NCBI GenBank assembly: GCA_016858145.1
Contig: JAEHOE010000189.1
Location: 1-64,000, forward strand
Origin: Edaphochlamys debaryana
Lineage: Eukaryota > Chlorophyta > Chlorophyceae > Chlamydomonadales
Direction of reading: 5' to 3'
Length of the DNA stretch: 64,000 nt
Below are positions 1-64,000 of this stretch, in pieces. The notes under the pieces are model-generated. The model made no database searches. It saw only the letters and a list, made by a program, of their open reading frames with translations, and was not told the DNA's origin. A program made the translations under genes and the position numbers. Every line of letters begins with the position of its first letter. The first letter of the stretch is position 1.

Positions 1-166
1 CAGGGAAGATCGAGCCCGAGCTGTGGTCGCACTGCACCTGGGGGCTGCCGTCGAGGCTGTCCGTGGCGGTCGGGATTGTGAAGTTCACCCTAGCGCCGTC
101 CCCAGAGGTGGCCTCCACGTCCGCAATCTCGGCGGTCAAGGTGGACAGGGGGGGCCGTCTTGTCGA
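1..166 (-). CDS. Partial HYR exon at window edge with a 2-bp deletion
   Basis: This is the leftmost, incomplete copy of the array exon. Compared with all other copies it lacks two bases (CT) in the stretch near 147-153, giving a run of seven G where the others read GGCTGGGGG. The deletion shifts the reading frame eight codons into the exon. The adjoining intron (167-423) also has a shorter GC run (AAGCGCGCGCG instead of AAGCCGCGCGCGCG). A real broken copy and a sequencing error in a G-rich run are both possible. Confidence 0.7.
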
Positions 167-3100
167 CTGAGGGCGGAAGGAAGGGAGCGGATGCAGCAGG
201 GCGTGAGACAAGCGCGCGCGTGGGGGCGAGAGTCCAGGGAAGAGAGCGCACAGCGTATCCAGCAAAAGGCAGGCTAAAGCTGCCTGGGGCGCTGCACGGA
301 AGGCGAGGAGGCCAAGACATGTGCCCACAAGGACGTGATGGGAAGAGGCATGCCCCACACCCACCGTCAGTCCGCTGCGAGCCCCTCCGGCCCCGACCTT
401 GTCCCACCCGTCTTGACACTCACCCACGGTGACGTTGAAGCTGGTGCTGGCGGTGTTGCCCGAGGCGTCCTTAGCCGTGCACGTGACGGTGGTGGTGCCC
501 ACAGGGAAGATCGAGCCCGAGCTGTGGTCGCACTGCACCTGGGGGCTGCCGTCGAGGCTGTCCGTGGCGGTCGGGATTGTGAAGTTCACCCTAGCGCCGT
601 CCCCAGAGGTGGCCTCCACGTCCGCAATCTCGGCGGTCAAGGTGGACAGGCTGGGGGCCGTCTTGTCGACTGAGGGCGGAAGGAAGGGAGCGGATGCAGC
701 AGGGCGTGAGACAAGCCGCGCGCGCGTGGGGGCGAGAGTCCAGGGAAGAGAGCGCACAGCGTATCCAGCAAAAGGCAGGCTAAAGCTGCCTGGGGCGCTG
801 CACGGAAGGCGAGGAGGCCAAGACATGTGCCCACAAGGGGTGATGGGAAGAGGCATGCCCCACACCCACCGTCAGTCCGCTGCGAGCCCCTCCGGCCCCG
901 ACCTTGTCCCACCCGTCTTGACACTCACCCACGGTGACGTTGAAGCTGGTGCTGGCGGTGTTGCCCGAGGCGTCCTTAGCCGTGCACGTGACGGTGGTGG
1001 TGCCCACAGGGAAGATCGAGCCCGAGCTGTGGTCGCACTGCACCTGGGGGCTGCCGTCGAGGCTGTCCGTGGCGGTCGGGATTGTGAAGTTCACCCTAGC
1101 GCCGTCCCCAGAGGTGGCCTCCACGTCCGCAATCTCGGCGGTCAAGGTGGACAGGCTGGGGGCCGTCTTGTCGACTGAGGGCGGAAGGAAGGGAGCGGAT
1201 GCAGCAGGGCGTGAGACAAGCCGCGCGCGCGTGGGGGCGAGAGTCCAGGGAAGAGAGCGCACAGCGTATCCAGCAAAAGGCAGGCTAAAGCTGCCTGGGG
1301 CGCTGCACGGAAGGCGAGGAGGCCAAGACATGTGCCCACAAGGGGTGATGGGAAGAGGCATGCCCCACACCCACCGTCAGTCCGCTGCGAGCCCCTCCGG
1401 CCCCGACCTTGTCCCACCCGTCTTGACACTCACCCACGGTGACGTTGAAGCTGGTGCTGGCGGTGTTGCCCGAGGCGTCCTTAGCCGTGCACGTGACGGT
1501 GGTGGTGCCCACAGGGAAGATCGAGCCCGAGCTGTGGTCGCACTGCACCTGGGGGCTGCCGTCGAGGCTGTCCGTGGCGGTCGGGATTGTGAAGTTCACC
1601 CTAGCGCCGTCCCCAGAGGTGGCCTCCACGTCCGCAATCTCGGCGGTCAAGGTGGACAGGCTGGGGGCCGTCTTGTCGACTGAGGGCGGAAGGAAGGGAG
1701 CGGATGCAGCAGGGCGTGAGACAAGCCGCGCGCGCGTGGGGGCGAGAGTCCAGGGAAGAGAGCGCACAGCGTATCCAGCAAAAGGCAGGCTAAAGCTGCC
1801 TGGGGCGCTGCACGGAAGGCGAGGAGGCCAAGACATGTGCCCACAAGGACGTGATGGGAAGAGGCATGCCCCACACCCACCGTCAGTCCGCTGCGAGCCC
1901 CTCCGGCCCCGACCTTGTCCCACCCGTCTTGACACTCACCCACGGTGACGTTGAAGCTGGTGCTGGCGGTGTTGCCCGAGGCGTCCTTAGCCGTGCACGT
2001 GACGGTGGTGGTGCCCACAGGGAAGATCGAGCCCGAGCTGTGGTCGCACTGCACCTGGGGGCTGCCGTCGAGGCTGTCCGTGGCGGTCGGGATTGTGAAG
2101 TTCACCCTAGCGCCGTCCCCAGAGGTGGCCTCCACGTCCGCAATCTCGGCGGTCAAGGTGGACAGGCTGGGGGCCGTCTTGTCGACTGAGGGCGGAAGGA
2201 AGGGAGCGGATGCAGCAGGGCGTGAGACAAGCCGCGCGCGCGTGGGGGCGAGAGTCCAGGGAAGAGAGCGCACAGCGTATCCAGCAAAAGGCAGGCTAAA
2301 GCTGCCTGGGGCGCTGCACGGAAGGCGAGGAGGCCAAGACATGTGCCCACAAGACGTGATGGGAAGAGGCATGCCCCACACCCACCGTCAGTCCGCTGCG
2401 AGCCCCTCCGGCCCCGACCTTGTCCCACCCGTCTTGACACTCACCCACGGTGACGTTGAAGCTGGTGCTGGCGGTGTTGCCCGAGGCGTCCTTAGCCGTG
2501 CACGTGACGGTGGTGGTGCCCACAGGGAAGATCGAGCCCGAGCTGTGGTCGCACTGCACCTGGGGGCTGCCGTCGAGGCTGTCCGTGGCGGTCGGGATTG
2601 TGAAGTTCACCCTAGCGCCGTCCCCAGAGGTGGCCTCCACGTCCGCAATCTCGGCGGTCAAGGTGGACAGGCTGGGGGCCGTCTTGTCGACTGAGGGCGG
2701 AAGGAAGGGAGCGGATGCAGCAGGGCGTGAGACAAGCCGCGCGCGCGTGGGGGCGAGAGTCCAGGGAAGAGAGCGCACAGCGTATCCAGCAAAAGGCAGG
2801 CTAAAGCTGCCTGGGGCGCTGCACGGAAGGCGAGGAGGCCAAGACATGTGCCCACAAGGGGTGATGGGAAGAGGCATGCCCCACACCCACCGTCAGTCCG
2901 CTGCGAGCCCCTCCGGCCCCGACCTTGTCCCACCCGTCTTGACACTCACCCACGGTGACGTTGAAGCTGGTGCTGGCGGTGTTGCCCGAGGCGTCCTTAG
3001 CCGTGCACGTGACGGTGGTGGTGCCCACAGGGAAGATCGAGCCCGAGCTGTGGTCGCACTGCACCTGGGGGCTGCCGTCGAGGCTGTCCGTGGCGGTCGG

Positions 3101-6100
3101 GATTGTGAAGTTCACCCTAGCGCCGTCCCCAGAGGTGGCCTCCACGTCCGCAATCTCGGCGGTCAAGGTGGACAGGCTGGGGGCCGTCTTGTCGACTGAG
3201 GGCGGAAGGAAGGGAGCGGATGCAGCAGGGCGTGAGACAAGCCGCGCGCGCGTGGGGGCGAGAGTCCAGGGAAGAGAGCGCACAGCGTATCCAGCAAAAG
3301 GCAGGCTAAAGCTGCCTGGGGCGCTGCACGGAAGGCGAGGAGGCCAAGACATGTGCCCACAAGACGTGATGGGAAGAGGCATGCCCCACACCCACCGTCA
3401 GTCCGCTGCGAGCCCCTCCGGCCCCGACCTTGTCCCACCCGTCTTGACACTCACCCACGGTGACGTTGAAGCTGGTGCTGGCGGTGTTGCCCGAGGCGTC
3501 CTTAGCCGTGCACGTGACGGTGGTGGTGCCCACAGGGAAGATCGAGCCCGAGCTGTGGTCGCACTGCACCTGGGGGCTGCCGTCGAGGCTGTCCGTGGCG
3601 GTCGGGATTGTGAAGTTCACCCTAGCGCCGTCCCCAGAGGTGGCCTCCACGTCCGCAATCTCGGCGGTCAAGGTGGACAGGCTGGGGGCCGTCTTGTCGA
3701 CTGAGGGCGGAAGGAAGGGAGCGGATGCAGCAGGGCGTGAGACAAGCCGCGCGCGCGTGGGGGCGAGAGTCCAGGGAAGAGAGCGCACAGCGTATCCAGC
3801 AAAAGGCAGGCTAAAGCTGCCTGGGGCGCTGCACGGAAGGCGAGGAGGCCAAGACATGTGCCCACAAGGGGTGATGGGAAGAGGCATGCCCCACACCCAC
3901 CGTCAGTCCGCTGCGAGCCCCTCCGGCCCCGACCTTGTCCCACCCGTCTTGACACTCACCCACGGTGACGTTGAAGCTGGTGCTGGCGGTGTTGCCCGAG
4001 GCGTCCTTAGCCGTGCACGTGACGGTGGTGGTGCCCACAGGGAAGATCGAGCCCGAGCTGTGGTCGCACTGCACCTGGGGGCTGCCGTCGAGGCTGTCCG
4101 TGGCGGTCGGGATTGTGAAGTTCACCCTAGCGCCGTCCCCAGAGGTGGCCTCCACGTCCGCAATCTCGGCGGTCAAGGTGGACAGGCTGGGGGCCGTCTT
4201 GTCGACTGAGGGCGGAAGGAAGGGAGCGGATGCAGCAGGGCGTGAGACAAGCCGCGCGCGCGTGGGGGCGAGAGTCCAGGGAAGAGAGCGCACAGCGTAT
4301 CCAGCAAAAGGCAGGCTAAAGCTGCCTGGGGCGCTGCACGGAAGGCGAGGAGGCCAAGACATGTGCCCACAAGACGTGATGGGAAGAGGCATGCCCCACA
4401 CCCACCGTCAGTCCGCTGCGAGCCCCTCCGGCCCCGACCTTGTCCCACCCGTCTTGACACTCACCCACGGTGACGTTGAAGCTGGTGCTGGCGGTGTTGC
4501 CCGAGGCGTCCTTAGCCGTGCACGTGACGGTGGTGGTGCCCACAGGGAAGATCGAGCCCGAGCTGTGGTCGCACTGCACCTGGGGGCTGCCGTCGAGGCT
4601 GTCCGTGGCGGTCGGGATTGTGAAGTTCACCCTAGCGCCGTCCCCAGAGGTGGCCTCCACGTCCGCAATCTCGGCGGTCAAGGTGGACAGGCTGGGGGCC
4701 GTCTTGTCGACTGAGGGCGGAAGGAAGGGAGCGGATGCAGCAGGGCGTGAGACAAGCCGCGCGCGCGTGGGGGCGAGAGTCCAGGGAAGAGAGCGCACAG
4801 CGTATCCAGCAAAAGGCAGGCTAAAGCTGCCTGGGGCGCTGCACGGAAGGCGAGGAGGCCAAGACATGTGCCCACAAGACGGTGATGGGAAGAGGCATGC
4901 CCCACACCCACCGTCAGTCCGCTGCGAGCCCCTCCGGCCCCGACCTTGTCCCACCCGTCTTGACACTCACCCACGGTGACGTTGAAGCTGGTGCTGGCGG
5001 TGTTGCCCGAGGCGTCCTTAGCCGTGCACGTGACGGTGGTGGTGCCCACAGGGAAGATCGAGCCCGAGCTGTGGTCGCACTGCACCTGGGGGCTGCCGTC
5101 GAGGCTGTCCGTGGCGGTCGGGATTGTGAAGTTCACCCTAGCGCCGTCCCCAGAGGTGGCCTCCACGTCCGCAATCTCGGCGGTCAAGGTGGACAGGCTG
5201 GGGGCCGTCTTGTCGACTGAGGGCGGAAGGAAGGGAGCGGATGCAGCAGGGCGTGAGACAAGCCGCGCGCGCGTGGGGGCGAGAGTCCAGGGAAGAGAGC
5301 GCACAGCGTATCCAGCAAAAGGCAGGCTAAAGCTGCCTGGGGCGCTGCACGGAAGGCGAGGAGGCCAAGACATGTGCCCACAAGACGTGATGGGAAGAGG
5401 CATGCCCCACACCCACCGTCAGTCCGCTGCGAGCCCCTCCGGCCCCGACCTTGTCCCACCCGTCTTGACACTCACCCACGGTGACGTTGAAGCTGGTGCT
5501 GGCGGTGTTGCCCGAGGCGTCCTTAGCCGTGCACGTGACGGTGGTGGTGCCCACAGGGAAGATCGAGCCCGAGCTGTGGTCGCACTGCACCTGGGGGCTG
5601 CCGTCGAGGCTGTCCGTGGCGGTCGGGATTGTGAAGTTCACCCTAGCGCCGTCCCCAGAGGTGGCCTCCACGTCCGCAATCTCGGCGGTCAAGGTGGACA
5701 GGCTGGGGGCCGTCTTGTCGACTGAGGGCGGAAGGAAGGGAGCGGATGCAGCAGGGCGTGAGACAAGCCGCGCGCGCGTGGGGGCGAGAGTCCAGGGAAG
5801 AGAGCGCACAGCGTATCCAGCAAAAGGCAGGCTAAAGCTGCCTGGGGCGCTGCACGGAAGGCGAGGAGGCCAAGACATGTGCCCACAAGACGTGATGGGA
5901 AGAGGCATGCCCCACACCCACCGTCAGTCCGCTGCGAGCCCCTCCGGCCCCGACCTTGTCCCACCCGTCTTGACACTCACCCACGGTGACGTTGAAGCTG
6001 GTGCTGGCGGTGTTGCCCGAGGCGTCCTTAGCCGTGCACGTGACGGTGGTGGTGCCCACAGGGAAGATCGAGCCCGAGCTGTGGTCGCACTGCACCTGGG

Positions 6101-9100
6101 GGCTGCCGTCGAGGCTGTCCGTGGCGGTCGGGATTGTGAAGTTCACCCTAGCGCCGTCCCCAGAGGTGGCCTCCACGTCCGCAATCTCGGCGGTCAAGGT
6201 GGACAGGCTGGGGGCCGTCTTGTCGACTGAGGGCGGAAGGAAGGGAGCGGATGCAGCAGGGCGTGAGACAAGCCGCGCGCGCGTGGGGGCGAGAGTCCAG
6301 GGAAGAGAGCGCACAGCGTATCCAGCAAAAGGCAGGCTAAAGCTGCCTGGGGCGCTGCACGGAAGGCGAGGAGGCCAAGACATGTGCCCACAAGACGTGA
6401 TGGGAAGAGGCATGCCCCACACCCACCGTCAGTCCGCTGCGAGCCCCTCCGGCCCCGACCTTGTCCCACCCGTCTTGACACTCACCCACGGTGACGTTGA
6501 AGCTGGTGCTGGCGGTGTTGCCCGAGGCGTCCTTAGCCGTGCACGTGACGGTGGTGGTGCCCACAGGGAAGATCGAGCCCGAGCTGTGGTCGCACTGCAC
6601 CTGGGGGCTGCCGTCGAGGCTGTCCGTGGCGGTCGGGATTGTGAAGTTCACCCTAGCGCCGTCCCCAGAGGTGGCCTCCACGTCCGCAATCTCGGCGGTC
6701 AAGGTGGACAGGCTGGGGGCCGTCTTGTCGACTGAGGGCGGAAGGAAGGGAGCGGATGCAGCAGGGCGTGAGACAAGCCGCGCGCGCGTGGGGGCGAGAG
6801 TCCAGGGAAGAGAGCGCACAGCGTATCCAGCAAAAGGCAGGCTAAAGCTGCCTGGGGCGCTGCACGGAAGGCGAGGAGGCCAAGACATGTGCCCACAAGA
6901 CGTGATGGGAAGAGGCATGCCCCACACCCACCGTCAGTCCGCTGCGAGCCCCTCCGGCCCCGACCTTGTCCCACCCGTCTTGACACTCACCCACGGTGAC
7001 GTTGAAGCTGGTGCTGGCGGTGTTGCCCGAGGCGTCCTTAGCCGTGCACGTGACGGTGGTGGTGCCCACAGGGAAGATCGAGCCCGAGCTGTGGTCGCAC
7101 TGCACCTGGGGGCTGCCGTCGAGGCTGTCCGTGGCGGTCGGGATTGTGAAGTTCACCCTAGCGCCGTCCCCAGAGGTGGCCTCCACGTCCGCAATCTCGG
7201 CGGTCAAGGTGGACAGGCTGGGGGCCGTCTTGTCGACTGAGGGCGGAAGGAAGGGAGCGGATGCAGCAGGGCGTGAGACAAGCCGCGCGCGCGTGGGGGC
7301 GAGAGTCCAGGGAAGAGAGCGCACAGCGTATCCAGCAAAAGGCAGGCTAAAGCTGCCTGGGGCGCTGCACGGAAGGCGAGGAGGCCAAGACATGTGCCCA
7401 CAAGACGTGATGGGAAGAGGCATGCCCCACACCCACCGTCAGTCCGCTGCGAGCCCCTCCGGCCCCGACCTTGTCCCACCCGTCTTGACACTCACCCACG
7501 GTGACGTTGAAGCTGGTGCTGGCGGTGTTGCCCGAGGCGTCCTTAGCCGTGCACGTGACGGTGGTGGTGCCCACAGGGAAGATCGAGCCCGAGCTGTGGT
7601 CGCACTGCACCTGGGGGCTGCCGTCGAGGCTGTCCGTGGCGGTCGGGATTGTGAAGTTCACCCTAGCGCCGTCCCCAGAGGTGGCCTCCACGTCCGCAAT
7701 CTCGGCGGTCAAGGTGGACAGGCTGGGGGCCGTCTTGTCGACTGAGGGCGGAAGGAAGGGAGCGGATGCAGCAGGGCGTGAGACAAGCCGCGCGCGCGTG
7801 GGGGCGAGAGTCCAGGGAAGAGAGCGCACAGCGTATCCAGCAAAAGGCAGGCTAAAGCTGCCTGGGGCGCTGCACGGAAGGCGAGGAGGCCAAGACATGT
7901 GCCCACAAGGGGTGATGGGAAGAGGCATGCCCCACACCCACCGTCAGTCCGCTGCGAGCCCCTCCGGCCCCGACCTTGTCCCACCCGTCTTGACACTCAC
8001 CCACGGTGACGTTGAAGCTGGTGCTGGCGGTGTTGCCCGAGGCGTCCTTAGCCGTGCACGTGACGGTGGTGGTGCCCACAGGGAAGATCGAGCCCGAGCT
8101 GTGGTCGCACTGCACCTGGGGGCTGCCGTCGAGGCTGTCCGTGGCGGTCGGGATTGTGAAGTTCACCCTAGCGCCGTCCCCAGAGGTGGCCTCCACGTCC
8201 GCAATCTCGGCGGTCAAGGTGGACAGGCTGGGGGCCGTCTTGTCGACTGAGGGCGGAAGGAAGGGAGCGGATGCAGCAGGGCGTGAGACAAGCCGCGCGC
8301 GCGTGGGGGCGAGAGTCCAGGGAAGAGAGCGCACAGCGTATCCAGCAAAAGGCAGGCTAAAGCTGCCTGGGGCGCTGCACGGAAGGCGAGGAGGCCAAGA
8401 CATGTGCCCACAAGACGTGATGGGAAGAGGCATGCCCCACACCCACCGTCAGTCCGCTGCGAGCCCCTCCGGCCCCGACCTTGTCCCACCCGTCTTGACA
8501 CTCACCCACGGTGACGTTGAAGCTGGTGCTGGCGGTGTTGCCCGAGGCGTCCTTAGCCGTGCACGTGACGGTGGTGGTGCCCACAGGGAAGATCGAGCCC
8601 GAGCTGTGGTCGCACTGCACCTGGGGGCTGCCGTCGAGGCTGTCCGTGGCGGTCGGGATTGTGAAGTTCACCCTAGCGCCGTCCCCAGAGGTGGCCTCCA
8701 CGTCCGCAATCTCGGCGGTCAAGGTGGACAGGCTGGGGGCCGTCTTGTCGACTGAGGGCGGAAGGAAGGGAGCGGATGCAGCAGGGCGTGAGACAAGCCG
8801 CGCGCGCGTGGGGGCGAGAGTCCAGGGAAGAGAGCGCACAGCGTATCCAGCAAAAGGCAGGCTAAAGCTGCCTGGGGCGCTGCACGGAAGGCGAGGAGGC
8901 CAAGACATGTGCCCACAAGACGTGATGGGAAGAGGCATGCCCCACACCCACCGTCAGTCCGCTGCGAGCCCCTCCGGCCCCGACCTTGTCCCACCCGTCT
9001 TGACACTCACCCACGGTGACGTTGAAGCTGGTGCTGGCGGTGTTGCCCGAGGCGTCCTTAGCCGTGCACGTGACGGTGGTGGTGCCCACAGGGAAGATCG

Positions 9101-12100
9101 AGCCCGAGCTGTGGTCGCACTGCACCTGGGGGCTGCCGTCGAGGCTGTCCGTGGCGGTCGGGATTGTGAAGTTCACCCTAGCGCCGTCCCCAGAGGTGGC
9201 CTCCACGTCCGCAATCTCGGCGGTCAAGGTGGACAGGCTGGGGGCCGTCTTGTCGACTGAGGGCGGAAGGAAGGGAGCGGATGCAGCAGGGCGTGAGACA
9301 AGCCGCGCGCGCGTGGGGGCGAGAGTCCAGGGAAGAGAGCGCACAGCGTATCCAGCAAAAGGCAGGCTAAAGCTGCCTGGGGCGCTGCACGGAAGGCGAG
9401 GAGGCCAAGACATGTGCCCACAAGGGGTGATGGGAAGAGGCATGCCCCACACCCACCGTCAGTCCGCTGCGAGCCCCTCCGGCCCCGACCTTGTCCCACC
9501 CGTCTTGACACTCACCCACGGTGACGTTGAAGCTGGTGCTGGCGGTGTTGCCCGAGGCGTCCTTAGCCGTGCACGTGACGGTGGTGGTGCCCACAGGGAA
9601 GATCGAGCCCGAGCTGTGGTCGCACTGCACCTGGGGGCTGCCGTCGAGGCTGTCCGTGGCGGTCGGGATTGTGAAGTTCACCCTAGCGCCGTCCCCAGAG
9701 GTGGCCTCCACGTCCGCAATCTCGGCGGTCAAGGTGGACAGGCTGGGGGCCGTCTTGTCGACTGAGGGCGGAAGGAAGGGAGCGGATGCAGCAGGGCGTG
9801 AGACAAGCCGCGCGCGCGTGGGGGCGAGAGTCCAGGGAAGAGAGCGCACAGCGTATCCAGCAAAAGGCAGGCTAAAGCTGCCTGGGGCGCTGCACGGAAG
9901 GCGAGGAGGCCAAGACATGTGCCCACAAGACGTGATGGGAAGAGGCATGCCCCACACCCACCGTCAGTCCGCTGCGAGCCCCTCCGGCCCCGACCTTGTC
10001 CCACCCGTCTTGACACTCACCCACGGTGACGTTGAAGCTGGTGCTGGCGGTGTTGCCCGAGGCGTCCTTAGCCGTGCACGTGACGGTGGTGGTGCCCACA
10101 GGGAAGATCGAGCCCGAGCTGTGGTCGCACTGCACCTGGGGGCTGCCGTCGAGGCTGTCCGTGGCGGTCGGGATTGTGAAGTTCACCCTAGCGCCGTCCC
10201 CAGAGGTGGCCTCCACGTCCGCAATCTCGGCGGTCAAGGTGGACAGGCTGGGGGCCGTCTTGTCGACTGAGGGCGGAAGGAAGGGAGCGGATGCAGCAGG
10301 GCGTGAGACAAGCCGCGCGCGCGTGGGGGCGAGAGTCCAGGGAAGAGAGCGCACAGCGTATCCAGCAAAAGGCAGGCTAAAGCTGCCTGGGGCGCTGCAC
10401 GGAAGGCGAGGAGGCCAAGACATGTGCCCACAAGACGTGATGGGAAGAGGCATGCCCCACACCCACCGTCAGTCCGCTGCGAGCCCCTCCGGCCCCGACC
10501 TTGTCCCACCCGTCTTGACACTCACCCACGGTGACGTTGAAGCTGGTGCTGGCGGTGTTGCCCGAGGCGTCCTTAGCCGTGCACGTGACGGTGGTGGTGC
10601 CCACAGGGAAGATCGAGCCCGAGCTGTGGTCGCACTGCACCTGGGGGCTGCCGTCGAGGCTGTCCGTGGCGGTCGGGATTGTGAAGTTCACCCTAGCGCC
10701 GTCCCCAGAGGTGGCCTCCACGTCCGCAATCTCGGCGGTCAAGGTGGACAGGCTGGGGGCCGTCTTGTCGACTGAGGGCGGAAGGAAGGGAGCGGATGCA
10801 GCAGGGCGTGAGACAAGCCGCGCGCGCGTGGGGGCGAGAGTCCAGGGAAGAGAGCGCACAGCGTATCCAGCAAAAGGCAGGCTAAAGCTGCCTGGGGCGC
10901 TGCACGGAAGGCGAGGAGGCCAAGACATGTGCCCACAAGACGTGATGGGAAGAGGCATGCCCCACACCCACCGTCAGTCCGCTGCGAGCCCCTCCGGCCC
11001 CGACCTTGTCCCACCCGTCTTGACACTCACCCACGGTGACGTTGAAGCTGGTGCTGGCGGTGTTGCCCGAGGCGTCCTTAGCCGTGCACGTGACGGTGGT
11101 GGTGCCCACAGGGAAGATCGAGCCCGAGCTGTGGTCGCACTGCACCTGGGGGCTGCCGTCGAGGCTGTCCGTGGCGGTCGGGATTGTGAAGTTCACCCTA
11201 GCGCCGTCCCCAGAGGTGGCCTCCACGTCCGCAATCTCGGCGGTCAAGGTGGACAGGCTGGGGGCCGTCTTGTCGACTGAGGGCGGAAGGAAGGGAGCGG
11301 ATGCAGCAGGGCGTGAGACAAGCCGCGCGCGCGTGGGGGCGAGAGTCCAGGGAAGAGAGCGCACAGCGTATCCAGCAAAAGGCAGGCTAAAGCTGCCTGG
11401 GGCGCTGCACGGAAGGCGAGGAGGCCAAGACATGTGCCCACAAGACGTGATGGGAAGAGGCATGCCCCACACCCACCGTCAGTCCGCTGCGAGCCCCTCC
11501 GGCCCCGACCTTGTCCCACCCGTCTTGACACTCACCCACGGTGACGTTGAAGCTGGTGCTGGCGGTGTTGCCCGAGGCGTCCTTAGCCGTGCACGTGACG
11601 GTGGTGGTGCCCACAGGGAAGATCGAGCCCGAGCTGTGGTCGCACTGCACCTGGGGGCTGCCGTCGAGGCTGTCCGTGGCGGTCGGGATTGTGAAGTTCA
11701 CCCTAGCGCCGTCCCCAGAGGTGGCCTCCACGTCCGCAATCTCGGCGGTCAAGGTGGACAGGCTGGGGGCCGTCTTGTCGACTGAGGGCGGAAGGAAGGG
11801 AGCGGATGCAGCAGGGCGTGAGACAAGCCGCGCGCGCGTGGGGGCGAGAGTCCAGGGAAGAGAGCGCACAGCGTATCCAGCAAAAGGCAGGCTAAAGCTG
11901 CCTGGGGCGCTGCACGGAAGGCGAGGAGGCCAAGACATGTGCCCACAAGACGTGATGGGAAGAGGCATGCCCCACACCCACCGTCAGTCCGCTGCGAGCC
12001 CCTCCGGCCCCGACCTTGTCCCACCCGTCTTGACACTCACCCACGGTGACGTTGAAGCTGGTGCTGGCGGTGTTGCCCGAGGCGTCCTTAGCCGTGCACG

Positions 12101-15100
12101 TGACGGTGGTGGTGCCCACAGGGAAGATCGAGCCCGAGCTGTGGTCGCACTGCACCTGGGGGCTGCCGTCGAGGCTGTCCGTGGCGGTCGGGATTGTGAA
12201 GTTCACCCTAGCGCCGTCCCCAGAGGTGGCCTCCACGTCCGCAATCTCGGCGGTCAAGGTGGACAGGCTGGGGGCCGTCTTGTCGACTGAGGGCGGAAGG
12301 AAGGGAGCGGATGCAGCAGGGCGTGAGACAAGCCGCGCGCGCGTGGGGGCGAGAGTCCAGGGAAGAGAGCGCACAGCGTATCCAGCAAAAGGCAGGCTAA
12401 AGCTGCCTGGGGCGCTGCACGGAAGGCGAGGAGGCCAAGACATGTGCCCACAAGACGTGATGGGAAGAGGCATGCCCCACACCCACCGTCAGTCCGCTGC
12501 GAGCCCCTCCGGCCCCGACCTTGTCCCACCCGTCTTGACACTCACCCACGGTGACGTTGAAGCTGGTGCTGGCGGTGTTGCCCGAGGCGTCCTTAGCCGT
12601 GCACGTGACGGTGGTGGTGCCCACAGGGAAGATCGAGCCCGAGCTGTGGTCGCACTGCACCTGGGGGCTGCCGTCGAGGCTGTCCGTGGCGGTCGGGATT
12701 GTGAAGTTCACCCTAGCGCCGTCCCCAGAGGTGGCCTCCACGTCCGCAATCTCGGCGGTCAAGGTGGACAGGCTGGGGGCCGTCTTGTCGACTGAGGGCG
12801 GAAGGAAGGGAGCGGATGCAGCAGGGCGTGAGACAAGCCGCGCGCGCGTGGGGGCGAGAGTCCAGGGAAGAGAGCGCACAGCGTATCCAGCAAAAGGCAG
12901 GCTAAAGCTGCCTGGGGCGCTGCACGGAAGGCGAGGAGGCCAAGACATGTGCCCACAAGACGTGATGGGAAGAGGCATGCCCCACACCCACCGTCAGTCC
13001 GCTGCGAGCCCCTCCGGCCCCGACCTTGTCCCACCCGTCTTGACACTCACCCACGGTGACGTTGAAGCTGGTGCTGGCGGTGTTGCCCGAGGCGTCCTTA
13101 GCCGTGCACGTGACGGTGGTGGTGCCCACAGGGAAGATCGAGCCCGAGCTGTGGTCGCACTGCACCTGGGGGCTGCCGTCGAGGCTGTCCGTGGCGGTCG
13201 GGATTGTGAAGTTCACCCTAGCGCCGTCCCCAGAGGTGGCCTCCACGTCCGCAATCTCGGCGGTCAAGGTGGACAGGCTGGGGGCCGTCTTGTCGACTGA
13301 GGGCGGAAGGAAGGGAGCGGATGCAGCAGGGCGTGAGACAAGCCGCGCGCGCGTGGGGGCGAGAGTCCAGGGAAGAGAGCGCACAGCGTATCCAGCAAAA
13401 GGCAGGCTAAAGCTGCCTGGGGCGCTGCACGGAAGGCGAGGAGGCCAAGACATGTGCCCACAAGACGTGATGGGAAGAGGCATGCCCCACACCCACCGTC
13501 AGTCCGCTGCGAGCCCCTCCGGCCCCGACCTTGTCCCACCCGTCTTGACACTCACCCACGGTGACGTTGAAGCTGGTGCTGGCGGTGTTGCCCGAGGCGT
13601 CCTTAGCCGTGCACGTGACGGTGGTGGTGCCCACAGGGAAGATCGAGCCCGAGCTGTGGTCGCACTGCACCTGGGGGCTGCCGTCGAGGCTGTCCGTGGC
13701 GGTCGGGATTGTGAAGTTCACCCTAGCGCCGTCCCCAGAGGTGGCCTCCACGTCCGCAATCTCGGCGGTCAAGGTGGACAGGCTGGGGGCCGTCTTGTCG
13801 ACTGAGGGCGGAAGGAAGGGAGCGGATGCAGCAGGGCGTGAGACAAGCCGCGCGCGCGTGGGGGCGAGAGTCCAGGGAAGAGAGCGCACAGCGTATCCAG
13901 CAAAAGGCAGGCTAAAGCTGCCTGGGGCGCTGCACGGAAGGCGAGGAGGCCAAGACATGTGCCCACAAGACGTGATGGGAAGAGGCATGCCCCACACCCA
14001 CCGTCAGTCCGCTGCGAGCCCCTCCGGCCCCGACCTTGTCCCACCCGTCTTGACACTCACCCACGGTGACGTTGAAGCTGGTGCTGGCGGTGTTGCCCGA
14101 GGCGTCCTTAGCCGTGCACGTGACGGTGGTGGTGCCCACAGGGAAGATCGAGCCCGAGCTGTGGTCGCACTGCACCTGGGGGCTGCCGTCGAGGCTGTCC
14201 GTGGCGGTCGGGATTGTGAAGTTCACCCTAGCGCCGTCCCCAGAGGTGGCCTCCACGTCCGCAATCTCGGCGGTCAAGGTGGACAGGCTGGGGGCCGTCT
14301 TGTCGACTGAGGGCGGAAGGAAGGGAGCGGATGCAGCAGGGCGTGAGACAAGCCGCGCGCGCGTGGGGGCGAGAGTCCAGGGAAGAGAGCGCACAGCGTA
14401 TCCAGCAAAAGGCAGGCTAAAGCTGCCTGGGGCGCTGCACGGAAGGCGAGGAGGCCAAGACATGTGCCCACAAGACGTGATGGGAAGAGGCATGCCCCAC
14501 ACCCACCGTCAGTCCGCTGCGAGCCCCTCCGGCCCCGACCTTGTCCCACCCGTCTTGACACTCACCCACGGTGACGTTGAAGCTGGTGCTGGCGGTGTTG
14601 CCCGAGGCGTCCTTAGCCGTGCACGTGACGGTGGTGGTGCCCACAGGGAAGATCGAGCCCGAGCTGTGGTCGCACTGCACCTGGGGGCTGCCGTCGAGGC
14701 TGTCCGTGGCGGTCGGGATTGTGAAGTTCACCCTAGCGCCGTCCCCAGAGGTGGCCTCCACGTCCGCAATCTCGGCGGTCAAGGTGGACAGGCTGGGGGC
14801 CGTCTTGTCGACTGAGGGCGGAAGGAAGGGAGCGGATGCAGCAGGGCGTGAGACAAGCCGCGCGCGCGTGGGGGCGAGAGTCCAGGGAAGAGAGCGCACA
14901 GCGTATCCAGCAAAAGGCAGGCTAAAGCTGCCTGGGGCGCTGCACGGAAGGCGAGGAGGCCAAGACATGTGCCCACAAGACGTGATGGGAAGAGGCATGC
15001 CCCACACCCACCGTCAGTCCGCTGCGAGCCCCTCCGGCCCCGACCTTGTCCCACCCGTCTTGACACTCACCCACGGTGACGTTGAAGCTGGTGCTGGCGG

Positions 15101-18100
15101 TGTTGCCCGAGGCGTCCTTAGCCGTGCACGTGACGGTGGTGGTGCCCACAGGGAAGATCGAGCCCGAGCTGTGGTCGCACTGCACCTGGGGGCTGCCGTC
15201 GAGGCTGTCCGTGGCGGTCGGGATTGTGAAGTTCACCCTAGCGCCGTCCCCAGAGGTGGTCCTCCACGTCCGCAATCTCGGCGGTCAAGGTGGACAGGCT
15301 GGGGGCCGTCTTGTCGACTGAGGGCGGAAGGAAGGGAGCGGATGCAGCAGGGCGTGAGACAAGCCGCGCGCGCGTGGGGGCGAGAGTCCAGGGAAGAGAG
15401 CGCACAGCGTATCCAGCAAAAGGCAGGCTAAAGCTGCCTGGGGCGCTGCACGGAAGGCGAGGAGGCCAAGACATGTGCCCACAAGACGTGATGGGAAGAG
15501 GCATGCCCCACACCCACCGTCAGTCCGCTGCGAGCCCCTCCGGCCCCGACCTTGTCCCACCCGTCTTGACACTCACCCACGGTGACGTTGAAGCTGGTGC
15601 TGGCGGTGTTGCCCGAGGCGTCCTTAGCCGTGCACGTGACGGTGGTGGTGCCCACAGGGAAGATCGAGCCCGAGCTGTGGTCGCACTGCACCTGGGGGCT
15701 GCCGTCGAGGCTGTCCGTGGCGGTCGGGATTGTGAAGTTCACCCTAGCGCCGTCCCCAGAGGTGGTCTCCACGTCCGCAATCTCGGCGGTCAAGGTGGAC
15801 AGGCTGGGGGCCGTCTTGTCGACTGAGGGCGGAAGGAAGGGAGCGGATGCAGCAGGGCGTGAGACAAGCCGCGCGCGCGTGGGGGCGAGAGTCCAGGGAA
15901 GAGAGCGCACAGCGTATCCAGCAAAAGGCAGGCTAAAGCTGCCTGGGGCGCTGCACGGAAGGCGAGGAGGCCAAGACATGTGCCCACAAGACGTGATGGG
16001 AAGAGGCATGCCCCACACCCACCGTCAGTCCGCTGCGAGCCCCTCCGGCCCCGACCTTGTCCCACCCGTCTTGACACTCACCCACGGTGACGTTGAAGCT
16101 GGTGCTGGCGGTGTTGCCCGAGGCGTCCTTAGCCGTGCACGTGACGGTGGTGGTGCCCACAGGGAAGATCGAGCCCGAGCTGTGGTCGCACTGCACCTGG
16201 GGGCTGCCGTCGAGGCTGTCCGTGGCGGTCGGGATTGTGAAGTTCACCCTAGCGCCGTCCCCAGAGGTGGTCTCCACGTCCGCAATCTCGGCGGTCAAGG
16301 TGGACAGGCTGGGGGCCGTCTTGTCGACTGAGGGCGGAAGGAAGGGAGCGGATGCAGCAGGGCGTGAGACAAGCCGCGCGCGCGTGGGGGCGAGAGTCCA
16401 GGGAAGAGAGCGCACAGCGTATCCAGCAAAAGGCAGGCTAAAGCTGCCTGGGGCGCTGCACGGAAGGCGAGGAGGCCAAGACATGTGCCCACAAGACGTG
16501 ATGGGAAGAGGCATGCCCCACACCCACCGTCAGTCCGCTGCGAGCCCCTCCGGCCCCGACCTTGTCCCACCCGTCTTGACACTCACCCACGGTGACGTTG
16601 AAGCTGGTGCTGGCGGTGTTGCCCGAGGCGTCCTTAGCCGTGCACGTGACGGTGGTGGTGCCCACAGGGAAGATCGAGCCCGAGCTGTGGTCGCACTGCA
16701 CCTGGGGGCTGCCGTCGAGGCTGTCCGTGGCGGTCGGGATTGTGAAGTTCACCCTAGCGCCGTCCCCAGAGGTGGTCTCCACGTCCGCAATCTCGGCGGT
16801 CAAGGTGGACAGGCTGGGGGCCGTCTTGTCGACTGAGGGCGGAAGGAAGGGAGCGGATGCAGCAGGGCGTGAGACAAGCCGCGCGCGCGTGGGGGCGAGA
16901 GTCCAGGGAAGAGAGCGCACAGCGTATCCAGCAAAAGGCAGGCTAAAGCTGCCTGGGGCGCTGCACGGAAGGCGAGGAGGCCAAGACATGTGCCCACAAG
17001 ACGTGATGGGAAGAGGCATGCCCCACACCCACCGTCAGTCCGCTGCGAGCCCCTCCGGCCCCGACCTTGTCCCACCCGTCTTGACACTCACCCACGGTGA
17101 CGTTGAAGCTGGTGCTGGCGGTGTTGCCCGAGGCGTCCTTAGCCGTGCACGTGACGGTGGTGGTGCCCACAGGGAAGATCGAGCCCGAGCTGTGGTCGCA
17201 CTGCACCTGGGGGCTGCCGTCGAGGCTGTCCGTGGCGGTCGGGATTGTGAAGTTCACCCTAGCGCCGTCCCCAGAGGTGGTCTCCACGTCCGCAATCTCG
17301 GCGGTCAAGGTGGACAGGCTGGGGGCCGTCTTGTCGACTGAGGGCGGAAGGAAGGGAGCGGATGCAGCAGGGCGTGAGACAAGCCGCGCGCGCGTGGGGG
17401 CGAGAGTCCAGGGAAGAGAGCGCACAGCGTATCCAGCAAAAGGCAGGCTAAAGCTGCCTGGGGCGCTGCACGGAAGGCGAGGAGGCCAAGACATGTGCCC
17501 ACAAGACGTGATGGGAAGAGGCATGCCCCACACCCACCGTCAGTCCGCTGCGAGCCCCTCCGGCCCCGACCTTGTCCCACCCGTCTTGACACTCACCCAC
17601 GGTGACGTTGAAGCTGGTGCTGGCGGTGTTGCCCGAGGCGTCCTTAGCCGTGCACGTGACGGTGGTGGTGCCCACAGGGAAGATCGAGCCCGAGCTGTGG
17701 TCGCACTGCACCTGGGGGCTGCCGTCGAGGCTGTCCGTGGCGGTCGGGATTGTGAAGTTCACCCTAGCGCCGTCCCCAGAGGTGGCCTCCACGTCCGCAA
17801 TCTCGGCGGTCAAGGTGGACAGGCTGGGGGCCGTCTTGTCGACTGAGGGCGGAAGGAAGGGAGCGGATGCAGCAGGGCGTGAGACAAGCCGCGCGCGCGT
17901 GGGGGCGAGAGTCCAGGGAAGAGAGCGCACAGCGTATCCAGCAAAAGGCAGGCTAAAGCTGCCTGGGGCGCTGCACGGAAGGCGAGGAGGCCAAGACATG
18001 TGCCCACAAGACGTGATGGGAAGAGGCATGCCCCACACCCACCGTCAGTCCGCTGCGAGCCCCTCCGGCCCCGACCTTGTCCCACCCGTCTTGACACTCA

Positions 18101-21100
18101 CCCACGGTGACGTTGAAGCTGGTGCTGGCGGTGTTGCCCGAGGCGTCCTTAGCCGTGCACGTGACGGTGGTGGTGCCCACAGGGAAGATCGAGCCCGAGC
18201 TGTGGTCGCACTGCACCTGGGGGCTGCCGTCGAGGCTGTCCGTGGCGGTCGGGATTGTGAAGTTCACCCTAGCGCCGTCCCCAGAGGTGGCCTCCACGTC
18301 CGCAATCTCGGCGGTCAAGGTGGACAGGCTGGGGGCCGTCTTGTCGACTGAGGGCGGAAGGAAGGGAGCGGATGCAGCAGGGCGTGAGACAAGCCGCGCG
18401 CGCGTGGGGGCGAGAGTCCAGGGAAGAGAGCGCACAGCGTATCCAGCAAAAGGCAGGCTAAAGCTGCCTGGGGCGCTGCACGGAAGGCGAGGAGGCCAAG
18501 ACATGTGCCCACAAGACGTGATGGGAAGAGGCATGCCCCACACCCACCGTCAGTCCGCTGCGAGCCCCTCCGGCCCCGACCTTGTCCCACCCGTCTTGAC
18601 ACTCACCCACGGTGACGTTGAAGCTGGTGCTGGCGGTGTTGCCCGAGGCGTCCTTAGCCGTGCACGTGACGGTGGTGGTGCCCACAGGGAAGATCGAGCC
18701 CGAGCTGTGGTCGCACTGCACCTGGGGGCTGCCGTCGAGGCTGTCCGTGGCGGTCGGGATTGTGAAGTTCACCCTAGCGCCGTCCCCAGAGGTGGCCTCC
18801 ACGTCCGCAATCTCGGCGGTCAAGGTGGACAGGCTGGGGGCCGTCTTGTCGACTGAGGGCGGAAGGAAGGGAGCGGATGCAGCAGGGCGTGAGACAAGCC
18901 GCGCGCGCGTGGGGGCGAGAGTCCAGGGAAGAGAGCGCACAGCGTATCCAGCAAAAGGCAGGCTAAAGCTGCCTGGGGCGCTGCACGGAAGGCGAGGAGG
19001 CCCACTCGGGCGGGACGGAAGTCGTCATGGGAATTGCGGATTGGGCGCACACTGTGTCAAGTTGGAGGGACTACTTTGGCCACCCTACTGACCGAAGGCG
19101 TGAATACTGGTGGGGGACTTGCCTCGCGGGCGACGGGGGTGCCGGGCGACGTGGGTTCGTGCATCGACGGAAGCGGTCTTGCGCCAAGTTACTAGATGTA
19201 GACATAGAACGAGCTACACGAACCTTCTGGCCTAGCAGCCGCGATATGGAAGCGTTTGAGCGCTGATCGGCTTGCGAATACCGACATCGTCACCACAGCC
19301 TGGAAGCCTCAAGGTGTTCTTTTCAGTCATGTGTATAATTATCAAAAGCCCCCGCTGTGTGAGTAACCCTCGCCGACCTCTGTGCCCTCGCGATGGGTTT
19401 GGCACGAAGCCCAGCACCGCCTTCCGACCTTCCGCCGCCCCTCTTCGATTCAGGCCTCCTTGCAGAAACCATGAATACTCGCGCTGGCATGTGTCTGGCC
19501 CGTTTTATCGCCTGATATCTCCGTAGCCGCGTAGGGCTTTCCCTTTCCCAACGGTCCGCGCCGCGGCCCCTGCCTCCGCGCCGCAAGTGAAAGGCCAAAA
19601 ACCCTGCCTGTACTAATGCGCGCCAACCTAATGCATGGGCTGAGCCCACCCGCTTTACGGGTGCCTGCTACTGGCCCATCCACACATCCAGATGGCCTGC
19701 AGGTCGCACGGCAAGCGTGACCCACGCACCCGTGGTGACCTTGAAGCTGGCGCTAGCGGTGTTGCCAGAGGCGTCCTTAGCCGTACAGTTAACGGTGGTG
19801 GTGCCCAGGGTAAAGATAGAACCAGATCCAGGGCTGCAGTTGACTATGGGGTTGAGGTCCCAGTTGTCTGTGGCGTTCGGGCTGTACGACACGACCACTC
19901 CAGGGCGGGAGGGCGCCTGGATGTTGGTCATGTCGGCGACGGTGCTGCTGATGAACGTGGGTGTCACTTTGTCCACTGCAGGCGTGCGGTGGGGTTACGA
20001 AACGGGGACGGGGGGACACAGGTTCAATGGCCTCATAGCCCCAAAAGCTTGCCTGCTGTGCTCATGCCGACCAAATCCACGGATCGAGCCCACCCATTGT
20101 ACAGATGCCGGCGGCTACTGACTGATGCCCAGATGCCCTGCAGGTCACAAGCTTGACGGCTTGACCCACCCGTGGTGACCCTGAAGCTGGTACTGACGGT
20201 GTTGCCCGAGGCATCCTTCGCAGTGCAGTTGACGGTGGTGGTGCCCAGGGGAAAGGTGGAGGCCGATGGAGGGGAGCAGGTGACTATGGGGTTGAGGTCC
20301 CAGTTGTCTGTGGCGGTCGGCTGGGTGTACGACACGACTACTCCAGGGCGGGAGGGGGCCGGATAGTTGGCTATGTCGGCAACACTTGTGATATTGGGCT
20401 TCACTTGGTCGACTGCATGCGGCGTGGGGAGCAGGGGTAGCGCGAGAGGTTTCATGCATGTGGCTCAGCGCGGGCTTTCATGTCAATCTCGGCTGGGGCT
20501 CGGGCTACACATTCGATTTGAAAGGCCATGGTGTACGGACCGACCCACATCACCTAATAGGGGGCGTAAAGCAAGGACTCCCCGAGCTTCTTCCCAGCCT
20601 CTTCCTAGCCAAGTGAAGTAGCAGCACAGAGGATCGCATGCGATGGACCCACCTGTGGTGATCCTGAAGCTGGAGGTTGCCACATTGGCATAGTCGTCCT
20701 TAGCAGTGCAGTTAGTTGACGGTGGTGGTGCCGAGGGTAAAGGTGGAACCCGACGCAGGGCTGCAAGTCACCACGGGGCTGAGGTCCCAGTTGTCTGTGG
20801 CGGTCGGCAGAGTGTAGACAATGACCACTCCAGGGCGGGAGGGGGCCGGGTAGTTGTTCATGTCGGCAACAGTACTCATATTGGGCTTCAAGTTGTCGAC
20901 TGCATGGAGCGTGGGGAGCACAGGCGGGTGGGACAGGTGCGTGTTCGGTGGTGGAAAGGACTCCGGTTCGGTGCGTGCAAGGGACCTCAAAGATCCAAGC
21001 CTGATATGCTCAGCCGCCACGCCTCATCACAAGCAGTCTCAAGGAAGGTACAGGGGCACCACAATGCGCACAGCCCACGTACACCGTGCTCTCTACCCCG

Positions 21101-24100
21101 CCCTCGATCATGGCCCCCAACCCAAGCCCCAATGCTCCGGCTAAGCTCACACACACAGGTCCACACCGCCGCCACAATTGCTACAGAGGCCAAGGATTAC
21201 TCACCCGTGGTGACCTTAAAGGTAGTGCTTGCCAAGTTGCCCGAGTGGTCCGAAGCATAGCAGGTGACGTTGGTGGTGCCCAGGGTAAAGACGGAACCAG
21301 ATACAGGGCTACAGGAGATCACGGGGCTGGGGTCCCAGTTGTCCGTGGCATTTGGGCTGTACGACACGACTACTCCAGGGCGGGAGGGCGCCTGGATGTT
21401 GGTCCTGTCGACGACGGTGCTGTTGATGAACTTGGGTGATATCTTGTCGACTGCAGGCGTGCGATGGGGGGACAAGGGCACGTGGGGGGAGGGGTGGTCC
21501 GATAACCCTGAAACCTTGCCCTGGTACCCCACCCCAACCCCACCCCGCCCCAACCCCCCACCCCAACTAACGGATGCCTGCCAGCAGGCAGCGCTACGTA
21601 CTGGCTGAGGCCCAGATTCCTGTAGGGCAATGCAAGCTTGATGACCCACCCGTGGTGACCCTGAAGGTGGTGGTTGCCCGGTTGTTCGAGGTGTCGTAAG
21701 CATAGCAGGTGACGGTGGTGTTGCCCAGGGGAAACATGGAACCCGATGCAGGGCTGCAGCTGACCTTGACGTCCCCATCCCAATCCCAGTTGTCAGTAGC
21801 AGTCGGGTACTGGTAGGTCACCGCCGTATCAACCGGGTGGTTGAGGATGTTGGCAACGTAGCTTGTAAAAGTGGGGGCTATGTTGTCGACTGCGTGCAGT
21901 GTGCGTGGAGAGTGCAGTGTGGGGAGCAAGGGGGGGAGCGAGGGGCCTTCATTGACATGCAACCCGGCCCACATCACATGCAACACGACCCACATCACAT
22001 GCAACACGACCCCCCATATCACATGCAACCCGACCCACATCACAAATGGTAGGCAGGGCGTCAAGGACTCCCCCCAATCCCAAGTAAAAGCTTATCCAGC
22101 GGAGGGTGCAAGCGATCAACCCACCCGTGTTGACCCTGAAGGTGAGTGATGCTACGTTGCCAGAGTAGTCCGTAGCGGTACAGGTACCGATGGTGAGGCC
22201 CAGGGAAAACTGGGAACCCGATTCAGGGCTGCAGGTGACTACAGGTTTTGGGTCCCAGTTGTCCGTGGCGGTCGGCTGTGTGTAGTTCACGACTACTCCA
22301 GGGCGGGAAAGCACCGGGATACCGGTCATGATGGGGATGGTGCTTGTGAAGGTGGGCTTCACGTACTCGACTGCATGCGGCGTGGGGAGCAGGAGGGGAT
22401 GGGACCGGGGAGAGGCGGTGGGGAGTGGGAGCAGGGCCGGAGAGGGGTGCGGAGGACAGCAGAGGGCGTCAAGGACCGGAGGTGAGGACGACGAGCGACG
22501 GTGGCGGCACAAGTGCGGCTAGTGGGGCCGCCAAGCAACGCGCAGCTAACAAGGACTGGGGGCGCAGGTGATGACGAGGTGCAGGCAGGCAAGGTTTGGC
22601 GGCTCGCAGCCGCAACTCACTCCGCAGGTAAAGGCAGATTCCGTAACGGGACTGGTAGGGAAGTACGGCAGACTTCAAGTAGATATCTGCATAGCCGTAG
22701 GCGTCCGCGTATGCGGCCGCGTAGGTGATGCCGCGACAGTTGGCATCGTTCAGGCAGCCCCCGGCAAGGTGCGCCGGAGTTTCCTTGCCGTGTGCAAACG
22801 CGTCACCCCTCCCAGCGCGTACCGACACGTATTTTTTTCGCGCAATGATCGCTGCGCAGTCACCTATATTGGTGTCCTGCAAGGAGTCTGGTGCCTTATG
22901 ACAGACGCAAGGGGGGTTTGGCGTGCCCTAGGACCGGCCGGGGTCTAACCGCTCGCACAGGGGGTGTATGGAGACACCACGCCCGTGCCTGGCAACTTCA
23001 GGGGTATCAGTTGAGTCCTGAGGGACGAGGGAAGGGGGCAGCGCAAGAGGGGGATGCGTGCCAAGATACAGCAAGGGCTGCTGTTAGGGTTATGAGCGAA
23101 AGCGCTGTGCGGAAGCGTTTAAGCGGAAGCGTTGATGAGCGGAAGCGTTAAGCGGAAGGGGTAAGCGGAAGCGTTAAGCGGAAGTGTCAAGCGCTGACTG
23201 GGGAAGCCAGGGTGTTGGACAGTGAGCTGAAGTGACCTGCCACCAGCCGGGGGTGAGGCGGCAAAGGTGCCTGCCGGCCGCCGAGCTTTGAGTGGTGTGG
23301 GCTAGGGCAATGAGCTATGAATGAGCTACGGAATGCCAGTCAGCCAGACGGAGGCCACACACTGTTAAGCTAGTACTGTCAAGGATATACGGACAGTAAG
23401 GGTTGGTAGGGTAAGGGCAGCTGGATCAGGGCTGCGCGATAAGGCAAGTGGTATGTAAGCGTGCTCGGCTGCGGGGAAGCCTGGGGGCTAGTGGTGAAGG
23501 CTGGAGGGAGCTGGAGAGCGTGGAAGGGTATACGACCTTCACACGGGTAGGGGTGAGGCTGGAGTTGGCTTGGGCCTGAGTGGCGTAAGCCTGGGGGAAG
23601 AGGGGCGAAGGGGGCGGAGCCGAGGAGACACGCACGCTTTACAGTACGACTGAGTGCCGGGCTCGATCGGGGATCCTCCCGTGAGCTTCTAAGGACCAAC
23701 GTAATCGGGCAGCGTAACGAGGAGAAAATAGGGAAGTGATGATAGGATTGAGGCAGAGGGACGTTATGCTGCTAGCTGCTGTACTAGAATGAATGCTGGG
23801 GGCCGGAGCTGCAGAGTTTTGGGAGTGCTTTGTCTTGATTGTGTCTTTGTGTCTTTTGTGTGTCTTAGGGAAATGGCCGGCCGGGGTCGCCTTTTATACT
23901 CCCCCGGCCGCTGCGGTGCCGTACGATAGGACGAGCAGGGCGGCCGCCACGTCGGAGCCACGTAGGCCCACGTCAGGCCACGTCCGCGCCACGTCAGGCC
24001 ACGTATTCCGGCGCCGGGGCAACGTTGCACGCTCGTACATCCGGAAGGCCAACGGCTCGCTCCATTTGAAGATCCAGAGGCGGCGCTTCTAAGGACTATA

Positions 24101-27100
24101 GGCATTAGCAACATAGCCGGAAGGGCCCAAACCCACGCCGCCGCCCACTGACTCACTCAGTCGGTTGGGCGTTGGCCGAGGCCGTGCGCCCTGACACGCC
24201 GTGCCGTCGCTGTCGACCTAGCCACTTCGGACACCTCAATAACTTCTACTTTGACACACAGTCACCTAGTCGGGTCTAAATACCACTACACGCAACGTGC
24301 GACCCTAGGAAGCTAAAGCTGTCCTGCCAAACCAGTTCCGCTCCCAGACGGAGCACATGATAATCTTATGAACACTATGTACAGTCTATATATGCATGCT
24401 GCGGCTGCTCGGGAGGAGGGAGAGCACATGGTCAGGGACCTCCCTCGCTACCGCCGCTGGGCTACTCGGAGCCACACCAATGTCAACAACATGATAGCAG
24501 ATAGAGGGAGAACATACTGCTGAAGCCGGGAAGCGGGTGCACGGACCAACTTGATGGCCGGATGGCGCCATAGTTGCCGGGCTGGATACGCCAACACGTC
24601 AGGAGTCTCTACAAGTATACACCACGGTCGACTGAGGGCGTCGGGGCAGGTAAAGAGCTGAAGTCTCGCCAAGTCTCGTGCGATGGGTCTGCTTCGATCG
24701 TGCCGCGGAGGCCGCTTCCCTGTCAGGGAACGCACTAGAAGCCTAAATCAAAGCTGCTGCAGGGCACGGTGTCTGCCGGCGAGACGCTGCTGCCGGCGTG
24801 CGCATACCCACACGCACCTGACACCTTCCGCCGCCCCGCGCGTCATCACGTTAAGGGGGGCCATGCACGGAGGTCCTGCCTGACACACCATAACAATCCT
24901 ACGTCTACTGCTATCAACTTGCACGCGCGCTGCCTAGCTCCATGTCCGCGCGCGTGCCTACACACGAATCTCGCCTAATCAACTCGAGCCGCGAGGGGCG
25001 GGGGTCCTCGGGGATTCACGGCTCTGCTCACCCGCCTCGTTTACACTGCAAACGCTTGAGGGGGGTTCGCCATTGCTATCGTATAGCTTTCTTAAGGATG
25101 CGTGCAGACGTGTCGCGACACATATTGAGTAGGTACCTGCTTGCTCACGGCAGCTGCCGTGTGTGGGGGGAGTTGCGGGGGCACCGCCCCGGTGTCCTTA
25201 TGAACCCGCTGCGACACGTACTGCTCACCTTCTTCAATCCTACTCTCTATACCATAGATCTTGTCCTCGGACATTATTTGTGGAGGGAGCTGCAGAGCAG
25301 CAAGGCGTGCTTCGCTAAGGTGGGCTTGGCTGTATGCAACAGGGTTGGGTCGTCTTGCAAGGAGAACAGTGTATAGCGGGACAACAGGGACAATTTGTAG
25401 CGGGACTACACTTCTACTGTCAGCTGTTGAAAGGGCATCACATCGATGCGTGTAGCTTGCCGGCTTTGATGGGTTCTTGCAGCTTTACACCAGAGGCCTG
25501 AGGGAAAGGGACTTTGTGCGCCCCAGGGATGGAGGCGCTCTCAAATCAATGCGGTCCAGGGGTACGTCTACTTGTACTGCTGCGCAGTTATGCGCTGCCT
25601 TCACGCAATGCAGGCGTGGCACACACACGGGAGGGCACCGAGGACGAACGGTGCTGGAGGGGGCGCTGGCCTACTTGTCCCGTGGTGTCATGGGGCAAGC
25701 AAGCGCCCTCTAATGAGCCTGGTTAGGCTTATCATCCTCATCCTCATCCTCATCCTCATCCTCATCCTCATCCTCATCCTCATCCTCATCCTCATCCTCA
25801 TCCTCATCCTCATCCTCATCCTCATCCTCATCCTCATCCTCATCCTCATCCTCATCCTCATCCTCATCCTCATCCTCATCCTCATCCTCATCCTCATCCT
25901 CATCCCAGCCTTGGGCTGCTGTGGGCGCTCCGGTGAAGAGCGGCCATGATGGAGGCCCGTCCCTGTCACTAGCCACCTGCTGCGGGCTAGCATTGCCAGG
26001 GCTGGAGCTGCTGGGGACACGAGGCGGAGACGAAAGGGGGGCGCCACCGTACTGGGGACCTCGAGGGCTCCGGCACTTCGGGTTGCCTTGCCCAATTAAA
26101 GTACTGTCGAGGGGCTGGCGCCTGGTGTGAATGTGTGTGGGAGCAGGCGCCCTGCACAGCATTGCGAACGGTTTGCCGGCTGGCGCGTGTCCACTGTCGG
26201 CCTGTGCCCTTCTTTGGGTTCCGGGCCATGGTCCTTGGCTGGGTGGCCTGCCAAACTGCACGGCAGATCTCTTTGGGAGAGACAAAAGCTGCTAGCGTAC
26301 TGATCACCAGCTGCGCTGCCTGCTTAGGAGCAAGGCCAGAGGAGTGACGGGGCGGCCGTGGGAAACGGCTGTTGCGGCGGCTGGCACGCTCAGGCTGGTG
26401 CCGCTGCCGAGGACGGGGGCACGAGTACGCACATGCATCCGTTGGGAACCGGTTATGGGAGGCATGAGGCATGTGTCGTGCCCTTGGTTGCCGGTTGATT
26501 GGCCTGCGGTGGAAGGTTTTGTCTGGGGTTTTGTCCAAGCAGATGTTGCCAGTGGGACGCCTGTTGGCACGTGATGGGGCAACACTTGGTGCTGCGCACA
26601 CTGTGGGCTGCGAGGATGCGAAGAACACTTCTGCGGACGGCATGTCGACACAGGGTGTCTGCGGCGCTGAGTGCGGTGTGACATGCACAGGGGTGTGCGA
26701 GGCGTCAAGCATGTACACCTGCGTATGCGTTTGGGGAGAGTGGGGGCGCCGTGGGGCCCGCCATGAAGGGACTCGGTGTTGATGTTCATCGTATGGCTCT
26801 GCAGGGGAGATGGAGGTTTGCGGTTCTGTGTGCAATGCGGCTACGGCCGCGGTCAGTTGCTGCAAGTGCCGCATCATGGCGGCCTGCGTTGAGCGCAAGG
26901 CCTCCAGTTCTTGGGTGATGGGGCCCATAGGCTCTGCACTGTGGGATTGCCTTGGCCAAGGGGTTGGAGGACGAGCAGATGTGAGGTAAACCATGGGTGG
27001 TTCGTCAGAGCCATTGGATTTGGTGTCATCAGGAATGGGCGACGTTTGCGGCTGGTCTACCCTTGGAGATGCTCCCGGCCTGTCCTTCTTGTCGGCTCCT

Positions 27101-30100
27101 TTGAATATGGCGCTGGTGTCATGATACGTTGCCACCTCTATGGCCTGATCCAGGGAGCGGGGGCGATAGAGGTGCACGGCCTCTTGCATGTGTGGTGACA
27201 GGCCTCGAATGTAGGTCTGCATGTGGATTGTGTCTGCGTTGCCGTCGATCTTGAGCTGAGTAAGCAAGGAACGGTAACGGTCTGTATAGTCCCCCACACT
27301 CTCATCTTTGGCTTGATGACAATGGGCCAAGCGGTGATGCAAGATTGCGTCAGTAGTACCATATCTCTCTGCCAAGGCGTGACGGAAGTTGGGCCAAGTT
27401 GTCAAGCGCTGTGGGATGCCCTTTGCCCATGACGTGGCTTTGGGGTCCAAACGGCATCGAGCTGCTGCCAAGCGCTCCTCCTCTGACCAGCCATAGGCGT
27501 CACCATGCTGGTCTATCATATCAAGCCAGTCTGATGCGTCAACCTTTTGGGGCCTAAACAGAGGGATTGCCCGAAGTGATGACGGTTTAAGGCTGGGTGC
27601 CATGGTGGTGGTGGTGGTGCACATGCGATGGTTGACACGGAGTTGCCAAGCAATTGCAAGAGGGACGAGGGACGAGACAGAGGTGGGATGGTAGTGGCGT
27701 GACACGGGGTGAACTTGGTGCGCCTGCGGCGAGGGGCCTGCTAGGCTTTGCAAGACAGAGACGGGATGGTGTTGGTCTCGAAAGGGGCAGTGGCGTGCAA
27801 GCCTGTGTGGCGAGCAAAGGATGGCGTTCAACTTGCGTTGGTGAAGGGGAAGGCTAAAGGCTGCAAGGGTTGCAACGCTTTGCGATGCCTGAGGGGACGA
27901 TGGTACGTGCGCTTGTCGTGAGCAGAGCGCAGATGCCCGGATGAGGGCAGGTGATATGAACGAAGGGCGGAGTTGCGGAAGGGGATTGAACGATGGAGGG
28001 AGCGGAGGCTAGGCAATGCGCGGCGGAGCTGATGGACAATTGAGGGAGAGCGAGAGGCAAAGGTCGATCAATTGAGGGGAGAGGAATGCCGAGGGACTTC
28101 CAAGCCTGGGTTATCACGGAGGGATAAGGATGGGAGAAAAGAGCGGAGGCGATGTGAGATGCACGGAGGGGCTGCCTAACACGAAGGTGTTTACCAATGC
28201 GCGGAGGGGCTGCCTAACAAGTAGGTTATGACCAATGCGCGGAGGGGCTGAAGCTGAGACCAAAGCTGAAGCTGATTGCTGATTACCCGTGTATGCTGTT
28301 GCCAAAGGAGAGAGCGGAGACGAGTCCGGAGACGAAGTCCCGCTACCACAAACGCGTCACCCCTCCCAGCGCGTACCGACACGTATTTTTTTCGCGCAAT
28401 GATCGCTGCGCAGTCACCTATATTGGTGTCCTGCAAGGAGTCTGGTGCCTTATGACAGACGCAAGGGGGGTTTGGCGTGCCCTAGGACCGGCCGGGGTCT
28501 AACCGCTCGCACAGGGGGTGTATGGAGACACCACGCCCGTGCCTGGCAACTTCAGGGGTATCAGTTGAGTCCTGAGGGACGAGGGAAGGGGGCAGCGCAA
28601 GAGGGGGATGCGTGCCAAGATACAGCAAGGGCTGCTGTTAGGGTTATGAGCGAAAGCGCTGTGCGGAAGCGTTTAAGCGGAAGCGTTGATGAGCGGAAGC
28701 GTTAAGCGGAAGGGGTATGCGGAAGCGTTAAGCGGAAGTGTCAAGCGCTGACTGGGGAAGCCAGGGTGTTGGACAGTGAGCTGAAGTGACCTGCCACCAG
28801 CCGGGGGTGAGGCGGCTAAGGTGCCTGCCGGCCGCCGAGCTTTGAGTGGTGTGGGCTAGGGCAATGAGCTATGAATGAGCTACGGAATGCCAGTCAGCCA
28901 GACGGAGGCCACACACTGTTAAGCTAGTACTGTCAAGGATATACGGACAGTAAGGGTTGGTAGGGTAAGGGCAGCTGGATCAGGGCTGCGCGATAAGGCA
29001 AGTGGTATGTAAGCGTGCTCGGCTGCGGGGAAGCCTGGGGGCTAGTGGTGAAGGCTGGAGGGAGCTGGAGAGCGTGGAAGGGTATACGACCTTCACACGG
29101 GTAGGGGTGAGGCTGGAGTTGGCTTGGGCCTGAGTGGCGTAAGCCTGGGGGAAGAGGGGCGAAGGGGGCGGAGCCGAGGAGACACGCACGCTTTACAGTA
29201 CGACTGAGTGCCGGGCTCGATCGGGGATCCTCCCGTGAGCTTCTAAGGACCAACGTAATCGGGCAGCGTAACGAGGAGAAAATAGGGAAGTGATGATAGG
29301 ATTGAGGCAGAGGGACGTTATGCTGCTAGCTGCTGTACTAGAATGAATGCTGGGGGCCGGAGCTGCAGAGTTTTGGGAGTGCTTTGTCTTGATTGTGTCT
29401 TTGTGTCTTTTGTGTGTCTTAGGGAAATGGCCGGCCGGGGTCGCCTTTTATACTCCCCCGGCCGCTGCGGTGCCGTACGATAGGACGAGCAGGGCGGCCG
29501 CCACGTCGGAGCCACGTAGGCCCACGTCAGGCCACGTCCGCGCCACGTCAGGCCACGTATTCCGGCGCCGGGGCAACGTTGCACGCTCGTACATCCGGAA
29601 GGCCAACGGCTCGCTCCATTTGAATTATTGGATCCAGAGGCGGCGCTTCTAAGGACTATAGGCATTAGCAACATAGCCGGAAGGGCCCAAACCCACGCCG
29701 CCGCCCACTGACTCACTCAGTCGGTTGGGCGTTGGCCGAGGCCGTGCGCCCTGACACGCCGTGCCGTCGCTGTCGACCTAGCCACTTCGGACACCTCAAT
29801 AACTTCTACTTTGACACACAGTCACCTAGTCGGGTCTAAATACCACTACACGCAACGTGCGACCCTAGGAAGCTAAAGCTGTCCTGCCAAACCAGTTCCG
29901 CTCCCAGACGGAGCACATGATAATCTTATGAACACTATGTACAGTCTATATATGCATGCTGCGGCTGCTCGGGAGGAGGGAGAGCACATGGTCAGGGACC
30001 TCCCTCGCTACCGCCGCTGGGCTACTCGGAGCCACACCAATGTCAACAACATGATAGCAGATAGAGGGAGAACATACTGCTGAAGCCGGGAAGCGGGTGC

Positions 30101-31344
30101 ACGGACCAACTTGATGGCCGGATGGCGCCATAGTTGCCGGGCTGGATACGCCAACACGTCAGGAGTCTCTACAAGTATACACCACGGTCGACTGAGGGCG
30201 TCGGGGCAGGTAAAGAGCTGAAGTCTCGCCAAGTCTCGTGCGATGGGTCTGCTTCGATCGTGCCGCGGAGGCCGCTTCCCTGTCAGGGAACGCACTAGAA
30301 GCCTAAATCAAAGCTGCTGCAGGGCACGGTGTCTGCCGGCGAGACGCTGCTGCCGGCGTGCGCATACCCACACGCACCTGACACCTTCCGCCGCCCCGCG
30401 CGTCATCACGTTAAGGGGGGCCATGCACGGAGGTCCTGCCTGACACACCATAACAATCCTACGTCTACTGCTATCAACTTGCACGCGCGCTGCCTAGCTC
30501 CATGTCCGCGCGCGTGCCTACACACGAATCTCGCCTAATCAACTCGAGCCGCGAGGGGCGGGGGTCCTCGGGGATTCACGGCTCTGCTCACCCGCCTCGT
30601 TTACACTGCAAACGCTTGAGGGGGGTTCGCCATTGCTATCGTATAGCTTTCTTAAGGATGCGTGCAGACGTGTCGCGACACATATTGAGTAGGTACCTGC
30701 TTGCTCACGGCATCCTTCAAGTAAACTGCGGGGGGGGGGCCGGGCCGCCGATCGAGCGAGCGAGGGCCGCATTGGCACGAATCGAGAGACCCATTGCTGG
30801 GCCCCACGACCACGGCACAGCCAGCACCTAAGCCATGCGACTCACATATGCTATCAGAAGCGTGATCTTGGTCGGGGAGGGCGGTGAAGTTGTTCATAAC
30901 GGGGCAAGCTGCAAGGGGCAGAGGGTTAGAAGACATCAACGAGGTAAGGGCGGCGGGGCTAGCGGGGCACAGGACTCCGGCAGGGGTGTACATCCCCTGC
31001 CAACGGCCCGTCGCGCTAGGACTCCCTCGCTCACGTGTCGCCAGCAGGCGGCGCCTGGCGGTGGAGGCGTTGGCAGCTGCGGGGGGCGGAGCGACACGCG
31101 TTAGGGAAGCGGGACAGGGGGTGGCCGAAGAGAAAGAGAGAAACGCGGCCTTGCTGTTGCCTAGCTACGCAAGCTGCTACGCAAGCAGTCCAGCCGAAGC
31201 GAGCTAGCATCCCAGGGAGCGCGGCCGCGGCTCACCCCTGATGTGAGGCAGCCGAGAGGCGGAAGCCGCGGACACCGCGAGGAGCAGCGCCGCGAGCGCC
31301 AGGCGAAGCACGGCCATGCCCCGGAGGGCGCTGCCGCGCGCCAT
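1..31344 (-). CDS. Giant secreted HYR-repeat protein gene with PAN-like N-terminus, interrupted by a retrotransposon; 3' end beyond window
   Basis: A multi-exon gene read right to left. Exon 1 (31344-31236) encodes a signal peptide, exon 2 (30908-30846) and exon 3 (30725-30717 plus 22785-22621, split by a retrotransposon) encode a Cys-rich PAN/Apple-like domain, and exons 4-9 plus an array of 37 whole and one partial exons each encode one HYR domain of about 82 residues. Every intron falls after the first base of a codon (phase 1), so the exons are symmetric. At least 44 HYR domains are visible, giving over 3,600 residues, and the gene continues left of the window. HYR is an immunoglobulin-like extracellular adhesion fold, so a cell-surface or extracellular-matrix role is inferred. 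Three HYR exons carry frame-breaking indels (near 147-153, 15256-15263 and 20706-20720) and exon 3 holds a 7.9-kb insertion. The gene may therefore be a disrupted allele, or some indels may be sequence errors. The intron 18853-19729 contains no exon I can support. Confidence 0.8.
15071..15317 (-). CDS. HYR array exon with a one-base insertion
   Basis: This array exon is 247 bp instead of 246. The plus strand reads GGTGGTCCTCC where neighbours read GGTGGCCTCC (copies further left) or GGTGGTCTCC (the next four copies to the right). The extra base shifts the reading frame in the first third of the domain. It sits exactly at the site that separates the two subtypes and contains both alternative bases, so a consensus error at a mixed site is a serious possibility. 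Confidence 0.75.
19730..19975 (-). CDS. Divergent HYR exon (sixth after the PAN domain)
   Basis: An intact 246-bp phase-1 exon with a CAG acceptor at 19976-19978 and a GTGCGT donor just below 19730. It encodes a HYR domain beginning VDKVTPTF and ending SASFKVTTG, with the two conserved Cys. It is the exon nearest the tandem array but clearly differs from the array consensus, so the array was not copied from it recently. The 877-bp intron on its downstream side contains the truncated last array unit. Confidence 0.85.
20170..20412 (-). CDS. Divergent HYR exon (fifth)
   Basis: A 243-bp phase-1 exon encoding a HYR domain that starts VDQVKPNI and contains GTTTVNCTAKDASGN. The acceptor is GCATGCAG and the donor GTGGGT. 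It is one codon shorter than the 246-bp type and the frame is intact. Confidence 0.85.
20653..20899 (-). CDS. Divergent HYR exon (fourth), frame broken by 4-bp insertion
   Basis: The exon has good borders (acceptor CATGCAG, donor GTGGGT) but measures 247 bp where 243 is expected. On the plus strand GCAGTTAGTTGACGG replaces the GCAGTTGACGG of its neighbour, a 4-bp direct duplication near 20710. The frame reads a normal HYR N-terminal half to GTTTVN and then hits a stop. The second half resumes in another frame with KDDYANVATSSFRITTG. The exon is symmetric (phase 1-1), so skipping it would restore the protein frame. Confidence 0.75.
21205..21450 (-). CDS. Divergent HYR exon (third)
   Basis: An intact 246-bp phase-1 exon with acceptor CTGCAG and donor GTGAGT. 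The encoded domain starts VDKISPKF and contains GTTNVTCYASDHSGN, a typical HYR C-terminal strand pattern. Confidence 0.85.
21650..21889 (-). CDS. Divergent HYR exon (second)
   Basis: An intact 240-bp phase-1 exon, the shortest of the set, starting VDNIAPTF and ending TTTFRVTTG. It lacks the SRPGVVV segment of its neighbours and has DTAVTYQYPTATDNW instead, but keeps both Cys and the NTTVTCYAYD core. Confidence 0.85.
21953..22046. repeat. Minisatellite in a HYR-gene intron
   Basis: Four imperfect copies of a 22-24 bp unit built on CACATCACATGCAACACGACC lie in the 235-bp intron between the first and second HYR exons (21890-22124). No coding role is seen. Confidence 0.7.
22125..22370 (-). CDS. 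Divergent HYR exon (first)
   Basis: An intact 246-bp phase-1 exon that directly follows the PAN-like exon in transcript order. It starts VEYVKPTF instead of the usual VDK and contains GLTIGTCTATDYSGN, so the GTTTV strand is modified while both Cys are kept. The acceptor is CATGCAG and the donor GTGGGT. Confidence 0.82.
22621..22785 (-). CDS. PAN/Apple-like exon, 3' part, cut by the retrotransposon
   Basis: The reading frame encodes ETPAHLAGGCLNDANCRG, then YLKSAVLPYQSRYGICLYLR, and ends at a GTGAGT donor (22615-22620) in phase 1. The Cys spacing (GGC-4-NC ... GIC) and the YLKSA motif resemble PAN/Apple-type domains of algal surface proteins. The last four bases of this part (22782-22785, TCCT on the plus strand) are duplicated on the far side of the inserted element. 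Joined to 30717-30725, the exon would be 174 bp, a multiple of three and phase 1 at both ends. Confidence 0.78.
22782..22785. repeat. Target-site duplication, left copy (TCCT)
   Basis: TCCT directly precedes the TGCCGTG terminus of the retrotransposon and is repeated directly after its CACGGCA terminus at 30713-30716. Removing the element and one copy rejoins the host exon in frame, which supports this placement. Confidence 0.8.
22786..25152 (-). repeat. 3' LTR (left copy)
   Basis: A long terminal repeat of 2,367 bp; positions 22795-25152 match 28349-30712. It begins TGCCGTGTG on the plus strand and ends CTCACGGCA, so it has canonical TG...CA ends. It includes a cluster of GCGGAAGCGTTAA-like units at about 23096-23190 and repeated CCACGTCAGG words near 23947-24005. 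The first nine bases (TGCCGTGTG) are absent from the other LTR. Confidence 0.85.
25710..26285 (-). CDS. Hypothetical acidic-tailed frame overlapping the gag 3' end
   Basis: A 191-codon frame, offset from gag, overlaps the last ~300 bp of gag and ends in a long Asp-Glu repeat encoded by the hexanucleotide microsatellite, followed by DDKPNQAH and a stop. It could be reached by ribosomal frameshifting or may be only a shadow of gag. There is no family recognition, and I regard expression as doubtful. Confidence 0.2.
   Translation of the reverse strand: MSLPKRSAVQFGRPPSQGPWPGTQRRAQADSGHAPAGKPFAMLCRAPAPTHIHTRRQPLDSTLIGQGNPKCRSPRGPQYGGAPLSSPPRVPSSSSPGNASPQQVASDRDGPPSWPLFTGAPTAAQGWDEDEDEDEDEDEDEDEDEDEDEDEDEDEDEDEDEDEDEDEDEDEDEDEDEDEDEDEDDKPNQAH
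25731..25906. repeat. Hexanucleotide microsatellite (TCATCC)n, about 29 copies
   Basis: An almost perfect run of TCATCC on the plus strand inside the retrotransposon. Read on the minus strand in one frame it gives alternating Asp-Glu for nearly 60 residues, continuous with an open frame that overlaps the end of gag. In another frame it gives Met-Arg repeats. Confidence 0.95.
25987..27624 (-). CDS. gag: Retrotransposon Gag protein
   Basis: An open frame of up to 614 codons (first Met at 27831); the start at 27624 (MCTTTTTMAPS) fits better with the beginning of the conserved region. A Retrotrans_gag domain is visible: DASDWLDMIDQHGDAYGW, later WPNFRHALAERYG, then DYTDRYRSLLTQL and YIRGLSPHMQEAV. 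This is the capsid-like alpha-helical domain of Ty3/Gypsy elements. The C-terminal half is rich in Pro, His, Arg and Ser with no CCHC zinc knuckle that I can see. No pol follows; a short overlapping frame (26285-25710) leads into an Asp-Glu repeat. Gag would package element RNA while enzymes are supplied by a partner element. Confidence 0.85.
   Translation of the reverse strand: MCTTTTTMAPSLKPSSLRAIPLFRPQKVDASDWLDMIDQHGDAYGWSEEERLAAARCRLDPKATSWAKGIPQRLTTWPNFRHALAERYGTTDAILHHRLAHCHQAKDESVGDYTDRYRSLLTQLKIDGNADTIHMQTYIRGLSPHMQEAVHLYRPRSLDQAIEVATYHDTSAIFKGADKKDRPGASPRVDQPQTSPIPDDTKSNGSDEPPMVYLTSARPPTPWPRQSHSAEPMGPITQELEALRSTQAAMMRHLQQLTAAVAALHTEPQTSISPAEPYDEHQHRVPSWRAPRRPHSPQTHTQVYMLDASHTPVHVTPHSAPQTPCVDMPSAEVFFASSQPTVCAAPSVAPSRANRRPTGNICLDKTPDKTFHRRPINRQPRARHMPHASHNRFPTDACAYSCPRPRQRHQPERASRRNSRFPRPPRHSSGLAPKQAAQLVISTLAAFVSPKEICRAVWQATQPRTMARNPKKGTGRQWTRASRQTVRNAVQGACSHTHSHQAPAPRQYFNWARQPEVPEPSRSPVRWRPPFVSASCPQQLQPWQC
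28333..28348 (-). promoter_or_regulatory. Candidate primer-binding site of the retrotransposon
   Basis: Reading the minus strand, the 5' LTR ends ...CGTTTG at 28349 and is followed without a gap by TGGTAGCGGGACTTCG. A primer-binding site starts with TGG because it pairs with the CCA end of a tRNA. The matching tRNA would end in CCCGCTACCA; its identity is unknown to me. Confidence 0.45.
28349..30712 (-). repeat. 5' LTR (right copy)
   Basis: A 2,364-bp direct repeat of the left LTR. Differences seen are A/T at 23166 versus 28720, A/T at about 23266 versus 28820, and six extra bases at about 29625 (TTGAATTATTGG versus TTGAAG). It begins TGCCGTGAGC on the minus strand but lacks the final CACACGGCA that closes the other copy. 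Confidence 0.85.
29947..29953 (-). promoter_or_regulatory. Candidate TATA box in the 5' LTR
   Basis: The minus strand reads GCATGCATATATAGACTG here, about 760 bp into the 5' LTR and upstream of gag. This is the only strong TATA-like run I noticed in the LTR. The same sequence occurs in the left LTR at 24387-24393. Confidence 0.3.
30713..30725 (-). CDS. PAN/Apple-like exon, 5' part, including right target duplication (30713-30716)
   Basis: A CAG acceptor (30726-30728) preceded by a C-rich tract on the minus strand opens an exon reading TT TAC TTG AAG GA, that is (x)-Y-L-K-. The retrotransposon interrupts it after these 13 bases. Fused to the left part without one TCCT copy, the frame continues YLKETPAHLAGG. 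Together with exon 2 this gives DSIFYLKETP, a plausible start for the domain. Confidence 0.72.
30846..30908 (-). CDS. Exon 2 of the HYR gene, start of PAN-like domain
   Basis: A 63-bp phase-1 exon with a strong acceptor (CTAAC branch-like motif and pyrimidine tract before CTTGCAG) and a GTGAGT donor. It encodes CPVMNNFTALPDQDHASDSI, supplying the first Cys of the domain. The model is based on splice signals and phase only, so a transcript is needed to confirm it. Confidence 0.65.
31236..31344 (-). CDS. Exon 1 of the HYR gene: signal peptide
   Basis: ATG at 31344 opens MARGSALRGMAVLRLALA followed by ALLLAVSAASAS, a textbook signal peptide with a basic start, Leu/Ala-rich core and small residues before a likely cleavage site near SAS. 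The exon ends at a GTGAGC donor in phase 1, matching every other intron of the gene. An internal Met (GMAVLRL) could also serve as the start. Confidence 0.78.
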
Positions 31345-32028
31345 CACGCGCAGGTCTCGCCTAGCGAGCTAGCTAGCTGAAGAGTAGTCAGTAGGAAGAA
31401 GGCTAGCGCGCGAGGAGCGGTCGTGTGGCGGCGTGAGCTGCGCCCAGCGACGAAGAGGGGCAGCGGGAGACGGCGGGAGCGCGGAAGCAATATAACTTAG
31501 GTAGCGGTGATCACGCGCCGCGTTCGGCGAGAGTTTGAGCGGCTTGAGCCTGCGAGCCCGGCTTAAGTAGCCCCGGGATCGCCGCCGCCGGGGGCCTGCG
31601 CTGTGCGCCTCCAGGCCGAATTCCCGCCGCATGGGGGGCCGGTTTTGGCACGGTTTTGGCCGCGGTTTTACCGGCTCGACGTGGCCCCGGCACAGTCCAC
31701 AGCCTCCAAGCGCCAACTTGTGTTCCAGATTGTCAGCAGCATGCCTTGCAGGGCCCTTCGCCGCCGCAGCGTTTCTGGGCTTCTCAACCCTTGCCTCGCC
31801 TCCGGAACGCTGCAGCCCGCAACACCCCCACCTCCGCATCCTTTCCCAACGGGCGGGCCAGGGCGCCGTGCCGCATCGCTTCATCCTCGCACCGCGCACC
31901 GCGCTCCTCCTGCCGCTCCTGCCTCCTCAACTCTTGCCTCTCTTGCAAGTCCTCGAGGCCCCTCTCCTGGCATGCACCATCCTTGACGCCGTGCCCTCCC
32001 GTTCTGCCCCCGGGCATCCCAGGCCCCC
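31345..32028. other. Intergenic: HYR gene 5' flank and gyrase A 3' flank
   Basis: Both neighbours lie on the minus strand, so this stretch should hold the gyrase A 3' UTR and the HYR gene promoter. I see a weak TATA-like AGTTATATTGC on the minus strand near 31488, but no TGTAA polyadenylation signal for gyrase A and no convincing coding frame. Confidence 0.5.
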
Positions 32029-41222
<9,194 letters not shown>

Positions 41223-41997
41223 GAGAGACTTGCTGCCGGCTTGCGTCAATGCACAGCGGGTGGGGATCTGCGGGCGGGGGCGAAATTGAGAGGGAGATGG
41301 AAAGCCACAAGGCGCCAACGTGTTCATATGGCTCATCCGCGTGCGACTTTGACCCGAGCAGCTACGACACTGCCGCTGCGAGGTTGACCTAGGCGGCCAA
41401 AGTGTTGCGCGGCCGCGACATGACCGGGCGCCAGCGACGTGGAGCACCGGCATCGTCGCGAGGAGCTTTCCCCTTCGCGCGATGCAGCCTCCCCTCAGAG
41501 GCTCAGGAGTCGAGAACAAAAGTAGGGAGCGTGGACCAGGCAGGGGGGAGCGCAACTCGCCTCTCGGCAGGCGGTCGCGCCTCCGGCGGTTCGGCTCCGC
41601 TCTTGGGTCACCGACGTGCGCCGCCCTCCACTCAGGTCGTTCTGCAAGCGAGATCTATCATGCACCTGCCTCGGCGGGCGCGTGCAGGCCAATGCACGCG
41701 GTGCAGCTGTTGAAATGGCGCGAGGGTTGCGGGGGGCGTATGCACGCGTTCTCTGCCTGTTGCGTGTAGCCAACTAGCAAGTCAGGTGTTTGGGCAGGTG
41801 CAGGGAGCCTGGGGCAGCCTGTGTGAAATGCTGCGATGCACCGATGCAGGGGGCCCCGACCTTGGCGGACGAGCCCGGCCTTGGCGTTGAACACACCACC
41901 GCTAGCTGCGCACGGCCCTCACATTGCTTCAGGCCGACCTGAGCCTCCCTGACGAGGGGTCCTCCGACACAGCCCCTGTTGTCGCTGCACTGCCAGA
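41223..41997. other. Divergent intergenic region between GYRA and COX3
   Basis: The two organelle-related genes are head to head, 775 bp apart between proposed start codons. The region should hold both promoters and 5' UTRs. I see no TATA box that I would defend and no coding frame of interest. Part of it (41223-41555) stays open in frame with gyrase A and may be coding if an upstream start is used. Confidence 0.5.
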
Positions 41998-44374
41998 ATG
42001 AGGCCCCAGCTCCTCCGCTTCCTGCAGCGGGCTCCCGCAGGTGTGTGTAGGACTAGCTAGGATTGCGATAGCGCTCGCCGGCCAATGCTCGGCAAATCAG
42101 CCTCAGGCGACGGGCGCGGGAGCGGCTGCGTTGCCGGGACAGGACACAGCTCGACATGCTTTTCGAGGAGCAGGACGGCAGAGCTGGCGCATGCAGCTCT
42201 CTGCTGCTATCCCGTCGATGGCGGAGAGCGCTGTGATGGTCGGAACCGGAACAGTGTTTCCGCTATCGCGCCCTCACACCGCGGTCGCTACCGTGCCGCC
42301 CCGCAGGTCTCTCCACGGAGACCCTGCAGGCGCTCCGCGCGGGCTTGTCGTCGGGCGAGGCTTCTGGTCTGCTGCAGGCGACCAGCTCCAGGTGCGCTTG
42401 CAAGCTGGTCCTTCCCAGCTGTTCGCATGCTCATGAACCAGCCTGGGCTACACGGATGCGGGGACGATTCCCGTTGGCCGGAGCCTGAGCGTGCCTGTCC
42501 CGGTACATTTTGTCCCGCAGCCGCAAGGATGAGTCCTCGATGCCCCGCGGCCTGGGCTTCTCCCGGGTAGGCATACGTCTAGCCTGCTGAAGTTCACAGG
42601 CTTGCGGGTTGAAGGTCAGGGCGCGGTGGAGACCCGCATTTACGCGATGCCGGTATCGATGTCGCGCAGATGGCTGTGCCGCTCAGCCTCCAGGGCCACA
42701 TGATGAGCACCCTGGCCTCGGCGAACGGTGACGACAAGAAGGAGCCCACCCTGGCCGCCCTGGCCAAGGAGGCGCCGAAGGTGCCGAACGCCCTGGCTGC
42801 CCTCCCCCCGCGCTCGACGTGAGCACAGCGTCGGGGACGGGGGTGCTGTTGGGCCTAGCGGTGCTCCCAGCAAGCATGGCCAGCTGGTCTTCTCTCCTGG
42901 GGTCCACGCGGTCGGGCTGGGCACGGGCAGGTGCTACCTTAGCACTGGCAAGTAAAAACGAGCGCGCGCGGTACCTTCCACAACTGACCATCGTACCGTC
43001 CCTCCCCTCTGCGCGGATGGCCGCAGCCGCGCCATGGGCTCGGGCGCCCACGCCGCTGGCCCCGAGGCCGCCAGGGACCACTACATTGAGCACACGGCCA
43101 AGCGCCACCCCTTCCACGTGCTGCCCCCCTCCCCCTGGCCCCTGCTGGCCGGCTGGGGCTCCTACGTGTCCTGCCTGGGTGAGCCGCGGGGCCACCCCTG
43201 CCATGGGACCGTCCTCAATCGGGCAATAGTGGGCCGGGGATCCCGCTCTCGCCTCCAAGCGCAGGCCCTGGCTCTAGCTCACCCCTGCTCCCTCACCCAC
43301 TCTCACCTGACCCCGCTGTGGCCCCGCTCCTCGCCACGCGCAGGCATGGTCGCCTGGTTCCACAACCTGCCGTACGGCGGCGCGCTGATGTCGCTGGGCA
43401 TCTTCAACATCTTCTGGACTTCTGTCTCTTGGTGGCGCGACTGCGTGATCGAGGGCGACATGGGCATGCACACCGAGGTGGTCCGCAAGAACTTCGTGAC
43501 GGGCATGTGGGCCTTCATCGTGTCCGAGGCCCTGCTCTTCGTGGGCCTGCTGTGGGCCTGCCTGCACCTGGGCATGTCGCCCTCGGTCTCCCTGCAGATG
43601 CAGTGGCCGCCCGTGGGCATTGAGGCCATCGGCTGGGACAAGCGCGCGCTGGTCATGTCGGCCGTGCTGGCCGCCTCCTACTACTCGGCCAACGTGGCCA
43701 TGGTCGCCAAGGACCCCAAGGTGCGGCGGGCTGCGGCGGTTCTGGCGCGGTACTCACAGTTTTCACAGTACCAGCTTCTGGCCGGAAAACCCCCTTCGGC
43801 TGAGGCTACGGACGGCTGCTTGTGCGTTGCGGCGAGCGCCAACCGCTGACGAAAAGTGCTCTAACGCCCTTCCGCCGCCCCCCGTTTCTCATTCCCCCCC
43901 AGGTCGTCATGGGCGCGCTGGCCACCACCATTGGCCTGGGCTTCATGTTCTTGTTCGACCAGTACATTGAGTACAACGAGACGCCCTTCACCATCACCGA
44001 CTCGGCCTACGGCACCACGTTCTTCGTGACCACGGGCTTCCACGGCATGCACGTGCTGCTGGGCTCCATCTTCCTGGCCTGCGCGCTGGGCTCGTACATG
44101 CGCACGCACACCAAGGGCGCCATGCTCTCGTCGTCGGTGCTGTACTGGTGCGTGCCGGGGCTGGGGGTTGAGGGCTGGGGGCTGAGTAGGTGCGAGGGCT
44201 CAGGGTTGAGGCCCGAGGACTGGGCTGGGCGCCGAGGACTGGCGCCAAGGAGGAAGGAGCGAAAGTAATGGGTGGCTGCTGACGTTGCTTGCCGTTGTTG
44301 CAACCCCTCGCAGGCACTTCGTCGACATTGTCTGGATCGCCGTGTACGGCATCATCTACGTGGGCCAGTACTAA
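41998..44374 (+). CDS. COX3: Cytochrome c oxidase subunit III, nuclear-encoded, mitochondrial precursor
   Basis: Eight exons: 41998-42040, 42307-42391, 42521-42566, 42670-42818, 43027-43178, 43344-43720, 43903-44147, 44314-44374; total 1,158 bp, 385 residues. The first four exons and part of the fifth give a presequence of about 110 residues that starts MRPQLLRFLQRAPA, an amphipathic Arg/Leu-rich mitochondrial signal. The mature part matches subunit III: HPFHVLPPSPWPLLAG, then SVSWWRDCVIEGDMGMHT, FHGMHVLLGSIFL and the end HFVDIVWIAVYGIIYVGQY. Seven membrane helices are expected. The protein belongs to complex IV of the inner mitochondrial membrane. In most eukaryotes this gene is mitochondrial; nuclear copies are a known feature of chlamydomonadalean algae. 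The start is set by the presequence and phase continuity. Confidence 0.93.
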
Positions 44375-44977
44375 GCGGTACGGCGCATGACGCGGTGCCG
44401 CAGTACGGCAGTACGGCCGCAGCGGCGGCGGCTGGAGTTGCAGCGGCAGCGTGTCTGTACGGCGGGTGGCGTGAGCGCGTCGCTGCTCTTCCCGCTGGCG
44501 TGTTGAAGCGCTTCGGGGGTGTAGCAATGCGTCGCGTGCACCAGGCTTCACAACCTGAGCTTACCTTGTGTGCCAAGAAGTGTGCGTGTGATGGGTGGTG
44601 TGGGGGTGCTAGTGGAACCGGTAGTTGCAGCTTCTTTCTGTTTTGGGGGCAGGACGCAAAGCTTTGCGTTGTGCCAGGCCGCGGCGGTGCTGTGAAGACA
44701 GGGGGGGGGCCGCTCACACAGCGGCGATGTAGCTAAGATGCGGAGGGGTTGTGGGGAGCGTGCTTGCTGCGGAAGTGGGGGCTAGCGCGTGGTGGGGCAC
44801 TGATGGGGTGTGCGGAGCGCTGTGACTGTAGGCGGCGCCTTGCGGCATGCGGAGACTGGGACGTGCAGCACGCGTGCTGGTACGGAGCAATGTGTATACG
44901 TGTAGACACCATTCTTCAGTGCCCAGATGCTTGCCCCCGACGCCCCGAGCCATTTGCCACTCCTACCTAGACCGCAC
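44375..44977. other. COX3 3' flank, no gene seen
   Basis: Non-coding sequence after the COX3 stop. It starts with a cluster of GTACGGC words (44386-44460). No TGTAA signal, RNA gene or protein frame could be supported. Confidence 0.4.
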
Positions 44978-45289
44978 AGCCATCCACTGGCTGGCCGGCA
45001 GCCGGGTGATCGCTAACCAGTGCTGCTACCGGTATCTTCCTGGGGCTTGGCTCTTGGCTGTGACCGAAAGTTTCTCCTCCGGGAGCCGTGCCTTTCGGTA
45101 CATGTGCACGAAAGTTGGCTTTCGCAGACACGGGAACGAAAGGAAGATAGCAGCACTGTCGCCAACCGCACAGCACCGTTGAACGGAACCTACGTCCCTG
45201 TAGCCGGGCCTCTTCACTAGCTACTAGGAGCCGATATGCGCCGGACATGTACACATCTAAACCGTTGTCCACTACCGCACCACGCGCCA

Positions 45290-45402
45290 CCGCCAGGCCC
45301 CTGCTCTGCCTCCGCCTCGCCGCCAGAGCCTCCCTGACCTGAGCTGCCTGCTGCCGCGTGCCGCCCTTCCTCATCGCCGCCACCTGCCCCGCCATCAACG
45401 CC
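45290..45402 (-). pseudogene. Relic of the Sfi1-like gene 3' end
   Basis: The minus strand encodes QQAAQVREALAARRRQSRGL, a shortened version of the last residues of the Sfi1-like protein (QQAAQVREALAALR ... RLRQIRGLA). About 30 bp are missing from the middle and the stop codon is lost. A sister relic lies at 50455-50530. Confidence 0.55.
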
Positions 45403-45862
45403 CAATCTCCGGTTCTGTCCCTTGCCGTACACGAGTAAGAAGCCCCGTCCCCAGCTCCCGTCACCGACCCGGCAAGCATGTCACCGACCCGGCAAGCATG
45501 TCGTGTTCCGTGAGCCTCCACGCCGTCCGGACTCGGCACCGCCACACAGCCTTGAGCCTAACCTCTCACTGTCGTGCAAAGCCGGCTCGTGCACGCAGCT
45601 GGGCATGTGCCGACGCCACACCGGACGCGTGTTCTAGGGCTAACACTAGTGACTGAGATTTGCGGTAACGGTTACGGGCGTTGCTGTGGGCCAGTAGCTG
45701 TGGGCTTTTGGCCATTTAGAAACACAGTCATACCGGTAATGCAGCCAGCAAGCCCCTCTATATTTCCCGCGCGTACTGCAGTGTACCACTACGGCCAGAC
45801 CCCAATCGCCAAAGGCCATCCCCATGAGGTCAGCCATACCCGAAACATACGGCAGCGTCCAG

Positions 45863-47708
45863 TCAGTACCACCTCAGGCGGCTGGGATCCAGATGCTTCG
45901 CCTCCAGCTCAGAGCGGACCGCTTGCACCAGGCGTTCGATGCGCCTCCGGTTCTTGACCCGCATGCTGTCCGGGACTCTCAGGCTCACGCTGCCCATGAA
46001 GCCGGGGCTGCAGAGCAGCGCCAGGAGCGACCCTTGCGCGTCGGACGGGACGCGGATGGAGCTCGCCGCCGACCTGCGCCAACTGGAGAGGTCAAGGGCG
46101 AGGGACTCCAGGGGCAGCTGGGCGAGCTGGGGGAGGCTGCTGGCGGAGAAGGCGCAGGCAGGCAGGATCAGTTCCTGCACAGCAGGGCGGGATAACACAG
46201 CGACAAGGTCAGACGCCGGATCAATTCACAGCTGTGGCCGTGCTCCTAGCTATACAATCACGCGACCACGCTCTGCCCAATGCAAACCCATACGCTGCAC
46301 CTTGAGGCTGCCGCACGCCTCCACGAGCGTCGCCATGTCCTGGTGCGACAGCGCGACACCAGTCAGGACCAGCTGGCGGACGCCCGTCCTCCCGAGCGCC
46401 CGCAGCCACCGCGTGTGGTTGCGCTGGCCCGGGCCCGCCTCTCCACCGACAGGCATCAACGGCTTGCCGAAAGAGTTAGATACAGAGAGGGCCGCCTCAT
46501 TGTCCAGGCGCCCGACGAGAGCCTCCAGGGCGCCACAGAACCCGTCCTCTCCGGCAGGCAGGAGCCAGCCGTTGCTCACGTCCATATGCATCTCCGGAAG
46601 GACGACCAGGTTCACGTAGTTCCTCTGAAGTGCCCGGATAGGCGACCCGCGGAGGCCGCATAACACGTAGGCCGGCTGCATCTGGAGGTGCAGGTCTTAG
46701 AGGAGGGGTGGCAGCTGCCAGGCGCCGGGGCCTGCACTCAGAAGGAATAGCAGGTGTAGCCGCGTTAGGCGGCTGAGGCTCTGCAGCGCATCCACGTCCA
46801 GCATGGCAGATGGCGCGTCGAGGTCAGCTAGGGAGCGCAGGGCGGCGAGGGCCTGCAGGTTCACAAGCGGCTGGGGGGCCTTGTCGCAGACGCCCAGCTG
46901 GAGCCGCCTGAGGCCCGTCAATGCGCCCAGCAGGGGAAGCTCATCCGGCTGAACGTTGAAGCCCAAGCTCAGGCTGGTCAGCTGCGTCGCGCCCTCCAAG
47001 CAGGCGGGGAAGGGGGCCTGGCGAGGCGAACGCGGGGGCGCGGAGCCGGGGGCTGGCGTGAGGCTCAGCTCCTTGAGGCTTGGGAGCAGCGCAGGCTCGG
47101 TACGCGACCCCAGCAGGGACTGCACGTCCCGCGAGGTGCCGATGCTCAGGCGCTCGGCCACGGTCAGCTTCAGGCAAGTGAGGTTGGGGAAGGCCTGCGC
47201 GATGGTCTTGGCGGCCTTTGCCAGCGCGTACGCCGGGGCCCGCAGCTCCGTAGTGGGCAGCGGCCGAGGGTTGGAGGTGGAGGTCTCTTCGAAAACCCGG
47301 AGTAGCTTCAGCCTGCAAGACAAGGAAAAAGGAAGCGCGAATGGGTAAGGGGCGAGGGAGGGGGGATGGCGAAAGGGGCGCGGGGGAAGGGGCGCGTGTG
47401 CACGCGGGACAGGCTTACGTCGTGGACTGGGCGGACTTGACAGCCGCTCCCCCAGTGTCCAGGACGACCAGGGCAGGCTTGCAGCCTCGCTCCAGGAAGC
47501 AACGCAGGGATGCAGCGTCTCCCGCCTGACGAGCGCGCAGCACGACCATCGTCCCATCGCAGGTGTCTCTTATCCCTCGAGAAACCACGCGGAGGGAAAG
47601 GAAGTCTGCCTTGGAGATGTGACGCAGAATGAGCGGGAGCAAATCCTTGTCCTTCAGCACTGTTGCGAGTGTTGCCGCGTTGCTAGTCTTCTTCTTGCCC
47701 TTGGCCAT
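45863..47708 (-). pseudogene. F-box-like/LRR gene, copy A, with in-frame stop
   Basis: Three exons with the same lengths as the intact paralogue: 47708-47419 (290 bp), 47312-46301 (1,012 bp) and 46174-45863 (312 bp). Exon 1 encodes an F-box-like stretch (DLLPLILRHISKADFLSLRV). Exons 2-3 encode leucine-rich repeats such as LTSLSLGFNVQPDELPLLGA and ELILPACAFSASSLPQL. In exon 2 the codon at 46699-46697 is TAA where copy B has CAA, ending translation after LPPLL. Everything else stays open, so the lesion is a single base. Either a recent pseudogene or a truncated 300-residue protein is possible. The function is unknown. Confidence 0.72.
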
Positions 47709-47775
47709 TAGAGACAGTGAGCGTCCCGCTTTGAAAGACGAATGCAGGGAGGATTCAGCCAGGTATGCAATGTAA

Positions 47776-48388
47776 AGTACATGCGCTGTCCCGATGATGA
47801 TTGTTACACAGCTTCATGGCTGTGAGGTCCAAACGAGCCAAAAGGCTTCATAGACCTCAGCAACAGCAGCTATCATTTGCAGCTATCATCAAGAATGTTC
47901 TTGGTCCAACCATTTACGCTAAGTCTGCTAGCCTCAAAAAGCGCGCGTGTCTCATCTCGGCAATTACCCGCGCCAAACCCCTCTGGTCCGGTCCTGCCAT
48001 AACCTCCATCATAGTGCTTCCTGGCGTGACTCCTAAGGCCCACAAGCCTTGTCTTGCTTCAGCTAAAGCAGGGCACTCCAGCAAGAAATGCCGCTCATCT
48101 TCTACTGCCCCGTGGTCTCCGCAGGCTCTGCACCACCGCTCATGCCTCGGCCGTCCCCCTGGCCGATTCACCTCCAACGCAAACGTGCATAGGCGAAACC
48201 TTATAAGCAGCCGATGTTGCCAACGCGGGATATAACACTTCCTGTGCTTAGCTGGCCCCATCCAATGCATCCAACGGCACATCTTCACCCCTGGGGGAGT
48301 GCCATCCGTCTGAAACAACTCAGGGCGTCCCGCTGTCCCGCTGTCCCGCTGTCCCGCTGTCCCGCTGTCCCGCTGTCCCGCTGTCCCG
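47776..48388 (-). mobile_element. Non-LTR retrotransposon (LINE) 3' fragment
   Basis: The minus-strand frame 48300-47914 encodes WCRACGDHGAVEDERHFLLE followed by CPALAEAR, the Cys/His motif of the zf-RVT type found at the end of LINE reverse transcriptases. The upstream RT is missing. After the stop comes a short 3' tail with TGTAA (47804-47808, minus strand). The whole block is absent from the sister duplication, and it abuts an octanucleotide repeat at its 5' end. Confidence 0.65.
48328..48387. repeat. Octanucleotide repeat (GTCCCGCT)n
   Basis: About seven head-to-tail copies of GTCCCGCT at the border between the LINE fragment and the duplicated flank. Confidence 0.9.
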
Positions 48389-48469
48389 TGTTGGCAATCC
48401 GACACGGCACGATCGCCGGGACCCGTGGTGCCAAAAGTCATCCCAGCTTTCCTCTACCGCCTCCCGTGC

Positions 48470-48675
48470 CTACGCCAAGCCCCTGATCTGCCTCAGCCTC
48501 GCCGCCGCGGCCTCCACCGCCGGCCGCAGCGCCGCCAGCGCCTCCCTGACCTGAGCCGCCTGCTGCCACCGCCCTTCCCCATCGCCACCGCCTGCCCCGC
48601 CATCACCCCCCGCTCTCCCGCCCTCCGCGCCCTCGCCGCCCTCCAGCTGCCTCAGCAGGTCCTTCAGGCCCTTGC
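48470..48675 (-). pseudogene. Truncated copy of the Sfi1-like gene 3' end
   Basis: The minus strand encodes GLKDLLRQLEGGEGAEGGRA and continues to RLRQIRGLA and a stop, nearly identical to the C-terminus of the intact gene at 53105-52900. Homology breaks off at 48675. It is a by-product of the segmental duplication and lacks any upstream exons. Confidence 0.75.
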
Positions 48676-49311
48676 GCAGCCCCCTGCGCCGCCTGCGACC
48701 CACCGGCGACCCACCGGCCATGCACACGCAACCCAAGTCCCTTTCCCAAAAAAAGGGGGGCAAGCCCGGACTGCTGCGCAGCTCAGTGGTTGGCTTGCCC
48801 CATTTCCCCCGCTAGGGGGTAAACGGGGCTACGCCTATGCGGTCGGGTCTCAGCAGACACTGCTCGTCAATTTACAGTTCTTTGACCTCGTCCAAATGTT
48901 AGGCGCCGTCAGACATAGAGTGACGGGCGCCCGCTGAAGAAAGCATGCTAAGATGCGTGTTAGGTATCGCCAGCCTGCAGCGCTAGCCTGCAGCGACGAC
49001 TCGCGTGCTTCGCGGACAAACTGTTCGCTCGGCCGACGAGCGCGACCAAATCCGGACACAAGCGCTGGTAGCGTTCGCTTCGCACCGTCCCTTTGAATTG
49101 CTGCTATGAGAACGTGAACAACTGCAGAGTTTGGGCAAGACCTGCCGGCACGCCCGGTTAGGTTGGCACCCCCCGTCGCCCCCTTCCGTCGATGCCCCGC
49201 GTGTGCCCTCATAACAGCTGCTTTACTTGCACTCGATATCTGAGATTCAATGTCCCAAACAAGGGGCAAGCCTTGACTGCTGCGCAGCTCAGTGGTTTCT
49301 ATGAAGCGCAA
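48676..49311. other. Spacer between duplicated segments
   Basis: No gene seen. Two short near-repeats (GACTGCTGCGCAGCTCAGTGG at about 48766 and 49274) flank the spacer and may mark a recombination junction. Confidence 0.4.
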
Positions 49312-49767
49312 AGCCATCCACTGGTTGGCCGGCAGCCGGGTGATCGCCACCCAGTGCTGCTATCTCCTGGGGCTTGGCTCTTGGCTGTGACAGAAAGTTT
49401 CCCCTCCGGGGGCCGTGCCTTTCGGTACATGTGCACGAAAGTTGGCTTTCGCAGGCTTTCTGTTCGGTGCAAGGGGTTGGGGGGGCGTCTTGCAGCTGGC
49501 ATGGTCGTGCCCTGCGCTAGGTCCCCTCGGCAGGAAGTGGTCCCCGCTACAGGGAACCTTGATCCCTGTCCATGCAGAGCTGAGGGCGCACACCGTAGGC
49601 ACAATTCGGTGCGCCGTCAGCATAATAGCCTGGTCGGTCCTCCTCCTCCTTGGCGCGTCAGCACTCCGGAAGCGAGGAACTGACACATTGAACCCTTGTG
49701 TCGGGTGGACCAAGTCAGAACGTGTTCCCCAGCTCAGGGTTGCACAATATGGCAGCCCCCGGTGCCA

Positions 49768-50135
49768 ATACGCGTATTAATACGCAATACGGCCCCTTCC
49801 TTGCTAATACGGCTTAATACGGCTTCAATACGGCGGCGCCCAGCCGTATTAATACGGCAGCGTACGGCAGCCCATACTGCCGCCTTGTGCATGAACGAAT
49901 GCGCTCCGCGTTCACGCAGAAGTGCAGGGAATGCGTAGGGCATCGGCTACGGCGGAACGGACGGCGGAGCTGCCGACCGACGCACCCCAGCACCCCACGT
50001 TACCCCCCCCCCTCTCCGCCGGCCCCCGGCTGCCCGGCCGGTACCCCCGCGCCGCATGCCGTATTAATACGGCAGGGAGAGGCCGTATCCGCATTAATAC
50101 GTATCCGTATCAATACGGGGACTGATACGTATTGG
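49768..50135. repeat. Cluster of TAATACG palindromes
   Basis: The perfect 16-bp palindrome GCCGTATTAATACGGC occurs at 49843-49858 and 50058-50073, and GCGTATTAATACGC at 49772-49785. Many half-sites (AATACGG, CGTATCC, TAATACG) lie between. The cluster lies inside the insertion specific to copy B. Confidence 0.85.
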
Positions 50136-50454
50136 CAACCCTTGGCCCAGATGCCCGAAAGGGGGTCGGGAGGGGTGCGCACTGGGCAGGGGCCAAAGCC
50201 TTCGGTACATGGGCACGAAACATGGGCCGCCAGGAGACGTGACCCCTGCACGAAAGTTGCCAAAACGCTTTCGTGCAGAGCCCCCAGAAACGAAACACGA
50301 GAACGAAAGGAAGATAGCAGCACTGTCGCCAACCGCACAGCACCGTTGAACTGAACCTACGTCCCTGTAGCCGGGCCTCTTCACTAGCTACTAGGAGCCG
50401 ATATGCGCCGGACATGTACACATCAAAACCGCTGTCCTCTACCGCCCCACGCGC

Positions 50455-50530
50455 CACCGCCAGGCCCCTGATCTGCCTCCGCCTCGCCGCCAGCACCTCC
50501 CTGACTTGAGCTGCCTGCTGCCCCCCATCT
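50455..50530 (-). pseudogene. Relic of the Sfi1-like gene 3' end (copy B leader)
   Basis: The minus strand encodes QQAAQVREVLAARRRQIRGL, matching the relic at 45290-45402 and, with an internal deletion, the C-terminus of the Sfi1-like protein. Confidence 0.5.
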
Positions 50531-50845
50531 CTGGTTCTGTCCCTTGCCGACCACAAGTCACTGCACGTCTAGTAAGAAGCCCCGTCCCCTGCCCGTCATC
50601 AGCCTGGCAAGCCTGGCGTGTTCCGGGAGCCTCCACGCCGCCCGCCCTCCGCGCCGCCGCACAGCCTTCGGCCTGCCCTCACACTGTCGTCTGGTGCCAC
50701 ACGGCCGACTGGTGCGACTGGTGCCGCTTGATCACGTGCCCGACGCCACACCGGACGCGTGTTTAAGGGCGTGCCAGACCCCAATCGCCAAAGGCCATCT
50801 ATCCTCATGCGGTCGGTCATATCCGACGCATACGGCAGCGTCCAG

Positions 50846-52721
50846 TCAGTACCACCTCAGGCGGGTGGGATTCAGATGCTGCGCCTCCAGCTCAGAGCGG
50901 ATCGCTTGCACCAGGCGTTCAATGCGCCTCCGGTTCTTGACCCGCATGCTGTCCGGGACTCTCAGGCTCACGCTGCCCATGAAGCCGGGGCTGCAGAGCA
51001 GCGCCAGCAGCGACCCTTGCGCGTCGGACGGGATGCGGATGGAACCCGCCTCCGACCTGCGCCAACTGGAGAGGTCGAGGGCGAGGGACTCCAGGGGCAG
51101 CTGGGCGAGCTGGGGGAGGCTGCTGGCGGAGAAGGCGCAGGCAACCAGGATCAGTTTCTGCAGAGCAGGGCGAGGATAACACAGCCATAAGGTCAGACGT
51201 CGAAGCAGTGTACCGGTACAGCTGTGGCCGTGCTCCTTGCTACCGTACACAATCAAGCAACCACGTTCAGGGGTGCTTGCAAACAGGGGTGCTTGCAAAC
51301 CCATACGCCGCACCTGGAGGCTGGCGCACGCCTCCACGAGCGCTGCCATGTCCTGGTGCGACAGCGCGACGCCTGCCAGGAGAAGCTGGCGCACGCTCAG
51401 TCTCCCGAGCGCCCGCAGCCACCGCGTGTGGTTGCGCTGCTCGGGGCCCGCCTCTCCGCCGACCGGCAACAACGGCTTGCCGACAGCAATAGTTACAGAG
51501 AGGGCCGCCTCATTGTCCAGCCGGCCGGTGAGGGCCTCCAGAGCGCCGCAGAGCGCGTCCTCTCCGGCAGGCAGGAGCCAGCCCTCGTCCTCGCTCACAT
51601 GCAACCCCGCAAAGAGGATGAGGTTGACGTCGTTTCTCTGCAGTGCCCTGACGGGCGACCCGCGGAGGCCACATAACACGTGGGCCGGCTGCGCGCGGAG
51701 GTGCAGGTCTTGAAGGAGGGGCGGCAGCCGCCAGACGACCGGGCCGGTGTTCTCAAGGAACAGCAGGTGAAGCCGCGTTAGGCGGCTGAGGCCCTGCAGC
51801 GCGCTCACGTCCAGCATGGCAGATGGCGCCTCGAGGTCAGCTAGGGAGCGCAGGGCGGCGAGGGCCTGCAGGTTCACAAGCGGCTGGGGGGCCTTGTCGC
51901 AGTCGCCCAGTTGGAGCCGCCTGAGGCCCGTCAGTGCGCCCAGCAGAGGAAGCTCATCCGGCTGAACGTTGAAGCCCAAGCTCAGGCTGGTCAGCTGCGT
52001 CGCGCCCTCCAGGCAGGCGGTGAAGGGGGCCTGGCGAGGCGAACGCGGGGGCGCGGAGCCGGGGGCTGGCGTGAGGCTCAGCTCCTTGAGGCTTGGGAGC
52101 AGCGCAGGCTCGGTACGCGACCCCAGCAGGGACTGCACGTCCCGCGAGGTGCCGATGCTCAGGCGCTCGGCCACGGTCAGCTTCAGGCAGGTGAGGTTGG
52201 GGAAGGCCTGCGCGATGGCCTCGGCGGCTTTTGCCAGCGCGTACGCCGGGGCCCGCAGCTCCGTAGTGGGCAGCGGCCGAGGGCTGGAGGTGGAGGCCTC
52301 TTCGAAAACCCGGAGTAGCTTCAGCCTGCAAGACAAGGAAAAAGGAAGCGCGAATGGGTAAGGGGCGAGGGAGGGGGGATGGCGAAAGGGGCGCGGGGGA
52401 AGGGGCGCGTGTGCACGCGGGACAGGCTTACGTCGTGGACTGGGCGGACTTGACAGCCGCTCCCCCAGTGTCCAGGACGACCAGGGCAGGCTTGCAGCCT
52501 CGCTCCAGGAAGCAACGCAGGGATGCAGCGTCTCCCGCCTGACGAGCGCGCAGCATGACCATCGTCCCATCGCAGATATCTCGTATCTCTCGAGAAACCA
52601 CGCGGAGGGCAAGGAAATCTCCCTTGCAGAAATGACGCAGAATGAGCGGGAGCAAATCCTTGTCCTTCAGCGCTGTTGCGAGCGTTGCCGCGTTGCTGGC
52701 CTGCTTCTTGCCCTTGGGCAT
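50846..52721 (-). CDS. F-box-like/leucine-rich-repeat protein, intact paralogue
   Basis: Three exons, 52721-52432, 52325-51314 and 51157-50846, sum to 1,614 bp (537 residues). Intron 1 has GTAAGC...TTGCAG borders, intron 2 GTGCGG...CTGCAG. Residues ~15-50 (DLLPLILRHFCKGDFLALRV) resemble an F-box. The rest holds irregular leucine-rich repeats (FPNLTCLKLTV; LPSLKELSLTP; GLRRLQLGDCD; SLQKLILVACAF), ending with a Trp-Tyr C-terminus (RLRWY). F-box/LRR proteins usually act as substrate adaptors of SCF ubiquitin ligases; here that is only inferred from layout. The start is chosen by alignment with the sister copy; an in-frame Met lies upstream at 52820. Intron 2 holds a doubled 17-bp unit (GGTTTGCAAGCACCCCT on the minus strand). 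Confidence 0.72.
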
Positions 52722-52899
52722 TGTGAGAACGCAGTGCAGTGAGCGTCTCGCTTTGAAAGACGAATGCAGGGAGGATTCAGCCAGGTATGCGCTGCGCACG
52801 TACTGTACCGTATTTGGCAACCCGACACGGCACCCGTGGTGCCAAAAGTCATCCCGCCTCCCAGCAGCGTTCCCATCTTTCCTCTACCGCTTCACGTGC

Positions 52900-55800
52900 C
52901 TACGCCAAGCCCCTGATCTGCCTCAGCCTCGCCGCCGCGGCCTCCACCGCGGGGCGCAGCGCCGCCAGCGCCTCCCTGACCTGAGCCGCCTGCTGCCGTC
53001 GCCCTTCCCCGTCGCCACCGCCTGCCCCGCCATCACCCCCCGCTCTCCCGCCCTCCGCGCCCTCGTCGCCCTCCAGCTGCCTCAGCAGGTCCTTGAGGCC
53101 CTTGCAGTACACCAGCACTCGCTCCACCTCCTCCAGCTCCCCTGCAGCCCCCTCCCCAGCAGCCCCAGCTCCACTCCCTTCCGCGCCCCTGCCAGCCTGG
53201 CTACCCTCCCTGCCCCCAGCACTCCGCACCGCTGTTGCCCTCCCGCTGCTCCCCGCTGACGCGGCCGCTCCCATCTCCGACCCCGCCCCACGCCCTGAGC
53301 CTCCGACAATACCACCCGTTCCGCCACCAACCAGGTCCGCCGGCATGGGCACGGGCGCTGGCGGGGCGGGCGCATGCCTTGCGCCCACAACCCGCAGCGC
53401 CGGGTGCGTGGGGCTGGCTCGCGGAGCAGCCGCGGCGCCCGAGCGCGCTCCTGCTGCAGCCGGTGCCGCCAGCGGCTGGGACGCAGGGGCTGCGGTAGGG
53501 CCGTTCCAGGCGGAGTGGGCGCCGTCGCCGTCGTCGCTGCGGCGGCCGGCGCTGGCGGGGCTGCCTTCGTTCCCGCCGCGCGTGGGGAGGCGGAGCACGT
53601 CAGGCGGGCGGGGCCCCGGTCGGTGGAGCGTGATGTCGGGCGCGGGCGGGGAGGGAGCGGGCACAGCGGGGGAGTTGGTGGTGAGGGCGGGATGTCGCGG
53701 TGCCGTACGGGAGGGGGAGGACGACGGCGGTGGTAGTGGTGCGGAAGGGGCTGGGGCCGGGGCTGCGGCGGGGTGACGTGGCGGAGGCGGTGCGGCAGTC
53801 TGGGCTGCTGGCGGGGCGTGGTGCAGGGGTAGGTTGGAGAAGAAAAGCGGCGCCGGGGCGTGGCCCGGGCCCCAGCCGCCCAGGCTGCTGGCGACGGAGC
53901 CGCCTCCGCCACCGCCACCGCTGCTGCCGCGGCCTCCGTCAGCCGAGCTCCAGCCAGCGCTGCCGCCTCCGCTGGAGTGCGCCGTCGCCGCGGCTGTGGT
54001 GTGGGGCCGCAGGGTAAGCTCCACGGGCCCCTCCACCTCCTCTCCTGACCTCACGGACCCCTGCGCCTTCCATTGCCCCGGTGCTTCGCTCGGGCCGGCC
54101 CAGGCCTGATAACCGCCGGTGGCCGTCGAGGACCCCTGAGCCCACGCCAAGCCTCTTCCTCCGCCGCTGGTTGCAGGAGCAGGAGCAGCAGCGTAGGACG
54201 GCCCTCCGTGTCCGGATCCCACGCCAGCGGACGGCACAGGTCCCACCGTGGCGGGTCTCCGCAGGAGGAAGTCGGGGCAGCGCGGCTGAGGTCGGGCTCG
54301 CGCCGGGACACCCGGTGCCTCCGGCACACCTCGCCCTAGGGCCGTTGGCACCTGACCAGTGCCGATGCCGCCACCGCCGCCGCGGAAGCGGCCGGGCGGG
54401 GAGCGGCGCTGCGCGGGCCAGGGCCCGAGGCCGGAGCGCAGCGAGGGCGGCGTGCGGGGCGGTGGCCGCTGCTGGGGGCTCAGCTGCAGGGCAGGCGCTG
54501 GCCTGACAGTGCTGCGGCCTGCCGGGATGGTCCCGGCTGACGAGGAACCAAAGGCGCCGGCGCCAGTGCCCCCGTAGCCTCCCAGCTGCCGCGCTGCGCC
54601 AGGCTGTGGCCCTGGCCCCGTGGCCATCGTCAACCCTGGCCCAAACACCGGGTCTGGTGACGACCAGAGAGACTGGGGTTGGAACTTCTGGCGTGTTGAT
54701 GGCAGAGGCCCAGCGTCGTGGTGGCCCAAGCCAGCTCCTCGCCGGCCCAAACCGTCGCGATCTCGGCCCGCCGCAGCCCCTGCCCCAAACGAGGTGTAGC
54801 TGAGGTAGGACTGGCTGGCGGCACCGGGCAGGTAGGCCCCCGGCGCCAGGCCCAGCCGCTCCCTCCGCCGCTGCCGTACGGTGTGCAGCCAGCGGCGGGC
54901 GAAGGGCTCCACGCGGGCGAGGTCGCGGGCCAGGGCGCGGGCCTGCGGTTGGGAGGACGAGGGAAGGGCGGTTGAGGCGGGGAGCGGTTGAGGCGGCGAA
55001 CATAGTGTTAGACAGAGGTTGAGACGCTGCGCCCCTGCCGCCCTGGGCCCTCGTCCTGTCACATGCCCATCACTTGCCTGCGCCGCTGCAAGGCCCTGGA
55101 TGCGCTCCTGCCGCCGCGCCAGCCCGACCTGAAGGGGGAAGGGTGCCGGTGCAGGGACAGGGAGTTGAGGCAGGTGCGACAAGCCTCGCCACCGCAGAGC
55201 ACAGAAGCCCGGTCAGCCTCCTCCCCTAGGGTGTGCCACCACCGCTCTGCATGCCCTGCTTGCACTGCATTCGATGGCTCAAGGCCGCCCCACCTCGAGC
55301 CACATGGCCGCGCCCTCGCGCTGCAGCCGCCGTACGTACTGCGCACGTGCGGATACGTAGCCGCGCTCCTTGGCCGCCCGGTACCTGCCGTACCACCTGC
55401 GGAGAAGAGGTCGGAGAAGAAGGGAGGTCAGTTGCAACTTCTGTCGAGGAACGCGAGCAACGGCTAGCGCGTGGACCTGGCACGGGGCGGGAGCACGGCA
55501 AGCTGGCCTCCAGCGCGTGTCCGACCTGACCAACACCTCCCTTTGGCCATGCCCACGTCCACACATCCACTCCCACATCCCACACCCCCACCCACACGAG
55601 CGCGGCGAAGCCCCTCCGCAGAAGGCTGCCCTCGCACTGCCGCACCGCCACCGCCTGCGCGCGCCGCGCTGCCCGCGCCGCCGCCGCGTGCTCCGCCAGC
55701 GCCGCAATGCAGCCCCGCCACAGCCGCAGCCGCCGCGCGGCCCGCGCCCGGGCGTCCAGCAGGCGCTTGGCCCGGCGGGCGGCCAGGTGCAGGGCCCAGG

Positions 55801-58800
55801 CGGTGAGGCCGGAGGAGAGGAGGCGCAGGCGGCGGCAGGCCAGCGCGCGGGCGACCTGGTAGGGTAGGGACGCGGGGGATCAGGGAGGCGGCGCGCAGTT
55901 TACATGAGCCCTGGCCAGACGGTGTGCATTGCGAGCAGTAGGGAATGCGTTGGACCAGACAGGGGAGGGAGCAGCAAGGACCCGCACAGACAGGGCTACA
56001 CGCAGCATCCCTGCATCCCGCCGCAGCCAGCCACCTGCCCGCGAACCGACCTGGATCCGCTTCACCACCAGTTCCGCGTGCACCTCCCGCCACGCCGCCA
56101 GCAGCCGGCCCCGGGCGGCGTGTGCCAGCGCCTGCCTCGCCGCCGCCAGCGCCCCGGCCTTGGCCGCGCGCCGCGCCTCCACCAGCTGCCCCGCCCCCGC
56201 CCAGGCCCGCAGCACGCGCCGCAGCAGCCTCAGCGCTGCGTGGCCGCTGGCGTGGCGGAGACGGACGTGCTTGGCGGCGCGCCTGCGGAGGTACGGGGTG
56301 CAAAATGGGTGAGAAGCAAGTCAGGCTAGAGAAGGGCAACACAAGCTTGCGGTAGCAGGCGGCAGATGACGCTTTGCAGCGGACAAGCGGCAGAGGACGG
56401 GCCGTTCAGTACAGGGTAGAGGACAAGGACAGGTGCAAGCCGCTCACCTGGCGGCCTCGTCGCGCCACGCGGCCCAGGCCCTCGCCGCCAGCGCCGAGCG
56501 CCGGTGCGCCTCCGCCCTGCGCCTGGCCGCCCGCTTGGCCGCTCCCTGGGGCAGCAGCGTGTGGCGCCAGGCGAGCAGCAGCGTGCGCGCCAGGAAGAGG
56601 GGGTGCAGGCGGGCGAGCTGGGCCCAGAAGGCCTGGGAGGGGGGTTGTGGAAGGCGGGGGCGGCGTCATGGGGCGCACGGCAATGTGGAGACCAAGGGGA
56701 GGGCATGGCGTCATGCGTAGGGAGGCGTATGGGAAAGGCTGGACTGCGCACGCGGAGAGGCAGGGCCGCACGCACCTGCTTGGCCGCTCGCCGCTCCACG
56801 GCCGCCCTGAACGCCCCCAGCCCGGCCCTCAGCAGAGCCAGGTACCTGCGCAGGGGCAGTACCCCAGTGAGGGACACAGGTAAGGCATTGAACGCCGCCT
56901 GCAGAATGTACACAGGGCAGAGGCAAGGCAGCATCTCGACCGTGCGGAACCTGACAGCCAGGCACGGCGAGGCACAACGACAAAGGCAAGGCAGAGTCCG
57001 TACGCCGTACACAATAGATGTACTTGCAGGCCGCAGGTGAGGGCCTCAACCCCCAACGCCCCACGAGGCCAGAACGCGCCACCTGTGCCGCACCGCCCTC
57101 CGCCGCGCCAGCTCCTTGGCTGCCTTGTACCGCGTGTGCCCCAGCCAGGCCCGCAGCGACCCACGGGCCAGGCGCGAGGGCCGCCGCTCCGCCGCCACCG
57201 CCTTCATGCGACGGTGCCTGCGGCCGGCGGCGCCGTACGGGTTGCGACGGGTGGGGGCAGGGTGTGAAGGTTGGGAGGGAGGGCTTCCCGGCGGCACGGG
57301 ATAGATAGAGCCGTGTGTGTGCAGTCAGGGCGGCACACGTCGGCAGCAGCCTGCCTGGGGCCTCGCACATGCCGATAAAGAACAGCACCAGTACCAACAC
57401 CCTTCTCACCAGGCGTAGCGCCGCCAGCGCCGCATCACCGCAGCCGCCACAACCCTCCAGCGGTGTTCCTTCGCCGCCCCCAGCTTCGCCCCCTTGGCCG
57501 CCAGCCGGGCCGTCTCGCCCCGCCACGCGGGCAGCAGCCGGCCCAGAGCGCGCCGCCGGTGCCAGGCCGCTGCGCGGGCCCAGGCGGCGGCCTTGGCAGC
57601 CCAATGCGCCGCCCGGGACCGCCACTCCGCCAGCGCCGCCGCCAGGACCACGCACGCAACCCGACGGCTCGCCACCTGCGGATGTACACGACTTCAAGAC
57701 GAGTTCGAGGGGGTGCTGACTCTCCTTACAAGTACTCTCAGCCAGGCCCTGCTGCTCCGGACGTTCTGCAAGCGCACGTTGCCACCGCCCGCCCCAGCCA
57801 TCGGCCATGCACCCACCCGTGTAAGCTCCCGCTTGGTGGCGCAGTGCTCCACGTAGGCCCGCCAGGCGCCCCACGCCGCCCGCACCAGCACCGCCGCCCG
57901 CAGCTCCGCCGTGCGCTGGCCCTGCAGCAGCTCCACGGCCAGCAGCCAGCGGGACAGGGCCAGGCCCAGGCGCACGCGGCGGCCGACTGGGGAGAGGCAT
58001 GGGAGTGGGAGGCATTGGGTTTGGAGAGGCGAGGGTGAGGGGGCAGAGTGTAGGCGAGGGCGGGTAGGCGGGACTGGGATGAGGCGAAGGAGTCGGCCTG
58101 GCGGCGCAGTCTAGGCAGGGGGTGCGAGACTCGGCCCTGCTATTTTACCAGCACCTCAAGATCATCCTTTGGCGCACCTGCCGCCACCACCTGGCCGCAG
58201 TGCCTCAGGTGCGCCCGCCTCGCGCGCTCCTGCCTCCACGCCCACAGCACCATGAGCTGCCGCCAGCGCCGCAGGAAGGCGGCCGCGTAGCGCTCGCGCT
58301 GCTGCCGCCGCCGCTTATCGGTCACGTGGGCCTGAAAGGGGTTGGGGGTTAGTGGACAGTTCATCCAGTTGTGGGCCATATGTAGCCCAAAGGCGTGCGC
58401 GGAGATTTGCACACCCAGACGCGTCGGGCAAGCCAGAACACGTGCAACCGCTGCCGCCCTGTCCGGTCGCAAGTACCCAGACCCCGGGACAGCCCACCTG
58501 CCAGGCCCGCAGGCACGCCACCGCCTGCGACGCCTCCATCCGTGACGCCACCTCCGCCAGCGCCACGCACGCAGCCACCCGTGCCGTGCGCCCAGCCTTG
58601 GCCGCAACCCGCCACCTCCGCAGCACCCCCACGCGCGCCCAGCGGTGCCGAAAAGCCTCGGCCTTGGCCCCAGCGGCCGCCTTCCAGGCGAGCGCGGACC
58701 GCCGCTGGCGCCAGGCCGCGAAGACGCGGCGCTTGCGGGCGGCGGAGGCGTGGGCGTCGGCCCGGGCCAGCCGTGTGGCCTTGGCCCTGCGGCGCTGCAG

Positions 58801-60636
58801 CCATGCGTGCCAGCCCCGGATGGCCCGGCTGAGGGCGGCGAAACACCAGTAGTACCAGGCCTGCGCGGGCGTGGCGAGCGGGGTGCTGATGTGTGAGGGC
58901 AGCCTCCCCTTGCCTTATGCTGTGCTTGCGCTTGCTAGGGGCATGCGGCACAGCGACACAGCGCCGCCCATCTGGTCTAGGCGGGAGCCCGCTGGGCTCG
59001 CCTGCAGCTGCCGCCGCCGCTTCTCCGCTGCGTAGAGGCAGCGACCGTGCCAGGCCCGCACGACCTTCCGCGCCACGCGCAGCTGCCTGTGTGGGACAGG
59101 CGTGGAGGAAGGGAACCAGGGTCAAGCCAGATGAGCAGCCCCAAGAATCCACCATTGCAAGGTCGCAGACCGCGCCCCGCAGCCTAGCCATGTTCCCCAA
59201 ACCCACCTGTCCACGACGCCCTGCTCCAGAAGGGCCCTCAGAGCCGCCGAGCGCCGGGCAACGTCATGCCATGCCTGCATGGGAAGCACGCGGACGTCAG
59301 CTGTCATGCCTAGCTGTGTCACGCCTAGCCAACACCCGGCCCCTTCCGCACCCCGAGCATCCTCTCACCTGCAGGCACCTGCCCACGCGGAGCACGGAGC
59401 GCTTGAGGTCAAACACTGCCGCCTGCCGCAGCCGGGCCCGGCCCGCGCCCGCCTGTACCTGCCACGCCACCAGCGCCGCGGTCAGCAGGCGCCGCTCCTG
59501 GTGCCTGAGGGGGGGGGAGACGAGGACAACGTCAGAGGGGTGTGGCCGAGGATACGGGGACACGTGGTACCGCTGGGATCCCGGGGCAAAACAGTCGCCA
59601 TGAGGAACCCAGCCGCATACTGGCCGTTGGTACCGCATCGACCAGAGACCAGCCCGCACGCCCGCGCCCTTCGCCGGCTCACCGCCTCGCCGCCACCGCC
59701 CTCAGCCGCTCCGCCGCAAAGACCTTCCACTGCGCCACCACAATCGATGCCACCCGCTTGCGGTGCCGCCGCCGGGCCCTGCGCGCCTCCTCCGCAGGGT
59801 CCGGTGCTCCTCCGCCGGCCTCAGGCCCTGGCCAGCTGGCCCCCAGGGGCCTCCCGGCGCCCACATCGCCGCCCCAGCTGCTGCCAACGCTCATCCGCGG
59901 TGGGAAGGGTGGACCGGGGAGGAAGGGGTCGCCGGCAGCCGTCGAGGGTTGAGCAGGGGCGGGCGACTGGGAGGAGCCCAGCAGGTGGGAAGGCGCTGCC
60001 CAGGCCGGGGGCGCAAAGATGTCGGCAAAGAGGGCGGCGGCTGGGCCGGCGCCGGCGCGCGAGCCTGCGCCGGTGCCGGCGCTTGGGGCGGGCCCTGGTT
60101 CCCGCATGGCGCCGGGGCGAGATTGCACCACCTGGGTGCTGCCGGGGCCATACTGTGTGGCTACAGCCGGGGCGGGGTTGGAAGGGGTCCCTAGAGTGCT
60201 GGGGCCTGCACCACCGGGTGGAAGAGATGGGTCCGAGTGGACCGTCGCGCCGAGCGCAGGTTGCTGACTCGTGTGTGGCTGCGCCTGGGGCTGACCCGCT
60301 GCGGAAGGGTCCCTGAGCGGGTAATGGGTCGGCAGACATCGTTGAAGCAGGGGCACCCTTGCCAAGCACATACAAGCCAGAACACCCGTGCCAAGCACAA
60401 GTCAGCCAGGTGCCCACACAGCAAACGCACCCGATGGCGTCGCGTGTCGGGCTCCAGGCCCAGCTCTGGTCCACGGGCACATACTTGGCCGGGAAGAAGC
60501 GGGGAGAGCGGGTGCGAACGTGGATGGCGACCTTCCCGGCCTGCACCACTATTTGATTGACGTCGGCGGCCTGAAGCGGCTGACGTGCAGACGCCTGGGC
60601 CTCGCCGCTGGCCGCATAGCGGCCGCTAGTCGCCAT
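52900..60636 (-). CDS. Sfi1-like centrin-binding repeat protein
   Basis: Seventeen exons: 60636-60431, 60312-59683, 59504-59369, 59274-59207, 59086-59002, 58860-58498, 58331-58178, 57986-57817, 57675-57410, 57217-57083, 56845-56776, 56632-56448, 56282-56051, 55855-55596, 55396-55294, 55128-55078, 54942-52900; total 5,157 bp, 1,718 residues. After a Pro/Ala-rich N-terminal third come many basic, Ala/Arg-rich helical units with a Trp roughly every 25-40 residues (LTAALVAWQ, ALSRAIRGWHAWLQ, VFAAWRQRR, AAFLRRWRQL, SLRAWLGHTRYKAAKEL). This is the pattern of Sfi1 repeats, which bind centrin along a long helix at spindle poles and basal bodies. The last exon encodes a low-complexity Gly/Ala/Pro tail and a final helix (QVREALAALR). 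The gene is head to head with TAF13. Its 3' end has been copied to 48470, 45290 and 50455. The family call rests on repeat pattern only. Confidence 0.62.
54943..55077 (-). other. Probable GC-AG intron in the Sfi1-like gene (last intron)
   Basis: The donor reads CAG|GCAAGT at 55077, the ideal GC-AG donor, and the acceptor is CCGCAG. Phase 0 on both sides joins GLAAAQ to ARALARDLA. Confidence 0.6.
58861..59001 (-). other. Probable GC-AG intron in the Sfi1-like gene (intron 5)
   Basis: The donor CAG|GCGAGC at 59001 and acceptor CGCGCAG keep phase 0 and join KRRRQLQ to AWYYWCFAAL. A GT donor further in (GTGTCG) is also in phase but is a poor match. Confidence 0.5.
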
Positions 60637-61158
60637 AGCGCCCTAGGACGGAGATGGGCGTCCCCATCGCTGACCGAGGCGTCCTGGGCAGAGATAACCC
60701 TAACACCGTCAGTTACACAACGAGTAGTCGGGTCAGGTTCAGCGTAGGGAGCGGCACGGATTGGGGCGAGGCGGGAGAAAAGGCCCTCGACAGCCAGCTG
60801 CGCGCGGGTCAAAATGCGACGTTTGGGGCCCTGCACAAGCTATAGTGTCGTGTAAGTTATTAGTTCTGACTAGCGTGTTTGCGTATGCTGTGTGCAGCGA
60901 GGGCCCCTGAGAAGCTCGGCCCATCCGCACACTGCCGAAACAAGCCCGCGCTGGGGCCTCCCAAATGCTTCCTCAGTCCGCCCTACACACAAACGTCAAA
61001 CCTACACAGCCTGGCCTTAGATAACTGCGCCTAGCCCTCCCTGCGAGACCCCGAGCTCCGCCTTCACGCCTAGTCGCCCCGATCACCTCACACTCTTCTA
61101 TGTGCTGAGCTATACACATTAGCTGAGGGCGCTGCATTAGGCTCCGCGCAGGGCCGCG
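60637..61158. other. Divergent promoter region between the Sfi1-like gene and TAF13
   Basis: 522 bp between start codons on opposite strands. No TATA box or coding frame that I would defend. Confidence 0.45.
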
Positions 61159-63499
61159 ATGGACCCTGCCGCGGCAGCCGCTGCGACCCCGCCCAGCACC
61201 GGCAAGGCAAAGCCGAGGGCACGGAAGCCTAAGACCGACAAGGCAGCAGCCGGCGATGCGTCCCCAGGTGGCGACAAGGCCGTCGGGGCGGGGGCAGGCC
61301 CGGCCACTCCCGGCCCCGCCGCAGCAGGCGGCAGCGGGGCAGGCGGCAAGGCCGCGGCTGAGGGACTGAGCCCCGCTGGAGGCGTGACGAAGAAGCGGGC
61401 ACGGCCCGCCAAGCCGAAAGCCCCGGTCGAGGCGGCAGGTGGGGTCATTGCCCTTGCTTGGGTCCTGTGCGGGCCCTCTCATTGGTGGCGTCTGCAGCCT
61501 TGCCTCGAGTGCCTTCCGGCGGCTCCGGGCGCCCCCATCAAGGCCCAGCGCACCACCCACACCCGTAATTGACCCTTAGTTCCACTTCAAGTCGTCTTGC
61601 TACCCTCGCCACCCCACACCCGCGGCAGCAGCGGCTGGCGAGGACTTTGGCGGCGAGGAGCCCCCTCAGCCCGTGCTCCAGGACACGAGCATGCCGTACA
61701 GGGGCACCTTCACCAAGGACCGTGAGTGGGGGCGGGGGGGTCGGAGGGGATTGGAGGGCGGGTAGGAGGGGCGGCGCAGGGAGCCGGTGACGGGGTGGGG
61801 GTAGAATGGTGGCCGTGAGGTGGGGGAGCGGAGGGGACCCGGACGAGGGTTGGCCTCGCGGTACGTCAGAAGGAAGCAGCGGATTGAGAGTGGGACAGGG
61901 GGCTAGAGGGCGTTTGGTTGGGTGCAGAGGTGGGAGCTCGGTCTTGGCGTGCAGCGCCTTTCCTTTCCTAGCCCTCGGTCGGCGGGGGCACGGGCTCAGC
62001 CCACCGCTGGGGGCCAAGCCGCACAGCCTTCCCTGCCCTGGGGCTCCCATCTCATCCGCCGGCGCCCTTCGTCCGCACGTCCCCACCTCCCCACCTCCCG
62101 GGCAGTGTGCACGCTCATGTACGGGTTCGGGGACAGCAAGATGCCGCACGCGGAGACCGTCAACGTGGTCGAGGTGGGAAGCCGGGCGCTAGGGATCGGG
62201 GCGGAGAGGGTCCGGACACAGGGTCCCTGGATGATGGCCAAAGTCAGGGCTTGCCTAGGCTTCAGGCTGTGCGGAACATCCAGGCCCCTGGCTTGTTGGC
62301 CGGACTGAGAGCGGTTCTCGGGCCCCCGCACTCGCTCATGTACCTGAAACCTCCCCTCATCCGCCCCCAGGACATTCTGGTGGAGTTTGTTCGTGAGACG
62401 TGCTGCGCCGCCCTCAACGAGGCGGCACGGCACGGCAAGCTGGAGCGGGGGGCGGCGGGGCACAAGCTCAAGGTGCGCCGAGGGAGGGCTGAGGGGGGGC
62501 GGTGGGCGCGTGGGGCTCCACGGCAGAAGGTACAAGGACCTGCTCGCAACAGAAGGGGCTGCCGCATGGGGGCCTCACGGTCCCACCCGCACGTGCCCCT
62601 GTCACGGCATGGATGTCGGGAGGGCCTGGGCCTGGGCCTGGGCTAGGATGGATCCACCCGTGGAGCAGGAAGAGGGAGGCGCAGATAAGTAGCGGCGAGC
62701 ACCAGCAGCTCCTTATCCCTTGTCCACGTTCCGAGACCCCTCCGTCTCCTCCCTCACCCCCTCCCCTTGGCCCCCCCTGTCAGCTGGATGAGAAGGACCT
62801 GCTGTTCCTGGTCCGCAAGGTGGGCCCGGGCTAGCTGGGCTCGTACGGGGCCGGAGTCAGGAAGAGCCGTGGCACAGGGACCCTGCGGGTCTCAGGGTAC
62901 GAATGGCGACGACCTAGCGACTCAGCCGCCGCGCCGCGAGAACACAGCACTTCAGCTCGTGCTGTCGCGTAGTGGGACAGCCCAGCGAGAGGTAGACCTG
63001 GGGTCATGAGGGCCTGGCCGGGGCCCCTTGCAGCTTATGACCCTCCATCCCTCCCTTCTCCCCCCTTCCTCCACCCCCCCAGGACCCCAAGAAGTACACC
63101 CGCATCCGTGAGCTGCTGGAGATGCAGCTGGCAATCAAGGAGGCGCGCAAGGTGGGGGTCAGGGAGGGGGAGGGGGGGAGGAGAGGACTCGAGGCTGTAG
63201 GTGTGCCATGCTGTGAGGGGCCTCTGGGATGGGGGTTGACCTTGAGCCGGGGACCGCACTCGGCCCTTCCCCACGGGACCCGAGCCTCGGGCCAGGAGAG
63301 CGCTGTAGGTGCCACGTCCTCAAGTCCTGACGTCCCTGTCCCCATGCACTCCCTCCCTCCTCAGATGGTAGACGTGGACCAGCTACAAAAGGTGGTGGAG
63401 GCGGGGGGCGCGGAGGAGGCTGGGGGCGAGGAGGGCGGGGGCGAGGAGGCGCTGGGCGAGGAGCTGCCGGACAACGCAGCGGTGGAGGACCTAGAGTGA
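61159..63499 (+). CDS. TAF13: TFIID subunit TAF13
   Basis: Seven exons: 61159-61438, 61629-61721, 62106-62173, 62371-62472, 62784-62819, 63083-63151, 63365-63499; total 783 bp, 260 residues. The histone-fold core spans the exon joins: YRGTFTKD, LCTLMYGFGDSKMPHAETVN, ILVEFVRETCCAALNEAARH, LDEKDLLFLVRK and DPKKYTRIRELLEMQ, closely following TAF13 of yeast and animals. TAF13 pairs with TAF11 through this fold in TFIID, the general transcription factor that recognises core promoters. The N-terminal ~110 residues are Ala/Pro/Lys-rich and disordered, unlike the short N-terminus of human TAF13. The C-terminus ends in an acidic tail. Exon 2 has a GCAGCAG tandem acceptor, so one Ala may be included or skipped. 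Confidence 0.9.
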
Positions 63500-63944
63500 G
63501 GGCAGGGGTGGCGAGGGCGATAGCATAACTTTGCCCAAAGATAGTCACCGCGTGGAAGCCGGCAGGATGACGACAGCCGGACTGAGGGCACCCGGCCAGG
63601 GGGTCATGAGGGGGAGCTGACAGCTGAGGCGGCAGGGAGCCGGGACTGCCTAGTGGAAGACTGCATGGGCAGAGGCAGCGCCGACTGGAGGAAGGCGGCA
63701 CGCGGGAGCATGAGCAAGGTACCGAGGCAGGCAATGGCCACGGGGGTCGACGGGCTGAGGTGGCAGGGCTTTGCACTTCGTGGTGGACTGCATGGGCAGA
63801 GGCAGCAGGGCCGGGGAAGGCGGCAGGCGGGAGCACGGTGCTTGCCGTCTTAAGGTTGCGGCAGCCGGGAGCATGAGTCGGGGGGTCATTATAGACAACA
63901 GGTGGCGGGGGGGATGTGGTGATGCGGCAGGGGGGGGCAGGAAG
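63500..63944 (+). other. TAF13 3' UTR with degenerate repeats
   Basis: No coding frame supported. Between 63624 and 63840 a unit with GACTGCATGGGCAGAGGCAG and GGCTGAGG(C/T)GGCAGGG occurs twice with divergence. Confidence 0.45.
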
Positions 63945-63949
63945 TGTAA
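63945..63949 (+). terminator. Candidate polyadenylation signal of TAF13
   Basis: TGTAA, the typical polyadenylation signal of chlorophycean algae, occurs 446 bp after the stop codon and is followed by an A/T-rich stretch. It is the only TGTAA I see after the TAF13 stop. Confidence 0.5.
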
Positions 63950-64000
63950 AAATATATACCACGCTTTAACTTTGGAGAACTTTGAAGTTGGGGGGGGGGA

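Follow-up and report, generated by a model that had tools for sequence, protein, structure and literature searches.

A recent gag-only LTR retrotransposon insertion in an exon of a HYR-repeat gene of Edaphochlamys debaryana and the order of repeats at its ends

A gag-only LTR retrotransposon interrupts an exon of a HYR-repeat gene in Edaphochlamys debaryana, and the repeats at its ends follow an order, A1-interior-B1-GC-A2-B2 (A, LTR; B, nine bases), that is not a product of standard LTR replication. The insertion was read in a window of 64,000 bases (i.e., positions 1 to 64,000 of the 188,760-bp contig JAEHOE010000189.1, or C189; GC of the window, 66%), and the genome-wide searches covered one assembly (141.9 Mb; 502 contigs), in which the other copies are named by contig (C43, C19, etc.). 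The insertion itself is real, recent, and ordinary, transposons in exons being common. The end order is robust and recurs in a second family of elements. Taken as a whole, we regard as probable an account in which a gag-only Ty3-type element recently entered exon 4 of this volvocine alga's gene for a large secreted protein with HYR repeats; a possible origin of the element's ends is part of that account.

Table 1. Positions of the insertion, its parts, the interrupted gene, and an element of the second family (window positions unless a locus is named)
Feature	Position	Strand	Basis or remark
gag-only LTR retrotransposon, 7,927 bp	22786-30712	minus	same orientation as host gene
Target-site duplication TCCT, left copy	22782-22785	no strand	flank comparison
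Target-site duplication TCCT, right copy	30713-30716	no strand	flank comparison
5' LTR (A1), starts TGCCGTGAGC, finishes GCGTTTG	28349-30712	minus	LTR alignment
3' LTR (A2)	22795-25152	minus	2 mismatches and one 6-bp indel versus A1
PBS-like TGGTAGCGGGAC, immediately 3' of 5' LTR	28337-28348	minus	putative
gag reading frame, stop to stop	25987-28008	minus	ORF and profile matches
B1, nine bases CACACGGCA, then GC (25153-25154), then 3' LTR	25155-25163	minus	
B2, the nine bases of B1 repeated at the outer 3' end	22786-22794	minus	not present at the border of 5' LTR and interior
Host gene exon 1, 109 bp	31236-31344	minus	ATG and signal-peptide-like start (judged by eye)
Host gene exon 2, 42 bp	31035-31076	minus	
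Host gene exon 3, 63 bp	30846-30908	minus	
Host gene exon 4, 5' fragment, 9 bp without the TCCT copy	30717-30725	minus	
Host gene exon 4, 3' fragment, 165 bp including one TCCT	22621-22785	minus	
HYR exon	22125-22370	minus	PF02494
HYR exon with AACT duplication (20710-20717)	20653-20899	minus	in-frame TAA
505-bp tandem array, unit of HYR exon and intron	1-18860 (limits approximate)	minus	
Second-family element inside a family-1 LTR	L030:2583-9358		gag-only LTR type

The earlier note had placed a retrotransposon within an exon and had called the event recent, and both readings stand: the inserted stretch is bounded by TCCT on either side, has near-identical LTRs, and carries gag. The LTR pair differs at two of 2,358 aligned bases (23164/28718 and 23263/28817), i.e., by 0.085%, and by one 6-bp indel (29625 to 29630). 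Because the pair is this close, compared with differences of 1.1 to 5.0% between the window LTRs and those of other insertions, the insertion into the exon is recent. One half of the LTR (1,082 bp) matched the genome at 23 places, two of them within the window element. The 4-bp target duplications matched at all nine sites of this family (family 1) with both flanks read, where a match by chance is expected at about 0.006 per site; two of the nine are weak evidence, because both are GGGG.

The site before insertion can be read from the flanks. Joining the two fragments of exon 4 with a single TCCT gave 174 bases that were open and in phase 1-1, read ...YLKETPAHL..., and had GCAG as the acceptor on one side and GTGAGT as the donor on the other, and the three upstream exons (109, 42, and 63 bp) share one frame with the joined exon. 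The proposal that removal of the element and of one TCCT copy restores the exon was thus borne out, and as a reconstruction the predicted empty site holds. The one assembly contains the exon a single time, in the occupied form, with no empty allele, and no paralog of the exon was found in the genome at an E value of ≤1. Since the empty site is readable, the insertion is usable as a presence/absence marker in natural isolates.

The gag reading frame matched two profiles above their cutoffs (Retrotrans_gag/Ty3_capsid; PF03732, E = 4e-10; PF19259, E = 1e-8). A run of TCATCC hexamers lies inside the element downstream of gag (25732 to 25905). No pol domain (i.e., RT, RNase H, or integrase) was found in the gag ORF. 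The same holds for four further ORFs of the window (≥150 amino acids each), for which the best match was DUF6688, below cutoff, and the interior (3.2 kb) has little space for pol alongside gag. With no pol domain, the element would be at most a gag-only, nonautonomous derivative. As in Ty3/gypsy elements, there are two direct LTRs, TG...CA ends with a 4-bp duplication (duplications in that group are 4 to 6 bp), and gag; the pol order was not seen, and the ends of the 5' LTR and of the 3' terminal repeat were not identical. The 4-bp duplication, the TG...CA ends, and the Ty3-type gag speak for an LTR element that uses an integrase.

Among the nearest known kinds of element are the gag-only, nonautonomous Ty3/gypsy elements of the TR-GAG type. 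Elements of that type share with the present one the LTRs, the Retrotrans_gag/Ty3_capsid match, a PBS-like site, a short duplication, and the lack of a detected pol, whereas the present element has nine extra bases at its right end that match the nine bases before the 3' LTR. Relatives of the gag with 42 to 43% identity lie on the same contigs and strands as matches to integrase H2C2, in ORFs of equal length (near C18:434-440 kb, C20:102-109 kb, and C67:391-398 kb), and the two kinds of match are taken to belong to the same frames. Among 7,994 candidates scored in the protein collection, no gag homolog was found at an E value of ≤0.001, and viral contigs (from which records near this genome were possibly excluded) contained one pattern-matching stretch, which encodes no relative. 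A candidate primer tRNA for the PBS-like site would end ...TCCCGCTA; a search with a tRNA-shaped pattern gave 35 matches per strand versus 34 in the control, i.e., chance level overall.

Two sets of widely spaced LTRs were rejected as autonomous partners. The LTR pairs spaced by 12.1 kb at C243, C282, and C99 contain the gag-only interior and a second element in the 5' LTR, and a pair 13 kb apart at C41 was unrelated on reading. The copy at C143 stops at interior base 1630; a tandem repeat of ~1.8 kb (in C143:221501-230457) lies ~0.5 kb from this truncated copy.

The end order was assessed at 21 LTR 3' ends of family 1, i.e., in 20 of 26 LTR rows and at C2. In the other six rows the 3' end is not readable: three LTRs run into the second element, two reach a contig end, and one is broken. 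All 21 ends took one of two forms, 11 continuing into the PBS-like TGGTAGCGGGAC and 10 into CACACGGCA and then host DNA. Accordingly, B was missing at 11 of 11 LTR/PBS borders and present at 10 of 10 outer ends. The outer ends represent ten sites, and the borders derive from six insertions, because there are arrays at C43 and C19 and a common left flank at C99, C243, and C282; we treat these last three as one duplicated event. The A-B-GC-A junction did not occur among the 10 outer ends read.

A genome-wide pattern search for the LTR end yielded 20 exact matches, 18 of them among the 21 ends read (8 with B and 10 with the PBS) and two at C41 that were unrelated. The 31 matches with one mismatch (3 known ends and 28 outside the ends read) compare with 41 in the reversed control. 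The search for B1-GC-A2 gave 13 matches versus 1 in the control, comprising nine known internal junctions and four matches with two mismatches outside the reading.

Insertions of this family also take other forms. Single A-B copies with TG...CA ends are found at C133, C48, C243, and C57. In tandem arrays with shared LTRs, four LTRs and three interiors (C43) or three LTRs and two interiors (C19) lie within one pair of target duplications. Differences between LTRs of the same insertion were 0.0 to 0.35% in the window, C43, C19, and C279 and higher elsewhere (0.6% at C243, 1.7% at C282, and 2.1% at C99). The C99 3' LTR was closer to the C243 5' LTR (0.0% over the compared part) than to its own partner. 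C43 and C19 are only 0.3 to 0.5% apart, and exchange could have homogenized the LTRs of the arrays.

The second family was found as an insert in the family-1 LTR copies at C243, C282, and C99 (6,776, 6,887, and 6,776 bp, respectively; CCCA on both sides). The C243 insert, the copy scanned for gag, is gag-only and has a separate pair of LTRs (1,435 bp; 99.9% identical). As in family 1, its LTR is followed by the PBS-like TGGTAGCGGGAC, and B is missing at this border, which stands for one insertion only, in three duplicates. GATGGGACA-GC stands ahead of the 3' LTR, which begins with TG, and the outer end is the LTR plus GATGGGACA. The B of family 2 is therefore GATGGGACA, nine bases in length and at the same place as in family 1 with other letters, and the B2 of each family copies its own B1.

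Besides the C243-type site, all eight further outer ends of family 2 finish with GATGGGACA, with seven distinct flanks. Both family-2 duplications read were matching (CCCA at the C243-type site and GCGG at C81). Exact junctions in the genome numbered nine for A/B2 and seven for B1-GC-A2, with none in the reversed-pattern controls; nine further A/B2 matches had one mismatch (C132, which was read; C99, in the known locus; and seven outside the reading). No third family was recognized among the LTR-like pairs in the seven stretches examined.

Standard reverse transcription copies the U5 end of each new LTR from the 5' LTR. The U5/PBS end is without B and cannot be the source of B2, and B2 would have to be rebuilt at each insertion, because the LTR pairs of the window, C43, C19, and C279 fit joint synthesis by reverse transcription. 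As an explanation, we consider it possible, at somewhat less than an even chance, that the end order arises from a plus-strand start 11 bases upstream, end joining, and integrase cutting at CA^GC. Plus-strand DNA starting 11 bases upstream of the LTR would give a linear cDNA of the form B-GC-A ... A, and joining of its ends would create A-B-GC-A. Cutting of this junction by integrase at CA^GC on both strands would leave a right end of ...CACACGGCA and a left end of TGCCGTG..., with two bases lost, and each insertion would transfer nine bases from the left to the right end. The ends in the genome agree with the predicted right end, the predicted left end, and the two missing bases.

Extended to both families, the tentative proposal is that they may integrate from end-joined DNA (i.e., a 2-LTR circle or a concatemer) by opening A-B-GC-A within an inverted repeat centered on CAGCTG. 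B-GC-A forms such a repeat at eight of nine bases in family 1 and at six of nine in family 2, the latter symmetry being weak (7% by chance). The integrase of prototype foamy virus (PFV) cleaves a palindromic 2-LTR junction in vitro, and the same paper argues for a two-base loss (PMC1180852). The two systems have in common a palindrome where the ends are joined and the disappearance, on integration, of the two bases that separate CA from TG. The cut proposed here differs in lying 9 to 11 bases inside one end and in moving bases from left to right.

Several observations stand against the circle. None of the five insertions for which both interior and 3' flank were covered (window, C43, C19, C279, and C99) is permuted or has one LTR, and integrase would therefore have to distinguish the internal B1-GC-A2 from the circle junction, as their cores are identical. 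No purine tract was seen before B1 in family 1, although GTGGGGGAT is there in family 2, and the LTR partners at C243, C282, and C99 are 0.6 to 2.1% apart. The circle-junction step is what we infer from the ends; the DNA intermediate and a pol-bearing partner are presumed.

One alternative explanation of the ends is improbable, namely that the element is an ordinary one with A-B as its true LTR and that a founder copy lost B from the 5' LTR. A-B has the TG...CA ends proper to LTRs, and the single copies have exactly that form. Under this explanation, however, the loss of B would reach both ends, because both new LTRs copy the U5 end of the 5' LTR, whereas B is present at every outer end read and absent at every LTR/PBS border, and the second family is alike with other letters.

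An element of the PAT/TOC type of DIRS, with split direct repeats and movement by a tyrosine recombinase, is also improbable. PAT/TOC elements are defined by split direct repeats, A1-B1-A2-B2 (PMC4157794), and DIRS elements resembling PAT have been reported from these algae (PMC8226300). The repeats in both families stand in that order, and PAT/TOC/Kangaroo elements likewise have A1-interior-B1-A2-B2. In contrast to those elements, the present ones have a 4-bp duplication, TG...CA ends, a Ty3-type gag, and a B of only 9 bp. PAT/TOC elements are not known to make a target-site duplication, and membership is disfavored because the 4-bp duplication was found at nine of nine sites. The gag matches Ty3_capsid, its relatives are in ORFs with integrase H2C2 matches, and no tyrosine recombinase was found among the ORFs scanned by profile (the gag ORF and four window ORFs).

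Cut-and-paste spread of units with inverted ends (TGCCGTG/CACGGCA), without reverse transcription, is very improbable: the ends are inverted over 7 bp, lone A-B copies and arrays each have a single duplication pair, and LTR partners at the C243/C282/C99 locus are not mutually closest, but the LTR pairs of the window, C43, C19, and C279 are closer to each other (0.0 to 0.35%) than to unrelated insertions, and the element carries gag.

Integration from joined ends, if it is the true explanation, would make the circle junction the normal integration substrate in these two families and would offer a natural, sequence-readable example of such integration. The idea of the retroviral circle junction as an integration substrate has been raised and mostly set aside as a dead end. 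Integration from joined ends, if real, would also be a caution for annotation tools in which the two LTRs are taken to end identically. No description of this end order was found in the literature searched, which consisted mainly of titles and abstract openings and had older algal element papers mostly outside its coverage.

The gene copy on this contig has two lesions, the element in exon 4 and the AACT duplication in a later HYR exon. This 4-bp duplication breaks the exon, giving an in-frame TAA (20899 to 20653), and the gene is therefore probably degraded; a full-length product from the gene on this contig is not to be expected, in our judgment, with good though incomplete confidence. The suggestion that the gene may be inactive is accordingly strengthened by the second lesion, and inactivity is likely, with the reservation that exon skipping would keep the frame. 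Phase 1-1 is common to exons 2 and 3, to exon 4 once joined, and to the listed intact HYR exons, and skipping one of them would thus keep the frame.

It is unlikely that the gene still works through skipping of exon 4 or through intron-like removal of the element from its RNA. A good donor (GCC/GTGAGC) is present at the element start, the duplication makes CAAG/GA at the other end, and removal as an intron between GTGAGC and CAAG would give an in-frame product with DA inserted; skipping of exon 4 would also preserve the frame, given its phase and that of its neighbors. However, the cryptic acceptor is AAG, compared with CAG at the other acceptors of the gene that were read, which makes splicing at the element's own sites weak. 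TGTAA, the algal poly(A) signal, lies on the sense strand 108 bases into the element, and a further HYR exon is frameshifted.

The designation as a surface-protein gene is reasonable on the basis of the signal-peptide-like start (by eye) and the HYR domains. HYR (PF02494) scored 41.0 and 55.7 bits (cutoff, 21.7; E = 2e-10 and 7e-15) in the two exons scanned. A PAN/Apple domain with a cysteine pattern completed by the join, also put forward in the earlier note, was not borne out. PAN_4 reached 12.9 bits on the joined region and 14.2 bits on the left half-exon alone (cutoff, 27), and an unrelated profile, itself below cutoff, outscored PAN_4. The three cysteines of exon 4 are all encoded between 22621 and 22785, with none in the nine right-hand bases; the join therefore completes no cysteine pattern. 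None of the 78 candidates scored was a homolog of the joined region (residues 37 to 128 of a 536-amino-acid query) at an E value of ≤10.

PF02494 repeats, one per exon, are shared with other HYR-domain proteins. The gene differs from them in its tandem array of near-identical 505-bp exon-intron units, which extends off the contig start with anchor spacings of 501, 505, and 506; of its 38 unit anchors, 36 carry an open HYR exon. Duplicated blocks were also observed in the right half of the window (~45 to 53 kb), the longest being ~2 kb at 90% identity.
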